From positions 62,001 through 126,000 of the forward strand of contig RXJW01000024.1 in assembly GCA_003963005.1 (NCBI GenBank): a DNA stretch of 64,000 bases, written 5' to 3'. The notes beneath the pieces were generated by a model. It made no database searches and was not told the DNA's origin. It worked only from the letters and a program-made list of their open reading frames with translations. Source of the stretch: Burkholderiales bacterium (lineage in GTDB: Bacteria > Pseudomonadota > Gammaproteobacteria > Burkholderiales > Burkholderiaceae_C). Made by a program: the position numbers and the translations under genes. The number at the start of each line of letters is the position of its first letter. Positions within the stretch are counted from its first letter, which is position 1. This document shows, piece after piece, positions 1-64,000 of the stretch.

Positions 1-1127
1 CGGTAGTAGCCAACGTACAGGCCGACGGCTCCGAGGCCGTCCTTGCGCTCGTAGCGGCCATGCAGCGTCGCCGCGGGGTTCTGGAAGTGCGGCTGCCAGG
101 TCGTCATGGGCTCGTTCACCCAGGCCCAGCCGGAGAGCGGCACCTCCGCCAGCGCCGGCTTGCCCGGCAGGTGGCCGAACTCGGTATGCCCGCGCAGCCA
201 GGCCGGCGCGGCCAGCAGCACCAGCGAGGTCAGCGCCAGTGCTGCAATCCTGGCCTGCCCGCCGGCGGCGCTCGCCTCGGGCGCAGGTGCGGGCTGCGGC
301 TCGGGGTCCGGGTCGGACCAGCGCGCGCCGATCATGAACATCGCCAGCATGATGAGGCCGAAGAACACCCAGCCGTAGATGATGTGGTCCACCCCCACGG
401 CCAGCTTGTTGCCGGACAGGTGGCCCAGCATCACGATCATGTACGCCCGCAGCCAGTTGGCCACCAGCGGCGTGACGATCGCCACACCCACGAACGCCCA
501 ACGCTTGCGGTAGCTGCGGTAGTTCAGGTACGCGAACAGCGTGCCGACCATGACGGAGGCCATCAGGTAGCGGATGCCGCTGCAGGCCTGCACCACCGAC
601 CAGGATCCCGACGGGATGATGAACTCCAGCGCCTCGCGGAACACCGGAATGCCCGAGGCCCGCAGCGCGATGACCGTGAAGTCGGCCGTGCGGTCCATCA
701 ACCACGGCGTGAGGAAGTCGCCGAAGGGGACGGCAAAGAAGAGGAAGCCCAGCGGAAAGGCGATGCGCGACGCGACCGTCGTGCCGAGGATCAAGGGCAC
801 GACCGCCACCAGCATGCCGACCAGCGCGAACTGCGTGGCGGCATTGGCCGCCGCCAGTTCGCCGGCCAGCCACAGCAGCCCCAGCGGCGGCAGCAGCAGC
901 ACCCAGACGAGCGACGGGCGCGGCGACAGAGCGGCCAGCTCGCCGCGCAGGCGCCAGACCAGCCAGGCCGAGATCGGCGGCACCACCCAGGCGTGGGCGA
1001 AGGTCTCGGAGCGGTTCCAGATCTCGACCATGGCCAGGCCGGTCGATTCGTACAAGCCGACCAGCAGCCCCCAGGCGATCAGCAGGGCCAGCAGGGGCAG
1101 GCGCCAGGGCGCGGGCAGTCGCATCAT
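1..1127 (-). CDS. xrtA: Exosortase A fused to EpsI domain (partial, C-terminus off the window)
   Basis: This is the polytopic membrane transpeptidase that recognises PEP-CTERM sorting signals. The reading frame is open to the left edge, so 375 codons are visible and the C-terminal end is missing. About eight hydrophobic segments precede the catalytic triad typical of exosortases: Cys182 in an ACSGIRY motif, Arg227 in NWLRAY and His248 in VDHIIYGW. After the last membrane helix a periplasmic segment (codons for [20 protein letters not shown] near the edge) matches the EpsI-type domain often fused to XrtA. The ATG at 1127 overlaps the TGA of the upstream glycosyltransferase (ATGA), which supports both the start and co-transcription. 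A second ATG follows at once at 1124. It is the last visible gene of the exopolysaccharide operon. The family call is firm; only the missing end is uncertain. Confidence 0.93.
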
Positions 1128-2317
1128 GCGGCCTCCAGGTGTCGATCCAGGCCCGCGAGGTGGGCGTCCCAGCTGTAGGCGCCCACGACGAATTCACGCG
1201 CCGCCGCCCCCGCGGCGGACGCCGCCTCGGGGTTCAGCAGCCAGTGCGTCAGGCGCTCGAGGTAGTCGGCTTCCGCGGTGGCGGGCTGCAGGCCGTCCAG
1301 CGGCGCCTGCGTGATGGCGCGCACGCAGGTGTCGGCGGCCACCACGGGGCGTGCCATGGCCATGGCTTCCAGGATCTTGTTCTGGATGCCGCGCGCCAGC
1401 CGCAGCGGCGCCACGACGGCCGCGGCATGCTGCAGGTAGGGTCGCACGTCGGGCACGGTGCCGGTCACGCGGACGGCCTCGCCCGCCAGGGCCTGCACGG
1501 CGGGTGTCGGGCTGCGCCCGACGATGTGAAAACGCAAGCCCGGAAAGCGTTCGCGCAGCGGCGGCAGGATGCTCTGCACGAACCAGGTGACGGCGTCGAT
1601 ATTGGGCCAGTAGTCCATCGCGCCAGTGAACACGACCGGCCGTTCATCGGCCGCGAACGGGCTTTCGCAAGCCGCAGCGGGCGTGAAGAAGTCGGCATCC
1701 ACGCCGTTGCCCAGCGCAGCCAGGCGCATCGCGCGGCCCGGGCTGAGGTCGCGGAACAGGGCCACCTCCCGGTCGGTCACGAAGAAGCTGCAGGTGGCGG
1801 CATCGGCCACGCGCTGCTCGAAGCCCAGCAACTTGGCGAACTCGCGGCGGTAGAGCCACGACATCGGCCAGGCGTGCTCGGGCGCGTAGTCGCGCCACTT
1901 GGCGGAGTCGACGTCGACGAAATCCACGAGCGTCTTCACGCCGCGCAGGCCGCGCGTGTATTGCGCCATCACGCCGCTGAACACCACCACCGCATCGAAA
2001 CCCTCGCGGGCGGCCGTCTCGTCCACCCAGGCCTGCAGGCCGGCATCGCGGTAGTAGGGCAGGCTCAGGGCCTCGCCGCTGAGCAGGCCGCGCAGGCTCA
2101 TCAGCTTGGCGCTGCGCGGGTTCAGGCGGGCGACGTGCAGGCTCTTGCAGAACTCGCGCACGCGCGGCAGGTGCTGTTCGTCGTCGGGGTCGTCGATGAA
2201 GGTGCCGAGGTGGACGTCGTGCCGCGCCGCCAGATGCTTGAGCAGGTGGTACGAACGCACCTTGTCGCCCTTGTTGGGCGGGTACGGCAGCCGGTGGACG
2301 AGGTAGAGCAGCTTCAT
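1124..2317 (-). CDS. XrtA/PEP-CTERM-associated glycosyltransferase (TIGR03087 type)
   Basis: A 397-residue GT-B fold glycosyltransferase of the family that accompanies EpsH/XrtA loci. The N-terminus [19 protein letters not shown] is the characteristic start of this family, with the Lys-Gly-Asp loop that precedes the acceptor-binding half. The C-terminal half carries the nucleotide-sugar part ([16 protein letters not shown], then [20 protein letters not shown] with the conserved Glu of GT4-like enzymes). It probably adds a sugar to the growing lipid-linked repeat unit in the cytoplasm. The donor and acceptor cannot be told from sequence. It starts 10 nt after the FemAB-like gene stops and shares an ATGA junction with xrtA downstream. 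Confidence 0.88.
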
Positions 2318-2327
2318 GCCGGCGGCC

Positions 2328-3377
2328 TCAGCCCAGGTTCTTCACGATGAACGGCCCGAGCCAGTTGGCTAAGCCGATGGGCAGCTTGCGCCAGGCCTTG
2401 ATCATCAGTTGGTACTTCGGGTTGTTCGGGTTGTTCTGGGGAATCGACTCGCGCTTGAACAGCCGGTACTCGTAGGACAGCGGCTGCGGCTCGAAGCCCC
2501 AGTTCTTCTTGAACGCATAGGGGCCGGTGCCCTGCTTGCTGCGCCCGTAGTCGAACACCTTCAGGCCGCGGGCGCAGGCGCGGCGCATCAGTTCCCAGTA
2601 CTTGAAGTCGTTGGCAGCGAGGTCGCGCGCCGCTTCGTCGTCACCGGCGTAGTAGGGCAGCACCTCGTCGCGGAAATAGAAGCTCAGCACCGTGGACAGC
2701 GGCTTGCCGTCGGCGGTGGTCACGGTCAGGACTTCGGCGTCGGGCCCGAACTCGTCGAGCAGCGCCTGGAAGTACTTCTTCGGCATGGCCGGCGTGCCGT
2801 GGCGGTGGACGTTGTCGGCGTACAGCGCGAAGAAGCGGTCCACGCCCGGGTCGATCTCGGCACGCAGTTCGTTCTTGATACCCTTGCGCACCATGGCTCT
2901 CTGCTTGCGCGGGATGGCCAGCATGTTGGCCTCCTCGTCGGGCAGGATCTCCTTGCGGAACGTCACGTACAGGTCCTGCCGCGGCCAGTCGGTGTGGCGT
3001 GTCTCGCCGAGGTAGCGGTACTCCAGGTGCTCGGCGCCCTGCCCTCGCGCCAGGCGTTCCGCCTCGGCTTCGAGTGCGGCAGTGGCCTCGTCGTTGAGCG
3101 CCGCGACACCGCCATAGACGCCGAACGGCAGGCTCGCCACTGAATGGCCGAACAGCCGGCTCTTCACTTCAGCCAGGGGCAGCACGCCCTCGATCCGCCC
3201 CTCGCGCTCGGCGTACAGGAAGTAGCACGGGTGGCCGAACACGCGGCCGATGACGCGCATCCAGCCGCTGCGGTGGAAGAACGTCGCTTGCGGATGGGCC
3301 AGCACGAAGGCATCCCAGCGGGCAGACAAGGCAGCGTCCTGCGCGTCCAGGCGCGCAATGTGAAGGGGTGCGCTCAT
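2328..3377 (-). CDS. FemAB-like protein, PEP-CTERM/exosortase-associated
   Basis: A 349-residue member of the GNAT-fold FemAB family that is regularly found in XrtA loci (TIGR03019-like). The sequence shows the double acyltransferase layout: an N-terminal half with SGWMRVIGRVFGHPCYFLYA and a C-terminal half with the family signature KVFDYGRSKQGTGPYAFKKN near residue 290. Classical FemAB enzymes transfer amino acids from aminoacyl-tRNA to peptidoglycan precursors. In this context the acceptor is probably the exopolysaccharide or a related precursor, which is inference. The ATG at 3377 abuts the stop of the deacetylase gene exactly (no spacer), so translation is likely coupled. The downstream gene begins 10 nt later. 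Confidence 0.87.
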   Translation of the reverse strand: MSAPLHIARLDAQDAALSARWDAFVLAHPQATFFHRSGWMRVIGRVFGHPCYFLYAEREGRIEGVLPLAEVKSRLFGHSVASLPFGVYGGVAALNDEATAALEAEAERLARGQGAEHLEYRYLGETRHTDWPRQDLYVTFRKEILPDEEANMLAIPRKQRAMVRKGIKNELRAEIDPGVDRFFALYADNVHRHGTPAMPKKYFQALLDEFGPDAEVLTVTTADGKPLSTVLSFYFRDEVLPYYAGDDEAARDLAANDFKYWELMRRACARGLKVFDYGRSKQGTGPYAFKKNWGFEPQPLSYEYRLFKRESIPQNNPNNPKYQLMIKAWRKLPIGLANWLGPFIVKNLG

Positions 3378-4271
3378 TCAGGCGGGGCTCAGCGCAGCGG
3401 CGGCGGGGCTCGTGGCGGCCTCGCGGCCGAGGAAGATCTCGTCCATCCGGCCCCAGCGGAAGTCCTCCAGCAGCCGCGCGATGCGGCCGTGGGTGCGCGG
3501 GATGTTGACGTAATGGCGGAAGCGCGTCTTCGCGTCGATGCCGGGCACGCGCGGTTGCTCGTCGTCGATCTCCCAGGGGTGGAAGTAGAAGACGGCGGAC
3601 TCGCGATCCACCTCGTTGACGCGGCGGATCATCCAGCGCGACAGCGCATACGGCAGCAGCCGGAAGTAGCCCCCACCACTGCTCGGCAGGTTGCGCGAGC
3701 CCATGCGGACGGTGGTCACCGGGATCTCGAGCAGCCCCTCGCGCACCGGGTACGCAAAGCGCGGGGAGTCGGGCATGCCGTAGTGGTCGTGCGCAATCGG
3801 GTAGACGCTGCTGGAGTAGCGGTAGTCGGCATCGCGCAGCACGTCGAAGGCCCAGAGGTTGCCCTTGCCGATCGAAAAGCTCGGCGCGCGGTAGCCCACC
3901 ACCGGCACGCCGCCGAGGTCTTCGAGCAGGGCCTTGGCGCGGCGGATGTCGTCGAGGAAGGCGGCGGGGCTCAGGTCGCTGGCGCGCTCGTGGCCGAAGC
4001 CGTGGCTGGCCAGTTCGTGCCCGCCTGCGACGATCGCCTTGACCACCTGCGGATAGCGCTCGGCGATCCAGCCGAGCGTGAAGAACGTGGCCTTGACGTC
4101 CTTGTCGGCGAGCAACGCCAGGATGCGGTCGATGTTGCGCTCGACACGGCACTCCAGCCCGTTCCAGTCGTCGCGGCGGATGTAGGGCGCAAAGGCCGAG
4201 ACCTGGAAGTAGTCCTCCACGTCGATGCTCATCGCATTGCGCAGGGGCGGCGTCGGGGTGGGCATCAGCAT
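3378..4271 (-). CDS. XrtA-system polysaccharide deacetylase
   Basis: A 297-residue NodB-fold deacetylase of the PEP-CTERM-associated type (TIGR03006-like). The metal-binding Asp-Asp motif is in SIDVEDYFQVSAF near residue 17, and the His pair lies in ELASHGFGHERAS near residue 88. The catalytic-arm segment VVGYRAPSFSIG follows, and the C-terminal part contains the HPWEID motif. It would remove N-acetyl (or other acyl) groups from the exopolysaccharide. There is no signal peptide, so a cytoplasmic or unconventional location is possible. The start at 4271 adds a short leader before MSIDVED; the internal ATG at 4232 is an alternative that keeps the whole domain. It lies 13 nt after the ATPase gene. 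Confidence 0.9.
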   Translation of the reverse strand: MLMPTPTPPLRNAMSIDVEDYFQVSAFAPYIRRDDWNGLECRVERNIDRILALLADKDVKATFFTLGWIAERYPQVVKAIVAGGHELASHGFGHERASDLSPAAFLDDIRRAKALLEDLGGVPVVGYRAPSFSIGKGNLWAFDVLRDADYRYSSSVYPIAHDHYGMPDSPRFAYPVREGLLEIPVTTVRMGSRNLPSSGGGYFRLLPYALSRWMIRRVNEVDRESAVFYFHPWEIDDEQPRVPGIDAKTRFRHYVNIPRTHGRIARLLEDFRWGRMDEIFLGREAATSPAAAALSPA

Positions 4272-4284
4272 GGCAACCTCGCTG

Positions 4285-5382
4285 TCAGTGCTGCTTGACG
4301 GCGTCGACGAGCTTCTGCAGCAGCGCCAGCGTCTGCAGGTTGATGCGCTCCAGGCGCATCATGCTGCGCTCCAGGCGCTGCAGGCGGTCGGTGTGGTGGT
4401 CGGCGCTGAGGGCGGCGATCTCGGAGGACAGGCCGTCCACCTCGGCCACGCTCATCTTGAGCTTGGCGACATCCAGGCTGCCGGGCCCGCTGTCCAGGGC
4501 GCCCGGGCGGCTGTCGGGCAGCTTGGCCGGCACGCTGTCCAGCGGGCTCGCGTCGCTGTGGCGCGGCGTTTCGCTTTCCTGGGCGATGTCGCGCAGCACT
4601 TCCTTCACGTCGGCCAGCGTCAGGTGGCTGCGGCCCTGCATGAAGCCCAGCAGCAGCAGGCGGTCGCACAGTCGGTTGATGCGGCGCGGGATGCCGTTGC
4701 TGGCCTTGTGGATGGCCGGAAAGGCATCGTGGTCGAAGGTGGGCTTGCCCGTGGAGCCGGCGCACTTGAGGCGATGCTCCATGTAGCGCTGGGTCTCGTC
4801 CTCGTCCAGCGGGCCGATGTGGCAGGTGGCCGCGACACGCTGGCGGAACTGCTCCATCTCGGGCTTCTGCAGGATGCCGCGGAACTCGGGCTGGCCCACG
4901 AGGAAGGTCTGCAGCAGGGACTGGTTGCTGAACTGGAAGTTGGACAGCATGCGCAGCTCTTCCACGGCGCGCGGCGTCAGGTTCTGGGCTTCGTCGACGA
5001 TCAGCAGGCAGCGCTTGCCCTGCGTGACCTGGTTGACGAAGAAGGCCTCCAGCGTCATGAGCAGTTCGGACTTGGGCGCGTCCTTCACGCGCACGCCAAA
5101 GGCCGCGCCCACCATGCGCAGCGTGTCCTCGGCATCGAGCTGCGTCGTCACGACATTGCCGATGACGACATTGCTGCGGTTCAGGCTGTCCAGCAGGCCG
5201 CGCAGCAGCGTCGTCTTGCCGGCCCCGATCTCGCCGGTGATGACGATGAAGCCGTCGTTGCGCAGCACGCCATAGTCCAGGTAGGCCTTGGCACGACGGT
5301 GCTGCTTGCTGCCGTAGTAGAAGTTGGGGTCCGGGCTGAGCTGGAAAGGCTTGCTGCTCAGGCCGTAGAAGGCTTCGTACAT
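4285..5382 (-). CDS. XrtA-associated AAA ATPase (ExeA/GspA-like)
   Basis: A 365-residue ATPase of the type found in nearly all XrtA loci (TIGR03015-like). The N-terminus MYEAFYGLSSKPFQLSPDPN is typical of ExeA/GspA-like secretion ATPases. Walker A (GEIGAGKTT) is at residues 50-58 and Walker B (CLLIVDEAQNL) near 125-135. From about residue 290 the protein changes to a Ser/Pro/Asp-rich linker and then a C-terminal helical, coiled-coil-like stretch rich in Leu, Arg and Met. Its task is presumably to energise or organise export of the polysaccharide or its machinery at the inner membrane; the exact role is not established. It is followed after 13 nt by the deacetylase gene and preceded by an 83-nt gap. 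Confidence 0.87.
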   Translation of the reverse strand: MYEAFYGLSSKPFQLSPDPNFYYGSKQHRRAKAYLDYGVLRNDGFIVITGEIGAGKTTLLRGLLDSLNRSNVVIGNVVTTQLDAEDTLRMVGAAFGVRVKDAPKSELLMTLEAFFVNQVTQGKRCLLIVDEAQNLTPRAVEELRMLSNFQFSNQSLLQTFLVGQPEFRGILQKPEMEQFRQRVAATCHIGPLDEDETQRYMEHRLKCAGSTGKPTFDHDAFPAIHKASNGIPRRINRLCDRLLLLGFMQGRSHLTLADVKEVLRDIAQESETPRHSDASPLDSVPAKLPDSRPGALDSGPGSLDVAKLKMSVAEVDGLSSEIAALSADHHTDRLQRLERSMMRLERINLQTLALLQKLVDAVKQH

Positions 5383-5465
5383 ATCAGGGGCACCGGACAG
5401 CCTGCGATGTCAGGCTCACGCGCGAGGTGCGCGACTGGGAGGCTGAACTCTGCAGGCGTTTCATG

Positions 5466-7004
5466 TCAGAACTGTTGGGTGAGGTTGGCGTAGGCCGCGT
5501 TCTCGGTGTACGGCGTGGTGCCCTCGAAGCGGCTGTGGCGCGCACCGAGCTGGGCGCTCAGGCGCCCGCCCAGACGCACATTCCAGTTGGCAAACAGACT
5601 CGTGAGCTGCGTGCGGCGCGTCGCGGCATCCCCGATCGACTCCTGGCGTGAGGCGGTCAGCGACAGCCCGGACACCGGCGACAGCTGGTAGCTGCCCGAC
5701 AGCGAATACGAGCGCTGCTCGATCAGCGCGTTGGACGCGAGATCACCCTGGTTGAGACCGCTGCCCAGGCGTATCGTCAGCGAGCGGCTGACGCTCGCCG
5801 TGATGTTGCTGCGAACGCCCTGCAAGGTGAAGCTGAACAGCTGGTTGCGCAACTGGCTCGGGCCGGCGGACAGGAAGCCCACGGAGGCAGGCGCGTCCGG
5901 TGACAAGCCCAACGACAGCAACGCCGCACGAACCAGGGCATCTCGTTTCACGGGGTCCGGCTCCAGCGAAGCGAAGAGCAGGAAGTACAGGTCGTAGTTG
6001 GTCCGGATGCCGCCGGCTGCGCCGGTGTTGCCCAACGTCACCGTGCGCGTGTCCGCCACGCGCCACACGGAGTTGCGCATGCGGTGCTCGAAGGTCAGGC
6101 CATGGCTGTCGCCGTAGCTGTGCCGCTGGTAGTCGCCCGACAGCCGCGTGCGCGGGGTCGGTGACCATTGGGCCGTCAGGCCGCCGGTCAGCCCCTGCTC
6201 GGCCGTGCCTTGACGGCTGCGGTAGTCGTTGCGTTCCTCACCGACATTGCCGCTGAACGTCCAGTCGGGGTCAGGCTGGTAGTTCAGGCCGACGACCGCC
6301 GAGCTGGTGCGGTTGGTCTGCGCTGCCTTGGGCCGCACCTGCTGGGTGGTGGCCTGCAGATACCAGCTCAGGATGCCAGGCCTCAGCTGATTGATACGCA
6401 GCGTGCCACCGCTCGCGTGGCTGTCGCCGATGGCACTGCCGCGGGCCTCGGTCATCGAGAAATTGCCGCGCAAGTCCACGCTGGCAAGACCGCCGAGCTG
6501 GCTGCGCAGCAGCGGCGACACGGTCAGCGTACCGGTCTCGCGGCTGTTCGGGTTGTCCAGGGCGGACACGGAGCCTTGTGAGCCGAGCGTCGGCGCCGAC
6601 TGCAAGCCAAAGGCCGAGGTGTTCTGCTGGCCGATGTTGGCCTGGGCCTCCACGTAGAACGTGCGCGGCAGGATCTCGGCCTGGGCATTGGCCGACAGCG
6701 AGTTTTGCACGCGCGTGCCGTAGCTCGTCTTGAGGTAGGTGATGCCGTTGAGGGAATAGTCGAGCGTGCCGCGGACTGATCCGCTGTTCATCACGACGCT
6801 GATGCCCGGAGACACCGTGGTGATCAGCGCCGCATCCTTCTCGCGGTCGCTCAGGCGCAGGTTGTCGGTGAAGCTCTGCGAAATGCCGAGCCTGGGCTTG
6901 ATCGGGCTGCCGGCGCCGCCGTCGCCCTGCTGGGCATGGGCCGCGACCGCAATCAGGGCGAGGGCCAGGGGCAGATGGCGCGGCTCAGGTCTGAGCCGAG
7001 TCAT
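5466..7004 (-). CDS. PEP-CTERM system outer-membrane beta-barrel protein (TIGR03016 type)
   Basis: A 512-residue protein beginning MTRLRPEPRHLPLALALIAV, with a hydrophobic signal peptide ending around AHAQQ. The mature part is a long series of alternating polar/hydrophobic strands (for example GTLDYSLNGITYLKTSYG and TRLSGDYQRHSYGDSHG) and the last residue is Phe (NLTQQF), as expected for an outer-membrane barrel. This matches the protein usually found next to the tyrosine kinase in XrtA loci; it may help the polymer cross the outer membrane. The start at 7004 is chosen because it gives the signal peptide. It lies inside the 3' end of the kinase gene (20-nt overlap). Longer starts up to 7076 would only encode the kinase's repeat DNA in another frame. 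Confidence 0.82.
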   Translation of the reverse strand: MTRLRPEPRHLPLALALIAVAAHAQQGDGGAGSPIKPRLGISQSFTDNLRLSDREKDAALITTVSPGISVVMNSGSVRGTLDYSLNGITYLKTSYGTRVQNSLSANAQAEILPRTFYVEAQANIGQQNTSAFGLQSAPTLGSQGSVSALDNPNSRETGTLTVSPLLRSQLGGLASVDLRGNFSMTEARGSAIGDSHASGGTLRINQLRPGILSWYLQATTQQVRPKAAQTNRTSSAVVGLNYQPDPDWTFSGNVGEERNDYRSRQGTAEQGLTGGLTAQWSPTPRTRLSGDYQRHSYGDSHGLTFEHRMRNSVWRVADTRTVTLGNTGAAGGIRTNYDLYFLLFASLEPDPVKRDALVRAALLSLGLSPDAPASVGFLSAGPSQLRNQLFSFTLQGVRSNITASVSRSLTIRLGSGLNQGDLASNALIEQRSYSLSGSYQLSPVSGLSLTASRQESIGDAATRRTQLTSLFANWNVRLGGRLSAQLGARHSRFEGTTPYTENAAYANLTQQF

Positions 7005-7965
7005 TGCTGCCATAGCCGTATCCATAGCCGTAGCCATACCCGTAGCCGTAGCCATAACCGTAACCACCCGCAGCATTCGGGCTGGCCTGGTTGAGCAGCA
7101 TCATCTTGACCGGGCAGGTCTCGATGGCGGCCAAGGCCTGCTGGACGGCGCTCTGGGCGGTCTTCTCGGCATGGACCACGATGATGATCTGCCCCATGTG
7201 CGACGCCAGCACACGCGATTCGGTGGTGAGCAGCAGCGGCGGCGAGTCGAAGATGATGATCCGGTCGGGGTAGCGCTTGGCCATGTCGTCCAGCATCTGG
7301 CGCATGGCGTCGCTGGCCAGCAGTTCGGTCGCCCGCGGGTGCGGCGTGCCGCTGGGCAGGATGGTCAGCTTCTCGACGTTGGTGCGCAGCAGCACTTCCG
7401 ACATCTCGACGCGCTCTTCCAGCACGTCGAGCAGGCCTGGACCCTGCGGCAGGCCAAGCATGCGCAGCACCGAGGGGCGTGCCACGTCGGCGTCCACCAG
7501 CATGACGGTGTTGTCCAGTTCGGCCGCGATGCTCAGCGCGAGGTTGATCGACGTGAAGCTCTTGCCCTCGCCGGCGAGCGCGCTGGTGACCATCAGCAGG
7601 TTGGCATGGTTGATTGTCGCCGCCCCCTTGCCCATCGCATTCTTGATGAGCGGCCGCTTGATCACGCGGTACTGGTCGCCCGTCTGGGAGCGCGGCGTGT
7701 GCGGCATCAGGAAGCCCTGGGCCGCGAGCGCCACCACGTCCAGCTCGACACGCTTGGACGACGGGTGGTGCCCGTCATCCTGGATCGAGATGCCGACCGA
7801 CGGCGCTGCAGCAGGCGCCGGCGCCGCCACCGGGGCGGCCGCGGCGGGCACGGGTGCCAGCGCGGGCTCTGCGGTGGGCTGCGTCTGCTCGTCGCCCGGC
7901 AGCACGACGCCTGCCTGGCGGAGCTGTTCGAGCCGCTGGGCGGCTTGTTCGATGAGGCTCGTCAT
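6985..7965 (-). CDS. XrtA-associated tyrosine autokinase (BY-kinase)
   Basis: A 326-residue cytoplasmic bacterial tyrosine kinase. An Ala/Pro-rich linker (residues 35-56) precedes the P-loop domain: Walker A SALAGEGKSF near 128-137, Walker A' VMLVDAD at 154-160 and Walker B IIIFDSPPLL near 233. The C-terminus is a run of nine Tyr-Gly pairs followed by SNDSAQT; this tyrosine cluster is the autophosphorylation tail of such kinases. It works with the separate membrane chain-length determinant encoded just upstream (1-nt gap), which would supply the activating cytoplasmic segment. Cycles of phosphorylation control polymer length. Its last codons contain the start of the outer-membrane protein gene. 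Confidence 0.92.
   Translation of the reverse strand: MTSLIEQAAQRLEQLRQAGVVLPGDEQTQPTAEPALAPVPAAAAPVAAPAPAAAPSVGISIQDDGHHPSSKRVELDVVALAAQGFLMPHTPRSQTGDQYRVIKRPLIKNAMGKGAATINHANLLMVTSALAGEGKSFTSINLALSIAAELDNTVMLVDADVARPSVLRMLGLPQGPGLLDVLEERVEMSEVLLRTNVEKLTILPSGTPHPRATELLASDAMRQMLDDMAKRYPDRIIIFDSPPLLLTTESRVLASHMGQIIIVVHAEKTAQSAVQQALAAIETCPVKMMLLNQASPNAAGGYGYGYGYGYGYGYGYGYGSNDSAQT
7009..7062 (-). repeat. Tandem GGYTAY hexanucleotide array encoding (YG)9
   Basis: Nine in-frame 6-bp units on the minus strand encode the alternating Tyr-Gly tail of the tyrosine autokinase. The units differ at wobble positions (TAC/TAT, GGC/GGT/GGG/GGA), so the array is imperfect at DNA level while the protein repeat is perfect. 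Codon drift suggests selection for the tyrosines rather than recent slippage. The array ends five bases before the start codon of the next gene. Confidence 0.9.
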
Positions 7966-7966
7966 G

Positions 7967-9559
7967 TCAAACCACCTGCCGGCTCAGTTGCACCGCCAAC
8001 ACCGTCAGCGCGACGGCAAACATGGCCAGCAATCCCCCGGCCCCCGCAGAGAACCGGATCAGTTCGACCCGCTGGCGTGCCCGATCGGCATCGGTCACGA
8101 GGCGCGTCACAACGCCCAGGATGGGCAGCTCGACGCGCGCCCGCAGATCATTGGCATCGTGGAAGACCGGGCGCAGCTGGCTGGCTGCAAATGTGGTGAA
8201 CAGACCCACACCCAGCGCACCGGCCATCGCACCGGCCAGCAGCAGCAGGCGGTTGGGGGCGACAGGCTTCGGGTTGGCGCGCGGCGGATCGATGACGCGG
8301 AAGTCCGCCACACCGGAGGCCACGTCCAGTTCGCCGGAGATGGACGCCTGTTCGCGACGCTGCACGAGCTCTTCGTAGTTGCGCTTGTGGATGGCGTAGT
8401 CGCGGTTGAGCTGGGCAGCCTCAGCCTCGACTTGCGGCGCCGTCTTCATCGCACCGAGCGCCTGCGAGTAGCGCGACGTGTACTCGTCGACGCGCGCCTT
8501 GAGTGACGCGACCTGCACCTCGGTCGTCGCCAGAATGCGCGTGATCTCCTGCATCGCGAGGCTGCCGCTGCCCCCCGCCCCGACCGAGGCCGTGGGGGTG
8601 TTCATGGCCGCCTTGCGGAGCTCGGCCATTTCCTTCTTTTTCTGTTCTTCCAGGTCCTTGATCAGCTTGCGCGTGGCGATGATGTCAGGGTGCTGGTCGG
8701 TGTAGCGCTGGAGCAGCGCATCGAGATTGCGCCGCAGGTCGGCCAGGCGCGCATCCAGCTCGGGCGTGCTCACGTTGGCAGTGGATTCCTGCAGCAGGCT
8801 CTGCGCCGTGGTCTGCGCACCGCCTCGCGCCTTTTCGGCTTCGAGCTGCGCCCGGGCGGCATCGCGCGCATTCACGGCTTCACGGTACTCAAGGCGTGCG
8901 CGCTCCAACTGGGCGCTGAGCTCGGCGATGTGCGCCGCGGAGTCCTTGCCGTCACCCGCCATGTTGGACAGGTTCTTGAGGCGGAATTCCTTCAACCGGG
9001 TTTCGGCTTCCTCGAGCTTGGCCTCGTAGGCCTTGATCTGTTCGTTGATGAAGGTCGTGGCGGTGGACGTGCCCTGGCGCGTCTGGCCCAGGCTGGATTC
9101 CACGAAGATGGACACCAGGGCCTGCACGACCCGCTTGGCCGTCTCGGGGTCGCTGTCGCGGTAGCCGAGGATGTAGAGGTTGTCGCGCCCGCTGCTCTGG
9201 ATCGACAGGTTGCTCGTCACCGTCTCGATGGTGGCTTCCTGCTGCGCCTTGGACTGGTTCTTCAGGTCCAGGTCGGCCATGCGCACCAGCTTTTCGACGT
9301 TGGGCCGGCTGATCAGCGTGCGGCTGAGCATCGTCACCTGCTGCTCTACATTGGGCTGCACGGCGAGGCCCGACATCAGCGGCTTCAGGATCGACTGCGT
9401 GTCCACGTAGATGCGCGCGCTGGCTTCGTAACGGTCTGGCAGCACGAACACCACGACAGCGCCGACCACACCGGTCACCCAGGCCACGATCAGGCCCACC
9501 CAGCGGTACTTCCACATCCGCCGGACGACGATCAGAAGCTGACCAATCAGCAATTCCAT
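7967..9559 (-). CDS. XrtA-system polysaccharide chain-length determinant (Wzz/PCP type)
   Basis: A 530-residue inner-membrane polysaccharide co-polymerase. It has an N-terminal transmembrane helix (residues about 18-38), a Wzz-type domain (YEASARIYVDTQSILKPLMS), a long periplasmic coiled coil (about residues 170-400, rich in Glu, Lys and Ala) and a Pro-rich segment IDPPRANPKPVAPNR just before the second helix. A further hydrophobic helix lies at the very C-terminus (LLAMFAVALTVLAVQLSR). It belongs to the PEP-CTERM chain-length family (TIGR03007-like). The kinase domain is not fused but encoded by the next gene, 1 nt downstream. A 63-nt gap separates it from the export lipoprotein gene. Confidence 0.9.
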   Translation of the reverse strand: MELLIGQLLIVVRRMWKYRWVGLIVAWVTGVVGAVVVFVLPDRYEASARIYVDTQSILKPLMSGLAVQPNVEQQVTMLSRTLISRPNVEKLVRMADLDLKNQSKAQQEATIETVTSNLSIQSSGRDNLYILGYRDSDPETAKRVVQALVSIFVESSLGQTRQGTSTATTFINEQIKAYEAKLEEAETRLKEFRLKNLSNMAGDGKDSAAHIAELSAQLERARLEYREAVNARDAARAQLEAEKARGGAQTTAQSLLQESTANVSTPELDARLADLRRNLDALLQRYTDQHPDIIATRKLIKDLEEQKKKEMAELRKAAMNTPTASVGAGGSGSLAMQEITRILATTEVQVASLKARVDEYTSRYSQALGAMKTAPQVEAEAAQLNRDYAIHKRNYEELVQRREQASISGELDVASGVADFRVIDPPRANPKPVAPNRLLLLAGAMAGALGVGLFTTFAASQLRPVFHDANDLRARVELPILGVVTRLVTDADRARQRVELIRFSAGAGGLLAMFAVALTVLAVQLSRQVV

Positions 9560-9622
9560 CAGGAACAGTCTCAGTTAAAGCAAGGGAGGAGCCGCACGCC
9601 GACGTGGCACGCGGCCTGCACG

Positions 9623-10228
9623 TCAGAACAGGCTCTGCGGAATGATCAGGATGTCACCGGGCCGCATTTCGACGTTGGCCGAGACGTCACCGCGCTTGAT
9701 GAGATCCTTCAGGCGCACCGAGTACTGCTTGTTGCCCTCGGCCGTGCGCAGGATGGTGGCGCTGTTGCCCGAGGCGAAGTCCGTCAGACCGCCGACGGCG
9801 ATCATCACGTCCAGCAGGGTCATCTTCTGTTTATACGGCAGGAACTGCGGCTTGGCAGCTTCGCCCACCACGCGGATCTGTTCGCTGTACGGCCCGACGA
9901 AGCTCGTGACGATCACCGTCACCACCGGGTCCCGCACGTACTTGCCGAGCTGCTTCTCGACTTCGCGCGCGACCTGCACCGAGGTCTTGCCCTGCACGAC
10001 CATCTCGTCGACCAGGGGCGCGGCGATCTTGCCGTCCGGGCGGACGGGCACGGACATCGACAGCTCTGGATTGCGCCAGACCTGGATGTTCAGGTTGTCA
10101 CCGGCACCGATGATGTAGCTGTAGTCGTCGCTGGCGACCGCAGCCGGCGCCGCTGGGAAATTGCCGGTGCTGGCACAACCGGCCATGACGGTCACGGCCA
10201 GGGCCACCACCACACGCCCCAGGCCCAT
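9623..10228 (-). CDS. XrtA-system polysaccharide export lipoprotein (Wza-like)
   Basis: A 201-residue outer-membrane export protein of the SLBB/poly-export family (TIGR03027-like). The start at 10228 gives a lipoprotein signal MGLGRVVVALAVTVMAGC with lipobox VMAGC, so Cys18 would be acylated. The export domain follows (YSYIIGAGDNLNIQVWRNPE through RPDGKIAAPLVDE), then an SLBB segment (VVGEAAKPQFLPYKQKMTLL) and the typical end RPGDILIIPQSLF. An upstream TTG at 10291 with a GGACG element is an alternative start that would put a hydrophilic leader before the signal, so it is less likely. It is the first gene of the eps operon running to xrtA. The 233 nt upstream (10229-10461) hold no gene and presumably the operon promoter, but I could not define one. 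Confidence 0.9.
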   Translation of the reverse strand: MGLGRVVVALAVTVMAGCASTGNFPAAPAAVASDDYSYIIGAGDNLNIQVWRNPELSMSVPVRPDGKIAAPLVDEMVVQGKTSVQVAREVEKQLGKYVRDPVVTVIVTSFVGPYSEQIRVVGEAAKPQFLPYKQKMTLLDVMIAVGGLTDFASGNSATILRTAEGNKQYSVRLKDLIKRGDVSANVEMRPGDILIIPQSLF

Positions 10229-10461
10229 CCATCGGCCGGCTCGGCTGCCCCGGCCCTCGCCGGACTGCTGTTGCTCAGTGCTGGTGTTCAAAGCATGAAA
10301 GGCGTCCAAGGCGAGTCCTCTAGGGGTCTGTTCATCGAAAGCTGCGCGGCAGCGACGGCACTGCCCTCGCATCGCAAGAGCCAAAGCCGGAGAATGATGC
10401 CATACCCCTCCCCGACACCAGGCAACCTGAATCGGGGGCTTGGCAGCCGTATCGAGGACTT

Positions 10462-12078
10462 TCACACACCCCGAATCGGTGGGGTTCCGGGCGTTTCCGG
10501 CGGTGCGTGCGGCAGGTTGTAGCGCCCGGGAGCAATCAGGTTGTCCGGGTCGAACACCCGCTTCAGCGCCCATGCCGTACGCCAGAAAGCGTCGGCGTCG
10601 TCGACGAGGTCGGACATCATGTCGGCACGGGCCCGGTAGACCTCGAGTTTCTCGTGCCGTAAATATTTCCACAGCTCGGTCGCACAGGCCTGGGCATTGG
10701 CCACCGCCGCGTCGTTGCGGCGATCGAACAGCAGATTGGCCACGGCGACGAAGGAGGTGGTGGTTTCGATGTTCAGCGTCATGTGCAACTCGTGCCCGCG
10801 CGCCGCGGCGACCCGCTTCATGCCATCGATCACCTTGACCACCCCGCGCCCGTCCATCGGGAGCGCCGGGTTGACGTAGATGAGACCGCAATCCGAGGCA
10901 TCCAGCTCGGTAGCGGCCGCCTCGGGGCGCCCATAACGCCACAGCAGGTTGGCAATGGCTGCATCGGTCGGGCTGCTGTCGGCCAGCCCGTGCAAGGGGC
11001 GGATGGCTGCAATGGCGGCGGCATTCGCACGAGCCCAAGGCCACGCATGACGCAAGGGATGGAGCAGGCGCATGCCCGTCTCCAGCTTGGCATCGTCCAC
11101 GACGGTCAGCTTGGCGATGCCTCCCATGACGCGCTTCACTTCGGCGACAGCTGCCTTGACCTGCCCCTTGCTGCCCATGACGCCGGACAGGCTGGTCCAT
11201 TCGTAGGGCGCGACGGTAGCCAGCGCCCGGCGGGCTTCGTGCTCCAGGCGTTGTCCCTCGATGCCGCAGGACTGCTGCAGGTACTGCTGGATGCCCGACA
11301 TCATGCTGGCCTGCGTGCGCGCCTGGTTGCCCACGTGCGTCACCCCCGTCATGACGCCCAGCCGCTTCAGCAGCGCCAGGCCATCCAGGAACTTCGCCAG
11401 GTCGGCCGTGTCGCGCAGGGCCAGCGACACGGCAGCGGAGCACGCGGGGCGCGGCAGCAACTTGAAGCAGGCGCTGGTCACGATGCCGTAGTTGCCCTGG
11501 AAGAACAAGCCGTCCAGCATCGGACCCAGGCCGTAGGGATGGGTGTGCGCCAGCGGCGACTGTTTGCCGAGCCGCCGGAATCCGGTGTAGAGGATCTGGC
11601 CGGTCCCGGTCACGACTTCCAGGCCGAACAGGTCCTCCCGACGCGGGCCGAGGTAGCCGACACCGCGGTCCAAGGCGTTCCCCAGGATGCTCGTGTCCAT
11701 GGCTGAGCCGGTGACGTTGAAGCCGAGATCCGGGCGGAACTCGGCCAGGAAGTCCCGCAACTGACGCTGGGTAACGCCCGGCTGGATCACTGCCACCGAC
11801 GCACCGTGCTTGAGTTCGTGCTCGTTCAGGATCCGGTCCATGCCGCTCAGATCGAGCAGCACGGCCCCGGGCTGCGGAGGCGTCGATGAGCCGTAGCCCC
11901 AGTTCAAGCCGGTGGACACTGGGTAGAGAGGTCGCCGCGTAGCGATGGCGCGGGCGACGCAATCGCGCACGCCGTCCAGGTCCCGGGGACGCCAGCATTC
12001 GATCTCGCCCTGCCCCCAGCCGGTCACGTTGCCGGTGTCACGCCGGCCTGCGGTCACGCCGTCCCTTGCAGTCTCCAC
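10462..12078 (-). CDS. FAD-binding oxidoreductase, vanillyl-alcohol oxidase/4-cresol dehydrogenase-like
   Basis: A 538-residue flavoprotein of the PCMH-type FAD family. The N-terminal FAD domain shows PLYPVSTGLNWGYGSSTPPQ and the VAO-like block SILGNALDRGVGYLGPRRED, and the C-terminal half ends with VFDPDNLIAPGRYNLP, the usual closing motif of this superfamily. Such enzymes oxidise phenolic or alcohol substrates; the substrate here is unknown. The start is a GTG at 12078 preceded by a strong GGAGG element about 7 nt away; no suitable in-frame ATG exists nearby. It is divergent from the PEP-CTERM gene across a 222-nt spacer and lies upstream of the export operon on the same strand. It is not a standard member of XrtA loci, so a link to the exopolysaccharide is only positional. 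Confidence 0.8.
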   Translation of the reverse strand: METARDGVTAGRRDTGNVTGWGQGEIECWRPRDLDGVRDCVARAIATRRPLYPVSTGLNWGYGSSTPPQPGAVLLDLSGMDRILNEHELKHGASVAVIQPGVTQRQLRDFLAEFRPDLGFNVTGSAMDTSILGNALDRGVGYLGPRREDLFGLEVVTGTGQILYTGFRRLGKQSPLAHTHPYGLGPMLDGLFFQGNYGIVTSACFKLLPRPACSAAVSLALRDTADLAKFLDGLALLKRLGVMTGVTHVGNQARTQASMMSGIQQYLQQSCGIEGQRLEHEARRALATVAPYEWTSLSGVMGSKGQVKAAVAEVKRVMGGIAKLTVVDDAKLETGMRLLHPLRHAWPWARANAAAIAAIRPLHGLADSSPTDAAIANLLWRYGRPEAAATELDASDCGLIYVNPALPMDGRGVVKVIDGMKRVAAARGHELHMTLNIETTTSFVAVANLLFDRRNDAAVANAQACATELWKYLRHEKLEVYRARADMMSDLVDDADAFWRTAWALKRVFDPDNLIAPGRYNLPHAPPETPGTPPIRGV

Positions 12079-12182
12079 GCCACCCCTCCATTCGGATCGA
12101 TTGCCAGCCAGTGTCGACGGACTTTACAGCTAGCCCTGACGAGGGGCCTGCGACGCATGAAGGAGTTCGCAATTCACACGTT

Positions 12183-12205
12183 AAATCGTTGTCGCGAAAC
12201 GATTT
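12183..12205. promoter_or_regulatory. Inverted repeat upstream of the sigma-54 promoter (candidate PrsR site)
   Basis: AAATCGTT and AACGATTT are exact reverse complements separated by a 7-nt spacer (GTCGCGA) that itself contains the palindrome TCGCGA. The repeat lies about 20 bp upstream of the -24 element of the PEP-CTERM gene. Its dyad form and position suit an enhancer-binding protein, and the obvious candidate is PrsR encoded at 17334-18698. Assignment to PrsR is inference. Confidence 0.55.
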
Positions 12206-12225
12206 TCACCTTGCCAACCAAGAGC

Positions 12226-12241
12226 TGGCACGGCACCTGCT
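12226..12241 (+). promoter_or_regulatory. Sigma-54 (-24/-12) promoter of the PEP-CTERM gene
   Basis: TGGCACGGCACCTGCT matches the sigma-54 consensus TGGCACG-N4-TTGCW at all positions but one (C for the first T of TTGC). The invariant GG (12227-12228) and GC (12239-12240) have the obligatory spacing. Transcription would begin near 12252, leaving a leader of about 50 nt. PEP-CTERM genes in XrtA organisms are known to be under PrsK/PrsR and RpoN control, which fits. A small GGGGC-CGC-GCCCC hairpin lies in the leader at 12257-12269. Confidence 0.85.
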
Positions 12242-12300
12242 TATGTTTCGTCGTCCGGGGCCGCGCCCCAATCTCTAGCAAGTGAATCAAGGAGATTCAA

Positions 12301-13065
12301 ATGAGCAAGATCCTGAAGACGCTGGTTGCCGCAGCGGCCCTCGCAGCAGCGACGGTGGCTTCCGCCACCCCGATCGTCGGCACGCTGAACATGGGTTTCG
12401 GTGGCGTGATCATCCGCACCGACGCCACCGGCAAGGGCAACATCGACTGGGCACCGCCGCAAAACAACCCGTTCACGACTGCAGCGACCTACGGCCAGTT
12501 CTTCTCGAACGATCTGTTCAACACCGGCTCGTTCCTGGGTGGCGTGTTCGCCGGCAACACGGGCCCGTACCTGCTGCACGACCTGAGCGAAAACTCTGCC
12601 GACACCGGGAACTACTTCCCGGTCGGCACCAGCGTGACGCCGCTGAAGCAGGTGGTCGACCTGACGAGCGTGAAGCCGTGGTGGCGCTTCGAGGCCTACG
12701 AACTGGTCGGCGGCCTGCAGATCGCCCCGGGCGTGTTCCTGCCGTACAACCTGCAGCAGCAAGGCCAAAACGTCTTCGCCAGCATCACCATCAACGGCAT
12801 CGCCTGTGACGACCTGAACCACAACGGTTCTTGCGACACCACCGACGACCGCACGAAGTTCACGCTGGCCCTGAGCTCGCAGTACAACAACACGACGGTG
12901 GCCGCCCTGATCGCTGCCCTGTCGGGCCCGAACAAGTCGCTGCAAGCCAACCAGTGGTCCGGCACGCTGACCGCCACCACGCTGCCCGAGCCGGCTTCGC
13001 TGGCCCTGGTCGGCCTGGCCATCGCAGGCCTGGGCGTCGCCTCGCGCCGCCGCGCTGCGAAGTAA
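12301..13065 (+). CDS. PEP-CTERM sorting-domain protein
   Basis: A 254-residue secreted protein and probable substrate of exosortase A. It has a signal peptide (MSKILKTLVAAAALAAATVA, cleavage near ASATP), a polar middle domain without a recognised family, and a canonical C-terminal sorting signal: LPEP at about residue 229, a hydrophobic helix ALVGLAIAGLG and the basic tail SRRRAAK. The middle domain has two cysteines (CDDLNHNGSCDTTDD) in a Ca-loop-like Asp/Asn-rich segment that resembles a dockerin or EF-hand loop. The ribosome site AAGGAG is at 12289-12294, 6 nt before the ATG. It is monocistronic, with a sigma-54 promoter upstream and an intrinsic terminator downstream. Function beyond an exopolysaccharide- or surface-associated protein is unknown. 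Confidence 0.92.
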   Translation: MSKILKTLVAAAALAAATVASATPIVGTLNMGFGGVIIRTDATGKGNIDWAPPQNNPFTTAATYGQFFSNDLFNTGSFLGGVFAGNTGPYLLHDLSENSADTGNYFPVGTSVTPLKQVVDLTSVKPWWRFEAYELVGGLQIAPGVFLPYNLQQQGQNVFASITINGIACDDLNHNGSCDTTDDRTKFTLALSSQYNNTTVAALIAALSGPNKSLQANQWSGTLTATTLPEPASLALVGLAIAGLGVASRRRAAK

Positions 13066-13108
13066 ATCAGACATGTCCGGCGCCCTCGGGCGCTGGGCCA
13101 GTCGACGA

Positions 13109-13138
13109 ATCACCCGCCAACGGCGGGTGATTTTTTTT
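13109..13138 (+). terminator. Intrinsic terminator of the PEP-CTERM gene
   Basis: A perfect 11-bp stem (AATCACCCGCC / GGCGGGTGATT) with a 3-nt loop runs directly into a run of T residues. It starts 43 nt after the stop codon. On the opposite strand the convergent acyltransferase/PilZ gene ends at 13208, but no T-run is present in that direction. Confidence 0.93.
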
Positions 13139-13207
13139 GCGCATCGAGAACGGGAAGGCCGGACTCACTGACTGGCCTCAGGGCAGACGGACAGCCGCGC
13201 GACAGGG

Positions 13208-14497
13208 CTAAAGCTCGCCGGCGACGTACTCCGTCTCCAGGGCGCTGACCGCCCTGCGCCAGACCTCGTCCGGCTCATCCAGCTTGAAGCCGTAGAACTC
13301 GCCGGTATCGGTGCTGTGATGGCGCATGACTTGCACGTCCAGCATCGCCTTGTCCTGGCTGCCGAGTTCGACGAACACCTTCCCCCGTGCGCCCACCGGG
13401 ATGTCCAGTCGGGACTGGGCCTGAAAGCCCGACAGCGAAATCTCGATGACGGTCATGACCAGCGAGCGCTCCTCGCCATCAGGCGTCTCGCGCACCCGAA
13501 GTTCGGCGGGGCAGCGCAGCGAGAACCGCTGGTGCCGCCGCATCGGGTGGAAGCCGGTGGCGGTGTCACTCATCAACGGCAGCACGGCCCGGAATTCAGG
13601 CTGGTCGTAGATGGACCAGAGCAGCGCCTTGCGCCGGTCGTCGAGCTCTGCGAACACCCGGCTGCGCTGGTTGAAGAAGTGGTCGAGGATCGCCGGCGTC
13701 AGCACGGGATCATTGGTCGTGAAGTAGCGTCGCTTGGGCAGCTTGATGTTGGGCAGGCGCAGCTGAACGAAGTAGTGGTGCAGGTTCTTGCGCGGCTTGC
13801 GCTTGCCGTACACGCGCCGGAAGATGTCCTTGGCGACTGGCAGGTCCAGCGTGGCACCCACCGCGGGTGCGCCGTTGGCGAAGTCGTACTTGTCGACCAC
13901 GTTCTCCTGCAGCCGCTCGAAGAACAGCAGCGACTCGTAGAGCTCGATCTTGTCGGGATTCACCGCGATGACGAGATGCCGGGTGTCGAAGTACTCCGTG
14001 CAGTACTCGTACATGAACTTCATCAGCGGGAACAGGATGGCACCGCCCGTCTTGCGGAAATCCGGATGCACGGCCAGTGCCGAGATCTCGGCGATCTGCC
14101 CCTGCTTGGCCCGCACATCGCTCAGGTCGAAGACCGACTGCAATGGGAAGCCGAACACGCCCTCGCGGATCATCGACATCGTGCCGACGACCCGGCCGTC
14201 GTACTTGGCGCACAAGGTCGTGGTGGTGGGCAGCGCGTGATACATCGTCACGCGCAGGCCGGAGGGCGCCGGCTTCATGAAGCCGCTGGCCACGTAAGCG
14301 TCATGCAGGATGCGGAAGCAGTCTTCCAGCTCCTCGCGCGTCTCGGCCACCTTGAGCTCCAGCCGCGGGTCGGGCGTCGGGTCGCAGTCGATCATGGCCC
14401 GGTAGATGCCGAACCGGGTGTCGCGCGGCAAGCGGGCGAAGGCACGCCGCATCCAGTGGTGCATGCGCTTTCGAAAGCTCGATTGCCGGATTCCCAT
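13208..14497 (-). CDS. FeeM-like N-acyltransferase fused to a C-terminal PilZ domain
   Basis: A 429-residue two-domain protein. Residues about 35-230 form a GNAT-fold domain like N-acyl amino acid synthases and the PEP-CTERM-associated acyltransferases (ETREELEDCFRILHDAYVAS; AEISALAVHPDFRKTGG; FEYCTEYFD-like region). Residues about 315-425 form a PilZ domain: the RRHQRF motif supplies the RxxxR arginines, and EISLSG stands where (D/N)xSxxG is expected, with Glu in the first position. PilZ domains bind cyclic di-GMP, so the acyltransferase may be switched by this messenger. It follows prsT after 50 nt on the same strand and is convergent with the PEP-CTERM gene. Both domain calls rest on motifs; the substrate is unknown. 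Confidence 0.8.
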   Translation of the reverse strand: MGIRQSSFRKRMHHWMRRAFARLPRDTRFGIYRAMIDCDPTPDPRLELKVAETREELEDCFRILHDAYVASGFMKPAPSGLRVTMYHALPTTTTLCAKYDGRVVGTMSMIREGVFGFPLQSVFDLSDVRAKQGQIAEISALAVHPDFRKTGGAILFPLMKFMYEYCTEYFDTRHLVIAVNPDKIELYESLLFFERLQENVVDKYDFANGAPAVGATLDLPVAKDIFRRVYGKRKPRKNLHHYFVQLRLPNIKLPKRRYFTTNDPVLTPAILDHFFNQRSRVFAELDDRRKALLWSIYDQPEFRAVLPLMSDTATGFHPMRRHQRFSLRCPAELRVRETPDGEERSLVMTVIEISLSGFQAQSRLDIPVGARGKVFVELGSQDKAMLDVQVMRHHSTDTGEFYGFKLDEPDEVWRRAVSALETEYVAGEL

Positions 14498-14547
14498 TCA
14501 GCTCGCTCCCTTCAAGATCCCCAGGCCTGGAGCCGCCGAGGCCCGCA

Positions 14548-17337
14548 TCACAGGCTGCCGAGAAGCTTCTGGACTTCGTCCTGGCGCGGGAACGCCTTGC
14601 CAAGATCGGAGAGCTTCTGCAGTTCGACCCGCGCCGCCGCCTTCTGATTGGCCTTGACGAGGAACTGCGCCAGGTGCAGGCGGTGCACATGCTGCTGGGG
14701 GTCCAGCTCGAGCGCACGCTTTTGCACGGTGAGTGCCTGGTCCAGCCGCCCTTCGCTGGCGTGGATCTCCGCAAGCGTATCAAGGATTGCCGTGGAATCG
14801 GGCGCCAATGCGAGGGCCTGTTCGGCCAAGGCCCGCGCCCCTGGTTTGCCCTGGCGCAGCAGCGTCCAGGCGATGTTGTTGATGGCCACGGCGTTGTCCG
14901 GCACCAGCGTCACGACCTTGCGGTACAGCGACTCGGCACGTTCGAATTGGCCATTCGCCAGCGCGATGTCGCCCAGGTAGAACTGGAAGAGCGGGTCCTC
15001 GGGATGTCGCTTGAGCCAGTCGTCCTCGATCTTGGATGCCTCGGCGCCCTGGCCGGCAGCGAGCAGGCTGCGGTGCAGCTTCACGGTCGCATCACTGCTT
15101 TCGCGCTTCTTGAGGCTGGTGCGGTAGGCCGTGATGGCCGCCGGGAGATTGCCCTTGGTGTTGTGCAGATCACCTTCGAAGATCCAGGCTCGGGCATCGT
15201 TGGGCGTGCGGGTCTGGATGCCACGAACCAGCGTGAAGGCCTCGTCGATCTTGTTCGTCCGCGCCAGCAGCACGACGAGCATCGCCTGGGCCTGCGGGAA
15301 ATCTGGCTTCACCGTCAGCACCTTGCGGAGCTGACTCGTCGCGGCCGGGGCGTCGTTGCGTGCGAGGTAGACCTCGGCGATGCGCATCATCGGGTTGACG
15401 GCATTGGGGTCCATCGCCGCGAGCTTGTTGAAGGCCTGCAGCGCCGCCGTGTGATGGCCCTGCAGCATCTCGGCCTGGCCGAGCAAGTCCAGGAAGAGCC
15501 CCTTCTCCGGGAAGCGGCTGACACCCTCTGAAGCCAGCTGCGCTGCCGCCTTGTTGTCACTGCCCAGCAGCAACTGGATCTTGGCCAGGAGCGGCTCGTC
15601 GGTCCCCGGGAACTGCTTGATGATCGGATCCAGCAGCTCGATGAGCGCCGCGCGAGAGGCGCCCGTGCGCTGGCGCACCAGCACGACGGCAAGGCGCGCG
15701 TCCACCAGGCCAGGATCTGCTGCCGCGATCTTCTCGAAGCGGGCGATCGCCGCCTCGGGCTTCTTGTCCTGGATGTCCAGCGCCGCCAGTGCGTTGGCCG
15801 CCGGCATGTAGGTGGGCTGACGCTTCAGTGCCAGCTCGAACTTCTCGCGGGCCACGCCATTCTGGCCGCGCAACTGTGCGAGCCGGCCCATGTAGAACGC
15901 CGGCATCGGCTTGGTGGGCGCCTTCTTGTCGAGTGCGGCCACCGCTGCCTCGGCTTCGGCCATGCGATTGGCCTTGATGTGCGCTGCGATCAGCGCGACG
16001 TCGGCAATCATGCCTTCGTCGCTCGAAGCGATGGCTCGCAGCTCCTTGACACCCTGCTCGTCGCGCCCCTCGTCGATCTGTGCAAGCGCCAGCGCCGTAC
16101 GGCCGCGAGCGTCCTTCGGGTTGGACTTCACGGCCTGGGCGAACAAGCGCCGCGCCTCGTCCATGCGGCCCTGCTGCTGCAGGGCTTCACCGGCGACCGA
16201 GTAGACCTCGCTCGGCTGCGTGCCCGGCGTGTCCAGGAGCGGCTGCAACGTGGAGTAGGCCTTGCGTGGGTCGCCGGCACGCATTTGCGCCTTGGCCAGC
16301 AGCACCCGCACCGCCCCTGGCGCGCGGGTCGAGTTCAAGGCCTTGCCGAGATGCGCCATGGCTTCCAGGTAGCGGCCGCGCTCGTACTCCACCAAGCCGG
16401 CCAGCTGCAGGAAACGAGGGTTGCCCGGGGCCACTTTCAACAGCTGCAGCACCAGGTCCTGCGCGAGCTTCAGGTCGTTCTGCTGCACGGCCATCAGGGC
16501 CGTGTAGTACTGCACCTCGACACTGTTGGGATCGATCTTCTTGGCGTCGGCGAGCTCCTTGCGCGCGCCCTCGTAGTCCTGCTGGCGGATCAGGATGTCC
16601 GTGATGCCGATGTGGGCCGGCACGGCGCTGCTGTCGACCTTGAGCGCCTGCCGGTAGCTCTCGATGACCTGCGCCACGTCGACGCCGAGGGTGCGCTGCA
16701 CTTCCGCCTTGACGATCCAGGGCCGCGATGCGTTCGGATGCGTCTTGATCGCCCGCTCGACCTGCTCCAGCGCCCCGCCGCGGTCTTCGGCGACGAGCAG
16801 CAGTTGCACAAGCGCGAGCTGGGCAGCGAGGTTGTTGGGGTCAGCCTGCAGCGCGGCTTCCGCAGCCACGCGGGACTGGACGTACTTGCCCTTGGCGCCG
16901 TAGGCCGCGGCCAGGGCCGACTTGAGCTCTGCCTGCAGCGACGGGGTCTTGAGCTCCACGTCCGCGTACTCGGCGATGAAACGATCGAATTCGCCGTTGA
17001 ACACGAGCGCCGCCGCAAGGACCGGCGTCAGGGTCTCCTTGTCGAAGCCGGTGTCCTGGAGCTTGCGCAGCTCGACCAAAGCGCCCGGGGCATCGCCGAT
17101 TTCCAGCAGGGCCTTGCCAAGCAAGAAGCGCGCTTCGCTGGAGTTGGCGTCCTTCTGCAACGCGTTCTTGAACTCGATGACGGCCGCCCGGTACTCCTTG
17201 TTGGCCATCTTCGCCTTGCCGGTGGCGATGTAGGTCGTGGCGTTCTGGTCAGAGCAGGCCCAGAGCGACAGGCACACCGCAACGACCGAGACCACCTTGT
17301 GCAAGCGGGCCTTGCTGGGCTGGACGTCTTGAATCAT
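14548..17337 (-). CDS. prsT: PEP-CTERM system TPR-repeat lipoprotein PrsT
   Basis: A 929-residue protein made almost entirely of tetratricopeptide repeats (TIGR02917-like). The N-terminus is a signal sequence (KVVSVVAVCLSLWACSDQNA) with Cys28 as probable lipidation site; the lipobox LWAC has an unusual Trp at -2. About 20 TPR-like units follow, beginning with YIATGKAKMANKEYRAAVIE. PrsT accompanies PrsK and PrsR in XrtA genomes and is thought to act in the envelope in assembly of the exopolysaccharide/PEP-CTERM system; its biochemical role is not established. Its ATG overlaps the prsR stop (ATGA), so it is translationally coupled to the regulators. Confidence 0.93.
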   Translation of the reverse strand: MIQDVQPSKARLHKVVSVVAVCLSLWACSDQNATTYIATGKAKMANKEYRAAVIEFKNALQKDANSSEARFLLGKALLEIGDAPGALVELRKLQDTGFDKETLTPVLAAALVFNGEFDRFIAEYADVELKTPSLQAELKSALAAAYGAKGKYVQSRVAAEAALQADPNNLAAQLALVQLLLVAEDRGGALEQVERAIKTHPNASRPWIVKAEVQRTLGVDVAQVIESYRQALKVDSSAVPAHIGITDILIRQQDYEGARKELADAKKIDPNSVEVQYYTALMAVQQNDLKLAQDLVLQLLKVAPGNPRFLQLAGLVEYERGRYLEAMAHLGKALNSTRAPGAVRVLLAKAQMRAGDPRKAYSTLQPLLDTPGTQPSEVYSVAGEALQQQGRMDEARRLFAQAVKSNPKDARGRTALALAQIDEGRDEQGVKELRAIASSDEGMIADVALIAAHIKANRMAEAEAAVAALDKKAPTKPMPAFYMGRLAQLRGQNGVAREKFELALKRQPTYMPAANALAALDIQDKKPEAAIARFEKIAAADPGLVDARLAVVLVRQRTGASRAALIELLDPIIKQFPGTDEPLLAKIQLLLGSDNKAAAQLASEGVSRFPEKGLFLDLLGQAEMLQGHHTAALQAFNKLAAMDPNAVNPMMRIAEVYLARNDAPAATSQLRKVLTVKPDFPQAQAMLVVLLARTNKIDEAFTLVRGIQTRTPNDARAWIFEGDLHNTKGNLPAAITAYRTSLKKRESSDATVKLHRSLLAAGQGAEASKIEDDWLKRHPEDPLFQFYLGDIALANGQFERAESLYRKVVTLVPDNAVAINNIAWTLLRQGKPGARALAEQALALAPDSTAILDTLAEIHASEGRLDQALTVQKRALELDPQQHVHRLHLAQFLVKANQKAAARVELQKLSDLGKAFPRQDEVQKLLGSL

Positions 17338-18698
17338 TTGATCTGCAACCGGTTCATCATGTCGTAGAGGGTCGGACGGCTGATGCCCAGCATCTCGGCT
17401 GCCCGAACGATGTTGCCGTCCGTGCGCGCCAGCGCCGTGATCAGCGCCTGCCGCTCGGCGTTTTCGCGCACGGTGCGCAGGTCCAGCGTGGCTGCCGGCT
17501 CAGCCGCCTCGGTGGCAGGCACCTTCAGGCCCAGGTCCAGCGCGGTGATGCGGTCGTCCTCGCACATGATGACGGCCCGCTTGAGCATGTTCTGCAACTC
17601 GCGCACGTTGCCTGGCCAGCGATGGGCCTCCAGGGCGCGCACGGCGTCGTCGGCGAGCGTCGGTGCCGGCCGACGCATGTCGGTCGCAAAGCGACGAGCG
17701 AAGGCATGCGAGAGCAGCACCGGGTCGCCCAGGCGTTCGCGCAAGGGCGGGATGTCGACCACGATCTCCGCCAGCCGGTAGTACAGGTCCTCGCGGAACA
17801 ACCCGTCGGCGATGCGCTGCTTCAGGTCCTGGTGGGTCGCGCCGACCACGCGCACATCGATCGGGATCTCCTGCCGCCCGCCCACACGCTCGATGACGCG
17901 CTCCTGCAGGAATCGCAACAGCTTCGCCTGCAGCGGCATCGGCAGGTCGCCAATCTCGTCGAGCATCAGCGTGCCGCCATTGGCCGTCTCGATCTTGCCG
18001 AGCGTCGACTTGGTCGCCCCGGTGAACGCGCCCTTCTCGTAGCCGAAGAGCTCGCTCTCGAGCAGCGTCTCGGGAATGGCCGCGCAGTTGATGGCGACGA
18101 AGCGCCCCTTGCGCTTGGAGGCGTCATGCAGGCCCTGCGCCAGCACCTCCTTGCCCGTGCCGCTTTCGCCCAGCAGCAGCACGGTCGCATCGCTGGGCGC
18201 CACCTTCTCGATCATGCGGCAGATGCGTTGCATGCCGGGGTCGCGGGTGATCAGGCCCGAGAACACGTCACTGCTCTGCTGCATCTGCAGGCGGCGGTTC
18301 TCCTGCTGCAACTCATACAGGCGGTAGGCCCGCTCAACGGTGAGGCTCAGCACGTCGGGGTCGACCGGCTTGGCGAGGAAGTCGTAGGCCCCCATGCGGA
18401 TCGCGCGCAGCGCGTTGTCCTGGTCGTTCTGGCCGGTCAGCACGATGACCTTCACGCCCGGGTCCAGTTCCAGGAGTTTCTCCAGGCATTTGAAACCCTC
18501 CGAGACCGAATCCCGGTCTGGCGGCAAGCCCAGGTCCATCGTGACGACGGCCGGGCTGTTGCGGCGGAACTGGAGCACGGCGCTGGCCACATCATCGGCC
18601 GTGACGGACTCGAACCGGTCGAGGGACCACTTGAGCTGCTTCTGGAGCGCCAGGTCGTCCTCGACGATCAGCAGCGGGGCATGCCGGGGCGTGTTCAT
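17334..18698 (-). CDS. prsR: PEP-CTERM-box response regulator PrsR (sigma-54 activator)
   Basis: A 454-residue NtrC-type regulator (TIGR02915-like). The receiver domain has the phospho-acceptor Asp55 ([10 protein letters not shown]), the Thr switch in VIVLTGQ and Lys110 in FLAKP. The AAA+ domain has Walker A GESGTGKE at 177-184, the sigma-54 contact loop GAFTGA at 223-228 and Walker [12 protein letters not shown] Fis-type helix-turn-helix ([19 protein letters not shown]) closes the protein. Phosphorylated by PrsK, it should activate -24/-12 promoters such as the one at 12226-12241. It shares 4-nt ATGA junctions with prsK upstream and prsT downstream. Confidence 0.96.
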
Positions 18699-20809
18699 TG
18701 CAGGTCGAGCGCCGTCAGCGGCGCGTCCGCCTGCGCATGGAACAAGGGCAGCAGCAGGGTGACAGTCGTCCCCCGGTTCACTTCACTCTGCACGCTGATC
18801 TTCCCCCCCAGTTCATGCACGTATTGGTAGCTCTCGTGGGCACCGATGCCCATGCCGCTCGCCTTGGTGGTCTGGAACGGCTTGAAGAGTCGATTCTGAA
18901 TGAAATCCTCCGTCATCCCGCAGCCGGTGTCCTCCACGCAAACGCGGGCTTGGCTGCCTTGCGCATCTAAGGTGAGGATGACACGGCCCGCACTCGGGGT
19001 GGCGTCGAAGGCGTTCTGGACGACATGCCCCAGCACCCGCTCGACGCGCTCGGGGTGGCCCCGCGTGCTGACACCCGGCTGCAGCGACAGTTCCAGCGTG
19101 CGGCCCTTGCTGGCCGCCGCCGCCGCGAGCCGCCGGGCGATCTGCTCCAGGTCGACCCCGCTCGTCACGCCGTGTGGCTTGTCACCTTCGCGAAGTTGCA
19201 GCATGAGCTGGCGCATCTTCTCCAGCGAGTTTTCGACGGTGTCGAGCATGTCCTGCTGGAACTCGGGGTTGTCGCGCAGGCGCTTGGCGTTCTTCATCAT
19301 CAGCGAGAGCTGCGTGACGATGTTCTTGAGGTCGTGCACGACGAAGGCCGACATGCGGTTGAAGGCATCGAACTTGCGTGCCTCCAGCAGCGCCTCGGTG
19401 GCCTGGGCCTGGTCGAGGTAGCCGGATGCCTGGCTCGCCGCGGTGCGCAGCAGGTCGCGAACCTCCCAGTTCAGTTCCACAGCGGCCCGCGGACGCCCAA
19501 GGACGACGAATCCTGTCAGGGACTCGCGCACCAGCAAGGGCACCAGCAGCCAGCAGCGCGGCTCGTCGACGAGCCACGCTGGCAGTGCCAGGCCCGGATA
19601 GGCCTCGCGCTGCTGACGCCACTCGTCGATGTCGATGATCCAGGTGCGCTCGCGCCAGAAACTGACCAGGGCCCCATCGCGCGGCTCACTGCCGGACTGC
19701 GCCGGCAGGTTCCAACGGGCAGCCTGGACGAAGTCGGCGCCGGCAGAGCGCTGCATCCACAACATGCCGCTCGGACTCTCGACGAGATTGGCCAGGGCCT
19801 TGACCACGGTCTCCGAGGTGTTCTGGGACTCGGCACTGCTGGACAGCAACTGGGTGAACCGCAACCACTCCTCGCGGTAGTCGTAGCGGTAGCTGAAGAA
19901 GTTCTTGCTGATGTACACGCGCAACTGCGACCGCATCGAGCCCGAGGCCAGCAACAGCGCGAGGGCCACGAGCGCCACGAACACCAGCGCCACCGACAGC
20001 GCCCGACCCCAATCGCCGCTGGTGTAGCGCACGTAGTAGCCGACACCGGCCACCACGAGCAGGTAGGCACCGACCAGCAGCAGGGTCGCCGAATGGAAGA
20101 CGGCTGCCCGCGACACGTGCAGCTTGCCAAGCCAGTCGGCATGCCGGCGCGAAGCGACGTAGAGCAGCGGCACCGCCGCGGCATGAACCAGGGCCCGCAC
20201 GCTCACGGCATCGCCGTCGAAATGCTGGAACAGGGCCGCCTGCGAGTTGATGAACAGGTCGAACACGAAGATGGCGCCCAGGCCCAGGCAGACCGGCTTG
20301 GCGTTCCAGCGCGCATCGCCGGTGGCATTGCGCAGCATCTGCTCGACGATCACCAGGCCCAGCACCGCGATGGCCAGCGCAGCGAGCGCCTGCGGACGCG
20401 CCAAGGCACCGACGGGCAGGCTGTCCGCCGCCAGGACCATGACCCATTGCGCCAACAGCGTCGCGGCGGCAATCGGCCGCATCCAGCCCCAGCCACTGCC
20501 CGGGCGAGGCGGCGGCAGCAGCAGCAACATGAAGGCAAACCAAGCCGCGAAGCGCGCCACATCCAGCGTGGGCGCGACCCATCCGGGCAGCCGCTCCGAC
20601 CAATGCAGCAGGCCGTCAACCAGCGAGGTCGCCGCCCACAGCGTGCTGATGGCGAGCGCCGCCAGAAAGACCAGGGCCACGCGGGTCACCGGCAGGCCGC
20701 CCTGGGCCAGGCGATAGGCGAAGTAGACCGCGAAGGCGCCGTAGGCCAGCGCCGCGACAGAGGCACTGAGATTGCTCAGCGCAAGAAAGGAGGCAAGCAC
20801 CTCGCTCAT
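18695..20809 (-). CDS. prsK: PEP-CTERM-box membrane histidine kinase PrsK
   Basis: A 704-residue sensor kinase (TIGR02916-like). Residues 1 to about 290 hold some nine or ten transmembrane helices with short loops, so the sensor is within the membrane. A GAF-like domain follows (about 310-475; SPSGMLWMQRSAGADFVQAA). The dimerisation/phospho-acceptor helix contains FVVHDLKNIVTQLSLMMKNA with the His-Asp-Leu-Lys-Asn box, and the ATPase domain has VEDTGCGMTEDF and MGIGAHES boxes. It would phosphorylate PrsR in response to an unknown envelope or lipid signal. It is the first gene of prsK-prsR-prsT; a 109-nt gap separates it from the priming glycosyltransferase gene upstream on the same strand. Confidence 0.95.
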   Translation of the reverse strand: MSEVLASFLALSNLSASVAALAYGAFAVYFAYRLAQGGLPVTRVALVFLAALAISTLWAATSLVDGLLHWSERLPGWVAPTLDVARFAAWFAFMLLLLPPPRPGSGWGWMRPIAAATLLAQWVMVLAADSLPVGALARPQALAALAIAVLGLVIVEQMLRNATGDARWNAKPVCLGLGAIFVFDLFINSQAALFQHFDGDAVSVRALVHAAAVPLLYVASRRHADWLGKLHVSRAAVFHSATLLLVGAYLLVVAGVGYYVRYTSGDWGRALSVALVFVALVALALLLASGSMRSQLRVYISKNFFSYRYDYREEWLRFTQLLSSSAESQNTSETVVKALANLVESPSGMLWMQRSAGADFVQAARWNLPAQSGSEPRDGALVSFWRERTWIIDIDEWRQQREAYPGLALPAWLVDEPRCWLLVPLLVRESLTGFVVLGRPRAAVELNWEVRDLLRTAASQASGYLDQAQATEALLEARKFDAFNRMSAFVVHDLKNIVTQLSLMMKNAKRLRDNPEFQQDMLDTVENSLEKMRQLMLQLREGDKPHGVTSGVDLEQIARRLAAAAASKGRTLELSLQPGVSTRGHPERVERVLGHVVQNAFDATPSAGRVILTLDAQGSQARVCVEDTGCGMTEDFIQNRLFKPFQTTKASGMGIGAHESYQYVHELGGKISVQSEVNRGTTVTLLLPLFHAQADAPLTALDLQ

Positions 20810-20918
20810 GGCAGGGGGGGCGAGGTCAGGTCGGTACGGGGCATCATGCCTGATTCAAGCACGCCTGCCGGGTTGCACGCATCGGCGCTTACGCCGGCAT
20901 GCGGGCGTCAAGGCCGGG

Positions 20919-22301
20919 TCAGCGGGCGCCCTTGCCGGTGAGCACCACGGCCACCGTCTCGAGCATGATCAGCAGATCCAGGAACAGGGAATGGTTCTTG
21001 ACGTAGTACAGGTCGTACTGGAGCTTCTCGACGGAGTCCTCGATCGTCGAACCATATTCGTAGCGCACCTGGGCCCAGCCGGTCACACCCGGCTTCACGC
21101 TGTGGCGAACCGCGTAGTAGGGAATCTTGCTGATCAATTCGTCCACGAAGAACTGACGCTCCGGCCGCGGGCCGACCATGCTCATCTCGCCCCACAGCAC
21201 GTTGAACAGCTGCGGCAGTTCGTCGATGCGGACCTTGCGGATGAACCGGCCGACGCGGGTCACGCGATCGTCGTTCTTCGTCGCCCAGCGCGGCTTGCCG
21301 TCTTTCTCGGCATCGGTACGCATGCTGCGGAACTTGATCACCTTGAAGGGCACACCGTTCAGGCCGACACGCTCCTGGCGATAGAGCACCGGGCCTCGCG
21401 ATTCAAGGCTGATCGCGAGCGCCGTGACCAGCATGATCGGCCACGTCACCAACAGGATGAGCGCAGCGAAGATGACGTCGCAGACGCGCTTGATCGCCGC
21501 CCGCAGCATGCCCTGGCTGAAGCCGTCGCCGAAGACGAGCCAGCCGGCATTCACGTGCTTGATGTTGATCTGCGCCAACGTCTTCTCGAAATGCGTGGCG
21601 ATGTCGACGACGCGCACGCCCGACAGCTTGCAGTCGAGCAACTGGCGCAGCGGCATGCTGCCTCCCCGCCGCTCGCTGAGGGCCACGACGATTTCGTCGA
21701 CGTTGTGCTTCAGTGCGGCTTCGGTCAGGTTGGCACCGTCGTTGATGATGTCGGCGGCTGGCACCTCCGGCTGGTCCTCGTTGGGACCGGCGTAGTAGCC
21801 GACGATCTGGGCATGTGGGTCCGAGGCCCGCAAAGTGTTGCCGACCGTGCGAGCGGCCGGGCCGGTGCCGAAGATCAGGATGCGACTGCGCATCCGGGCC
21901 TGCGTGCCCGAGTGGGCGGCATAGACACGGTGCACCATCACCGCCGCGACGGCCACCATGGCCACCAGGGTCAGCAGATCACGGTGCGAGGTGTTGGACG
22001 GCACCAAACTGAAAATGGCGTATGCCAGGGGCAACCCGAACAGCAAGCCGAACAGCGCGCGGGCACAGGATTCGGTCACCGAGCGGTTGTGCACATGTTG
22101 GTAGAAACCCGTCGCTGAATTGATCACGAACATGCAACCGGCCAGCGACAAGCCATGCGAGGCCGCGAAGGGCAGCACCGTCTGCGCCGACTCGCCCTGG
22201 CTCAGCACCACCGCGATGACGGCGAACACGATCAGACCGAGGTCAAAGCAAACCTGAAGCAGCGTTTGCTTGTGCAGATAATGGTTGAATATTCGAATCA
22301 T
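20919..22301 (-). CDS. XrtA-system priming sugar-phosphate transferase (TIGR03013, EpsB/WcaJ-like)
   Basis: A 460-residue polyprenyl-phosphate glycosyl-1-phosphate transferase that starts the exopolysaccharide repeat unit. The N-terminal part has four membrane helices and a CoA-binding-like Rossmann segment ([20 protein letters not shown]). A fifth hydrophobic segment precedes the catalytic domain with [40 protein letters not shown] and [15 protein letters not shown], the classical blocks of this family. It acts on undecaprenyl phosphate at the cytoplasmic face of the inner membrane; the sugar is not predictable. It is separated from the rest of the eps genes by the regulatory genes and has its own AT-rich upstream region. 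Confidence 0.93.
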
Positions 22302-22890
22302 CTAAATCCCCGATCACCTACTGCCTGGCGCCCCATCGTCCGCATATCGATTCACGAAAATCGCATCAATATCGATATTCCGCTCGCACGACCGCGCACT
22401 CCACGCACGGATTTGCCGCCCAACGGCAAATCGACTCTGGGGGCCTCGGAGACGATCCTGGCCCTCGCGGATCCGCATCAGCACCGCGAGGGCCGAGGGC
22501 GGACCGCCTTTGATCGCGCCGGCATCATGCCTGCCGCCCCCCGCCTTGAAAGCCCCCCGTTTAGAGGGTGGGCGCCCCTTGAATCCGTGTCCGGACACCG
22601 GCCCTACCAGCGGTCCGTGCGTGACCGTTTCAGACCGGGCGCGAGTAGAACCGAAAGCGCCCGCCGCTCTCGTGAAGACCGCGTTTCAGACCACCACAAA
22701 GCGTGCGAAACGCACACGCAATCCCGTGAAATGGCGCGAAACGAGGTTTATGACAACTTCAACAGAATTGCTGGTCGAACGCTCGTTGCCGTAGTAACTA
22801 TTGAGGCCCATCAGTTCCTGGGGAGTATTCACACCTCAAACTAGGGGTTGCCGAAATGCAGCACATCGCCGGGACCTGCAGCGACGCGCC
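22302..22890. other. Long intergenic region upstream of the priming transferase gene
   Basis: About 590 nt without a convincing gene. It holds several inverted repeats: a perfect 12-bp palindrome AATATCGATATT (22368-22379), a 9-bp inverted repeat GATTTGCCG/CGGCAAATC with 5-nt spacer (22410-22432), and a 10-bp one GCCCTCGCGG/CCGCGAGGGC with 13-nt spacer (22461-22493). The part from 22345 to 22380 is clearly AT-richer than the surroundings and probably contains the minus-strand promoter of the transferase gene. I found no acceptable -24/-12 element here. Confidence 0.6.
22368..22432. promoter_or_regulatory. Palindromic operator-like sites upstream of the priming transferase
   Basis: The AATATCGATATT palindrome lies 67 nt upstream of the ATG at 22301, and the GATTTGCCG-N5-CGGCAAATC dyad lies 42 nt further. 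Both have the symmetry and size of dimeric regulator sites, and neither is followed by a T-run. The regulator is unknown. Confidence 0.4.
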
Positions 22891-22919
22891 AAAAAAAACG
22901 CCCGCCGAGAGGCGGGCGT
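22891..22919 (-). terminator. Intrinsic terminator of the amino-acid binding protein gene
   Basis: Read on the minus strand, a perfect 9-bp stem (ACGCCCGCC/GGCGGGCGT) with a 4-nt loop is followed by eight T residues. It lies about 20 nt after the stop codon at 22938. Confidence 0.93.
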
Positions 22920-22937
22920 CGGATCGGAGCGGTGAGA

Positions 22938-24080
22938 TCAGCGGACGACGGCGATCTGCTCGCGTGCGCCACCCTTGTAGGTGTAGAGCGTCAGGGCGCC
23001 GTTCTTGATGTCGCCCTTGTCGTCGAAGGCGATCGTGCCCGTCACGCCCTTGTAGCCGGAGGTCTTGGCCAGCACCGGCAGGTACTTGGCCGGCTCGGCG
23101 GAGCCGGCCTTGACCATGGCAGCCACCATCACATTGACGGCGTCGTACACGTAAGGCGCGTAGATCTGCACCTCGACGTTGAACTTGCCCTTGAACTTGG
23201 TCTTGAAGTCTTCCATCGACTTCTTGGCTTCGCCTTCCACGCCACCAGCTTCGGCGCAGACGACCTGGCCGTCACCCATCGTGCCGGCGGCCAACTTGGG
23301 CAGTTCGCCCGAGCAGATGCCATCGCCGCCCATGAACTTGGCCTCGATGCCGAGTTGCTTCATCTGGCGCAGCATCGGGCCGGCCACGGCGTCCATGCCG
23401 CCGAAGAAGACGACGTCGGGCTTCTTGCCCTTCAGGGAGGTCAGGATGGCGGTGAAGTCCGTGGCCTTGTCGTTGGTGAACTCGCGACCGACGACCTTGC
23501 CGCCCGCGGCCTTGACGCCCTTCTCGAACTCGTCAGCCACGCCCTGGCCGTAGGCCGTGCGGTCGTCGATGACGGCGATGGACTTGCCCTTGAGCGTGGT
23601 CACCGAGTACTTGCCCAGCGTGCCGCCCAGGTGCACGTCGTCAGCCACGACGCGGAAGGTCGTCTTGTAGCCGTTGCGGGTGAACTTGGGGTTGGTCGCG
23701 GACGGCGAGATCTGCGGGATGCCGGCGTCGCTGTAGACCTTGGACGCGGGGATGGAGGTGCCGGAGTTCAGGTGGCCGATGACGCCGTTGACCTTGGAGT
23801 CCACCAGCTTCTGGGCGGCTGCCGTGCCTTGCTTCGGATCGCCGGCGTCGTCTTCGGCCAGCAGTTCGAACTTGGCCTTCTTGCCGCCGATGGTCACGCC
23901 CTTGGCGTTGAGTTCCTCGATGGCCAGACGAGCGCCCAGCTCATTGTCCTTGCCGAGGTGGGCGATCGCGCCGCTGGTCGGGCCGACGTGGCCGATCTTG
24001 ACGACCAGGTCTTGCGACATGGCGGCCCCGCTGACCAGTGCTGCCACTGCGCCCACCACGATATTCAGCTTGATTTGCAT
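22938..24080 (-). CDS. Branched-chain amino acid ABC transporter substrate-binding protein (LivK-like)
   Basis: A 380-residue periplasmic binding protein of the leucine/isoleucine/valine family. The signal peptide is MQIKLNIVVGAVAALVSGAA with likely cleavage before QDLVVK. The mature protein has the two-lobed fold with VVKIGHVGPTSGAIAHLGKD at the start, NGVIGHLNSGTSIPASKVYS in the ligand pocket and IAVIDDRTAYGQGVADEFEK at the hinge. No permease or ATPase genes are adjacent, so it is an orphan here, which is common for this family in Burkholderiales. It has its own upstream region (24081-24253) with three 11-bp repeats and an intrinsic terminator downstream. The precise amino acid bound is not known. 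Confidence 0.93.
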   Translation of the reverse strand: MQIKLNIVVGAVAALVSGAAMSQDLVVKIGHVGPTSGAIAHLGKDNELGARLAIEELNAKGVTIGGKKAKFELLAEDDAGDPKQGTAAAQKLVDSKVNGVIGHLNSGTSIPASKVYSDAGIPQISPSATNPKFTRNGYKTTFRVVADDVHLGGTLGKYSVTTLKGKSIAVIDDRTAYGQGVADEFEKGVKAAGGKVVGREFTNDKATDFTAILTSLKGKKPDVVFFGGMDAVAGPMLRQMKQLGIEAKFMGGDGICSGELPKLAAGTMGDGQVVCAEAGGVEGEAKKSMEDFKTKFKGKFNVEVQIYAPYVYDAVNVMVAAMVKAGSAEPAKYLPVLAKTSGYKGVTGTIAFDDKGDIKNGALTLYTYKGGAREQIAVVR

Positions 24081-24106
24081 GGATCAACTCCAGTTTGGAA
24101 GAGAGA

Positions 24107-24139
24107 GGAACAAACAGGGAACGAACAGAGAACGAATAA
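24107..24139 (-). repeat. Three 11-bp direct repeats in the leader of the binding-protein gene
   Basis: Plus-strand units GGAACAAACAG, GGAACGAACAG and AGAACGAATAA follow each other without gaps, ending 26 nt upstream of the start codon at 24080. The 11-bp period places them near one helical turn apart. They could be a regulator site array, a bent segment or an mRNA leader element. Function unknown. Confidence 0.6.
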
Positions 24140-24253
24140 ACAACGTTGAGTTTTCAACCGAATGAACATACCCCAAATCCAGGGTCGACTCATTCGGGAA
24201 AGCGTGGACGCGCGCGCCGTGGGGCAGCCGCAACGAGCCCCCACGGCGCACCC

Positions 24254-24676
24254 TCAACCGGCGGCAGAAAAGTGGTCCAGCTTGGCGCCGGCCCGCTGGT
24301 AGCGGCGGTAGCGTGCCCGCCCGGCCTGCACACGCGGCGCATCGTGGCCGATGACCTCCAGCACACGCTCGAACGCGAGTGCATCACCGGGCATGTCGTC
24401 GCCAAGATTGAGCAGCAGGCCACGGTGCGGCAGCAGCGCGGCATCCGCCACCAACAGCACCTCGCCAGGCATCGCCGGTGAGGTGCCGTCCCAACGGCGA
24501 TGCGGGATGAACTCGGTCGCTTCGAAGGTCCAGAGCAACTGGTCCAGCCGCGCGGCATCCGCCGCCGGCACACAGACGCCCACCGGCTTGCCGGAGGCGA
24601 GTGCGCGCCGGATCAACCGGCAGGAGAAGTGCAGCGGGTCCGCCGCGTCGCTGTAGAAGCTGACCTGGACGGCCAC
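24254..24676 (-). CDS. holC: DNA polymerase III subunit chi
   Basis: A 140-residue protein with the chi fold start VQVSFYSDAADPLHFSCRLI and the segment GKPVGVCVPAADAARLDQLL, followed by FIPHRR, which are conserved in HolC. Chi joins the clamp-loader complex and binds the C-terminus of single-strand binding protein during replication. It follows pepA on the same strand after only 3 nt; this pepA-holC pairing is common in proteobacteria and supports the call. Length is close to that of E. coli HolC (147 residues). No obvious anomaly. Confidence 0.92.
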   Translation of the reverse strand: MAVQVSFYSDAADPLHFSCRLIRRALASGKPVGVCVPAADAARLDQLLWTFEATEFIPHRRWDGTSPAMPGEVLLVADAALLPHRGLLLNLGDDMPGDALAFERVLEVIGHDAPRVQAGRARYRRYQRAGAKLDHFSAAG

Positions 24677-24679
24677 GAC

Positions 24680-26143
24680 TTACTTCGCGTGGCTCAGCAC
24701 GAAATGCGTCAGCAGGCCGACCGGGCGGCCGGTGGCACCCTTCGCCGCACCGCTCTTCCAGGCGGTGCCAGCGATGTCAAGGTGGCCCCAGCGGTACTTG
24801 GTGGCGAAGCGCTGCAGGAACTTGGCGGCGGTGATCGAGCCACCGGCGCGACCCGCGATGTTGGGTACGTCGGCGAAGTTGCTCTTCAGACCCTCGTTGT
24901 ACTCATCGTCCAGCGGCATGCGCCAGCACGGGTCGAGCACCGCGTCGCCTGCCGCGGTCAGCGCGGCGGCCAGTTCATCGTCGCTCGCATACATGCCGCT
25001 GCGCACGCCGCCCAGGGCGATGACGCAGGCGCCGGTCAGCGTCGCCACATCCACCACCACCGCAGGCTTGAAGCGCTCGGCGTAGGTCAGCGCGTCGCAC
25101 AGGATCAGCCGGCCTTCGGCGTCGGTGTTGAGGATCTCGATGGTCTGGCCCGACATCGAGGTGACCACGTCACCCGGCTTGACGGCACGGCCGCTGGGCA
25201 TGTTCTCGCAGGCCGCCACGATCATGACGAGGTTGAGCTTGGGCTTGAGTTCGGCCACCGCGCGCAGCGTGCCGATGACGCTGGCCGCGCCGCCCATGTC
25301 GAACTTCATCTCGTCCATCTCGGCGCCCGGCTTCAGCGAGATGCCGCCGGTATCGAAGGTGATGCCCTTGCCGACCAGAACGACCGGCGGCACCGTCTTG
25401 GCCGCGCCTTCGTAGCGGGCCACGATGAAGCGCAGCGGTTCGTCCGAGCCCTGGGCCACGGCCAGGAAGCTGCCCATGCCGAGCTTCTCGACGGCCTTCT
25501 TGTCCAGCACCTCGACCTTGAGCCCGTGCGACTTGCCCAGGCCCTGCACGACCTCGCCCAGGTAGGTAGGGGTGGCGTAGTTGGCCGGGCGGTTGGCGCA
25601 CTCGCGGGCCAGTTCCACACCCGCGGCAATCGCTTCGCCGCGTGCCAGGCCGACCTTGGCCGCCTTCAGGTCGGCCTTGCCCACCAGCAGCGTGACGCGG
25701 GTCAGCTTGGGGGCTGCCGGCGCGCTGGGCTTGGTGTAACGGTAGACGTAGACCGCGTCGGTCGCAGCCAGTGCCGCCTGCTCGGCCAGCGACTCGGCCA
25801 ACGCCGCTTCAAAGCCGACGAAGGCCACGGCCGCGCTCGCCACGCCGCGCGACTTGATCTGGCCCAGGGCCGCATTCAGCGCAGCACGCGCCGCAGCCAG
25901 CGTGGCCTTGCCGCTCGCTGCCACGACCAGGCGGGGCGCCTTGATGCCTTCGGCGTGCGTGAACGTCAGCGCCTGGCCTGCCTTCAGCGCGAAATCGCCG
26001 AGCTTGACCGCCGCCTGCACCTGCTTGGCCACCGCAGCATCCAGAGCCTTGGGCAGCGCCTCGCCTGCCAGCACGACGACCAGGGCATCCGCCCCGACAT
26101 TCGCGAGCCCATCAACCTCTGCGGTTTGAATCTTGAAGTCCAT
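24680..26143 (-). CDS. pepA: Leucyl aminopeptidase (cytosol aminopeptidase, M17)
   Basis: A 487-residue two-domain M17 aminopeptidase. The variable N-terminal domain covers roughly the first 170 residues. The catalytic domain has VLVGKGITFDTGGISLKPG (metal-binding Lys and Asp), the family signature NTDAEGRL near residue 345 and the WRMPLDDEY region. Two metal ions in the active site hydrolyse N-terminal leucine and similar residues; some PepA proteins also bind DNA. The start at 26143 faces lptF across only 30 nt, so the two promoters must overlap. It is followed by holC. Confidence 0.96.
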   Translation of the reverse strand: MDFKIQTAEVDGLANVGADALVVVLAGEALPKALDAAVAKQVQAAVKLGDFALKAGQALTFTHAEGIKAPRLVVAASGKATLAAARAALNAALGQIKSRGVASAAVAFVGFEAALAESLAEQAALAATDAVYVYRYTKPSAPAAPKLTRVTLLVGKADLKAAKVGLARGEAIAAGVELARECANRPANYATPTYLGEVVQGLGKSHGLKVEVLDKKAVEKLGMGSFLAVAQGSDEPLRFIVARYEGAAKTVPPVVLVGKGITFDTGGISLKPGAEMDEMKFDMGGAASVIGTLRAVAELKPKLNLVMIVAACENMPSGRAVKPGDVVTSMSGQTIEILNTDAEGRLILCDALTYAERFKPAVVVDVATLTGACVIALGGVRSGMYASDDELAAALTAAGDAVLDPCWRMPLDDEYNEGLKSNFADVPNIAGRAGGSITAAKFLQRFATKYRWGHLDIAGTAWKSGAAKGATGRPVGLLTHFVLSHAK

Positions 26144-26173
26144 AATGACTGGAAGTAGATAGAAGTGCGTTTG

Positions 26174-27271
26174 ATGTTATTCGATTCATCCACGCGGTCC
26201 GAGTTGGCGCGGAGCTTCGGGGTCACCCTTGTGGTCATCCTGACCATCATGTTGACGCTGACCCTGATCAAGACGCTCGGCCAGGCCGCCGGCGGCAATG
26301 TGGCACCGCAGGACGTGGTGCTGCTGATGGGCTACGCCACCATCGCCCACCTTGCCACCATCCTCGTGCTGTCGCTGTTCATTGCCATCGTCGTGACGCT
26401 CGGCCGGCGCTACCGCGAGTCGGAGATGACGATCTGGTTCGCCAGCGGCCTGTCGCTCGCACGCTTCGTGCGGCCCGTGATGCGCATGGCCTGGCCGATC
26501 CTGCTGGCCGTGGTCGTGCTGATGCTGTTCGTGTGGCCCTGGGGCAACCAGAACAGTGCCGAACTGCGCGATCGCTACCAGAAGCGCAGTGACCTGTCGC
26601 GCGTCGCACCGGGCCAGTTCCAGACCTCGCGAGATGGCAGCCGCGTGTTCTTCATCGAGCGGGATGGCGACGATGCCGCCACGGGCCGGAACGTCTTCAT
26701 CCTGGCCAATCAGAACGACCGGGAATCGGTCACCACGTCGGCACGCGGCCGGCTGGAGATGGAAGACGATGACCGCCTCCTCGTGCTCGACCACGGCCAG
26801 CGCAACGAAACCCAGCTCAAGACAGGCGACAAGACCCTCGCCCGGTTCGAGCAGTACAAGGTCATGACCGACACCCAGGTGCTCGCCAACGCCAGCCAGT
26901 TGCCCCCCAAGGCCACGCCCACGCTCGATCTCGTCCGCACCCCGACGCCCAAGAACCAGGGCGAACTGGCGTGGCGCCTGGGCATCATCCTCACCGGCTG
27001 CAACATGACGCTGCTGGGCGTCGGGCTGGCAGCGTCCAACCCGCGGCGCGCGAGCAACTGGAACCTGCTGTTCGCGCTGCTGGCGTTTGTCGTGTACTTC
27101 AACATGGTGAACGTGAGCGTGGCCTGGGTCGGCAGCGGCCGCACCACCCTGCCGCGGGCGCTGGTGGCGCTGCACGGCACGGCCTTCGTGCTGGCGCTGG
27201 GCGTGATCTGGCTGCGCGACAACGGCAACCGGTTCTGCCTGCGCCGCAAAGTGGCGGGATCTGCCGCATGA
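26174..27271 (+). CDS. lptF: Lipopolysaccharide export permease LptF
   Basis: A 365-residue inner-membrane subunit of the LptB2FGC exporter that lifts lipopolysaccharide out of the membrane. The start at 26174 gives MLFDSSTRSELARSFG, the usual LptF N-terminus; a GTG at 26165 would add three residues. Three N-terminal transmembrane helices, a periplasmic beta-jellyroll domain (about residues 130-260, including SRVFFIERDGDDAATGRNVF) and three C-terminal helices follow the family plan. Its stop overlaps the lptG start (ATGA). It is divergent from pepA, the usual arrangement in beta- and gammaproteobacteria. Confidence 0.95.
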   Translation: MLFDSSTRSELARSFGVTLVVILTIMLTLTLIKTLGQAAGGNVAPQDVVLLMGYATIAHLATILVLSLFIAIVVTLGRRYRESEMTIWFASGLSLARFVRPVMRMAWPILLAVVVLMLFVWPWGNQNSAELRDRYQKRSDLSRVAPGQFQTSRDGSRVFFIERDGDDAATGRNVFILANQNDRESVTTSARGRLEMEDDDRLLVLDHGQRNETQLKTGDKTLARFEQYKVMTDTQVLANASQLPPKATPTLDLVRTPTPKNQGELAWRLGIILTGCNMTLLGVGLAASNPRRASNWNLLFALLAFVVYFNMVNVSVAWVGSGRTTLPRALVALHGTAFVLALGVIWLRDNGNRFCLRRKVAGSAA

Positions 27272-28395
27272 AGACGGTCCGACAACTGCTCTACAAGGAC
27301 ATCGTCGGCTCCGTGCTGCTGGTGGTCCTCGCCTTTCTGTCGCTTGTTTTCTTCAACGATTTCGTCGACGAGATCGACCGCATGTCGCGCATAGGCGCGG
27401 GCGCGGGCAAGGCGGCGCTGCTGGCCGCGATGGAGATCCCGGGCAATTTCTACACGCTGTTCCCGATCGCAGTGCTGATCGGCGCGATCTTCGCGCTGGC
27501 CCGCCTGGCGCAGAGCAGCGAATTCACGATCCTTCGCACCGGCGGCCTCGGGCCGGCGCGCGCCCTGGGCCTGCTGGCCCGCCTGGCGGCGTTGTTTGCC
27601 GTGCTGACCTTCGTCGTCGGCGACTACGTCGCGCCGGAATTTGAACGTCGAAGCAACGATTTTCGTGCGGCCCTGACGCACGACGCCAGCCAGATCCAGC
27701 GGGGCGCCTGGCTGAAGGATCACCAGAAGGTCGACGGCGAGGACCGCAGCTACTCGGTCAAGGTCGGCCGCGTCGGCGGGGAGGGGGAACTCGCAGGGGT
27801 GGTCATCTTCGAGTTCGATCCCCAGGGCCGTCTGCTCAGCCGCACGGAGGCCGCCCAGGTTGATGTCGACCGCCAGGGGATGTGGCATCTGCAGCGGGTC
27901 AAGCGGACCGTCTGGGATCCCGGCATGCCGGCTGGCCCGACCCCGGTGGGCAACATCGTCGTCAGCGAGCAGGAGCTCGCCGCGCTGGACTGGCAAAGCT
28001 CCCTGCATGCCGGCGTGATCGCCGCGGCAGTCCTGCCGGCGATGTCGATGTCGACGCTGGAGCTGTACCGCTACACGCGCCACCTGTCGGCGCAGGAACA
28101 GTCGGCTCAGGCTCACAACATCCAGTTCTGGCGCAAGGCGCTGTATCCGTTCGCCTGCTTCGTGATGGTGGCCCTGGCCCTGCCCTTCGCCTACCTGCAC
28201 GGGCGCTCGGGCGGCATCAGCATCAAGGTGTTCGGCGGCATCATGCTCGGCATCAGCTTCGTGCTGCTCAACAACGTGGCTGGCCACCTGGGCCTGCTGA
28301 AGAACTGGACACCCTGGGTCGTGGCAGCCACGCCCAGCCTGCTCTACCTCGGCCTGTCGATGGCCGCGTTCACCTGGCTTGTGAGATACCGCTGA
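27268..28395 (+). CDS. lptG: Lipopolysaccharide export permease LptG
   Basis: A 375-residue partner of LptF in the lipopolysaccharide transporter. MKTVRQLLYKDIVGSVLLVV is a typical LptG start; helices 1-3, a periplasmic jellyroll domain (about 120-260) and helices 4-6 follow. The conserved segment ALALPFAYLHGRSGGISIKV near residue 300 lies in the last membrane part. The start at 27268 overlaps the lptF stop by 4 nt and the stop overlaps the next start by 1 nt (TGATG), so it sits in a tightly coupled operon with the two downstream genes. Confidence 0.95.
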   Translation: MKTVRQLLYKDIVGSVLLVVLAFLSLVFFNDFVDEIDRMSRIGAGAGKAALLAAMEIPGNFYTLFPIAVLIGAIFALARLAQSSEFTILRTGGLGPARALGLLARLAALFAVLTFVVGDYVAPEFERRSNDFRAALTHDASQIQRGAWLKDHQKVDGEDRSYSVKVGRVGGEGELAGVVIFEFDPQGRLLSRTEAAQVDVDRQGMWHLQRVKRTVWDPGMPAGPTPVGNIVVSEQELAALDWQSSLHAGVIAAAVLPAMSMSTLELYRYTRHLSAQEQSAQAHNIQFWRKALYPFACFVMVALALPFAYLHGRSGGISIKVFGGIMLGISFVLLNNVAGHLGLLKNWTPWVVAATPSLLYLGLSMAAFTWLVRYR

Positions 28396-28763
28396 TGGAT
28401 GGCCTGCTGCTGTTTGCCCATGGCGCCCGTGACCCGGCCTGGGCCCGGCCTTTCGAAGCCGTCGCCGCGCGCCTGCGCCAGACCCGGCCGCAGACGCCGC
28501 TGGCGCTGTCCTTCCTCGAGTTCATGACGCCCAACCTCAGCGATGCGGCGGACGACCTCGTGCGCCAGGGCTGCACGCGCGTGCACGTCTTGCCGCTGTT
28601 CCTCGGCACCGGCGGCCACGTGCGCCGCGACATCCCGCCGCTGCTGGAGAGCCTGCGCGAGCGCCACGGTGCCGCGGTGGACTGGGTGCTCCACCCACCG
28701 CTCGGCGAGCACGAGGCCGTGCTGCAGGCGATGTGCGATGCCTGCCTGGAGCCACTGGCATGA
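28395..28763 (+). CDS. cbiX: Small sirohydrochlorin chelatase CbiX
   Basis: A 122-residue single-domain chelatase, the size of CbiX-S. The N-terminus GLLLFAHGARDPAWARPFEA contains the metal-handling His of the family, and VHVLPLFLGTGGHVRRDIPP contains the second active-site His. It inserts a metal (Co2+ or Fe2+) into sirohydrochlorin for cobalamin or siroheme synthesis. The next gene is a CysB-type regulator, overlapping by 4 nt, which suggests that the chelatase here makes siroheme for sulfite or nitrite reductase; this is inference from context. Confidence 0.9.
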   Translation: MDGLLLFAHGARDPAWARPFEAVAARLRQTRPQTPLALSFLEFMTPNLSDAADDLVRQGCTRVHVLPLFLGTGGHVRRDIPPLLESLRERHGAAVDWVLHPPLGEHEAVLQAMCDACLEPLA

Positions 28764-29704
28764 ACCTCCATCAATTCCGTTTCGTGCAGGAGGCGGCGCG
28801 CCGCAACCTCAACCTGACCGAAACCGCCAAGGCGCTGTTCACGTCGCAGCCCGGTGTATCCAAGGCCATCCTGGAGCTGGAAGAGGAACTGGGCGTCGAC
28901 ATCTTCTCCCGCCACGGCAAGCGCCTGCGCCGCATCACCGAGCCGGGCCAGCAGGTGCTGGCCTGCATCGAGATCATCCTGCGCGAAGTGGGCAACCTCA
29001 AGCGCATCGGCGAAGAATACTCGCGCCAGGACAGCGGCACGTTCTCGATCGCCACCACCCACACGCAGGCCCGCTACGTGCTGCCCGCGCCGGTGGCGCA
29101 GCTGCGCAAGAACCTGCCGCAGCTGCGCGTGAGCCTGCACCAGGGCAGCCCCGACCAGGTCGCCCGCATGCTCATCGACGAGACCGCCGACCTCGGGCTC
29201 GCCACCGAGTCGCTGGCCCAGTACCCGGAGCTGGTCACCCTGCCCTGCTACGAATGGCAGCACGTGATGGTGGTACCCCGAGACCATCCCCTGGCCAGCA
29301 CCGAACGCATCAGCCTCGATCAGATCGCGGCCGAGCCGCTGGTGTCCTACCACCCGAGCTTCACGGGCCGCACCCGCATCGACAAGGCCTTCGCCGCACG
29401 CCACCTCACACCCAACATCGTGCTGGAGGCGATCGACTCCGACGTCATCAAGACCTATGTGCGCCTGGGCATGGGCGTGGGCATCGTGGCCGAAATGGCC
29501 ATGCGGGAGGAGCCGGCCGGCAGCGACCTCGTCGCCCGCCCGCTGGGTGGGCTGCTCGGCAGCAACGTCACCCGGATTGCGTTCAAGCGAGGCGCGTATC
29601 TGCGCAACTACGTCTACGTGTTCGCAGAGCTGCTGTCCGAACGGCTGAGCCGCAAGCTGATCGAGAAGGCAATGAGCGGCGACGCCAGCGACTACGGCAT
29701 GTAG
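28760..29704 (+). CDS. cysB: CysB-family LysR-type transcriptional regulator
   Basis: A 314-residue LysR-type regulator of the CysB/Cbl group. The winged helix-turn-helix (MNLHQFRFVQEAARRNLNLT; LFTSQPGVSKAILELEEELG) is followed by the CysB-specific ATTHTQARYVLPAPVAQLRK segment, where Thr residues bind sulfate or acetylserine, and YHPSFTGRTRIDKAF. CysB activates sulfate assimilation genes under sulfur limitation. It is the last gene of the lptF-lptG-cbiX-cysB string with ATGA overlap to cbiX. CysB and Cbl cannot be separated with certainty by eye. Confidence 0.88.
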   Translation: MNLHQFRFVQEAARRNLNLTETAKALFTSQPGVSKAILELEEELGVDIFSRHGKRLRRITEPGQQVLACIEIILREVGNLKRIGEEYSRQDSGTFSIATTHTQARYVLPAPVAQLRKNLPQLRVSLHQGSPDQVARMLIDETADLGLATESLAQYPELVTLPCYEWQHVMVVPRDHPLASTERISLDQIAAEPLVSYHPSFTGRTRIDKAFAARHLTPNIVLEAIDSDVIKTYVRLGMGVGIVAEMAMREEPAGSDLVARPLGGLLGSNVTRIAFKRGAYLRNYVYVFAELLSERLSRKLIEKAMSGDASDYGM

Positions 29705-29725
29705 ACACAGCGCCGCCGGCAGGGC

Positions 29726-31525
29726 TCAGTGCCCGAAGCTGGAGTCCAGCGGGAGCATCAGGTCGACCTCATCGCTGCGCAGGCCGGCCTCGAAAAGGTC
29801 GCGCGCCACGCTATAGAGCAGAAGCAGGTCGCGCAAGGCCGGCAGGTCGAACTGCGGCACGCCGGGGCCGCCTCCTTCCGCGATGAGCTGCTGAAGCAGC
29901 TGCATGGCCGCCTCGGCATCGGCCCAGACCACCTGCAGGTGTGCGACCACGCTGGCGCAGGCATCCAGCGGACGCCCTCGGGCCAGACTCTGCTCCCAGG
30001 GCGGCGCCATGACGCGGAAGCGCTGCTCGTACTGCCGCACCAACTCGGCAAAGACCTCGGTGTCGCCCCGCTGCTGGCACAGCTCCATCAGCATCAGGTA
30101 GGGCATGGTGATGACGGGCGGCTTGCGCAGCCGCGTGGCCAGCAGATCGGCAGCGGCATCGTGCTGGCCCAGCAGTACCAGGAACTCCACCTGCTGCTGC
30201 AGGTCGAGCAGATCGTCCGCCACGGTGACAGCCGGGGCCGCCGGGATCGCGGCCCGGACCGGCTCCGGCATGACACGCGGCGGCAGGGGTTGGGTGGCCT
30301 GCATGGCGCTCGCGAACTCCGGGCCGAGTGCCACCTGCGCTGGCGGCCAGGGCATCGGACGCGGTTGCGGCCGGGTGATCTGGTGCTGGCTTTCGTCCGG
30401 CAGCGCCGCTGCATTGCCGAGCACGGCGGGCGCGATGCCGGGGGCCGGCACGGGTGCCGGGGGCGGCGGCGCCGCACCTTCGGCGGCGTGCAGCGCGCGC
30501 CAGTAGGCCAGTTCCTCTCGAGCGCGCTGATCACGCCAGCGGCTGAAGTAGAACGCCGCTGAGCCGGCGATCAGGCTCATGGCCAGCGTCAGCAGCCACG
30601 TCACGGGATCGCGGTAGGCCGGTGCCCGGACCGTCGGCACGGCCACCGCGGCCGGCGCAGAGGTCGCACTCGCGGGTGCCACAGCGGGCGCCGCTGCTGA
30701 ACTCGGCGCCGACGCAGCGTCCGACGCACTCTGGGGCCCATCGGCCTGTCGCGCCAGAAGCTCGGCCCGCAACTGGGCCACCGTCTGCTCTAGCTGGGTG
30801 ATCTGCGCCTCCAGCTCCGGCGTGAGCTCCATGTCGGGCGCACTGGCCGCTGGCCCCGTCGGCCGTGGAGCCTCGGCCGTCAGGATTTCCGGTCGATCCA
30901 GGGTCAGCCGCGGCCCGCTCGCACGAGGCTTGGGCCGGGGCTTGGGCTGGACCGGTGGCGCCGGAGCCGGGACCTTGGCCTGTGCAGGCGCCGGCTCAGC
31001 AGCCGATGGGGGCGCATCGACAGGTGCAGGTGCAGGTGCAGGTGCAGGTGCAGGTGCAGGTGCAGGTGCAGGTGCAGGTGCAGGTGCCGGCACCAGCGTG
31101 GGTGTTGCAGCGGGTGCCGAGCCTCCCGCAGGCACGGGGTCGATGAATGCGCTGAATTCGCGCGTCAGCATCAAGGGGCAGCCGAGGGCCAGGGTGATCC
31201 GCAGCGCGGGCTCGTCGATGCGGGCCTGGCTTTGCAGCCGCACGCGACGCTGGCCGGGTTCACCTTCGATGCGGGTCTGCAGCAGCCCCGCCGGCACGCG
31301 GGCATCGCCCGCCAGCACCTCGGCGCGCACGCAGCTCTCGGACAGTTGCTCACCGTCGGCCAGCAGCAGCGGGAAGCTGACGTCCAGCGGCTTGCCCAGC
31401 GTGGAGTGCACCACCGGCCGGCCCAGACCCAAGGCCTGGGCGCCCGGTGAAACCAGGCCCAGCAGCAGGGCCAAGGCGGGTGTGAAAGCACCCAACAGGG
31501 TCGGGCGCGGGGCCGAGAGGGGCAT
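29726..31525 (-). CDS. FimV-like membrane protein with Pro-Ala repeat
   Basis: A 599-residue protein related to FimV/TspA. The start at 31525 gives a signal peptide (LLGAFTPALALLLGLVSPGA, cleavage near AQALG) and the FimV N-terminal domain (GLGRPVVHSTLGKPLDVSFP). Then come a Pro/Ala/Val-rich linker with a perfect PA repeat (about residues 147-168), a coiled-coil segment (MELTPELEAQITQLEQTVAQ), a transmembrane helix (TWLLTLAMSLIAGSAAFYF) and a C-terminal cytoplasmic TPR-like domain (LLDLQQQVEFLVLLGQHDAA). No clear LysM motif is visible, unlike classical FimV. Such proteins organise type IV pili or polar complexes. It is convergent with cysB. Longer frames up to 31726 lack a signal peptide and are rejected. 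Confidence 0.8.
   Translation of the reverse strand: MPLSAPRPTLLGAFTPALALLLGLVSPGAQALGLGRPVVHSTLGKPLDVSFPLLLADGEQLSESCVRAEVLAGDARVPAGLLQTRIEGEPGQRRVRLQSQARIDEPALRITLALGCPLMLTREFSAFIDPVPAGGSAPAATPTLVPAPAPAPAPAPAPAPAPAPAPAPVDAPPSAAEPAPAQAKVPAPAPPVQPKPRPKPRASGPRLTLDRPEILTAEAPRPTGPAASAPDMELTPELEAQITQLEQTVAQLRAELLARQADGPQSASDAASAPSSAAAPAVAPASATSAPAAVAVPTVRAPAYRDPVTWLLTLAMSLIAGSAAFYFSRWRDQRAREELAYWRALHAAEGAAPPPPAPVPAPGIAPAVLGNAAALPDESQHQITRPQPRPMPWPPAQVALGPEFASAMQATQPLPPRVMPEPVRAAIPAAPAVTVADDLLDLQQQVEFLVLLGQHDAAADLLATRLRKPPVITMPYLMLMELCQQRGDTEVFAELVRQYEQRFRVMAPPWEQSLARGRPLDACASVVAHLQVVWADAEAAMQLLQQLIAEGGGPGVPQFDLPALRDLLLLYSVARDLFEAGLRSDEVDLMLPLDSSFGH
31021..31086 (-). repeat. Perfect hexanucleotide microsatellite (11 copies)
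   Basis: CAGGTG (plus-strand reading) is repeated 11 times without a mismatch. Read on the minus strand it encodes alternating Pro and Ala in the FimV-like protein. Because the unit is 6 bp, copy-number change by slippage keeps the frame and only alters linker length. Confidence 0.97.
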
Positions 31526-31640
31526 CGACGACGAGCAGCTACGGGAAGGTTGATGTCTGGTAACGAAATGCGCGGGCGACTCTAGCATGCGGCCACCCGC
31601 GGATGCCCCCCCATCCTGGGCCGGCACAATGCGGGTCAGC

Positions 31641-32345
31641 ATGAACGCACTCAGCCTCACCCCCGCCGAGCGGCAGCAGATCGACCAGGGCGCCTGGTTC
31701 TCGAAGCTGTCCGAGCCGCTGCGCAACGATATCCTCCAGCGCGCCTACGTGCGCCGCCTGCCCGACGAAACCATGCTCTCCCACCGCGGCGAGCCGGCCG
31801 AGGAATGGACGGCCGTCGCCAAGGGCGCCGTGCGCGTGAGCTCGGTGTCGCTCGCCGGCAAGCAGATCTCGCTCACCTACGTCGAGCCGGGCACCTGGTT
31901 CGGCGACATCGCGCTGTTCGACGGCCTGCCGCGCACCCACGACGCCTATGCCCACGGCGACACCACGCTGCTGTGCGTGCGCAAGGCCGACTTCCGCGCG
32001 CTGCTGCAGACGCACTCCGAGCTGTACGACGCGCTGCTGCGCCTGAACTGCCGGCGCCTGCGCCTGATGTTCGACATGATCGAAGACCTCAACACGCGGC
32101 CCCTGGGCGCGCGCCTGGCCAAGCAGGTGCTGCTGCTCGCGCGCTCCTACGGCGTGCAGGAGGGAGACGAGATCCGCATCGGGCTGCAGCTCGCCCAGGA
32201 AGACCTGGCCCAGCTGCTGGGTGCCTCGCGCCAGCGTGTGAACCAGGAGCTCAAGGCTTTCGAGCGTGAAGGCGCCGTGCGCGTGGAGCCGACCCGCCTC
32301 GTGGTGCTCAGCCGCGAGAAGCTGTTGGCGGCGGCCGCGCGCTGA
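31641..32345 (+). CDS. Crp/Fnr-family transcriptional regulator
   Basis: A 234-residue regulator with an N-terminal cyclic-nucleotide-binding-like beta-roll (YVEPGTWFGDIALFDGLPRT), a dimer helix and a C-terminal Crp-type helix-turn-helix (LAQEDLAQLLGASRQRVNQE). The conserved Arg-Thr of the cAMP phosphate cassette is present only in degenerate form (LPRTHD), and there is no Cys cluster for an iron-sulfur centre, so the ligand is unknown. MNALSL at 31641 is taken as start; ATG codons at 31629 and 31587 are in frame and possible. It is divergent from the FimV-like gene. No operon partner follows closely (69-nt gap). Confidence 0.87.
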   Translation: MNALSLTPAERQQIDQGAWFSKLSEPLRNDILQRAYVRRLPDETMLSHRGEPAEEWTAVAKGAVRVSSVSLAGKQISLTYVEPGTWFGDIALFDGLPRTHDAYAHGDTTLLCVRKADFRALLQTHSELYDALLRLNCRRLRLMFDMIEDLNTRPLGARLAKQVLLLARSYGVQEGDEIRIGLQLAQEDLAQLLGASRQRVNQELKAFEREGAVRVEPTRLVVLSREKLLAAAAR

Positions 32346-32414
32346 CACGGCGGCGACAGGGCCTGCCCGGCCCCGCTCGCACAATGCCGGGTTGCACCTG
32401 ATCCGTCGCCCGCC

Positions 32415-33488
32415 ATGGAAGCATTCACCGGCACCCGCCCCCTCACCCAAGCCCTGGACACCGTCGCCCTGGAGACCTGGCTCGCGGCCCACGTGCCGGG
32501 CTTTGCCGGACCGCTGGCCATCGAGCAATTCAAGGGTGGCCAGTCCAACCCCACCTACCTGCTGAAGACGCCGGGCGCGCAGTACGTGATGCGCAGCAAG
32601 CCCGGCCCGGTGGCCAAGCTGCTGCCGTCGGCCCATGCCATCGAGCGGGAGTTCGCGGTGATGGGTGCGCTGGCCGGCAGCGCCGTGCCGGTGCCCGCCA
32701 TGCTCGCGCTGTGCGAAGACGAAAGCGTCATCGGCCGAGCCTTCTACGTGATGAGCTTCATGGCTGGCCGGGTGCTGTGGGACCAGAGCCTGCCCGGCAT
32801 GGCCAACGCGGACCGCGCGGCTCACTACGAGGAGCTGAACCGCGTCATCGCCGCACTGCACCAGGTCGACTTCCACGCCGTGGGCCTGGCCGACTACGGC
32901 AAGCCGGGCAACTACTTCGAGCGCCAGATCGGCCGCTGGAGCAAGCAGTACCTGGCCTCGGTCACCGAACCCAACCCGGCCATGGACGCCCTGCTCGCCT
33001 GGCTACCGGCCCACATCCCGGCCTCGGCCCGCGACGAGGCCGAGGTGAGCATCGTCCACGGCGACTACCGCATGGACAACGTCGTCTTCCACCCCAGCGA
33101 GCCGCGCATCATCGCCGTGCTCGACTGGGAGCTGTCCACGCTCGGCCACCCGCTCGCGGACTTCAGCTACCACTGCATGAGCTGGCACATCCAGACCTCG
33201 GGCGCCGCCCGCGGCCTGGGCGGCAAGGACCTGGCTGCACTCGGCATCCCGAGCGAGCGCGAGTACGTGCAGCGCTACTGCGAGCGCACCGGGCGCGCTG
33301 ACGTGAACGCGGTCATGGCGGACTGGAATTTCTACCTCGCCTACAACCTCTTCCGCATCGCGGCTATCGTGCAGGGCATCGCCAAGCGCGTGGTCGACGG
33401 CACGGCGTCCAGCGCGCAGGCCCGCGAGACCGCAGCGAGCGCCCGGCCGCTCGCCGAGCTGGCCTGGCAGTTTGCTCAGAAGGCCTGA
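32415..33488 (+). CDS. Phosphotransferase family protein (APH/ACAD10-like kinase fold)
   Basis: A 357-residue aminoglycoside-phosphotransferase-fold protein of the type related to the N-terminal part of ACAD10/11. ATP-binding features are FKGGQSNPTYLLKTPGAQYV and the Lys in VMRSKPG; the catalytic Brenner motif is VHGDYRMDNVVFH near residue 217, and the metal-binding DWE is in AVLDWELSTLGHPLADFSYH. Related enzymes phosphorylate 4-hydroxy fatty acyl-CoA or similar substrates, and in bacteria they often sit with acyl-CoA dehydrogenases; none is adjacent here. Not an obvious antibiotic resistance gene. The nearest gene downstream is convergent, ending 10 nt away. Confidence 0.85.
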   Translation: MEAFTGTRPLTQALDTVALETWLAAHVPGFAGPLAIEQFKGGQSNPTYLLKTPGAQYVMRSKPGPVAKLLPSAHAIEREFAVMGALAGSAVPVPAMLALCEDESVIGRAFYVMSFMAGRVLWDQSLPGMANADRAAHYEELNRVIAALHQVDFHAVGLADYGKPGNYFERQIGRWSKQYLASVTEPNPAMDALLAWLPAHIPASARDEAEVSIVHGDYRMDNVVFHPSEPRIIAVLDWELSTLGHPLADFSYHCMSWHIQTSGAARGLGGKDLAALGIPSEREYVQRYCERTGRADVNAVMADWNFYLAYNLFRIAAIVQGIAKRVVDGTASSAQARETAASARPLAELAWQFAQKA

Positions 33489-33497
33489 GACACCTCC

Positions 33498-34232
33498 TCA
33501 GGCGTCGCCGGGTCGCGTGGTGTGCGTCCAGGCGATGGAGGTCGTGGTCGGCCAGGCGCCTGATTCCGACAGCCGGCTGTTGACCCGTTGTGCCTCACGC
33601 GCGGCCGTTTCAAGCAGGCGCACCAGCGCCTGCACCTTGGGCAGTTCGGCTTCGCTCATCTCGGTGCGCAGGTAGAGGTTGCCGCGCATGCTCATCAGCA
33701 CGAAGGGGTGGCCTTCGGGCAACAGGTCCTGGCTGGCCTGCACGAGCGCCTCGCCGAGTTCACTCTCCACCCAGGCGGCCGCCAGCTCCTTGGTGATGCC
33801 CACGATGCCGTAGCGCTGGCGCAGGATCTGCGAGCTGGACGGATTGAACTTCGGGAACATCACGAGCCAGCGCATCTCCTCGGGCGTGTCGGTGTCGACG
33901 CGGGTCTTGAGGGTGTCGGTGTAGGCCTCGAAGACGGCCCGCTCCAGCTCCTCCATCAGCGTGCGGCAGACCACCATCAGCTGAAGGTCCGGATGCAGGC
34001 CCATCTCGCAGCGCATGCGCAGCTCGAAGCCCGGCAGGTAGCTGCGCTGCGATTCGCCCCACTCCACGCGCAAGGCCCCGGGCAGCGCTTCGCGCGATTC
34101 GATCAGGAAACCCTGGCCGTCCTCAGTTTGTGTGAACTCGGCTCCGCGGCTTTCGGCCCAGTCCTGGATCGGACGCCAGCGCGCAGCGTTGGCGCGGGTC
34201 ACGAGCCAGTGCTTGACTTGCTTTACCACCAT
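33498..34232 (-). CDS. Conserved protein of unknown function
   Basis: A 244-residue soluble protein that I do not recognise as a named family. No signal peptide or membrane helix is visible. The sequence alternates charged and hydrophobic residues evenly, with a Trp-rich N-terminus (VKHWLVTRANAARWRPIQDW) and a segment DTPEEMRWLVMFPKFNPSSS that looks conserved. Codon use matches its neighbours, and the frame has no competitor, so it is probably a real gene. It is divergent from the glutathione S-transferase gene with a 61-nt spacer and convergent with the phosphotransferase gene. Confidence 0.72.
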   Translation of the reverse strand: MVVKQVKHWLVTRANAARWRPIQDWAESRGAEFTQTEDGQGFLIESREALPGALRVEWGESQRSYLPGFELRMRCEMGLHPDLQLMVVCRTLMEELERAVFEAYTDTLKTRVDTDTPEEMRWLVMFPKFNPSSSQILRQRYGIVGITKELAAAWVESELGEALVQASQDLLPEGHPFVLMSMRGNLYLRTEMSEAELPKVQALVRLLETAAREAQRVNSRLSESGAWPTTTSIAWTHTTRPGDA

Positions 34233-34293
34233 GAGTCGTGAGAATCGGGCTGATTGCAGGGAGTGTCGTGCACCGACCGGAAGGAGGCGACGA

Positions 34294-34986
34294 ATGCTTG
34301 AAGTCTACTCATGGCCCACCCCCAACGGGCACAAGGTGCACATCATGCTGGAGGAGTGCGGCCTCGCGTACCGGGTCCATCCCGTGGACATCGGCGCAGG
34401 CGAGCAGTTCGATCCGGCCTTCCTGGCGATCAGCCCCAACAACAAGATCCCGGCCCTCACCGACCCCGACGGCCCCGGTGGCCGACCGATCTCGCTGTTC
34501 GAGAGCGGCGCCATCCTGCTCTACCTCGCCGGCAAGACCGGCCGCTTCCTGCCCGCCGACGTGGCGGCCAAGTACGAGGTGCTGCAGTGGCTGATGTTCC
34601 AGATGGGGAGCCTCGGGCCGATGCTGGGACAGGCGCATCACTTCCGCATCTACGCGCCCGAGAAACTGCCCTACGCCATCGACCGCTATACGCAGGAAGC
34701 CCAGCGCCTGTACGGCGTGCTGAACAAACGCCTGGCACATTCGACCTACGTGGGCGGCACCGCCTACAGCATCGCCGACATCGCAGTCTTCCCCTGGCTG
34801 CGGTCCTGGAAGAACCAGGGCGTGGAACTGGCGGACCATCCGCACCTGAAAGGCTGGTTCGACGAAATCGCCGCGCGGCCGGCCGTGCAGCGCGGCGTCG
34901 ACGTGCTCGCTGCCGCACGCCGCCCGCTGACTGACGACCGTGCGCGTGAAGCGCTGTTCGGCCAGCGGCAACGGCTGCAGCGCTGA
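34294..34986 (+). CDS. Glutathione S-transferase family protein (YghU/YfcG-like)
   Basis: A 230-residue two-domain protein. The thioredoxin-like N-terminal domain begins MLEVYSWPTPNGHKVHIMLE and has the cis-Pro and glutathione-binding blocks NNKIPALTD and FESGAILLYLAGKTG; the all-helical C-terminal domain has YTQEAQRLYGVLNKRL and YSIADIAVFPWLRS. The TPNGHKV segment is typical of the Nu class (YghU/YfcG), which have disulfide-bond reductase activity. The start at 34294 is fixed by a perfect AAGGAGG ribosome site at 34281-34287. It is convergent with the eCIS cargo gene, 13 nt away. Confidence 0.92.
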   Translation: MLEVYSWPTPNGHKVHIMLEECGLAYRVHPVDIGAGEQFDPAFLAISPNNKIPALTDPDGPGGRPISLFESGAILLYLAGKTGRFLPADVAAKYEVLQWLMFQMGSLGPMLGQAHHFRIYAPEKLPYAIDRYTQEAQRLYGVLNKRLAHSTYVGGTAYSIADIAVFPWLRSWKNQGVELADHPHLKGWFDEIAARPAVQRGVDVLAAARRPLTDDRAREALFGQRQRLQR

Positions 34987-34999
34987 GGCCCGGCACGCG

Positions 35000-37900
35000 C
35001 TACTTGGTGTCCTTGATCAAGATCCACAGGTCACCCTTCTTTTTCTTGATGCGCGCTTCGGCGAGCTTGTGGCTGCGCGGCGTCGGGCCCGGCAGCGTCA
35101 CCGGCTGCTCAGCCAGAGACAGCCCGTGTCGGTTCACGCTGGCGGCCAGGGGCCACAGATTGCCCAGGTTGTCGCCGGCCGCGCGACCGATGAGCTGGAT
35201 TTCCACCACATGGTCGGCATCCATGCCATCGCTTTGCGGACTGAACCCGTACGGGCGCAACAAGCGGTTCAACTTGCCGCCGCCCTTGGTGCGGTCCGCC
35301 TCGTACTTGAACTTGAGCCCGACCTGGATCTGCCGATCGGCGTTGATGCCGATCGTGTCCTCGCCGTGCGGCAGCGGGGCCGACACCGTCGGCTGGAACA
35401 TCCGTACCCGCTTGCCGACAGTCTTCCAGTCCGCCTCCGTCACGGCCCCGCCGAACAGGTCTGCAGCCGACTTGCCGGACGCCTGCGGGTCAGCCGCCAC
35501 CTTGCTGAGCAAGGTCTTCTGCGGGAGCCACTTGCTCGCGTGCGGGCCGAGAAAAATCGGTGCATAGGTCGACAGGCGCGGCTTCGGATAGCTCAGCAGC
35601 ACCGGGTTGTCTTCCTCGCCCCAGTCGTCTTCGGACATGATGTCCGGCAGCTTGGCGCCGATGGCGTTGAAGGTCTGCGTGATGACCGGCTGCTGCTGTT
35701 GGTCTTCCGGCTTCTTCATCTCGGTGTCGAGATCCCCGAGCAGTTTGTCGATGTCGCCCAGTGACGCCTTGGCCTTCGACGACTTGGCCGACGCACGTCG
35801 CGCGTTGACGAAGTCCTTCACGAGCTGCGGGTTGCTCGCCACGTAGAGCTTGGCGGAGGCCTTCTCACCCTTGAATGACAGTGTGTGAGATTCCTCACCC
35901 GCCTTGAAACTCAGCTTGGATTTCCACCAGTTCAGAGCCGCCTTGGCCCCCGCCTTCAGCTTGCCGAACAGTTTCTTCACGACCCCGACGATTTTGCCGA
36001 GCACCTTGTCGATGGCGGCATCCACCTTGGCCTGCACCTTCTGGATGAAGCCGCGGATCTTGTCCGTGATGCCCGACAGACCGAGCAGCCGTGCCAGGAA
36101 GCCGATCACCACGGGGATCGCTGCCGCCAGCGATTTCTCGATCCAGGCGATGGCCCCGCCGAGGGCCCCCGTCGCAATCGCATGGACCGAGTTGATGACG
36201 GCCTCCACCAGCGCCATGATCTGTTGCGCCTTCTCGATGACGAACATCACCACGTTGTAGATCGCGATGATGGCCTGCACGATGGCGCCGGCCGGGTTGA
36301 ACATCGACACCACCTTGGTCACCGCCTGCTTGACGACCGTCTCGATCAGCCAGTCCTGGATGGCGCCGATGACCATGTCCTTCAACGTCGACAGGTCGTC
36401 CTTCACCTTCTCCCACAGCGCCGCCACGCCGCCCTGGAACAGCGCCTGCACGTACTCGGCCAGTTTCTCGATGACGGTCACGGCCGTCTCGCCGACGAGC
36501 TTCACCGCCTTCGCTCGCAGCTTGGGGTAGGTGATGCCCAGCACATCCAGCACGAGCTTGAACACCGACATCAGGCTCAGGTCGCTGGGCAGGGTGATGC
36601 CTGCGGACGCGAGCGAGCCGAGCAGCCACTGGAAGAAGCCCGCCTTGAGGTGGGTCCAGATGTTCGCCACGAAGGCGTTGAAGCCGCCCTTCACCGCGGC
36701 GATCAGGTTGCCGAGAAAGCCGATGGGGTCGTCCAGGATGAGCTGGATCGTCTCGGCACCCTTCTTCAGCAGGCCCAGCAACTTGGCCTTGAACTCCATC
36801 AGCGCCTTGACGATCTCGCCCAGCTTCTCGATGAAGCCGGCGACCAGGCCCTTGTTCTCCTCCTGCATCTGCTTGAGGGCTTCGTCGGCCTTGTCGAAGG
36901 CCTCCTTGTACTTCTGCGCCAGGCCCTGGGCGATCTCGTTCTTCTTGCTCTCGATGCCGTCCTCAAGTTCCTTGAAGCGGTCGTTGACGGCGTTCTCGGC
37001 GGCCTTGCCCGCAGCCTGCAGGTGGGCGGGCAGGCTCGCCACATAGGCCTTGATCTCCGCCTGACCCGCCGCCACCTCCGCCTTGGCCTCGGCCAGCCGG
37101 CGCTCGACGAGCGCGGCCACCCGGTCGATGAGCGCATCCATCGTCTTCGTGAACACCGCGCGGCCCTGCGTGTAGAAGACGTTGACCTCATCCGGCAGGC
37201 CGAGCGCGGCATCGCGCAGCCACCGGGCCAGGCCCACCAGCGGAATGCTCAGGTAGCGGCGCAGCTTGTAGTCGAAGAGCTTGTCGTCGACGAAGGTCTT
37301 CATCTGCGCGATCGCGGCATCCACGCCCGGGTCGAAGATCGCGCTGACCTCGGCATCCAGCCCGCCGAGCTTGGCCTCCACCCGCGTCTTGGTGCGGGTG
37401 TAGATGCCCTCGATGGTTGCTGCCACCTTGGCGCGCTCGGCCTCTTCCTTGGCCGCCTGCTGCTGCTGGCGGCTGAGCACCTTGGCATTGCCCGCGCCCT
37501 TGCGACCTGCCATCAGCAAGGCCCCCGCGCGTGCCGCTCCGGCCGCCTGCGCACCAGCGCGGGCCAGCACGCCCGACTCCTTCGCGCGGAACTGGGCGGG
37601 TGCCTTGTCCGCCTGCGCCGCGACCTTGCCCTTCGCATCGGACACGGCCGAGAAGCGCGGGTCGTTGGCCTTGGCCAGGCTCTCGGGCTTGATCTTCTCG
37701 TCCTTGAGGGCCTGGTCGGTGTCCGTCTTCGTGGCCTGCAGCGACACCTCCTCGGCCGTGGCCGGCAGCGGCATGGCCTTGTCACCGGCAATCGGCGGCG
37801 CGCCGGCCGCAGGCTCGGGCGGCAGCGGCGCGCTGGGCTGCTCGGGAATCGCGCCGGCATTGGGTGGCTGCTTGACCGCCTGATCGGCCGGCCCGGTGGC

Positions 37901-38284
37901 CGCGTCTTTCTGCTGCGACACACCGCCACTGGCCGCGCCCTTCATCTGCGACTGCGCGCCGCCCTGCATGAACTTCTCGGTGTCGCCGAGCGTCTTGGGC
38001 ATGGCCTTGTCGATCTCGGCCCGCAGCAGTGCCTTGAACGACGTGGGCTGGGGCTTCGGCGCCGGGGCCTCCTTCACCGCGTCGACCACCTTCGCCTTGG
38101 CCGCAGCGAGGCGCTCGTTGGCGGGTGGCTTGGCGGACTTGCTGGCCTGCCTGGCCTTGGTGGCAGCGGTGGGGTGCTGCTTGAGCTTTTTCGCGCCTGA
38201 CTGGGCCTGTTCCGTGACGGCGAGCAGGCGGGGGTCGCTCTTGGGTTTGGCGACGCGGGGGGCGAAGGTGCGGGGGGTCAGCAT
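35000..38284 (-). CDS. Candidate eCIS cargo/effector with amphipathic helices and C-terminal HNH-like motif
   Basis: A 1094-residue protein, last gene of the eCIS locus. Residues 1-75 are strongly basic (KKLKQHPTAATKARQASKSA). Residues about 75-300 are low-complexity Ala/Pro/Lys-rich. Residues about 300-830 are long amphipathic and hydrophobic helices, including LSTLKDMVIGAIQDWLIETV and ALGGAIAWIEKSLAAAIPVV, a pattern I associate with large DUF4157-type eCIS-linked proteins, though no DUF4157 metalloprotease motif is seen here. The C-terminal 200 residues are globular and end in an HNH-like pattern: ADHVVEIQL (His1025), NLGNLWPLAASVNRHG (Asn1042, Asn1051, His1053). The role as injected nuclease is inference. 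No immunity gene follows. Its start at 38284 lacks a good ribosome site, and palindrome A lies directly upstream. Confidence 0.7.
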   Translation of the reverse strand: MLTPRTFAPRVAKPKSDPRLLAVTEQAQSGAKKLKQHPTAATKARQASKSAKPPANERLAAAKAKVVDAVKEAPAPKPQPTSFKALLRAEIDKAMPKTLGDTEKFMQGGAQSQMKGAASGGVSQQKDAATGPADQAVKQPPNAGAIPEQPSAPLPPEPAAGAPPIAGDKAMPLPATAEEVSLQATKTDTDQALKDEKIKPESLAKANDPRFSAVSDAKGKVAAQADKAPAQFRAKESGVLARAGAQAAGAARAGALLMAGRKGAGNAKVLSRQQQQAAKEEAERAKVAATIEGIYTRTKTRVEAKLGGLDAEVSAIFDPGVDAAIAQMKTFVDDKLFDYKLRRYLSIPLVGLARWLRDAALGLPDEVNVFYTQGRAVFTKTMDALIDRVAALVERRLAEAKAEVAAGQAEIKAYVASLPAHLQAAGKAAENAVNDRFKELEDGIESKKNEIAQGLAQKYKEAFDKADEALKQMQEENKGLVAGFIEKLGEIVKALMEFKAKLLGLLKKGAETIQLILDDPIGFLGNLIAAVKGGFNAFVANIWTHLKAGFFQWLLGSLASAGITLPSDLSLMSVFKLVLDVLGITYPKLRAKAVKLVGETAVTVIEKLAEYVQALFQGGVAALWEKVKDDLSTLKDMVIGAIQDWLIETVVKQAVTKVVSMFNPAGAIVQAIIAIYNVVMFVIEKAQQIMALVEAVINSVHAIATGALGGAIAWIEKSLAAAIPVVIGFLARLLGLSGITDKIRGFIQKVQAKVDAAIDKVLGKIVGVVKKLFGKLKAGAKAALNWWKSKLSFKAGEESHTLSFKGEKASAKLYVASNPQLVKDFVNARRASAKSSKAKASLGDIDKLLGDLDTEMKKPEDQQQQPVITQTFNAIGAKLPDIMSEDDWGEEDNPVLLSYPKPRLSTYAPIFLGPHASKWLPQKTLLSKVAADPQASGKSAADLFGGAVTEADWKTVGKRVRMFQPTVSAPLPHGEDTIGINADRQIQVGLKFKYEADRTKGGGKLNRLLRPYGFSPQSDGMDADHVVEIQLIGRAAGDNLGNLWPLAASVNRHGLSLAEQPVTLPGPTPRSHKLAEARIKKKKGDLWILIKDTK

Positions 38285-38370
38285 GGTGTCGGGCAGCCAT
38301 GCGGCGGTCGCGTGTCGGGGGCTGTTGCGGAGAGCCTTTCGACTGGGCGCAGCCTTGTTTCGGGCGCTTC

Positions 38371-38955
38371 TGCCAAGAGTCTTTCCACTCGGTGCACCGT
38401 GCCGGGAATCCCGCCCGGCGGCGGGGTAACTTTTCGCTGCTGCGCCAGAGAAAAGTCACCAAAAGAGAGGCGCTGAACCGCACACCAGCGGGCTGGCGCA
38501 GAGGCTCGTGCGCGAACACCTCCGCTCGTGGCGTTCGCCGAAGCGACCCGCTGCGCTCTCGCTGCTGTCCCTGTCACGAGCGTCACGGATCGGACCGTCA
38601 CCACAGTTAACGTCGGCTGCACGCCGAACTCACGAGTGAACGCACCACACGCATCGACGCGCCGTCGACGGCGCTTGTCTTGTGACTCGTGAGTTCGGCG
38701 TGCAGCCGACGTTAGGCGCACGGACGATGGATGAGTTCGGGCCTTCACAAGGACAGCAGCGAGAGCGCAGCGGCTCGCCTCGGCTGAGAAGCTGAGCGCA
38801 CGTTTTCGCGCGCCGCCCTTCGCAGGCTCTGGGCGACTTGCGGTTAGCGCCTCTTCTTTGGTGACTTTCTTCTGGCGCAGCAGAAGAAAGTTACTCGCCC
38901 GCCGGGGCGAACTCCCGGCACGGTGCACCGAGTCCCTGAGGCTCTGAGCAAAAGC
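38371..38955. repeat. Palindromic element, copy A
   Basis: A roughly 585-bp imperfect palindrome fills most of the 724-nt gap between the AAA+ ATPase stop (39009) and the cargo gene start (38284). Its core is a perfect 30-bp inverted repeat (38608-38637 with 38685-38714, starting TAACGTCGGC and ending GCCGACGTTA) around a 47-nt loop. The outer arms pair as well: AGTCACCAAAAGAGAGGCGC near 38454 with the complement of GCGCCTCTTCTTTGGTGACT near 38847, and CGGTGCACCGTGCCGGGA with TCCCGGCACGGTGCACCG. A partial extra copy of the terminal sequence (GCGGAGAGCCTTTCGACT) is at 38327-38344. Small frames inside it are not genes. The element is nearly the same as copy B at 51766-52352, in the same orientation. 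Confidence 0.9.
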
Positions 38956-39008
38956 CCCCCGACAACCCATGCCCCGAGCCGAACGGCTCGCTGCAGGAGC
39001 GCACCAAC

Positions 39009-40916
39009 TCACAACCGCCCCAGCGGACACAACCCACCCCCTCTCCGGTACTCCCTCTGCAACGCCTCCAACACCCGCGCCGCATCGACAGGAACGCCGC
39101 CAGCCAACGCCGACGACACCGCGTCCAGCACCACATTCCTCACCTGGCCACCCGCCAGCGCGCAGGCCTCGGCCACCACCGCCAGTTGCTCGTCGCTCAG
39201 CGCGTGATCGACCGGCAGATGCGCGCGCCACAGCCTCAGCCGCTCGGCCACCTCCGGCGCGCGGAACGGGATCACGACATCGAAGCGCCGCATGAAGGCG
39301 CTGTCGATGCGGGCCTGCGCATTGGTCGTCACGAGCACCAGGCCGCGGTGGCTTTCGAGCCGCTGGAGCAGGAAGTTGGTCTCCAGGTTCGCGTAGCGGT
39401 CGTTGCTCGAACCCACCTCCGTGCGCGGCGCGAGCAAGGCATCGCCCTCGTCCAGCAGCAGCATCACGTCCAGCGCCTCGGCAGCACTGAACAGCCGATG
39501 CAGGTTGCGCTCCGTCTCGCCGATGTACTTGCTGACCACCGCCGACAGGTCGAGCCGGAACAGCGGCAGGCCGAGGTCGCGCGCGAGCACCTGGGCGGCC
39601 AGCGTCTTGCCGGTGCCGGAAGGCCCAGCCAGCAAGGCGCGCACGCCGGCATGGAGCCGCGCGGCGAAGGCGGCGGGCAGCGTGTCGCGCAGGCGGTCGC
39701 GCTGCTGGCAGCGCGCGGCCAGCGCGGCAAGATCGCGGCGCAGCGTGTCGTCCAGCACCAGCGCGTCCGGCGGCGCCTGGGCCGGGTCGAGCCGTTGCGC
39801 CAGCCGCGCAAGCCCGGCCGCGCCGCCGGCCAGCGCCGCCTCGCGCACGGCCGCTTCGCCCTGCACACCGCGACGGCTCAAGGCGCGCCACAGGTGACCG
39901 CAGGCCAGGTGAAGCCGCCCGGCGAGTGCCGCGGCATCGGGCAGGTCCGGCCGGGCACGCTCGATGAGCCGGCGGCGCTGATCGAAGTCCGGCAGCGGCA
40001 GGTGCAGCACGAGCGCGCCCTCCGGCAACCCCTCGATGCCGTCCTCCTCGCCCGCCACCACCGCAAAGCCGCCCGGCAGCTCGGGCAGGCGCAGCGATTC
40101 GCCTGGCAGCACGTCCACGCGCAGCAACGGCAGGGCACCGGTGAGTGCCGCCAGTGCCGCCAGCGTCGACGGTGCGGGCCGGTCGGCACCCAGGCGCCAC
40201 AGCAGCACGGGCCGGCCCGACTCGCGCGCCAGCGCGGCCGCCAGCGTGCGCCGCCCGTTGTGCTCGGGCCCGCGCAGCAGCAAGGGCTGTCCCGGCTGCC
40301 ACTCGGCCAGCTGGGCCTGCGTCCGATCCGCCAGCACCAGATCCTGCAGACGCGCGGCAGCTTCGGCCGAATGCAGCCGCAACCCGGGCGCCGGCTCGGC
40401 ATCCGGCTCGCCGCGCAGGGCTGCCCAGCAGGCGTCATCCACCTCGAAGCGCTGCGTCGACCGAGGCTGCCCCGGCGACTCGGCGCGCAGCACGCCGGCC
40501 TGCAGCAAGGCCCGCAGCCCCGGCCGCAAGCCTTGGCCCGGCACATTGCCGAAGGCCTGCTGCAGCCACGCCGGGCCCGGCTGCGGCCCGGATTCACCCA
40601 GCGCCTCGTTCATCGCCTCGAACAGCGGACCGAAGCGCCGGTCCTCCTCCACCAGGCCATGCACCAGCCACAGCTCCACCGCGTGCGCCGGCCAGCCCCG
40701 CGCGAGCTGGGCCAGGCCGGGATGCACCGGCAGGTCCTCGGGCAGCGCTTCAAACGCGGCCGCGTGATCGAGCACGAAGGGGAAGCGCTCGATCAGCAGC
40801 GCCTCGCCCAGCAGCGCCTGCGCACTGCCCAGCACCCGCCACGCCGCAGCCAGCAGGAGGGCGCGCAGCGCCGTGGCCGCTTCGGGCCAGAGCTCGGGAG
40901 GGGTGTCGGCGCGCAT
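39009..40916 (-). CDS. eCIS AAA+ ATPase
   Basis: A 635-residue ATPase. The N-terminal 430 residues are a variable, Ala/Leu-rich domain that includes a degenerate first nucleotide-binding region (LLLRGPEHNGRRTLAAALAR). The C-terminal AAA+ domain has Walker A LAGPSGTGKTLAAQ near 430, Walker B VMLLLDEGDA at 484-493, sensor 1 LVTTNAQARIDSAFMRRFD with arginine finger and a helical lid. Such ATPases occur in almost all eCIS loci (Afp15-like) and may help assembly or disassembly of the particle. The start at 40916 overlaps the stop of the upstream gene (TGATG). Palindrome A follows, so the ATPase closes the middle transcription block. Confidence 0.9.
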   Translation of the reverse strand: MRADTPPELWPEAATALRALLLAAAWRVLGSAQALLGEALLIERFPFVLDHAAAFEALPEDLPVHPGLAQLARGWPAHAVELWLVHGLVEEDRRFGPLFEAMNEALGESGPQPGPAWLQQAFGNVPGQGLRPGLRALLQAGVLRAESPGQPRSTQRFEVDDACWAALRGEPDAEPAPGLRLHSAEAAARLQDLVLADRTQAQLAEWQPGQPLLLRGPEHNGRRTLAAALARESGRPVLLWRLGADRPAPSTLAALAALTGALPLLRVDVLPGESLRLPELPGGFAVVAGEEDGIEGLPEGALVLHLPLPDFDQRRRLIERARPDLPDAAALAGRLHLACGHLWRALSRRGVQGEAAVREAALAGGAAGLARLAQRLDPAQAPPDALVLDDTLRRDLAALAARCQQRDRLRDTLPAAFAARLHAGVRALLAGPSGTGKTLAAQVLARDLGLPLFRLDLSAVVSKYIGETERNLHRLFSAAEALDVMLLLDEGDALLAPRTEVGSSNDRYANLETNFLLQRLESHRGLVLVTTNAQARIDSAFMRRFDVVIPFRAPEVAERLRLWRAHLPVDHALSDEQLAVVAEACALAGGQVRNVVLDAVSSALAGGVPVDAARVLEALQREYRRGGGLCPLGRL

Positions 40917-42640
40917 CACCGGAAGCTGAATCGGAGGTTGAGGTCGGCGCTGGGCAGCCAGCCCGGGTCGCGGTCCAGCCCGGCCAGGCGCCAGGCCACG
41001 TCGTGGTCGGCCAGATCGAACACCACCTCCCACGCCGCCACACTCACCCACACGCGGCAGGGCCGTTCCCGGTGCAGCGCCGCCCGCCACTGCCGCGGTG
41101 CCAGGCCCAGCCGTCGGCACAGCCGCTGGCGCAGGCGCCGCGCGTAGGCCGGCAGCCAGCGCGACCACGACCCCGGCGCCACCCCGGGTGCCGCGGGCAT
41201 GGCGCCCATGGCGGGCGCGGGCTGCCAGCCGCCCGCCTGCGCCACGAGCAGCACCTGCAGCGGGTCGGGCGGCAGGCGCCAGGCCTGGGCCAGCGCAGCG
41301 AGGAGTGCAGCGATCGGCACGGGCAGGCCCGGGTCCAGCGGCCGCGTGAAGTCCGGGTAGAGGCCATCCTCCAGCAGCACGTTGACGAGGAACAGCAACG
41401 CGCCTTGGTGCGACACCTGCGCCTCGGGCCAAGGCCACACCGGCGGCGCTGCCTCGCTCGCTTCGGTCGGCGGCGCGTCAGCGCTCGATGCCGCGGGGTG
41501 CCTCGGCCACGGGTGCACGGCTGGCGCCGTGGTCGGTGCTTCGGCGAGCCGCAAGCGCGGGGGATCGGCGGGCTCTGGCGCTGGCGCCGGGCCTGCACGC
41601 CACGGCGTGTCGCGCTGCTCCGCCTCGTGCGGTGTAGACGGCAGTCCGGTGGACGGCGCCGTCTGCACGGACGGCCCCGCCGCCCGCCCGGGCTCTGCCG
41701 ATCGAGGCTTGCGGGGCGCGTCCATCGCTGGCGTCGCTGCATCGCGGCGCGATGACGCGAACTCGCGTGGGACACGAGGCGCCGCGCCGCTGACGTTGGC
41801 CGCCTCAGGTGCGGACGCAGCCGGGGCATCGGCCCGGCGGTGGCCCAGGCCGGGCACTCGCGGCGCCTGAGCGTCCACCGGCGGCAGACCTTGCGAGGAC
41901 CGCGTCAACCGCTGCGGTGCGCCTGCAACGGAGGTCGGCGTCCCGTGCCGCCGGGCCCGGTCGCCCGACGCCGGCCGCTCGGTCACGCCACGCCCGTCCA
42001 CATCCCCAGGCCATGCCAACGCCGCCCCTCCCGCCTCGAAGACCGCCCCGGCGGCCCGCGGTGCGCCGCTGATCGGCGGCACGACCGCCGCCGGCAGCGG
42101 CCCCACGGCCATCGGCTCGGCCCGCGGCGCAGCCGCCCCCGGTGCGGCGCTCGCACGCCCGGCCTGCGCGAGCAGACGGCGGGCGCCCGCCTGCGCCCAG
42201 GGGCGTTGCGCCCACGCGGGCGTCCACGCCGGCCAGCGCGTCCCCAGCAGGCCGCGCCACCACCAGCGGTCCAGCTGCCCGGCCTGGGCCGCCAGCGCGA
42301 GGCAGGCGAGCATCTCGGCCTCGTCGGCAAACAGCACGGCTTCGGCATCCGGCGGCACGGGGCCCAGCGCCGGGCGCGCGGCCCGGGCCAGCGCGGCATC
42401 GAACTGCTCGCGCCCCTGCGCGACCACCGCGTCATGCCCGGTCCTCACGCGCCGCAGCGCAACCGGCGGCACCTCGATCGACAGCCGCCGCAGCCACAGG
42501 AGGGCCTGCGGCGGCAACGAGCGGGGCAGCGCGTCGTCCAGGTCGGCCGCCAGCAACTGCAGCGCCAGGCGCGCCGCCACCGGCTCGACCTGCGCCGGCA
42601 ACCGCGCGCGGTAGCGGTGAATGGCCAGGCTCGCGGCCAT
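40916..42640 (-). CDS. Ala/Pro-rich eCIS-associated protein of unknown function
   Basis: A 574-residue protein with a helical N-terminal domain (residues 1-160; VEPVAARLALQLLAADLDDA), an extended Ala/Pro/Arg-rich low-complexity middle (about 165-430) and a compact C-terminal domain (QGALLFLVNVLLEDGLYPDF; WLPAYARRLRQRLCRRLGLA; ending AGLDRDPGWLPSADLNLRF). The C-terminal domain looks like one that recurs next to AAA+ ATPases in eCIS loci, but I cannot name it with certainty. Since no typical tape-measure gene is visible in the window, this is one place to look for it; the domain plan does not strongly support that. Overlaps the ATPase start by 1 nt and begins 2 nt after the upstream stop. Confidence 0.75.
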   Translation of the reverse strand: MAASLAIHRYRARLPAQVEPVAARLALQLLAADLDDALPRSLPPQALLWLRRLSIEVPPVALRRVRTGHDAVVAQGREQFDAALARAARPALGPVPPDAEAVLFADEAEMLACLALAAQAGQLDRWWWRGLLGTRWPAWTPAWAQRPWAQAGARRLLAQAGRASAAPGAAAPRAEPMAVGPLPAAVVPPISGAPRAAGAVFEAGGAALAWPGDVDGRGVTERPASGDRARRHGTPTSVAGAPQRLTRSSQGLPPVDAQAPRVPGLGHRRADAPAASAPEAANVSGAAPRVPREFASSRRDAATPAMDAPRKPRSAEPGRAAGPSVQTAPSTGLPSTPHEAEQRDTPWRAGPAPAPEPADPPRLRLAEAPTTAPAVHPWPRHPAASSADAPPTEASEAAPPVWPWPEAQVSHQGALLFLVNVLLEDGLYPDFTRPLDPGLPVPIAALLAALAQAWRLPPDPLQVLLVAQAGGWQPAPAMGAMPAAPGVAPGSWSRWLPAYARRLRQRLCRRLGLAPRQWRAALHRERPCRVWVSVAAWEVVFDLADHDVAWRLAGLDRDPGWLPSADLNLRFSFR

Positions 42641-42642
42641 GG

Positions 42643-43914
42643 TCAGCCACGCCGCCGGTCCGGCGCCTGCGTCAAGGCCGATGCGGCCACCGACAGTTCC
42701 TCCGCCGACGGTCCACCATCGCGCCCCTTGGCCTGCCGGCCCCGTGCCAGGATGCGCGCGGCCTCGCTCGCCACCCGGGCCGAGGTGCGCTCACCGAGGC
42801 CGCCGGGGCGCGCCCGATCGACCGGCTCGCCGGTCGTGCGCAGCAACAGCCGTTCAGGATGTCCCTCCAGCTGTGCGAGGTGCAGCCGAGCACCGGTACG
42901 GCGCAACGGCACGTCCTGCCAGCCGTCCTGCAGTGCGCGGGCGAACTGCGTGCGGCCCAGGACCTCGGCGTGGTCCGGCACTTCATGGCGCATCAGCTGG
43001 TGCAGGCGCTCATACTGCACGCGGTTCAGCGGCAGCGTGGGCGGCAGCCAGACGAAGGCCTCAGCCCCGGGCGCGTCACTGCCCATCAACTGTGCCAGGA
43101 ACTGCGCGGCGAACGCCTGCATCTCGACCGCCCAGGACTGCGGCCACATCGCATCCCCTGCCTCGCCCGGTGGCGGAGCGAGACGCCGGCGGGCGCTGTC
43201 GGTGTCGATCCACAGGGGCTCGGCCCTGGCATCGATCTGCAACAGCGCCAGCGGCAATTCCTCAGCCGTCAGCCCCGGTGCCGCCGCACCGCCACCGATG
43301 CGCTGGCGCATCCACCAGCCCACACGGGCGGTGTCCGGCACGGCCGTGAGGCCTTGCCCGGGCGACAGCAGCGCCACCGCCAGCTCGTTGCGCACACTGT
43401 CGGCGCCCAGGGCTGCCGGTGGCTGCACCTCCACGAGCCGCGCCCGCACGGCAGGCTGCTCGGTACGGCGGTTGCAGGCCCCCACTTCGCCCAGCAGCGT
43501 CGCCGCCCGGCCCTGGCCCGCCCACACGGGCGTCAAGGTGAGCAGGTACAGGCCGGCCAGCGGCTGCCCTTCGGCCAGCCCGGCCGCGCAGTTGCCGAAG
43601 CCGCTGAACGACGCGCCGCGGCCGGCGCTGCTGAGGTCCAGGTGCAGATTGCCGATGTCGATGACCGCCCCAGACGGCGTGACGCCCAGCCCGGCGCTGA
43701 TCTGCAGCACGCTGCCACTCCCGGTCGTCACCGACAGGCCTTCGGCCACGCCACAGCCGATCAGCCGCGCCAGGCGGCTCTCGGCGCCGTCGCGTGCCTG
43801 CTGCTCCCGGCTCAGGTCTTCCGCACTGAGCAGGCGGCCGTTGAAGAAGAAGCTGCGCGGCTCGCCCTCGACCGCGATGACCTGGTTCAGCCGGGCGTTG
43901 AGCACGGTGGCCAT
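42643..43914 (-). CDS. eCIS-associated protein, sister of the fibre-like protein
   Basis: A 423-residue protein. Its N-terminal domain (PRSFFFNGRLLSAEDLSREQ, then RLIGCGVAEGLSV and a beta-rich stretch ending SAGLGVTPSGAVIDI) is homologous by eye to the N-terminus of the next protein (YTFGMVLGVDDFRQEHAYLA, IGYGIITGLGV, VAPGLALMPDGHLVGV). The C-terminal part is helical and charged, ending in SALTQAPDRRRG. I cannot assign a biochemical function. The position between baseplate genes and the ATPase suggests a baseplate or fibre-attachment component. The gap to the fibre-like gene is 3 nt and to the following gene 2 nt, so it is inside a tightly packed operon. Confidence 0.78.
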   Translation of the reverse strand: MATVLNARLNQVIAVEGEPRSFFFNGRLLSAEDLSREQQARDGAESRLARLIGCGVAEGLSVTTGSGSVLQISAGLGVTPSGAVIDIGNLHLDLSSAGRGASFSGFGNCAAGLAEGQPLAGLYLLTLTPVWAGQGRAATLLGEVGACNRRTEQPAVRARLVEVQPPAALGADSVRNELAVALLSPGQGLTAVPDTARVGWWMRQRIGGGAAAPGLTAEELPLALLQIDARAEPLWIDTDSARRRLAPPPGEAGDAMWPQSWAVEMQAFAAQFLAQLMGSDAPGAEAFVWLPPTLPLNRVQYERLHQLMRHEVPDHAEVLGRTQFARALQDGWQDVPLRRTGARLHLAQLEGHPERLLLRTTGEPVDRARPGGLGERTSARVASEAARILARGRQAKGRDGGPSAEELSVAASALTQAPDRRRG

Positions 43915-43917
43915 GGC

Positions 43918-46365
43918 TCAAGCCCGCCCGATGATCAGCCAACCGGGGAACGGCAGGTTCGCGGCCGAGGCCAGCGTCACGCTCTGCCCGCGAGCCAGGC
44001 CGATGGCGATGGTGTCCGTGCCGACCGACAGTCCGTTGATCCCCAGCCGGTTGGCGGTCACGTTGGTCACCACGAGGATGCGCCCGTCACCGATGCGCGC
44101 CGTGCGCGGGTTGGGCAAGTTCAGTGAGCCGTCCACCAGCACGGCCAGCACCATGTCGCCATCGCGCAGCAGCAGCTCCTCGACCTTGGCGACGTAGCGC
44201 ATCGGCCAGCGGGTGATGTCGGTCGGTGCGGCGGGCTGAGTCAGCACCAGCTGCCCGTCCTGCTTGCGCCAGCCGACGACGGCATCGGCCTTGTCCACCG
44301 GCGGGCGCGTCAGCGCCAGGCTGTCGAAGCGCGGCGACGCCGCAGGATGCAGCGGCTGAACGGTGTCGATGGTGACGACCGCGCCGTCGGTGACCGCTGT
44401 GAGGCTTGGCGGGTTGTCGGCATTGCCCGCTGCGACCACGGTGGTCGCCTGACCGCCGCCGCTGGCGTCGATGCTCAGCTCCAGTTGCCCGCGGGCGACG
44501 GTGCGCAGGTTGACCTGCGTGTTCTTGCCGCTGACGAAGGTCGCCAGCGCGTAATCGCCACCTCGCGGGTTGCCGCTCTTCACGCCGACGAGCATCTGCA
44601 TCGGCGCGGGGCGGCTGGACAGGCCCGTGCCACCGTCCTCGATGCGCACCGGCGCCTTCTCGCCGGGCGCATAGACGTAAGGCGGCACCGCGCCCTTTGC
44701 CAGGGCCTGCTCATCGCCATCCCAGGGCCGCGCGGCGACGACCGCGCCGCTGTCGTCCGTGGCGAGCAGGCTGTTCAGCGGCGTGCCGAGCACGAGGCCG
44801 CCATCCACCGACAGCGCCCCCGACACATGCACCTTGCCGCCCACCGTCAGGCTGCCGCTCAGGTCCAGGCCGGCGAATTCGGGGCTGGCGGTCGGCCCGA
44901 TGTCCTGCACCGTGTCCAGGCGGATCGTCGGCGCCTGGGCCAGGTCGACGAGGATGTTCGGCGACGGGCCCGCCGGCTTGCTCAGCGTGTCACCGATCAG
45001 GCTTCCCAGCTCGAAGCTCGCCGCCCCCCCGGGCGATGCCGCACGGCCCACCAGCAGCGCACCCGTGGCGGGCGCCCCGTTCTGGCCGGTGCCGCCATCG
45101 GCCACCGGGATGGGCTGGGTCATGTCGGGCCCGTAGTAGTCGGGCTTGCCGAGCGCGCCGCCACCCGGCCACTTCACGGCCGGCGCCACGATGGCCTTCA
45201 GATCGCCCGGCGCAGCGCCGTCGGTCTTGTCGGCCACGATGTCGATGCGCGTCATCGCATGGTCGCGGGTCTTGAAGTCGGCCAGCAGGTCCTGCGCATG
45301 ATCGAGCGCCGGATCGCCCTTGCCCAGCACGAAATGCGCTTCACGCGGCGCATCCTGGCTGCCGTCGCGCAGCAGCCATTCCTGCAGCAGGCGCAGGTGC
45401 AGCAGCTGCGGCCGGCCCAGCATGCGCACGCCGCGGGCGCCACCGGCACCGGCCTTGGCATCGATGGCGGCGAGCAGCACCGCACGCTCAGCGACCGGCT
45501 CGGCCACCGGCACCGGGCCGTGGTGGGCCATGAAGCCGCTGCGCAGCAGCCGCGTCCAGACCTCGAAGGCCGCCGCGTAGTAGGCCGCCAGTTCGGCCCG
45601 CGGGATCTGCAATTCCTTGGGCGGCGCCGGCAGGCTGACCTCGCTCGGATCCGGCAGCGCGGGCGTGGCGGCGGCGGGCATCGCGGGCGTGGGGGCGTGC
45701 GGGTCGCCCCAGGCCTTGGTGATGGCTTCCTTGAGCCCGGCCTCGACCTGCGCCTGGAAGCTCGCCAGCGTCTGCCCGGCCGGCGCCGTGGCACGCACCT
45801 TGATGCCGCGGATCCAGGCGACGACGGCGCGCAGGGCCAGGTCCTCGGTGGCATCGGGCGGCGTCCAGGAGAAGTCGAGTGCGAAGCTGTCGGCGATGCG
45901 CGCATCGGCGCTCAGCTCGCTCTCATCCCGGCAGGGCTCGCCGGGGATGGGCACCGGCGAGCCGCTGGCTTCGGCATAACGCAGCAGGACATAGACGGTG
46001 GTCTTGGTGGCGGTGGTGGCGTCGCGGGCCAGCTCGGCATCCAGCCAGGTCTGCAGGTTCGCACACTGCTCGGCCGCCACGCCCACGAGATGACCGTCCG
46101 GCATCAGCGCGAGCCCGGGGGCCACGCGCACCTGCTGCCCGTCGCTGGCGGAAGCGGGCTTGGGTGCCGTCACCCCCAGGCCGGTGATGATCCCGTAGCC
46201 GATCGTCTCCCGCAGCGCGCGCTCGTCCCGGGCAGCGAGGTAGGCATGCTCCTGGCGGAAGTCGTCCACCCCGAGCACCATGCCGAAGGTGTAGTTGACG
46301 CGTTGCAGCGGGTCCAGCGCCGCATCCGGCGCGGGGGTGAAGGTGGAGCCTGTGCAGCAGCCCAT
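43918..46365 (-). CDS. eCIS tail-fibre-like protein
   Basis: An 815-residue protein. The N-terminus MGCCTGSTFTPAPDAALDPL is followed by the domain shared with its neighbour (residues about 24-85). A helical middle part follows (about 230-380). The C-terminal half is beta-rich and repetitive with two fibre-type DGGTG repeats (IPVADGGTGQNGAPATGALL and VRIEDGGTGLSSRPAPMQML), like phage tail fibres such as those of Mu and P2 type. The end is a beta stretch (TDTIAIGLARGQSVTLASAA). It probably projects from the baseplate and binds the target surface; the N-terminal domain would be the anchor. An AGGAG ribosome site precedes the ATG at 46365. Confidence 0.78.
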   Translation of the reverse strand: MGCCTGSTFTPAPDAALDPLQRVNYTFGMVLGVDDFRQEHAYLAARDERALRETIGYGIITGLGVTAPKPASASDGQQVRVAPGLALMPDGHLVGVAAEQCANLQTWLDAELARDATTATKTTVYVLLRYAEASGSPVPIPGEPCRDESELSADARIADSFALDFSWTPPDATEDLALRAVVAWIRGIKVRATAPAGQTLASFQAQVEAGLKEAITKAWGDPHAPTPAMPAAATPALPDPSEVSLPAPPKELQIPRAELAAYYAAAFEVWTRLLRSGFMAHHGPVPVAEPVAERAVLLAAIDAKAGAGGARGVRMLGRPQLLHLRLLQEWLLRDGSQDAPREAHFVLGKGDPALDHAQDLLADFKTRDHAMTRIDIVADKTDGAAPGDLKAIVAPAVKWPGGGALGKPDYYGPDMTQPIPVADGGTGQNGAPATGALLVGRAASPGGAASFELGSLIGDTLSKPAGPSPNILVDLAQAPTIRLDTVQDIGPTASPEFAGLDLSGSLTVGGKVHVSGALSVDGGLVLGTPLNSLLATDDSGAVVAARPWDGDEQALAKGAVPPYVYAPGEKAPVRIEDGGTGLSSRPAPMQMLVGVKSGNPRGGDYALATFVSGKNTQVNLRTVARGQLELSIDASGGGQATTVVAAGNADNPPSLTAVTDGAVVTIDTVQPLHPAASPRFDSLALTRPPVDKADAVVGWRKQDGQLVLTQPAAPTDITRWPMRYVAKVEELLLRDGDMVLAVLVDGSLNLPNPRTARIGDGRILVVTNVTANRLGINGLSVGTDTIAIGLARGQSVTLASAANLPFPGWLIIGRA

Positions 46366-46376
46366 GGTCGTCTCCT

Positions 46377-49094
46377 CTAGCGATCAAGGCCCACGCGGTC
46401 CGGCGGGGGCAGCGGACGCGGGTGGGTGAGTTGGGCGCCCCCAAGGTCGCGCTCGCCGAGCACGAGGGGTGGCCAGATGGATGTGCCCGCCAGCGCCGCG
46501 AGTTCGGGGCGGCGCAGCAGGCCGTGTTCGAGCCGCGTGTCGTGCCCCAGGCGCGCCTCGCCGACGCGGAAGAGCTCGAAGCCGAAACGGATCTCCGCCA
46601 CGGTGTGGGCGGGCTTGTCGCGCGCGACGGCGCGCTCGACCGCGGCGCGGCGGCGGGCGAGTTCGTTGAAGTCCAGCGACTCGGCGGCGGGCAGCGGCAG
46701 CACGATGCGGAAGCGGTGCGCCGGCCCGAGCGCACGCACGATCTGGGCTTCGAAGCGCCACCAGTCCGCGAGCGGCACCGAGCCGGCCGGCAGCGCCAGC
46801 GGGCTCGGGATGCGATCGAAACGCCGCCAGGCCGTGCCCCAGGCCGCATTCAGGGCGCCGATGCGGCGCCAGCGGCGGGCCAGGTAGTCCTGCCAGCGCT
46901 GCCGCAGCGGCGCGCAGGGCTGGGTGGCGCGCAGGTAGTCGTCGAACGCAGCATCGCGCGGCTGCGGCTCATCGTCGGGCAGGTCGGCGAGACGCCAGGA
47001 CGCCATGAGGCCCGCCTCTTCCTGCGCGCCACGCGGCAGGAATCCGAGTGCCGCCTGGAGCTGGCTCCCATCGCCCAGCAGCGACTCCTCGCCGGCCAGG
47101 GCCGACAGCAGGACCGCGCGCCCCTGCGCCGGCCGCCAGGCCTTGATCGGCAGCGGCGGCGCCAGGCCGAACAGCTCCTGCAGGCGCACGCCATGGGGCC
47201 GCTCCGCCAGGCCCTGCGGTGCGGCCAGGAAAGGCTCCGCGTCGACCTCGTCGGGCTCCCAGGCCAGCGTGGCCGCCAGCAGCAGCCCCGGCACCGTGCC
47301 GCGGCGCGCATGCACGCTGGCCGCGTGGCGCAGCAGCGCACGACGGCGCGCCGGGCCGTTGGAACCGTCGAACGTGAGCGCCAGCCACTGCGCGAGCCAG
47401 TCCAGCGTTTCGCGCGGCGCGGTGCGGGCATCGAGCAGCAGCTGGGCCGCGGCGATGCGGTCCTCCCAGCGGGTCAGCTCGCCTTCAAACAGCGCGAGAA
47501 AGCGGCCGGTGAAGTCGGCGCTCGCCGGGTCCGCACGGTAGACGGCGGGCAAATAGTGCTGCAGATAGCTGAAGCGCGGGTACCAGGCCCGCAGCGAGGC
47601 CAGGCCGGGGCTTTGCTGGCCGTCGCCGGTGACGAGCAGTCGCAGCTGAAGGTAGCGGCCGGTGGCGGCCTGCAGCAGGCAGGTCAGAGTCTGCAGTTCG
47701 GTGCAGGCCGTGGCGGTGGGCTCGCGCCAGGGCAGCTCGGGCCCGCCGGGGTGAGGCAGCAGCGCGGGCTCGTCCTGCCACGGCTGACGGCTGAGCGCCT
47801 CGGCCGAGTCGGCCGCGCGGCTCTGCAGCCGCAGGGCCGTGCCTGGCGGGCGGCGGGCATCGAGGGCCACGCGGTGCCACACACAGGCCGTCGTGGCACT
47901 GTCCCACACCGGGCTGAGCAGCTCACCCTCACGCTCGCAGCGCGGGCGCGGCAGCGTCAGCAAGGGCAGCCAGCGATCCATGCCGGCGTAGAACACACGC
48001 GCCGCAGGGAAGCGATGCAGCACCTGCCCCGGCGCCAGGCTCGCCAGCCCGCCGGCCTGGTAACGCCGCAGCGGGATGAACTCGCGCTGCAGTTCGAACT
48101 GCCAGTCACCGCCGGCCGAGACACTGGCCGCGAACCGGAAGGCCTGGTCGCCGCTGGCCGCGAGCAGGAGCACATTGAAGCGCTCCGGCGCCAGCCATTC
48201 CAGCGCCAGCGTGCGGCTGGAGAGCAAGGTGGGCTGCTGGTCGGCCGTGGCCTGCTCCAACTGCTCCTCGAGCGGCCCGAAGGAGCTGGCCTCGTGACCG
48301 GCCCAGTCCAGCACCGACAGGTACAGGCCATCCATCTGCAGGCGAAGCACGAGGACATGCCCACCGGACAAGGCCGCCACGGCGGTCGTGCCGGCACCCA
48401 GCATCAGCTGGCAGGGCGGCTCGGCCGGTGCAGGGTCCGGGGCAGCCCCCGGCGCGAAGGCCGAGGGCACGGACACGCGCGGCACGCAGGGCTTCAAGTC
48501 CGCGCCCAGGCGGTGCAGGCGGCCGGCGGCGAACAGCGCCACGCCACCGTCGTCCAGCGCCAGCAAGGCCTCGGGAACGGGCATGCCCGGCCAGGGCTGC
48601 ACCAGCGGCGGACCGCCACCGTGCAGGTCGAAGATGAGCAGGCCCTGCGCAGCCACGCTGGCGACGACGAGGTAGTGCCCCGTCGTCACGGTCAGCGCGT
48701 CCATCACGAGCGGCGCCACCGGCGATGCGGGCGAACACGGGCCGAAGCCACCCGGCGCCTGGGACTTCGGCGGGTCCACCAACGGCCAGAAATCGGTGAT
48801 CGTGCCGCTGCCGCTGGACCAGACGCGGATGGCCGTGCCGCTGGCATCCAGCGCGTACAGATTGCCGTAGGCATCGAACACGCCGCCGGCCCGCGAGCCC
48901 GGCTCCGGCAGGACGGCCCCGGCACCAGCCTTGAACTCGAACAGCAGCGGCTTGAGCACGAGCTGCCCCAGCGCCGCAGGCGCTGCCGTGTCGTCGGCCA
49001 GCCACGCCCAGTGCGGGTCGGGCTGCGCATGCAGCAGCCAGTCGTCCCGGGTGACCAGGGCGTGAAAGCGGCTGCCGTTGGCATCCATCAGCAA
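46377..49094 (-). CDS. Phage tail protein I-like (TIGR02242) baseplate protein with propeller-like N-terminal half
   Basis: A 905-residue protein. The first 480 residues resemble a beta-propeller with repeated strands such as GGVFDAYGNLYALDASGTAI and ALLALDDGGVALFAAGRLHR. From about residue 525 comes the tail-protein domain: YLQHYLPAVYRADPASADFT, FLALFEGELTRWEDRIAAAQ and LDWLAQWLALTFDGS, the conserved core of TIGR02242/gpI proteins. The remaining part (about 640-905) has further helices and LPAAESLDFNELARRR. It should sit at the baseplate periphery and link wedge to fibres. The start overlaps the stop of the TIGR02243 gene by 7 nt. Confidence 0.85.
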   Translation of the reverse strand: MLMDANGSRFHALVTRDDWLLHAQPDPHWAWLADDTAAPAALGQLVLKPLLFEFKAGAGAVLPEPGSRAGGVFDAYGNLYALDASGTAIRVWSSGSGTITDFWPLVDPPKSQAPGGFGPCSPASPVAPLVMDALTVTTGHYLVVASVAAQGLLIFDLHGGGPPLVQPWPGMPVPEALLALDDGGVALFAAGRLHRLGADLKPCVPRVSVPSAFAPGAAPDPAPAEPPCQLMLGAGTTAVAALSGGHVLVLRLQMDGLYLSVLDWAGHEASSFGPLEEQLEQATADQQPTLLSSRTLALEWLAPERFNVLLLAASGDQAFRFAASVSAGGDWQFELQREFIPLRRYQAGGLASLAPGQVLHRFPAARVFYAGMDRWLPLLTLPRPRCEREGELLSPVWDSATTACVWHRVALDARRPPGTALRLQSRAADSAEALSRQPWQDEPALLPHPGGPELPWREPTATACTELQTLTCLLQAATGRYLQLRLLVTGDGQQSPGLASLRAWYPRFSYLQHYLPAVYRADPASADFTGRFLALFEGELTRWEDRIAAAQLLLDARTAPRETLDWLAQWLALTFDGSNGPARRRALLRHAASVHARRGTVPGLLLAATLAWEPDEVDAEPFLAAPQGLAERPHGVRLQELFGLAPPLPIKAWRPAQGRAVLLSALAGEESLLGDGSQLQAALGFLPRGAQEEAGLMASWRLADLPDDEPQPRDAAFDDYLRATQPCAPLRQRWQDYLARRWRRIGALNAAWGTAWRRFDRIPSPLALPAGSVPLADWWRFEAQIVRALGPAHRFRIVLPLPAAESLDFNELARRRAAVERAVARDKPAHTVAEIRFGFELFRVGEARLGHDTRLEHGLLRRPELAALAGTSIWPPLVLGERDLGGAQLTHPRPLPPPDRVGLDR

Positions 49095-51280
49095 TGCTCC
49101 GGCACGCGCGGCACGGGCAGGCGCAGCCGCGGCGGCACCGTGTCACCGTCGTCGGTGCCGCCGGCGTTCTGGCCCACCAGGTCGGACAGCGGCACGGGGT
49201 CGCCCAGGGACACCGACAAGCCGGCAATCAGCGGCAGCTGCAGCCCGGCCATGGGCACGCTGTCCCGCTGCGCGCCGGCGGAGTCGCCCAGCAGCAGACC
49301 CGTCACGCCGAGCACGCCGGGCACACGCGCCGCCACCGTCGCCAGCTCCAGCGCCGCCACGGCCTTGAAGAGCGGCCAGCCGCTGCCGCTGTCGCCGGGC
49401 AGCGGCGCAAGGAACGTCTTCAGCGCCGCCTTGACCTGCTCGCGCACCTCGGCCACGCCCTGCCCTGCGTGCAGCTCGATGCCCACGCTGATCCACACGC
49501 CCGCATAGGCCGGGCCGCGCAGCAGCACCTCGCAGGTCACCAGGCGGCGCGGTGCGAGGTGGGCGCAGACGGCGTCGATGAAGTCGGCATCCGGCAGCGG
49601 GTAGTCCGGCCGGCGCGGGTCCTGGCGAGGGATGAGCAGGCAGGTGACGACGCCCGGCTGGTCGCCCGGCAGGCCGGGTGACAGCTCGGGGTGCCAGGCC
49701 GGCAGCACCTCCACGCGGCCGACGTCGGCCTGCGGCGTCTCGCGGATGATGGCGTCGAAGTCGTCGGCGCTGACGGCGCGGTCACGGTGACGCAGCACCA
49801 GCGGGATGCGCTTCTCGCCGTCGGCCGCGCTCTCGGCTTCGAGGCCGCCCTGCGCGGCGCGCGGGTTGGCCACCTTCACGCCGGGGGGCAGCGTCGGCCC
49901 CAGCTTGATCGCGCCGGCCGCCACATTGCCCGCCGCGCCGGACGCCCAGTCGAATCGCACCGCGATCTCGGCGCCCGCCGGCGGCCGCGCACCGCGGGCC
50001 CCGTCACCGAAGCGGATCTCGCCGCTCTCGGCATCCAGCGCAAACACCTGTGCCCCGGGCTGCCCCTCGGGCGGCGCAGCTTCGAGCTCGTCGGTCAGAT
50101 CCCAGATCTCGCCGGCCACGCGCAGCTGCACCGAGTCGGCCAGCACCTGGCCCTGGCTGAGCCGCCGGCGTTGCTCGGGCGAGCCGTCCCCCGGCGGCAG
50201 CAGCTCGCGGCTGACGCGGCTGCGCTGGCGCACGACGGCGCAGTGCGTGCCGGCCCAGTCGAGCTGCACGCCGGCATTGGCCAGGCCGTCGATGCGCAGC
50301 CAGGTGATCAAGCGTGCAGCCAGGGCCTCGTCGGTGAGCTGGGGCGGCAGCTCGCCCACGCCCGCCTCCAGCGGCTCGGCCTCGGCCCAGGTGCCGATGT
50401 CACCGGCCTGCGCCGGCAGCGTGACTTGCAGGACGCCCGCCTGCTGCGGAAAGCCGGTGGGCGCCACCGCATCCAGTCGACGGTACTCACCCGCTGTGCC
50501 GCTGCCGCTCGCACTGGCCTTGGGGCACCAGGCACTCAGCGCGGGCGGTGGGACCGCGGATCGCCCGGGCTGCAGTCGCGCACGCGTCTCGGGCGGATGG
50601 GGCACCAGGCCGATGGACAGCGTGCGACCGGCGAGTTCCGCCCGCGCGTTGGCGAGTTCGGCCGGCGTCGGCTTCGGGGGCGCGAGCAGCGCGATCCACA
50701 GCGCCCCGTCCACGGTCTGCGCGCCGATGTCCAGCGGCCCCGGCAGGTCGGCGAGTTGCACGCTGTCGTAGAGCACGGGCTCGACGTCACCCGCCGCATC
50801 GCTGCCGGCGAAGTCCCGGCCCGTGGCTTCGTAGAGCTGGCGGTAGTAGTCCAGCACCGCCGGGTCGACCGGGCCGCTGGTGCGCTTGAACACCACGAGG
50901 CCGGCCACGGGCGGCACGTCAAGCCCGGTGTCGCTCAGGAAGGGCACGGCGCCGGCCAGCAGCGGCACGCCCGAGGGCAGCGTGATCGTCTTGCGCGCGC
51001 CGGCCTCGTTGCTGAACTGCACCAGCGCCCGCGCCGGCTGGGCGGGCCGCAGGCCGATGCCCAGCAACTGCAGGAATTTGAGCCGGTTGCGCTCGGGAAT
51101 GAGGTTCGCCCGGTACAGCAGGCTCTCGGCCATGAAGGCGAACAGCTCGACGAGCGTGACACCGGGATCGCTCGGGCCGGTGTGCGTCCACTCCGGCGCA
51201 TGCACGGCGGCCAGCGCGAGTGTGTCGCGCACGAGCGCGGCATGGTCGCGGTCGTCGATGGCGGGCAGTTGGAGGGGCAT
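49088..51280 (-). CDS. Putative baseplate assembly protein (TIGR02243, gpJ/Afp11-like)
   Basis: A 730-residue baseplate wedge protein. The start MPLQLPAIDDRDHAALVRDT and the block EWTHTGPSDPGVTLVELFAF near residue 35 are the hallmark of TIGR02243 proteins. NLIPERNRLKFLQLLGIGLR follows, and the second half has IRFGDGARGARPPAGAEIAV and LVLRHRDRAVSADDFDAIIR, which belong to the J-type wedge domain. With gp25 and the gpI-like protein it would form the wedge of the eCIS baseplate. It starts 6 nt after the gp25 stop. Confidence 0.92.
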   Translation of the reverse strand: MPLQLPAIDDRDHAALVRDTLALAAVHAPEWTHTGPSDPGVTLVELFAFMAESLLYRANLIPERNRLKFLQLLGIGLRPAQPARALVQFSNEAGARKTITLPSGVPLLAGAVPFLSDTGLDVPPVAGLVVFKRTSGPVDPAVLDYYRQLYEATGRDFAGSDAAGDVEPVLYDSVQLADLPGPLDIGAQTVDGALWIALLAPPKPTPAELANARAELAGRTLSIGLVPHPPETRARLQPGRSAVPPPALSAWCPKASASGSGTAGEYRRLDAVAPTGFPQQAGVLQVTLPAQAGDIGTWAEAEPLEAGVGELPPQLTDEALAARLITWLRIDGLANAGVQLDWAGTHCAVVRQRSRVSRELLPPGDGSPEQRRRLSQGQVLADSVQLRVAGEIWDLTDELEAAPPEGQPGAQVFALDAESGEIRFGDGARGARPPAGAEIAVRFDWASGAAGNVAAGAIKLGPTLPPGVKVANPRAAQGGLEAESAADGEKRIPLVLRHRDRAVSADDFDAIIRETPQADVGRVEVLPAWHPELSPGLPGDQPGVVTCLLIPRQDPRRPDYPLPDADFIDAVCAHLAPRRLVTCEVLLRGPAYAGVWISVGIELHAGQGVAEVREQVKAALKTFLAPLPGDSGSGWPLFKAVAALELATVAARVPGVLGVTGLLLGDSAGAQRDSVPMAGLQLPLIAGLSVSLGDPVPLSDLVGQNAGGTDDGDTVPPRLRLPVPRVPEHC

Positions 51281-51286
51281 GACGGT

Positions 51287-51685
51287 TTACCTCCCCTGGA
51301 CGGGAATGCTCAGGCTCATGCGCCCGGTCTGGGCGGTGGCGACGAGCGTGAAGCTGAGTTCTGCCATGGCCGCCTCGGGGTTGGTGGGGTCGGCGGCGAC
51401 CTTCAGCGCCTCCACCTGCACCCGGGGCTCCCACTTGGCGAGTTGGCGGCGGATGACCTCCTCGATGGCACGCCAGGTGGTGGGCACGTTGGGCTCGAAC
51501 AGGAAGCGCTCCAGGCCGGCGCCGTAGTCGGGGCGGCGCAGCCGCTCGCCCTGAGCGGTGAGCAGCAGCAGGCGGATGGACTCGCGCACATTGGCCTCGC
51601 CGCTGCTCCAGGCTAGGCGACCCTCGGGGGTGAGGCGCAGGGGGAAGGCCAGGCCGCGGCCGTAGAGGGCGGCTTCGTCGGTCAT
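51287..51685 (-). CDS. GPW/gp25 family baseplate wedge protein
   Basis: A 132-residue protein with the gp25 fold: GRGLAFPLRLTPEGRLAWSS, VRESIRLLLLTAQGERLRRP and the conserved DYGAGLERFLFEPN block, which forms part of the T4 gp25-like core that nucleates sheath polymerisation. It is the first gene after palindrome B and so opens the baseplate block of the operon. The neighbouring TIGR02243 gene begins 6 nt later. Length and motifs are standard for the family. Confidence 0.94.
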   Translation of the reverse strand: MTDEAALYGRGLAFPLRLTPEGRLAWSSGEANVRESIRLLLLTAQGERLRRPDYGAGLERFLFEPNVPTTWRAIEEVIRRQLAKWEPRVQVEALKVAADPTNPEAAMAELSFTLVATAQTGRMSLSIPVQGR

Positions 51686-51765
51686 GGGTGGGCTCCCGGT
51701 GCTCGTTTGGGCTGGAGGCTTTTGCGGAGAGCTGGAGGCTGGCGCCGTGCAGCTCTCGGGGCGCT

Positions 51766-52352
51766 CTTGCGGAGAGCCTTTCGACTCGGTGCACCGCCGC
51801 GGGAATCCGCCCCGCGATGGCGGGTCACTTTTCTCTGCTGCGCCAGAGAAAAGTCACCAAAAGAGAGGCGCTGAACCGCACACCAGCGGGATCGCGGCAC
51901 GGCTCGCACGCGAAAACCTCCGCCCGTGGTGTTCGCGGAAGCGACCCGCTTCGCTCTCGCTGCTGTCCCTGTCACGAGCACCAGCCGTCGCGCCTTCACG
52001 CCCGTTAACGTCGGCTGCACGCCGAACTCACCAGTAAACGCACCACACGCCTCGACGCGCCGTCGACGGCGCTTGGTATTGCACTCGTGAGTTCGGCGTG
52101 CAGCCGACGTTAGGCGCACGGACGGTGGATGCATCGGGCTCGTGACAAGGACAGCGGCGAGAGCGCAGCGGCTCGCCTCGGCTGCGGAGACGAGCGCGTG
52201 TTCTCGCGCGATGTAGGTCGCAGGCTCTGGGCGACTTGCGGTTAGCGCCTCTCTTTTGGTGACTTTTCTCTGGCGCAGCAGAGAAAAGTTACCCGCCATC
52301 GCGGGGCGGATTCCCGCGGCGGTATACCGAGTCGAAAGGCTCTCAGCAAAAG
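51766..52352. repeat. Palindromic element, copy B
   Basis: A 587-bp imperfect palindrome in the 706-nt gap between the hydrophobic-tail protein gene (stop 52392) and gp25 (start 51685). The core is a perfect 26-bp inverted repeat (52006-52031 with 52087-52112) around a 55-nt loop. The ends also pair: GAGAGCCTTTCGACTCGGT at 51772 with ACCGAGTCGAAAGGCTCTC at 52326, with GCGGGAATCCGCC/GGCGGATTCCCGC just inside. The extended match to copy A, including CTGAACCGCACACCAGCGGG in the left arm only, fixes the same orientation for both copies. A partial end-like sequence (GCGGAGAGC) lies further out at 51724. No gene is inside. Confidence 0.9.
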
Positions 52353-52391
52353 CAATCCAAAGCCCCGGAGCTGACGACAAGACACCCCTCC

Positions 52392-54344
52392 TCATGGCTT
52401 CTTCCCCTTCAACCCCGGCACCGGGAAACACACCATCAGAAACGGCAACCACCGGAAGATCAGATCCAGCAGCGTCGCAATAACAATCAGGAGAATGAAG
52501 GCCACGATCGTGATGATCGGGATCGACAGCGAGCAGATCGTGCCGAAGCTGCTCGCCCCCGACCCGCCGCAGGGCCCGCCGTCGGGCACCGACAGGTCCT
52601 TGTGAAACGGCCACGGCAGCACCGACAGCACCAGGTCGCCAAAGCCCAGCCGCCGCACCCGCTTCATCTGCCCGCACAGCAGGTCGCTCATGATGAAGGC
52701 GCTGTTCTTGCCGTATTTGCGCAGGCCGCCGGGCGAGGTGTCGAAGGGCAAGGCGATGCGGATGGGCCGCAGCGGCGCGTCGACATCGAAGAACCCGGCC
52801 AGCTCGAAGGCCTCGCTCGGGTCGGACATCACCGCCGGATGCAGCGGGCCGCAGTCGCAGCGCTGGTGCACGAAGCGCAGCACATAACGCGGCGGCCCGG
52901 CGTCATCCTTCAGCGTGGCTTCCAGTTCGCGTGCCAGACGCGCGGCGTCGGGCGCCTGCGGCCGTGCGGTGCCCGCCACGCCCGCAGCGACGGCTTCGTC
53001 GATGGCAGCGTCCAGCGCTGCCTGCAGCACCAGCAGGTGGTCGTTGGCTTCGTCCTGGATGTCGTCGAACGCCGAGCCCACGTGGGGCCAGCGGGTGAAG
53101 GGCCCCTCCAGCACACCCGAGGCCGTGGCGATGGCCAGCGGGAAGGCGAAGGTGGGCCACGCGCCCGCATCGGGCGGGCGGGGGAAGGACACCGAGGCCT
53201 GGTCCAGCGCAGCCGACACCGTCGCGATCGCGGCCAGTGCGGCGCGCAGGTCGGTCACCGCCGTGGTGCTGCGCTGCGGCGCCGTGACGGCCGACGAGAA
53301 CACGTTCTGGAACGCCGCCTCGGTGCGACGCACCGGCAGGAAGCTCGCTGCCGCGAGCTTCAGCAGCAGCTGCTGCGCGGCCCCGCGAGCGGTCGTGCCC
53401 CCACCCAGTCGTGCATGCACTTCCGGCAGATGCGCGGCGAGCCATTCGTTCATGTCCTGCAGCAGGCGCCAGGAAGACTCCTGCAGCTGGTCGTTCGCCG
53501 CGGGCAGGGCGAGCTTCAAGGCTTCGGCGCGAGCGGCCGTGTCGTTGCTCCAGGGCGTGTTGACCTGCGGCTGCCCCGTGGCGTCGCGCGTGGCCCGGGC
53601 CCGCTCGATCAGGCCCTGCCACGGCGCGATGAAGGCCATGCGGGCACTGGCCTTGAGGTCGTCCGCCACGGTGGGCGGCGTGGGCGGTTGCAGCGGCGCG
53701 AAGCGGAAGTCGTCATGCCGCGCCGCGGGAATCAGGCCTGCCAGCAGCTTGCGCGGCTGGCCATCGGGCGAGGTGTAGGCCAGCGGGAAGACCGACAACC
53801 ACTCTTCGCCGGGCAGCGGCTGGCGGGCATCGGCGAGCGGCTGCCAGCGCCCCGGCTGGCCCGGGCGCTTCACGAAGCCTGCCTCGCGCGCACCCGGCAG
53901 CAGGCGGCGCAGCAGCATGCCGCTGCGGTCGCCCCCGGCGGTCGTGCGCGTGGGCAGGCCGGGCAGCTCGCACACCAGGTGGGCCGCCGCCACGTAGAAG
54001 CGTTGGTGCACCGGCTGGAAGAGCTTGAGTGGCAGCACGGGGGCGGGCGCAGGCACCGGCACCGTGCGCTTGAACCCCAGCAGGCCGCGCTGCCGCACCA
54101 GGGCCCGCGCGGGTGCCGACGTCGGTGCGGCGAGCGCCGGCGCGGGCGTGGGCTCGCCGAGCTGTTGCCAGGACTCCGGCCGCGCCGCGAAGCTCGGCAA
54201 GGTCTGCGGCGCCTCGGCCAGCACGGCGAGCAGCCGGTCCATGAAGTCGTCGCTGTCGAAGCGCAGCAACGTGGGCACGGCGTTCACCGGCGCGGCCACG
54301 AAGCTCTGGCCGCCCACCCAGCGGAGCACGTGCTTCGCACTCAT
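52392..54344 (-). CDS. eCIS-associated protein with hydrophobic C-terminus, unknown function
   Basis: A 650-residue protein I do not recognise. The start at 54344 (MSAKHVLRWVGGQSFVAAPV) overlaps the spike gene stop by 4 nt. Residues about 75-130 contain Pro/Ala linkers; residues 300-490 are helical. A Cys pair stands in VHQRCDCGPLHPAVM. The segment LRKYGKNSAFIMSDLLCGQM precedes a C-terminal stretch with a long hydrophobic segment (ICSLSIPIITIVAFILLIVI, then LLDLIFRWLPFLMVCF) and a basic end GLKGKKP. This could anchor the protein in a membrane or be buried in the particle. It closes the first block before palindrome B. A longer frame upstream only reads the spike gene in another frame. Confidence 0.75.
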   Translation of the reverse strand: MSAKHVLRWVGGQSFVAAPVNAVPTLLRFDSDDFMDRLLAVLAEAPQTLPSFAARPESWQQLGEPTPAPALAAPTSAPARALVRQRGLLGFKRTVPVPAPAPVLPLKLFQPVHQRFYVAAAHLVCELPGLPTRTTAGGDRSGMLLRRLLPGAREAGFVKRPGQPGRWQPLADARQPLPGEEWLSVFPLAYTSPDGQPRKLLAGLIPAARHDDFRFAPLQPPTPPTVADDLKASARMAFIAPWQGLIERARATRDATGQPQVNTPWSNDTAARAEALKLALPAANDQLQESSWRLLQDMNEWLAAHLPEVHARLGGGTTARGAAQQLLLKLAAASFLPVRRTEAAFQNVFSSAVTAPQRSTTAVTDLRAALAAIATVSAALDQASVSFPRPPDAGAWPTFAFPLAIATASGVLEGPFTRWPHVGSAFDDIQDEANDHLLVLQAALDAAIDEAVAAGVAGTARPQAPDAARLARELEATLKDDAGPPRYVLRFVHQRCDCGPLHPAVMSDPSEAFELAGFFDVDAPLRPIRIALPFDTSPGGLRKYGKNSAFIMSDLLCGQMKRVRRLGFGDLVLSVLPWPFHKDLSVPDGGPCGGSGASSFGTICSLSIPIITIVAFILLIVIATLLDLIFRWLPFLMVCFPVPGLKGKKP

Positions 54345-55057
54345 AGGATGTTCCCGGCCCCGGGCGTGTACGTCGCCGCGATGATGGTGTTGGTGATGAC
54401 CGTGTCCGCCTGCACCACGCCCGAGAAGCGCGACATGCCGGCGTCCACCTGCACCATGCCGGCCGACACCGCCACCTGGCTGGCGTTGACCGTCACCTTG
54501 GCGGATGCGGTGACCGTGATGCCGGCGGTTTCCAGCTTGATGCTGTTGCCGTTGCTGTCCTCGAGGGTCACGCTGCCCGGGCCGTCCTTGAGCGTGAGCT
54601 TGCAGCCGCCCGGCGTCTCCAGTTGCAAGCGCTCCTGGCCCTGGCTGTCGTCCAGCGTGACGACCACGCCGTTGCGGCTCTTGATGACCTTGTGGTTGTT
54701 CTGCGCGCTGGCGCTTTCGGGCGGCGTGTCCTGGCCGTTCCACAGGCCGCCAACGATGAAGGGCCAGCGCGGGTCGCCGCCCTGGAACACCACCAGCACC
54801 TCGTCGCCGACCTCGGGCATGAACCAGCTGCCGCGGTCCTTGCCGGCGAAGAGCGTCGTCATGCGCGCCCAGGCCTCGTAGCGCTGCCCGTCGCCGTCGG
54901 GGCTCCAGGGCAGGGTCACCTTCACACGGCCCTGGCCGTCGGGGTCGACGAGGTCCAGCACCTGCGCCACATGCGCGCCGTACCAGCGGCCACCCCAGCC
55001 GTGCGAATGCCGGTCGGCATAGAGCGCTTCGGCGGGCGTGATGTCGAAGAGACTCAT
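54341..55057 (-). CDS. eCIS spike protein, gpV/VgrG-like OB and beta-helix part
   Basis: A 238-residue protein corresponding to the gpV or C-terminal half of VgrG. The OB-fold (YGAHVAQVLDLVDPDGQGRV, KVTLPWSPDGDGQRYEAWAR, FMPEVGDEVLVVFQGGDPRW) is followed by a repetitive beta-helix (VTLEDSNGNSIKLETAGITV; KVTVNASQVAVSAGMVQVDA) that forms the needle. It would trimerise at the tip of the tube. The gpD-like hub is encoded separately just upstream with a 4-nt overlap, so the spike is split as in phage P2 and unlike fused VgrG/Afp8. Confidence 0.92.
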   Translation of the reverse strand: MSLFDITPAEALYADRHSHGWGGRWYGAHVAQVLDLVDPDGQGRVKVTLPWSPDGDGQRYEAWARMTTLFAGKDRGSWFMPEVGDEVLVVFQGGDPRWPFIVGGLWNGQDTPPESASAQNNHKVIKSRNGVVVTLDDSQGQERLQLETPGGCKLTLKDGPGSVTLEDSNGNSIKLETAGITVTASAKVTVNASQVAVSAGMVQVDAGMSRFSGVVQADTVITNTIIAATYTPGAGNIL

Positions 55058-56133
55058 GAGGCCCGTCCGATCCAGGCCCGCTCGGCGACGAACTCGGTGC
55101 GCAGGCCCTCGGCCATGTCGAAACGGTGCGTCACGTCGGACAGCAGGTACTTGCCGCTGAACAGGGGCCCGAGGCCGGCGAGTTCCACCGTTGCGCCGCA
55201 GCGCAGGCGGGCATCAGGCTGCGCCAGGCCGTGGCCGACGACGAAGCGCCGGTTGATCTGCCGCAGCCAGGCTTCGGCGAGCTGCCGGGCTTCGTCGGCC
55301 GAGCCCGGGTGCAGATGCGACACGGTGTCCGCGCGGGCGCCGATCTGCCGCTGCAGCAGCGCCGCACCCGATTCGCCGTCGCTCGTCTCGCTGCCCAGCA
55401 GCGCGTCGGCCTGGGCGGTCTCCTTGACGGCCTGCTTGTCGGCCACGCTCCAGCCGCCCACGCTGAGTTCGGTGCGCTGCAACGCCAGGTCGGCGCGCAC
55501 GTCGAAGGCCATCAGCTTGCCGCCGTAGTCCAGCGGCAAGGGTTGCCCCCCCCGCCGCTGGCGGGCTGCCAGGTGCAGCGTGCCGCCGTCCAGCCAGACC
55601 TCGGCCTCGCAGCGGCGCGCTTGCTCGCGCAGGAAGGCCAGGTCACTCTGGTTCACCTGCGCGAGCAGCGGCAGCGTCGGCGAATCGACGTCGACCTGGG
55701 CGCTCAGGCCGTGGTCGCTCGCGATGCGCCGGGCCACGTCCGCGAGCGAGGCCTGCTCGAAGCTGCGGGTGCGGCGCTTCATGCGCAGGTCCTGCAGTGC
55801 GTCTTCCGCCTGCACGATCAACGCTGCCTCGCCGGCCCCCGCCTTGGGAAAGCGCGCCTGCAGCGCCATCACGCGGCCGCTGAACAGCAGGTCGTCACCG
55901 ACCTTCACGGCCAGCCGCTTGCCGAACTCCAGACGGTCCCGGCGGAACAGTGTGTAGCCCGGCGCCCCGTCGCGGGTGCCCCAGTTGCCGAAGTCGAGCT
56001 GGGCCTGCGCCAGACCGTCGATACGCTCGCGCACCTCCAGGCCCAACAGCGCCGCGGCGAGGTCGGAGGCGATCTGACCGTCGATCAGCACCGAGGGCCG
56101 GCCGCTGCTGAGGGGGAGCGAGGCTTCCGGCAT
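55054..56133 (-). CDS. eCIS spike hub, late control gene D (gpD) family
   Basis: A 359-residue hub protein. It has the gpD/VgrG N-terminal pattern: DGQIASDLAAALLGLEVRER, then LFRRDRLEFGKRLAVKVGDD and QASLADVARRIASDHGLSAQ, with LAQVNQSDLAFLREQARRCE in the second subdomain, ending in a C-terminal SGKYLLSDVTHRFDMAEG. It connects tube and spike. The stop overlaps the gpV-like start (ATGA); a 2-nt gap separates it from the small upstream gene. Confidence 0.92.
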   Translation of the reverse strand: MPEASLPLSSGRPSVLIDGQIASDLAAALLGLEVRERIDGLAQAQLDFGNWGTRDGAPGYTLFRRDRLEFGKRLAVKVGDDLLFSGRVMALQARFPKAGAGEAALIVQAEDALQDLRMKRRTRSFEQASLADVARRIASDHGLSAQVDVDSPTLPLLAQVNQSDLAFLREQARRCEAEVWLDGGTLHLAARQRRGGQPLPLDYGGKLMAFDVRADLALQRTELSVGGWSVADKQAVKETAQADALLGSETSDGESGAALLQRQIGARADTVSHLHPGSADEARQLAEAWLRQINRRFVVGHGLAQPDARLRCGATVELAGLGPLFSGKYLLSDVTHRFDMAEGLRTEFVAERAWIGRAS

Positions 56134-56135
56134 GG

Positions 56136-56315
56136 CTAATGCGCGAAGGTGCGCAACTGCAACTCACGGGCCGCGCTGGCCAGCAGGCGCTGCGCCGCGA
56201 GGGTTGGCAGGTCGGGCACGGCCGGCGCGGGTCGGGCCTCGGGTGCCGGGGGCGACGACGCCGCGGGCGCGGCTGGCGCCGGGCTGACCTCGAATTCATG
56301 GATCTCGACAGGCAT
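56136..56315 (-). CDS. Small DUF5908-like eCIS protein
   Basis: A 59-residue protein: the start MPVEIHEFEV matches the N-terminal MPxEI.E..V pattern of the tiny DUF5908 proteins of eCIS loci, then a Pro/Ala-rich stretch and a helix ending ELQLRTFAH. An AAGGAAG ribosome site lies directly upstream of the ATG at 56315. It sits between the LysM-like adaptor and the spike hub, the usual place. Its role is unknown; a chaperone or small structural part of the spike complex is possible. The family call rests on a short motif. Confidence 0.75.
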   Translation of the reverse strand: MPVEIHEFEVSPAPAAPAASSPPAPEARPAPAVPDLPTLAAQRLLASAARELQLRTFAH

Positions 56316-56329
56316 GCTGCTTCCTTGGC

Positions 56330-57160
56330 TCAACCGCTGACGATGCGGGGCTGGGTGGCGGAGAGGTCGATCAACTGCCCCGGCGCCATCGCGCGCGGGT
56401 TCTCGATGCCGTTGGCCAGCGCGATCGCCTGCCAGCCACCCGTCTGGAAGGCAGCCCCGCCGCCCGCGGCACCGCCCAGGCCGCCGCCCGTCGCGCCGCC
56501 CGGCGACGACGGCCTCGCCGCCCCCGACGCGCGCGCCGCATCCTGCAAGGCCTGCAGCGACTGCCCACCGCCGGCGGGCCACAAGGGGCGCGCCCCGGGC
56601 ACGGTGCCGTCCCCCGTGAAGGCCGGCACCAGGATCTGCTGCTGGATCATGTTCATCGTGATGCTGGCGCGCAGCGCCTCGCCCTTGGGCGAGAAGAACT
56701 CGACGTTCTCCTCCATCGACTCCACGATGCCGTCGAACAGGAAGTTGCCCCAGGAGAAGCGCAGCCCGGGTGGCGTGCGCTGGGCCGTGTCCCGCGCCCC
56801 CGCCGGTGCCGGCTTGGGCTTGATGAAGTACAGCACCTGCGCGGTGATGCGGCGCACGTCGTCGACGATGAAGGGCGCACTTGTGGCCGCTGCCACGTCG
56901 AACCACAACTGCACCGCGAGCTTGGTCGTGCCCGTGCCGACGAACTGGCGCGCCGCGCTGCCCTGGCTCTGGTTGCCACCCCGCGCCGCCCCGCCCCCAC
57001 CGCCGGAGGCATTGGGCTGCTCCTTGACCTGGTTGGCGTAGGACAGCTTCAGCGACTCGGGGTTGAACTGCACCGTCAGCGACTTGCCACCGGGCATGAC
57101 GTCGCTGAGGTCGTCCTTCAATTCGACGAGCCGGGCGTGCTGGATTTCGAGTTCAGGCAT
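56330..57160 (-). CDS. CIS tube/LysM-like baseplate adaptor (Afp7/gp53-like)
   Basis: A 276-residue protein. The N-terminal domain MPELEIQHARLVELKDDLSD with VQFNPESLKLSYANQVKEQ is the contractile-injection-system tube-adaptor pattern (NPxSL), followed by strands LRFSWGNFLFDGIVESMEEN. A Gly/Ala/Ser-rich linker leads to a C-terminal LysM-like domain (WQAIALANGIENPRAMAPGQ). It corresponds to Afp7/T4 gp53 that joins tube and hub. It overlaps the tube 2 gene by 8 nt. Gly-rich insertions (GGGGGAARGGNQSQG) lie in a loop near residue 55. Confidence 0.88.
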   Translation of the reverse strand: MPELEIQHARLVELKDDLSDVMPGGKSLTVQFNPESLKLSYANQVKEQPNASGGGGGAARGGNQSQGSAARQFVGTGTTKLAVQLWFDVAAATSAPFIVDDVRRITAQVLYFIKPKPAPAGARDTAQRTPPGLRFSWGNFLFDGIVESMEENVEFFSPKGEALRASITMNMIQQQILVPAFTGDGTVPGARPLWPAGGGQSLQALQDAARASGAARPSSPGGATGGGLGGAAGGGAAFQTGGWQAIALANGIENPRAMAPGQLIDLSATQPRIVSG

Positions 57161-57614
57161 CGGAGTGGTCCTCCCACTTGAAGGCCTCGTACGCGACCTG
57201 GATCTCCTCGACCGCCACGTTGCCGTCGCGGGCGTTCAGCACCGGTGCCTTGAGCTTGACCGGCAGGCAGCGCGACAGCACGAAGCGACCCCATTCGGTC
57301 TTGTCGTGGCGCAGCACGCTGATGGTGATGCCCGCCCGCAGCGCAGGGTTGGCGAGCGACCGGTCGAACCACTTCCACAGGTCGGTGCCCCGCGTGACGC
57401 CACGCTTGAGCGTCAGCTGGCCGAAGCTCACCGGCCCGGCCAGGCGATGCACGCGGTTGGGGTTCCCGCCCTCGCGCAGCGTCTTGACCTCCTGGCTCAC
57501 TTCCAGGCCGTCGCAGTCCGAGAACGCCGCCCCGGCCAGCGGCTTGCTGTCGCCGTCGGGCAGGATCTCGACGACGAAGTTCAGCGCGCCGAAGGGTTGC
57601 CAGGTGTCGGCCAT
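57153..57614 (-). CDS. eCIS inner tube protein 2 (gp19-like)
   Basis: A 153-residue tube protein of the T4 gp19 fold: FGALNFVVEILPDGDSKPLA, FSDCDGLEVSQEVKTLREGG, LTLKRGVTRGTDLWKWFDRS and the C-terminal VEEIQVAYEAFKW. It differs clearly from tube 1 (59989-60441), so the two are likely to have separate places, one probably forming the tube initiator ring at the baseplate (Afp5-like). The start at 57614 overlaps the stop of sheath 2 (TGATG). Confidence 0.92.
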   Translation of the reverse strand: MADTWQPFGALNFVVEILPDGDSKPLAGAAFSDCDGLEVSQEVKTLREGGNPNRVHRLAGPVSFGQLTLKRGVTRGTDLWKWFDRSLANPALRAGITISVLRHDKTEWGRFVLSRCLPVKLKAPVLNARDGNVAVEEIQVAYEAFKWEDHSDA

Positions 57615-59992
57615 CAGCGTTCCTCGACGGTCAGCTGCTCGCCGCTGCGGCGCAGGTGCAGGGTCAGGAATCGCAGCGGCCGGCTGGGGGCAACCTGGAT
57701 CAGCAGGCTGCACTCACCGCGCTCGATCTCCCGCGCGGCATCCGCCCCGGAGGCCGTCTTGAGCAGGTAGGACGAAGCCGCATCGACGCCGCGGAAGGCG
57801 CCTCGCTGCATCAGGCGATGCAGCAGCGCATCGAAGCTGCGCTCCAGGCCGCGCCGCAGGGTCAGGTCATTCGGTTCGAACACGAAGCGCTGGCCTTCGC
57901 GGCGGCACAGGCGACGCAGCAGGATGAACAGGCGCCGCACGCCCAGGGCCGACCAGTCCGCGTCGAGCGACAGCGTCTGGCTGCGCGTCGCGGCCACGCC
58001 GTCGGCGCGCAGCACGAGCGCATTCGCGCCCAGGGCTTCGATCACGGCATCGTCGCGCAGCTCGCCCGCGAGCTGAAGCGCCGTCGCGAGCGGGTCGGCG
58101 CCGGGTGCACCCCAGGCGCCGTGAAGCCGGCTGCGGCGGGCGAACAGGCCCATCAAGGCACCCGTCGGTGGATGCGGGCGCAGGCGGTCGTCAGCGTCGC
58201 GCTGAAGCAGCCACGGGTGATGGACGGCGGCAAAGCTCGCGGCGCTGGCGCTGGCGCCGGTGTCGATCAGGGCCGCCTCGCTGCGCAAGGCCGTGACGTG
58301 CTGCGCGACCTGCGGTGCCGACCAGTCCGCCGGCAGGGCCAGCAGCGCGAAGTGCTCCCGGGAGGCAGCACACAGCGCGAGCAGGGCCTGGTTCACCGGG
58401 CCGATGACGGCGGCGGGGGTCGCCGCCCGCGCCCGCCAGCCGCTGGCCCGAACGTCCAGTTCGGCGGGCTCGCTCCAGGCACTCGTGAGCCCGGTGCGCT
58501 GGGCGCGGGCTCGCAGCCACCAGGCCCCGGCGGGCAAGGTCAAGGGGACATCCACGCCCGGCCCGGCCACGGCGTCGGCCACCTCGCGTGCATCCGAGAA
58601 ATCCGGCTGACCCGCCCGTTGCACCTGCAGCCGCTGGGGCTCGCCGGTGTCATCGGCCGCGATGCGCAGGCGCAGCGTGACCGCGGTGTCGGCCGGCAGC
58701 ACGGCCAGCGCGCCGGCTGCCGGCACGAAGCTCACCCGCGGCACCTGCGGCACACGGGGCGGCGGCGGGCGGCAATCGTCGAAGGTCACCGGCGGGCAGG
58801 TGCAGGCCGGGTCGGCGGTCGTGGTGACGACGACGTCCCGACGCGGCAGCGGCGGCGTGGCGTCCCAGCCGGCGTGCACGGCATCGGGCACGGCCACCCA
58901 GCTCGCATCGGCAGCGCAGGCATCGTCCCGACCCAGCGCCCCGTGCAGGCCTTGAAGCCGACGGGGCCGGGGCCCGAAGAAGCGCAGGTCGTCAGCCCAG
59001 CTCATCAGCGCGGGCCCCCGCAGCGAAGGCGTCCAGTCGGGGTCCAGGAACAAGCCCGCGTGGAAGGCCAGCAGGCCGTTGCGCGCCAGCGCCGGCCCCT
59101 CGCCCGGATCGGCGTCGACCCAGGCACCGAAGTCGGCTGCCACGTCCAGCGGCAGCAGCATCCAGTCGGCCGCAGGCTCTGCGCCCACGCCGGCCAGCGG
59201 CCAGGCGGGTGCGGGCAGGCCCCGGTCGAAGGCCGCACCGGCATCGGGTGCGAACCAGGGCAGCTCGGCCGCGCCGGTCGCCAGGCCGCAGGCATCAAGC
59301 CGCTGCAGCGGCGTCTGCGGCGCCCGCACCGCCAGGTCGACCTGCACGCGCTCGATGAGCCAGTCGGTCGGATCGAAGCTTGCCGGCTGGCCGTCCGCCT
59401 GGCGCCAGTCGAGCGCCGCGCCGCCCCAGGTGCCGTCCCGGCTCACCCAGGCCCAGGCCGGGGCGACGGGCTTGGCGGCTGCGGGCCGACGCGCGCGCAG
59501 CAGGTCACCGCGCCGCAAGGCGTCGCCCGGCTGCACCCCCTGGCTGCGCACGCGCGCCGACAGGCTCAACCGGTCCGCCCAGCTGCCCGGGCTGTTCGCG
59601 CGCAGCCGGATGTCGTCGCCCGACACCGACCATCCCGACGCGGTGCGTGTGGCCAGCCGCAAGCCGGGCACACGAAACACGGCGGCCGTTGCGCCCTCCC
59701 CGACCACGCGGATCACGTGGCAACGCCGGCCACCCGCGGCAAAGAAGGTCTCGACCGCCGCCGGCAGGTGCGCCACGACGCGCTGCGCCGGGTCATCGCC
59801 CGCCTGCACGAGGTCCAGCACGCCGCCGAACACCGCTGTGTAGGCCTCGGCGCTGTCCAGCGCGACAGGCCGCTGCACCGGCCCGCGGGCGGCGAAGCCG
59901 ATGAACACGGGCACATCCATGACCGGCATGCCGTCACCCCCGGGCGACGGGTCGTCCACGATGCGCACACCGGCGGCCACGGCTCGCCTCAC
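57614..59992 (-). CDS. eCIS sheath protein 2 with inserted domain
   Basis: A 792-residue sheath subunit, larger than sheath 1. The start is a GTG at 59992 that overlaps the tube 1 stop (GTGA). The N-terminal sheath domain has MPVMDVPVFIGFAARGPVQR and FFAAGGRRCHVIRVVGEGAT. The middle (about residues 390-530) contains a Cys-rich loop (DPACTCPPVTFDDC) and a fibronectin-III-like insert (VPRVSFVPAAGALAVLPADT to ARAQRTGLTSAWSEPAELDV). The C-terminal sheath domain keeps SLDADWSALGVRRLFILLRR, FVFEPNDLTLRRGLERSFDA and HLRRSGEQLTVEER, the parts that connect sheath layers. It resembles Afp4-type baseplate-proximal sheath. The long insert would be surface exposed. Confidence 0.87.
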   Translation of the reverse strand: MRRAVAAGVRIVDDPSPGGDGMPVMDVPVFIGFAARGPVQRPVALDSAEAYTAVFGGVLDLVQAGDDPAQRVVAHLPAAVETFFAAGGRRCHVIRVVGEGATAAVFRVPGLRLATRTASGWSVSGDDIRLRANSPGSWADRLSLSARVRSQGVQPGDALRRGDLLRARRPAAAKPVAPAWAWVSRDGTWGGAALDWRQADGQPASFDPTDWLIERVQVDLAVRAPQTPLQRLDACGLATGAAELPWFAPDAGAAFDRGLPAPAWPLAGVGAEPAADWMLLPLDVAADFGAWVDADPGEGPALARNGLLAFHAGLFLDPDWTPSLRGPALMSWADDLRFFGPRPRRLQGLHGALGRDDACAADASWVAVPDAVHAGWDATPPLPRRDVVVTTTADPACTCPPVTFDDCRPPPPRVPQVPRVSFVPAAGALAVLPADTAVTLRLRIAADDTGEPQRLQVQRAGQPDFSDAREVADAVAGPGVDVPLTLPAGAWWLRARAQRTGLTSAWSEPAELDVRASGWRARAATPAAVIGPVNQALLALCAASREHFALLALPADWSAPQVAQHVTALRSEAALIDTGASASAASFAAVHHPWLLQRDADDRLRPHPPTGALMGLFARRSRLHGAWGAPGADPLATALQLAGELRDDAVIEALGANALVLRADGVAATRSQTLSLDADWSALGVRRLFILLRRLCRREGQRFVFEPNDLTLRRGLERSFDALLHRLMQRGAFRGVDAASSYLLKTASGADAAREIERGECSLLIQVAPSRPLRFLTLHLRRSGEQLTVEER

Positions 59993-60441
59993 TCCATCTC
60001 GAGGCGTTCGTAGGAGAGCGTGAGCTCTTCCATCGCCACGTCGGTGCCCTTGGCGTTGAACGGGCCGGACACGTGCTTCATGATCCGGGCGTTGATCAGG
60101 CGCCAGGTCTGCACGGTCTGGCTGCGGTCCTCGTTCTTGAGCTCGACGGTGACGGTGCGCAGCCCGTTGGTGGAGCCGTTGCGCACGTCGTCGAGCCATT
60201 TGTAGAGGTCCAGCGAGCCGATGACGCCACGCTTCATCGTCACGTCGGTGGCCTTGTTCAGGCCAGCCGTCTTGATGACGTTGTTGAAGGCGTAGTTGCC
60301 CGGGCGGTACTCGGTGATGGTCACTTCCATCCCGATGCCGCTGACCTCCTGGAAGCCGGCCTGCGGCGTGTTGGTCACCCCGTCGCCGAGGTTGACGTGG
60401 AAGTTGAATTGCACATAGGGGCGATCACGAACGACGGCCAT
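59989..60441 (-). CDS. eCIS major inner tube protein 1 (gp19-like)
   Basis: A 150-residue tube protein: YVQFNFHVNLGDGVTNTPQA, GFQEVSGIGMEVTITEYRPG, VTMKRGVIGSLDLYKWLDDV and the end MEELTLSYERLEME. This is the classical Hcp/gp19-like tube subunit of eCIS (Afp1-like), probably stacked many times inside the sheath. A clear AGGAG ribosome site precedes the ATG at 60441. It follows sheath 1 after 14 nt and shares GTGA with sheath 2. Confidence 0.94.
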   Translation of the reverse strand: MAVVRDRPYVQFNFHVNLGDGVTNTPQAGFQEVSGIGMEVTITEYRPGNYAFNNVIKTAGLNKATDVTMKRGVIGSLDLYKWLDDVRNGSTNGLRTVTVELKNEDRSQTVQTWRLINARIMKHVSGPFNAKGTDVAMEELTLSYERLEME

Positions 60442-60455
60442 GGTGGGCTCCTAGT

Positions 60456-62507
60456 TCAAGACTTTTGGTCCGCGGTCCATTGACCGATGCGGAAGATGAC
60501 GAACTCGGCGGGCTTGAGCGGCGCCACCCCGATCAGGCAGACCAGCCGCCCGTTGTCCAGGTCGTTCTGCGTCATCGTGGAGCGGTCGCAGCGCACGAAG
60601 AAGGCCTTCTCCGGCTTGTCGCCGAGCAGCGCGCCGTTGGCCCATTCGTTGACGAGGAAATCGCGGATCGTGGCCCGCACATTGGCCCAGAGCGCCTCGC
60701 CGTTGGGCTCGAACACCGCCCACTGCGTGCCCTTGTCGATGGAGCGCTCCAGGTAGGCGAAGTAGCGGCGCAGGTTGACGTACTTCCACTCGGGGTCGGA
60801 GCTGATCGTGCGTGCACCCCAGAGCCGGTTGCCGCGGCCCTCGAAGAACCGGAAGCAATTGATGCCCTCGGGATTCAGCACCTCCTGCTGCGCGGTGTTG
60901 ATCAACGTCTCGAAGCCGATTGCCCCGCGCACCACCTCGTTGGCCGGCGCCTTGTAGACGCCGCGCTCGGTGTCGTTGCGGGCATAGATGCCGGCGACGA
61001 AGCCCGAGGGCGGCAGGTTCAGCGGCTGGCGCGTGACGCCGTCGAAGACCGTGACCCACGGGTAGTAGAGCGCCGCGTACTTGCTGTCGAGCTTGGCCTT
61101 GAGCTTGCGGACGTCGGCGATCTTCATGCTCTCGTGCGAGTCGAGCACGGCGATGCGGTAGCGCATGTGCTCGGCATGGGCGATCAGCAGGTTGGTGATG
61201 GCCGCGACGTCATCCGGCCGCGTGCTCGCCGCCCAGGTGGAACCCGGCGCGGCGACGATGGAGATGTCCTCGATGGACTCGAACTGCTTCAGGCCCGTGG
61301 CGTAGTCCTGCGTGGGATCGGCGCGCCCTTCGTACTCGGCACGGCCGGGCAGCAGGCCGTCGTTGCCGCCGGCCAGCCAGGCCACGGCCACGAGGCCGCG
61401 CTCGAACTTGCGGCGCAGCGCACCCAGTTCGTTCTGCGTGGCGTCGTCCCATTCGATCTGGGTGATCTTCAGATCCAGCCCGGTGCTGAGTGCGTCGAGC
61501 GCCTGCAGCAGCGTGCTGCCGTTGTCGATCAGGTTGGTCGCCGGGGCGCTGCCGTTGAGCAGCACGATGGGCAGGCCGGCGCTGCTGGCGCCGTTCAGGC
61601 TGAACAGGTCGAAGATGCCGTCGGGAACGCCGGCCGTCTTGTGCGCAGGCTCCAGCGGCAGGCCACTCCAGGCCCCGAGCGAGCGGCCGTCGGCGGTCAG
61701 CACCTCCAGGCTCAGCGTGACGGGGCGGATGGCGTCACCCGTGCCCGGGGTCAACGTGAGCGCGAAGTCGGCGAGCGTGAACGTGGTGGCCCCCGGTGCC
61801 GTTCCCGCCGGCGCCACCCCGGCGCTGAAGGTCCACGTGCCCGTGACGCTCTTGTGCGCCACATACAGCGGCAGGTCCGTGATGCTGCGCACCGCCGCGG
61901 GCGGGTTGGCGCCGGTGGCCGGTGTGTTCAGCGCGGCACTGGCCGTGGTGATCCAGACCACGTCGCCATCAGCCAGGTTGGCCAGCGTGGCAATGAGCCC
62001 GCCACCGCCGCCCGGGTCCGGCAGCGCGCCCAGCACATTGGGCCCGAGCTTGATGCCGAAGCGCACCTGCAGGTTGCCGTAGGCCCCGGGGTAGCGCGCG
62101 ACGATGCGGAACTGGTTGCCGCCGCCCACTGCCAGGCGCGCATGGCCATCGGCGTAGGGCGTCGCGCCCACGGCGGTGTCGAGGTTGGTCGGGTAGCTGC
62201 CGCCGCGCGGGCGGAACACGCGGCTCACGTACAGCCGCTTGCCGCCTTCCTCGAAGAAGCTCGCCACCGCATGACGCAGGTAGTTGGCGCTGGTCGTGCT
62301 GCCGTCGGCACCGAAGCCGAGCGGGTTGCCGTCGCCGTAGCTGCGCTCGAACTCGGTGAGGCTGGTGAGGATGTCCGGCGCCTCGGTCACCGGGCCATAG
62401 CGGCAGGGACCGATGAAACCGGTGGTCGTGGTGCTGACGCCCTCGATGGACTTCGATCGGAAGGACACCTCCTCGACGAACACACCGGGCGCAAGATATT
62501 CGGGCAT
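60456..62507 (-). CDS. eCIS major sheath protein 1
   Basis: A 683-residue sheath subunit. The N-terminus PEYLAPGVFVEEVSFRSKSI is the hallmark of contractile sheath proteins; the C-terminal domain ends with WANGALLGDKPEKAFFVRCD and RLVCLIGVAPLKPAEFVIFR, which form the inter-subunit handshake. A middle insertion of about 200 residues (about 150-330, Gly/Thr/Ala-rich) is probably the surface-exposed domain. The sheath contracts to drive the inner tube forward. The AAGGAG ribosome site 6 nt before the ATG at 62507 is strong, as expected for a highly made structural protein. Confidence 0.95.
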   Translation of the reverse strand: MPEYLAPGVFVEEVSFRSKSIEGVSTTTTGFIGPCRYGPVTEAPDILTSLTEFERSYGDGNPLGFGADGSTTSANYLRHAVASFFEEGGKRLYVSRVFRPRGGSYPTNLDTAVGATPYADGHARLAVGGGNQFRIVARYPGAYGNLQVRFGIKLGPNVLGALPDPGGGGGLIATLANLADGDVVWITTASAALNTPATGANPPAAVRSITDLPLYVAHKSVTGTWTFSAGVAPAGTAPGATTFTLADFALTLTPGTGDAIRPVTLSLEVLTADGRSLGAWSGLPLEPAHKTAGVPDGIFDLFSLNGASSAGLPIVLLNGSAPATNLIDNGSTLLQALDALSTGLDLKITQIEWDDATQNELGALRRKFERGLVAVAWLAGGNDGLLPGRAEYEGRADPTQDYATGLKQFESIEDISIVAAPGSTWAASTRPDDVAAITNLLIAHAEHMRYRIAVLDSHESMKIADVRKLKAKLDSKYAALYYPWVTVFDGVTRQPLNLPPSGFVAGIYARNDTERGVYKAPANEVVRGAIGFETLINTAQQEVLNPEGINCFRFFEGRGNRLWGARTISSDPEWKYVNLRRYFAYLERSIDKGTQWAVFEPNGEALWANVRATIRDFLVNEWANGALLGDKPEKAFFVRCDRSTMTQNDLDNGRLVCLIGVAPLKPAEFVIFRIGQWTADQKS

Positions 62508-62529
62508 GACGGTCTCCTTCTGGGGCGGA

Positions 62530-63333
62530 TCAGAGGCCGGCCAGCCGCAGCTCGCGCTGCGTCGCGGGCAGGCCCAGGGTGGCGAGGATCAGCGGCTCGC
62601 CGGGGTTGAAAACAGGGGGGGCATAGGGCGTGGCGCCGCCGGCATCCGCCAGCGCCACGGCGGCGGGCTGGCTGGCGAAGGCCAGCACGTCGGGCGCGCC
62701 CAGGCCGAGTGACGCCGTGCCGAGCGCGGGGGCCGAGAACACCGACAGCTGCGGCGCCGGCGCGGCGGGGCGCTGCGGCCGCGGGCCGGCCAGGTGCAGG
62801 GCGAGGCGCCCTTCCGCGTCGGTGCTGCCTTCATGCACCCGGCTGTCGGTGTCGGTGAAGCGAATGCGCGCCCAGGCGACGGGCTGGCCGCTGGCCTGGC
62901 CCACCAGCTGACCGAACACGCTCACCATGCCGGGCGGCGCACGCCGGCCGGGTGCCGACAGCAGGCTCACCTGCAACAGCCGCGCGCTGCCGAGCACGGT
63001 GACCGCGGTGATCTGACCGGCGGGAATGGCGGGCAGCGGCCAGGGCAGGCTCAGCGGCAGGAAGCGGTCGAGCAGGTCGCGCACGACGACATCGGCCAGC
63101 ACCGGGTCGCCCGGCGCGGCCTGGCGCCAGCGGTCGTCCAGATCGGGCCAGTGCCAGGCACCGCTGGCGGACGCCACCGCACGGCCCAGCAGCCGCCCGC
63201 CGCGGCGCAGCAGCAGGCTCAGGCGCAGCCCGTCCACGACGGGCTGGCCCGTCGCGCTGTCGATGAACGCCAGGCCCGGCCCGGCGGGCAGCAGCAGGCC
63301 CTCCTGCGGGGGGCGCAGCAGCGTCGCGACCAT
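62530..63333 (-). CDS. eCIS-associated protein, unknown (carboxypeptidase-regulatory-like fold?)
   Basis: A 267-residue protein located between the cap protein and sheath 1. The start at 63333 overlaps the upstream stop (TGATG). It shows two beta-rich parts, the second with GMVSVFGQLVGQASGQPVAW followed by FTDTDSRVHEGSTDAEGRLA, a pattern typical of carboxypeptidase-regulatory-like or Ig-like domains. A Pro/Ala linker follows, and the end is PLILATLGLPATQRELRLAG. No signal peptide is visible. Its role in the particle is not known; position suggests a decoration or sheath-assembly factor. Confidence 0.72.
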   Translation of the reverse strand: MVATLLRPPQEGLLLPAGPGLAFIDSATGQPVVDGLRLSLLLRRGGRLLGRAVASASGAWHWPDLDDRWRQAAPGDPVLADVVVRDLLDRFLPLSLPWPLPAIPAGQITAVTVLGSARLLQVSLLSAPGRRAPPGMVSVFGQLVGQASGQPVAWARIRFTDTDSRVHEGSTDAEGRLALHLAGPRPQRPAAPAPQLSVFSAPALGTASLGLGAPDVLAFASQPAAVALADAGGATPYAPPVFNPGEPLILATLGLPATQRELRLAGL

Positions 63334-63947
63334 CAGGCCAACCCTCCGGGTGTGCCGACGCCGAATCGCCGCTCGGTGACCGGCGCGCCGGTGGGCTGCA
63401 GCTGGTCGATGTCCAGCAGCACCATGCGCGCCACATAGGTCATGCCGGCCTGCAGGCCGCCCTTCACGCGGTCCCACAGCGAGAGGTAGTCGGCCGTGCC
63501 CAGCGGGTCGGCGATCAGCTCGACCGTCTCCTCCGGCTGGAACACGCTCGGGCTACCCTTGGTGTAGCGGTTGATGACCTCGCCGCTGAGCACCGGCAGC
63601 TGGTGCAGGAAGGCCATCGCCCAGCCGAGCATCTGCGTCTGCTTGTCGGCCGTGGTGGCGATGGGCAGCATCAGGAAGTACAGGTCCACGGGCAGCGAGG
63701 GCTTGTAGAGCTTGCCGTCGCGCGCCCGGCGTGGCGGCAGGTTCCGCGGTGAGCCGCCGATGCCCACGCGCCACAGGATCAGGTAGAAGCCCTCGGGCGG
63801 CGCCGCGGCGCCCTCGGTCAGGCTGCCCAGCGAGGCCAGGTCGAACTTGGGCGACGCGCCGAGCTGCAGGTCGGCCACGGGGCAGGCCTCGCGCATCAGC
63901 GCCAGCACGCTTTCGCCCACCGCGCGGATGGCTGCGTATTGCGCCAT
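63333..63947 (-). CDS. Pvc16_N/DUF4255 domain protein (tail terminator/cap)
   Basis: A 204-residue protein with the DUF4255 pattern: IRAVGESVLALMREACPVAD, GFYLILWRVGIGGSPRNLPP and PSLPVDLYFLMLPIATTADK, then MLGWAMAFLHQLPVLSGEVI. In Afp/PVC-type particles Afp16/Pvc16 caps the tube and ends its elongation. It is usually one of the first genes of the structural operon, as here. Its start overlaps the stop of a gene that lies mostly beyond the right edge (TGATG), so the operon extends upstream outside the window. Confidence 0.92.
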   Translation of the reverse strand: MAQYAAIRAVGESVLALMREACPVADLQLGASPKFDLASLGSLTEGAAAPPEGFYLILWRVGIGGSPRNLPPRRARDGKLYKPSLPVDLYFLMLPIATTADKQTQMLGWAMAFLHQLPVLSGEVINRYTKGSPSVFQPEETVELIADPLGTADYLSLWDRVKGGLQAGMTYVARMVLLDIDQLQPTGAPVTERRFGVGTPGGLA

Positions 63948-64000
63948 CAGGCGCCTCGCGTGGTCAGGTGGCTCACCCGGGTCTCCTGCCCCGGAGGACC
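63947..64000 (-). CDS. C-terminal fragment of an upstream eCIS gene (cut by window edge)
   Basis: An open frame enters from the right edge and ends at a TGA overlapping the DUF4255 start. Only 17 residues are visible, ending SHLTTRGA, too few to name a family. The TGATG coupling, the same as at other junctions of this operon, is the reason to regard it as a real gene. Confidence 0.5.
   Translation of the reverse strand, partial: GPPGQETRVSHLTTRGA

Follow-up and report, generated by a model that had tools for sequence, protein, structure and literature searches.

What are the two large palindromes that interrupt an otherwise compact eCIS operon, and do they serve that operon or merely stand in it? 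The locus lies in a 64,000-nucleotide stretch of DNA (the window) from a Roseateles-like genome of the Burkholderiales. Its identity as an eCIS operon, proposed in the initial annotation, is borne out by gp25, Baseplate_J, Phage_base_V, Phage_GPD, AAA and tail sheath matches. The same annotation placed both palindromes between genes of a tight operon, and our own gene finder agrees: the gaps that hold them measure 724 and 706 bp, whereas the other junctions from 35000 to 63947 overlap or span at most 22 nt, with a single exception of 196 bp. We consider here what these elements are, where else they occur, and whether they are best understood at the level of DNA, of RNA or of the operon itself.

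Architecture of the two palindromes

Both elements are present where they had been described, with aligned limits that give lengths of 590 and 591 bp (Table 1). They share the same orientation, as had been claimed; 'near-identical' is too strong a term, since 507 of 599 alignment columns are equal (85%). The description as full-length imperfect palindromes holds, as the right copy matches its own reverse complement at 78% across all 591 bp and the left copy at 74% across 547 bp (72% when the flanks, 38300-39022, are included). The perfect 30-bp and 26-bp cores and the additional terminal sequence on the left side of each copy were likewise recovered, the latter as an extra tip 45 bp outside each element's own tip. 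Tips in tandem steps of 45-51 bp are also seen at some other places in genomes G010 and G000.

Table 1. Positions in the window of the two F1 palindromes and their parts
Feature	Position	Strand	Remarks
F1 palindrome, copy 1	38366..38955	.	Flanked by AAA-ATPase gene (39009-40919, -) and 1094-aa gene (35000-38284, -)
F1 palindrome, copy 2	51763..52353	.	Flanked by 650-aa gene (52392-54344, -) and gp25 gene (51287-51685, -)
Inner stem, copy 1	38608..38714	.	Perfect 30-bp arms 38608-38637 / 38685-38714
Inner stem, copy 2	52006..52112	.	Perfect 26-bp arms 52006-52031 / 52087-52112
Extra tandem tip next to copy 1	38321..38336	+	
Extra tandem tip next to copy 2	51718..51733	+	
GGTGCACCG close to left tip of copy 1	38391..38399	.	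Second occurrence 38922-38930
Left arm unit, copy 1, type A	38428..38470	+	Pyrimidine tract, loop, purine tract, linker, mirror purine tract; one stem mismatch
Right arm unit, copy 1, type B	38850..38891	-	Layout as in left arm
Left arm unit, copy 2, type A	51826..51868	+	
Right arm unit, copy 2, type A	52248..52289	-	

Distribution and placement in the genus

The two palindromes belong to a family, F1, of which the source genome holds seven full copies, both eCIS elements included (40 of 54 candidates scored). With no more than 10 candidates scored per genome, F1 matches turned up in 18 of 20 genus genomes, in some of them as short matches only; pieces longer than 450 bp were obtained from 13 of the 20. 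A second family, F2, is also matched in 18 of 20 genomes (up to 29 candidates scored), and similarly laid-out palindromes exist in other Burkholderiales. Four full palindromes stand on contig C12 of genome G019 at 1.156-1.284 Mb. No Rfam 15 family reached its gathering score in the 64-kb window, and literature searches yielded no description that we recognised as this palindrome family. The idea of a mobile or dispersed element is upheld by the seven full copies together with copies at many unrelated junctions across the genus.

Predicted genes span none of the 82 distinct family matches; in a random control, 366 of 20 000 stretches of 590 bp from R. puraquae contig C12 contain 60 coding bases or fewer. 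The 61 matches longer than 400 bp comprise 43 in tandem, 11 convergent, 1 divergent and 6 at locus edges; the tandem cases stand a median of 44 nt behind the upstream stop codon. Placement is accordingly skewed to gene 3' ends: of the 55 with a neighbour on either side, 43 lie between co-directed genes and 1 between divergent ones. Divergent junctions are under-used with p = 0.017 against all junctions and p = 1.3e-4 against gaps of at least 20 nt.

This distribution bears on the proposal that the palindromes form a device specific to eCIS, one by which the three blocks of the operon are uncoupled or exchanged. Palindromic material or remnants do occur at both junctions in five close eCIS loci. 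However, an eCIS-specific role is unsupported because the same elements also occupy other junctions, among them some in operons for flagellar export and ABC transport; F1 and F2 stand at dozens of unrelated junctions, which largely refutes the proposal, and two distant eCIS loci (G002 and G013) have 9-nt gaps before gp25. No deletion of the middle block was observed in G005, G010 or G017, each of which has both junctions on a single contig, separated by 11.6-12.4 kb; in G001 they fall on separate contigs and cannot be read for this purpose. We regard such a device as highly improbable. On the explanation favoured below, the elements would influence eCIS expression, if at all, only incidentally, through their position between its genes.

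Shared junctions and likeness within genomes

In sequence, the elements are modular palindromes that run from tips through a GC shell and a hairpin with a third tract to a core, and then back in reverse order; they are intergenic and usually sit just behind a stop codon. Several species have the family at the same junctions, though at some of these only parts are left. Depending on the species, the common junctions (both eCIS sites, fliQ|fliR and the ABC operon) carry F1, F2, deletion remnants or nothing. At the gp25 site, F1 stands in G000 and G010 and F2 in G017; G001 has a small single-hairpin palindrome there, and G005 some 65 bp of tips. Among 18 genomes, F1 occupies the ABC site in 10 (two of them as halves) and F2 does so in 2; G004 has a shell arm, 4 have no element, and the site is unreadable in G007, where the contig begins inside the gene. 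The fliQ|fliR gap is -4 to 25 nt in 11 of 20 genomes; fliQ gap lengths for G010 and G009 are underestimates, because the start-codon calls fell within the repeat or gap. Altogether 17 of the 66 sampled sites are common to more than one genome, and both cores occur at four of these, three of which were fetched on purpose. The placements of G004 and G007 in the species tree were not used. Nested growth, with the shell arriving first and the core later, was considered and set aside: the remnants at fliQ in G010 and G014, like the one at the eCIS ATPase site in G005, retain a portion of a single shell arm when read by eye, and deletion from full copies accounts for this better.

Sequence likeness follows the genome more than the site. 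In a comparison of 51 F1 copies, distances were 0.157 between copies in the same genome at different sites (120 pairs), 0.268 between copies at the same site in different genomes (36 pairs) and 0.275 between copies that share neither (1119 pairs). The nearest paralogue was closer than the orthologue in 63 of 66 comparisons, and F1 copies cluster by genome in a tree. At its extreme, an F2 core stands where other species have F1. Copies being nearer to paralogues than to same-site orthologues, either concerted evolution or re-insertion is called for. The same tree could also arise if elements entered these junctions repeatedly and independently.

Ends, flanks and the search for a mobile partner

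Re-insertion would be expected of a MITE- or REPIN-like element that an unrecognised transposase mobilises in trans and that enters the same preferred junctions anew in each lineage. Clustering by genome agrees with such an element, as do its inverted tips, GCTTTTGC/GCAAAAGC, whose pattern gave no control matches in seven genomes (the pattern as such being absent from three of the seven), and the orientation of paired inverted hairpins (12 inward, none outward and one same-strand pair among the rows listed). At the ABC site, ATGA flanks the element on both sides, where G001, G006 and G015 have a single overlapping ATGA. Against this, short flank words at that site look, by eye, common to several species, as inheritance predicts. 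Neither an autonomous copy nor a parent transposon was seen among the regions read; the sole candidate, with tips 1.7 kb apart in G010:C1, encloses an IS with a DDE transposase inside an F1 copy, with CTAA at the IS ends (by eye). Neither of the two Y1_Tnp genes of the source genome has a family palindrome within 1.5 kb, so that no RAYT link of the REP/REPIN kind is evident there. On this evidence we find movement in trans somewhat unlikely.

Predicted hairpins in RNA

A transcript-level role was also envisaged in the initial annotation, which predicted a very long RNA hairpin. Predicted folds lie far below those of shuffled sequences: -466 against a shuffle mean of -258 for one palindrome (z -26) and -406 against -259 for the other (z -21), and none of 100 shuffles reached so low a value in either case. 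Terminator-like matches also exceed shuffles (4 against a mean of 0.9, sd 1.2; 7 against 0.6, sd 0.8). The elements might therefore act as attenuators or processing sites, either through the long hairpin or through a GC shell hairpin and pyrimidine tract that form a two-way terminator, and so lower downstream genes or protect upstream messages. The near-absence of copies between divergent genes and the short distance behind stop codons suit such a function, although promoter avoidance alone would give the same bias. Conserved RNA pairing is unsupported among close orthologues, where changes are mostly single and pair-breaking (fliQ, G002/G013: 11 broken, 5 kept and 1 double, broken), and the picture is mixed among distant pairs, in which pairing-preserving double changes outnumber the expected doubles (for example gp25, G000/G010: 14 against 7.8). 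Moreover, a C interrupts the T tracts, and operons stay intact in species without the element, as the short fliQ|fliR gaps illustrate. An RNA-level function is in our view possible, yet rather doubtful.

Triplex layout of the arms

Most F1 arms carry a hairpin and, with it, a purine tract in mirror image, which is how a purine-motif intrastrand triplex is laid out. One such unit per arm is found in 42 of 51 full F1 copies, and no mirror site in 28 of 30 full F2 copies. A stricter mirror scan of 1.55 Mb of R. puraquae on both strands, at a setting picked after the motif had been seen, returned only four sites, all of them arms of two F1 copies; the corresponding direct-repeat control returned two, both within one F2 copy. 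The signal is clear only at this setting, because looser mirror and direct-repeat scans both give six sites (four F1 arms, one F2 arm and one elsewhere; three F2 arms, two F1 arms and one elsewhere, respectively).

Each hairpin type retains a third tract of its own: 42 records of type A and 83 of type B show no mixing. Across the order, with the third tract left free, the mirror is matched at 8 of 8 positions in 107 of 116 usable rows, while a direct repeat also attains 7 of 8 in 109 of 116; for the two asymmetric types, an unmirrored tract is found in 0 of 112 rows. An impression that the two arms invariably differ in type (14 of 15, judged by eye) weakened in the larger set of 51 F1 copies, which has 31 unlike pairs, 14 BB, 3 AA and 3 untyped.

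By reading, the F1 tracts are CTTTTCTC and CTTTCTTC. Their layout matches that of an intrastrand triplex repeat, a Y-R hairpin followed by a mirror R tract; they do not fit the TM_ECO/BoxC consensus, CCCTCNCCC(N3-6)GGGNGAGGG(N3)GGGNGAGGG, as given by Holder et al. (2015; PMC4666352). According to that paper, PIT elements, BoxC and TM_ECO share with F1 the order of pyrimidine tract, loop, purine tract, loop and mirror purine tract on one strand, as well as intergenic location, repetition and deletions at sites. F1 differs from them in that its tracts are A-rich instead of CCCTCNCCC and its units are arranged as an inverted pair within a palindrome of 0.4-0.7 kb whose core is exchangeable; F2 is a poor fit.

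Proposed origin and persistence

Long palindromes are usually regarded as unstable in bacteria. A search for the nuclease subunit SbcD found no match above cut-off in the 20 genus genomes, and 8 of 14 controls were positive; weak matches occur in 9 of the 20, the best, in G012, at 58.8 bits against a cut-off of 77.65.

The explanation we favour, which we judge about evenly balanced between right and wrong, is a non-coding, non-autonomous repeat family that acts at the DNA level and is shaped by site inheritance and by gene conversion between copies. A rare insertion event would have created a site that was then inherited, and the common shell and hairpins would later have allowed conversion between copies. 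In single-stranded DNA, the F1 arm units may fold as purine-motif intrastrand triplexes; these would stall polymerases, promoting deletions and conversions, and a presumed absence of the SbcCD nuclease would allow the long palindromes to survive. A bolder extension posits a giant Burkholderiales palindrome class in SbcCD-less hosts, whose triplex arms copy cores from site to site and whose 'docking' junctions, derived from old shells, are rewritten genome-wide by the winning core family; we consider it speculative and distinctly unlikely.

REP, BIME and REPIN sequences are dispersed intergenic palindromes with inverted pairs of hairpin units and tandem terminal units, and the present elements resemble them in each of these respects. 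They differ in size (about 590 bp, against 20-40 bp for REPs) and in having no linked RAYT gene in the source genome. With MITEs they share non-coding content, inverted ends and dispersal, but they are palindromic nearly throughout, with no parent transposon or defined target duplication found; MITEs are generally shorter than 200 bp, according to Holder et al. (2015; PMC4666352).

For work on eCIS, the two large gaps are to be taken as repeats and not as parts of the machine. Palindromes that share gene junctions across several species and apparently evolve in concert offer a natural test case for palindrome survival, conversion and shrinkage. The mirror relation between second and third tracts, in F1 and in the order-wide units, speaks, on evolutionary grounds, for a possible importance of triplex-type folds in bacterial DNA within the cell.

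Palindromes of the eCIS operon and their families

The genes around the two palindromes of the window (G000:C26:62001-126000), as called by our own codon-bias finder, belong to an eCIS (gp25, Baseplate_J, Phage_base_V, Phage_GPD, AAA and sheath); no Pfam or PHROG match exists for the 1094-aa neighbour or for the gene that lies upstream of copy 2. The initial annotation described paired palindromes splitting this operon, and the pair is real: both elements are self-complementary across almost their full length, with RNA folds 21-26 standard deviations under those of shuffled sequences. The reading of a dispersed element was also right. Indeed, the same genome carries seven full copies of this family of ~590-bp non-coding palindromes (F1), plus some short pieces. 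F1 matches at E 1e-5 or better occur in 20 of 60 genomes, namely 18 of the 20 in the genus (own genome counted) and 2 of the 40 outside it, the latter with short matches; at most 10 candidates were scored per genome, which makes the copy numbers lower bounds. In some genus genomes only short matches occur, and pieces >450 bp come from 13 of 20. An inner-stem pattern recovers 51 stretches from named genomes; most of these carry the labels Roseateles or Pelomonas, and a few are MAGs labelled Rubrivivax, Methylotenera or Comamonadaceae. This likeness places the host in that group.

Coordinates of the two window elements and arm types of family F1
Feature	Position or sequence	Properties
F1 copy 1, ATPase junction	38366-38955	same orientation as copy 2; 85% identity to each other
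F1 copy 2, gp25 junction	51763-52353	same orientation as copy 1
Type A arm	GAGAAAAG then AAAAGAGA	own third tract kept; 42 hairpin records
Type B arm	GAAGAAAG then AAAGAAGA	own third tract kept; 83 hairpin records

A second family, F2, has the outer shell in common with F1 and a different core. It is matched at E 1e-10 in 18 of 20 genus genomes and, in the order beyond the genus, at E 1e-8 in 12 of 398 genomes (two candidates scored each). Some of these order-wide loci, and also locus L037 from the F1 search, contain palindromes of 420 to 764 bp in which shell and hairpins are arranged alike; the remainder hold unrelated repeats or none. Several draft contigs (G017:C111, C103 and C120; G004:C76 and C19) start inside F2 palindromes, and such repeats therefore seem to break assemblies. 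In locus L244 (G010:C1:71000-75500), a DDE-transposase insertion sequence lies within an F1 palindrome at ~1480-2830, with CTAA at its ends by eye. A different palindrome, with GTTGCCACTCAAAAGCCCGCGAGCAAGGCGC, is found downstream of a distant eCIS ATPase gene (L152, G013) and at G019:C12:1091919-1092123. Short CACAGAG-rich palindromes recur between genes of G019:C12, at 562629, 893268, 955323, 1119015, 1127318 and 1154235.

Placement relative to genes

In the first locus set, no predicted gene runs across any of the 82 distinct hits. The 61 hits >400 bp comprise 43 with co-directed neighbours, 11 at convergent and 1 at divergent junctions, and 6 at locus edges; in the tandem cases, median distances are 44 nt from the upstream stop and 65 nt to the next start. 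In the 1.55 Mb R. puraquae contig, 91.5% coding by our finder, 366 of 20000 randomly drawn 590-bp stretches would have room between genes. Copies are under-represented at divergent junctions (p 0.017 versus all junctions, 1.3e-4 versus those with gaps >=20 nt) and over-use of convergent ones is not clear (p 0.08-0.10); these values assume independent copies, an assumption that shared sites violate. On this contig, the four full palindromes of the families are all within 128 kb (G019:C12:1155767-1284116).

Same junctions, different palindromes

F1 also occurs at the fliQ/fliR junction, and both families at the ABC permease junction, so that an eCIS-specific reading does not hold. At the eCIS gp25 junction, F1 is present in G000 and G010, F2 in G017, a small one-hairpin palindrome in G001 and only tips in G005. 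The ATPase junction similarly holds F1 in G000 and G010 and F2 in G017, with G005 and G001 retaining short remnants. G017 gave no F1 match among the 10 of 71 candidates scored. Between fliQ and fliR (Bac_export_3 and Bac_export_1; 20 genomes), full F1 is found in 4, tip remnants in G010 and G014, other short gaps in G009, G007 and G012, and gaps of -4 to 25 nt in 11. Species between the two groups have clean junctions, and two separate gains are therefore likely.

The ABC permease junction (BPD_transp_2; 18 genomes, including G007, which is unreadable) holds full F1 in 8, half in 2, F2 in 2 and a shell arm in G004; it is a 4-nt overlap in G001, G006 and G015, and spans 49 nt in G003. Empty sites have a single ATGA common to stop and start, and filled sites are flanked by ATGA on each side, or by GTGA on one side and ATGA on the other. 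By eye, short flank words look common to several species on both tree sides, which favours inheritance at this site. Overall, 112 elements with flanks represent 66 sites, of which 17 are common to several genomes and 4 of those 17 hold both cores; four junctions, including three of the four mixed-core sites, were fetched deliberately, and these counts are not unbiased rates.

Among 51 F1 copies >450 bp, the mean difference is 0.157 within a genome (120 pairs), 0.268 at the same site across genomes (36) and 0.275 for other pairs (1119); in 63 of 66 comparisons a copy is nearer to its closest paralogue than to its orthologue, a pattern of apparent concerted evolution. With inherited sites, this likeness would imply conversion between copies; with re-insertion, it would reflect fresh copies.

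Arm unit and mirror tract

Most F1 arms consist of a pyrimidine tract, a loop and the complementary purine tract, followed across a linker by a third tract, again of purines, that mirrors the second. Type A and B hairpins never carry the other's third tract in 42 and 83 records, although their own is changed in 6 and 2, respectively; overlapping registers of one hairpin are counted separately and records share ancestry. Where the two arms of an F1 copy differ in type and its neighbour genes are co-directed, it is the type A arm that lies towards the upstream gene in 18 of 24 cases, copies at shared sites not being independent.

With thresholds chosen after the motif was seen, a strict scan of the 1.55 Mb on both strands (8-nt stem, >=7 mirror matches) returned four mirror sites, all within two F1 copies, and its direct-repeat counterpart two, both within one F2 copy. 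F2 thus obeys another rule, and mirror sites are lacking in 28 of its 30 full copies. A looser scan (7-nt stem, 6 matches) gave six mirror sites (four F1 arms, one F2 arm, one elsewhere) and six direct repeats (three F2 arms, two F1 arms, one elsewhere); this equality slightly lowers our confidence.

Order-wide, a pattern in which only the hairpin was fixed, with no constraint on the bases after it, had matches in 36 of 399 genomes from 20 of 159 genera and no control matches. Of 134 matches counted, 118 were listed and 2 dropped for N; among the 116 usable, with 18 different linkers, the mirror is 8/8 in 107 and 7/8 in 6. For two asymmetric types (112 listed), the exact mirror tract occurs in 90 and 14, a changed or lost third tract in 8 and an unmirrored one in none. 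Direct matching reaches 7/8 in 109 of the 116, so that about one position per unit separates the mirror from the direct reading. Among the matches listed, hairpins form 12 inward-facing inverted pairs with spans of 462-613 bp, no outward-facing pair and one same-strand pair.

Action as DNA or RNA

A role at the RNA level, such as the termination sites initially proposed, seems less likely. Terminator-like matches exceed shuffles (4 versus 0.9; 7 versus 0.6), with no promoter-like match found, and distant orthologues such as gp25 G000/G010 show 14 pairing-keeping doubles where 7.8 doubles are expected. This excess could also come from conversion, however, and in close orthologues arm-arm pairs are mostly broken by single changes; weighing these points, we keep the RNA role as a less likely reading. 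According to Holder et al. (PMC4666352), RNA cannot adopt purine-motif triplexes, and motifs of this type are linked to instability. If F1-type arm units are of this kind, they would act as DNA.

As to tolerance of such palindromes, none of the 20 genus genomes has an SbcD match exceeding the curated cut-off, versus 8 of 14 controls; weak matches occur in 9 of the 20, the best (G012) reaching 58.8 bits, not far below the cut-off of 77.65. In E. coli, SbcCD cuts long palindromes.

Of most interest in these families are the sites that genomes share while their cores differ, and the mirror tracts that the arms carry; both are computed from sequence alone.
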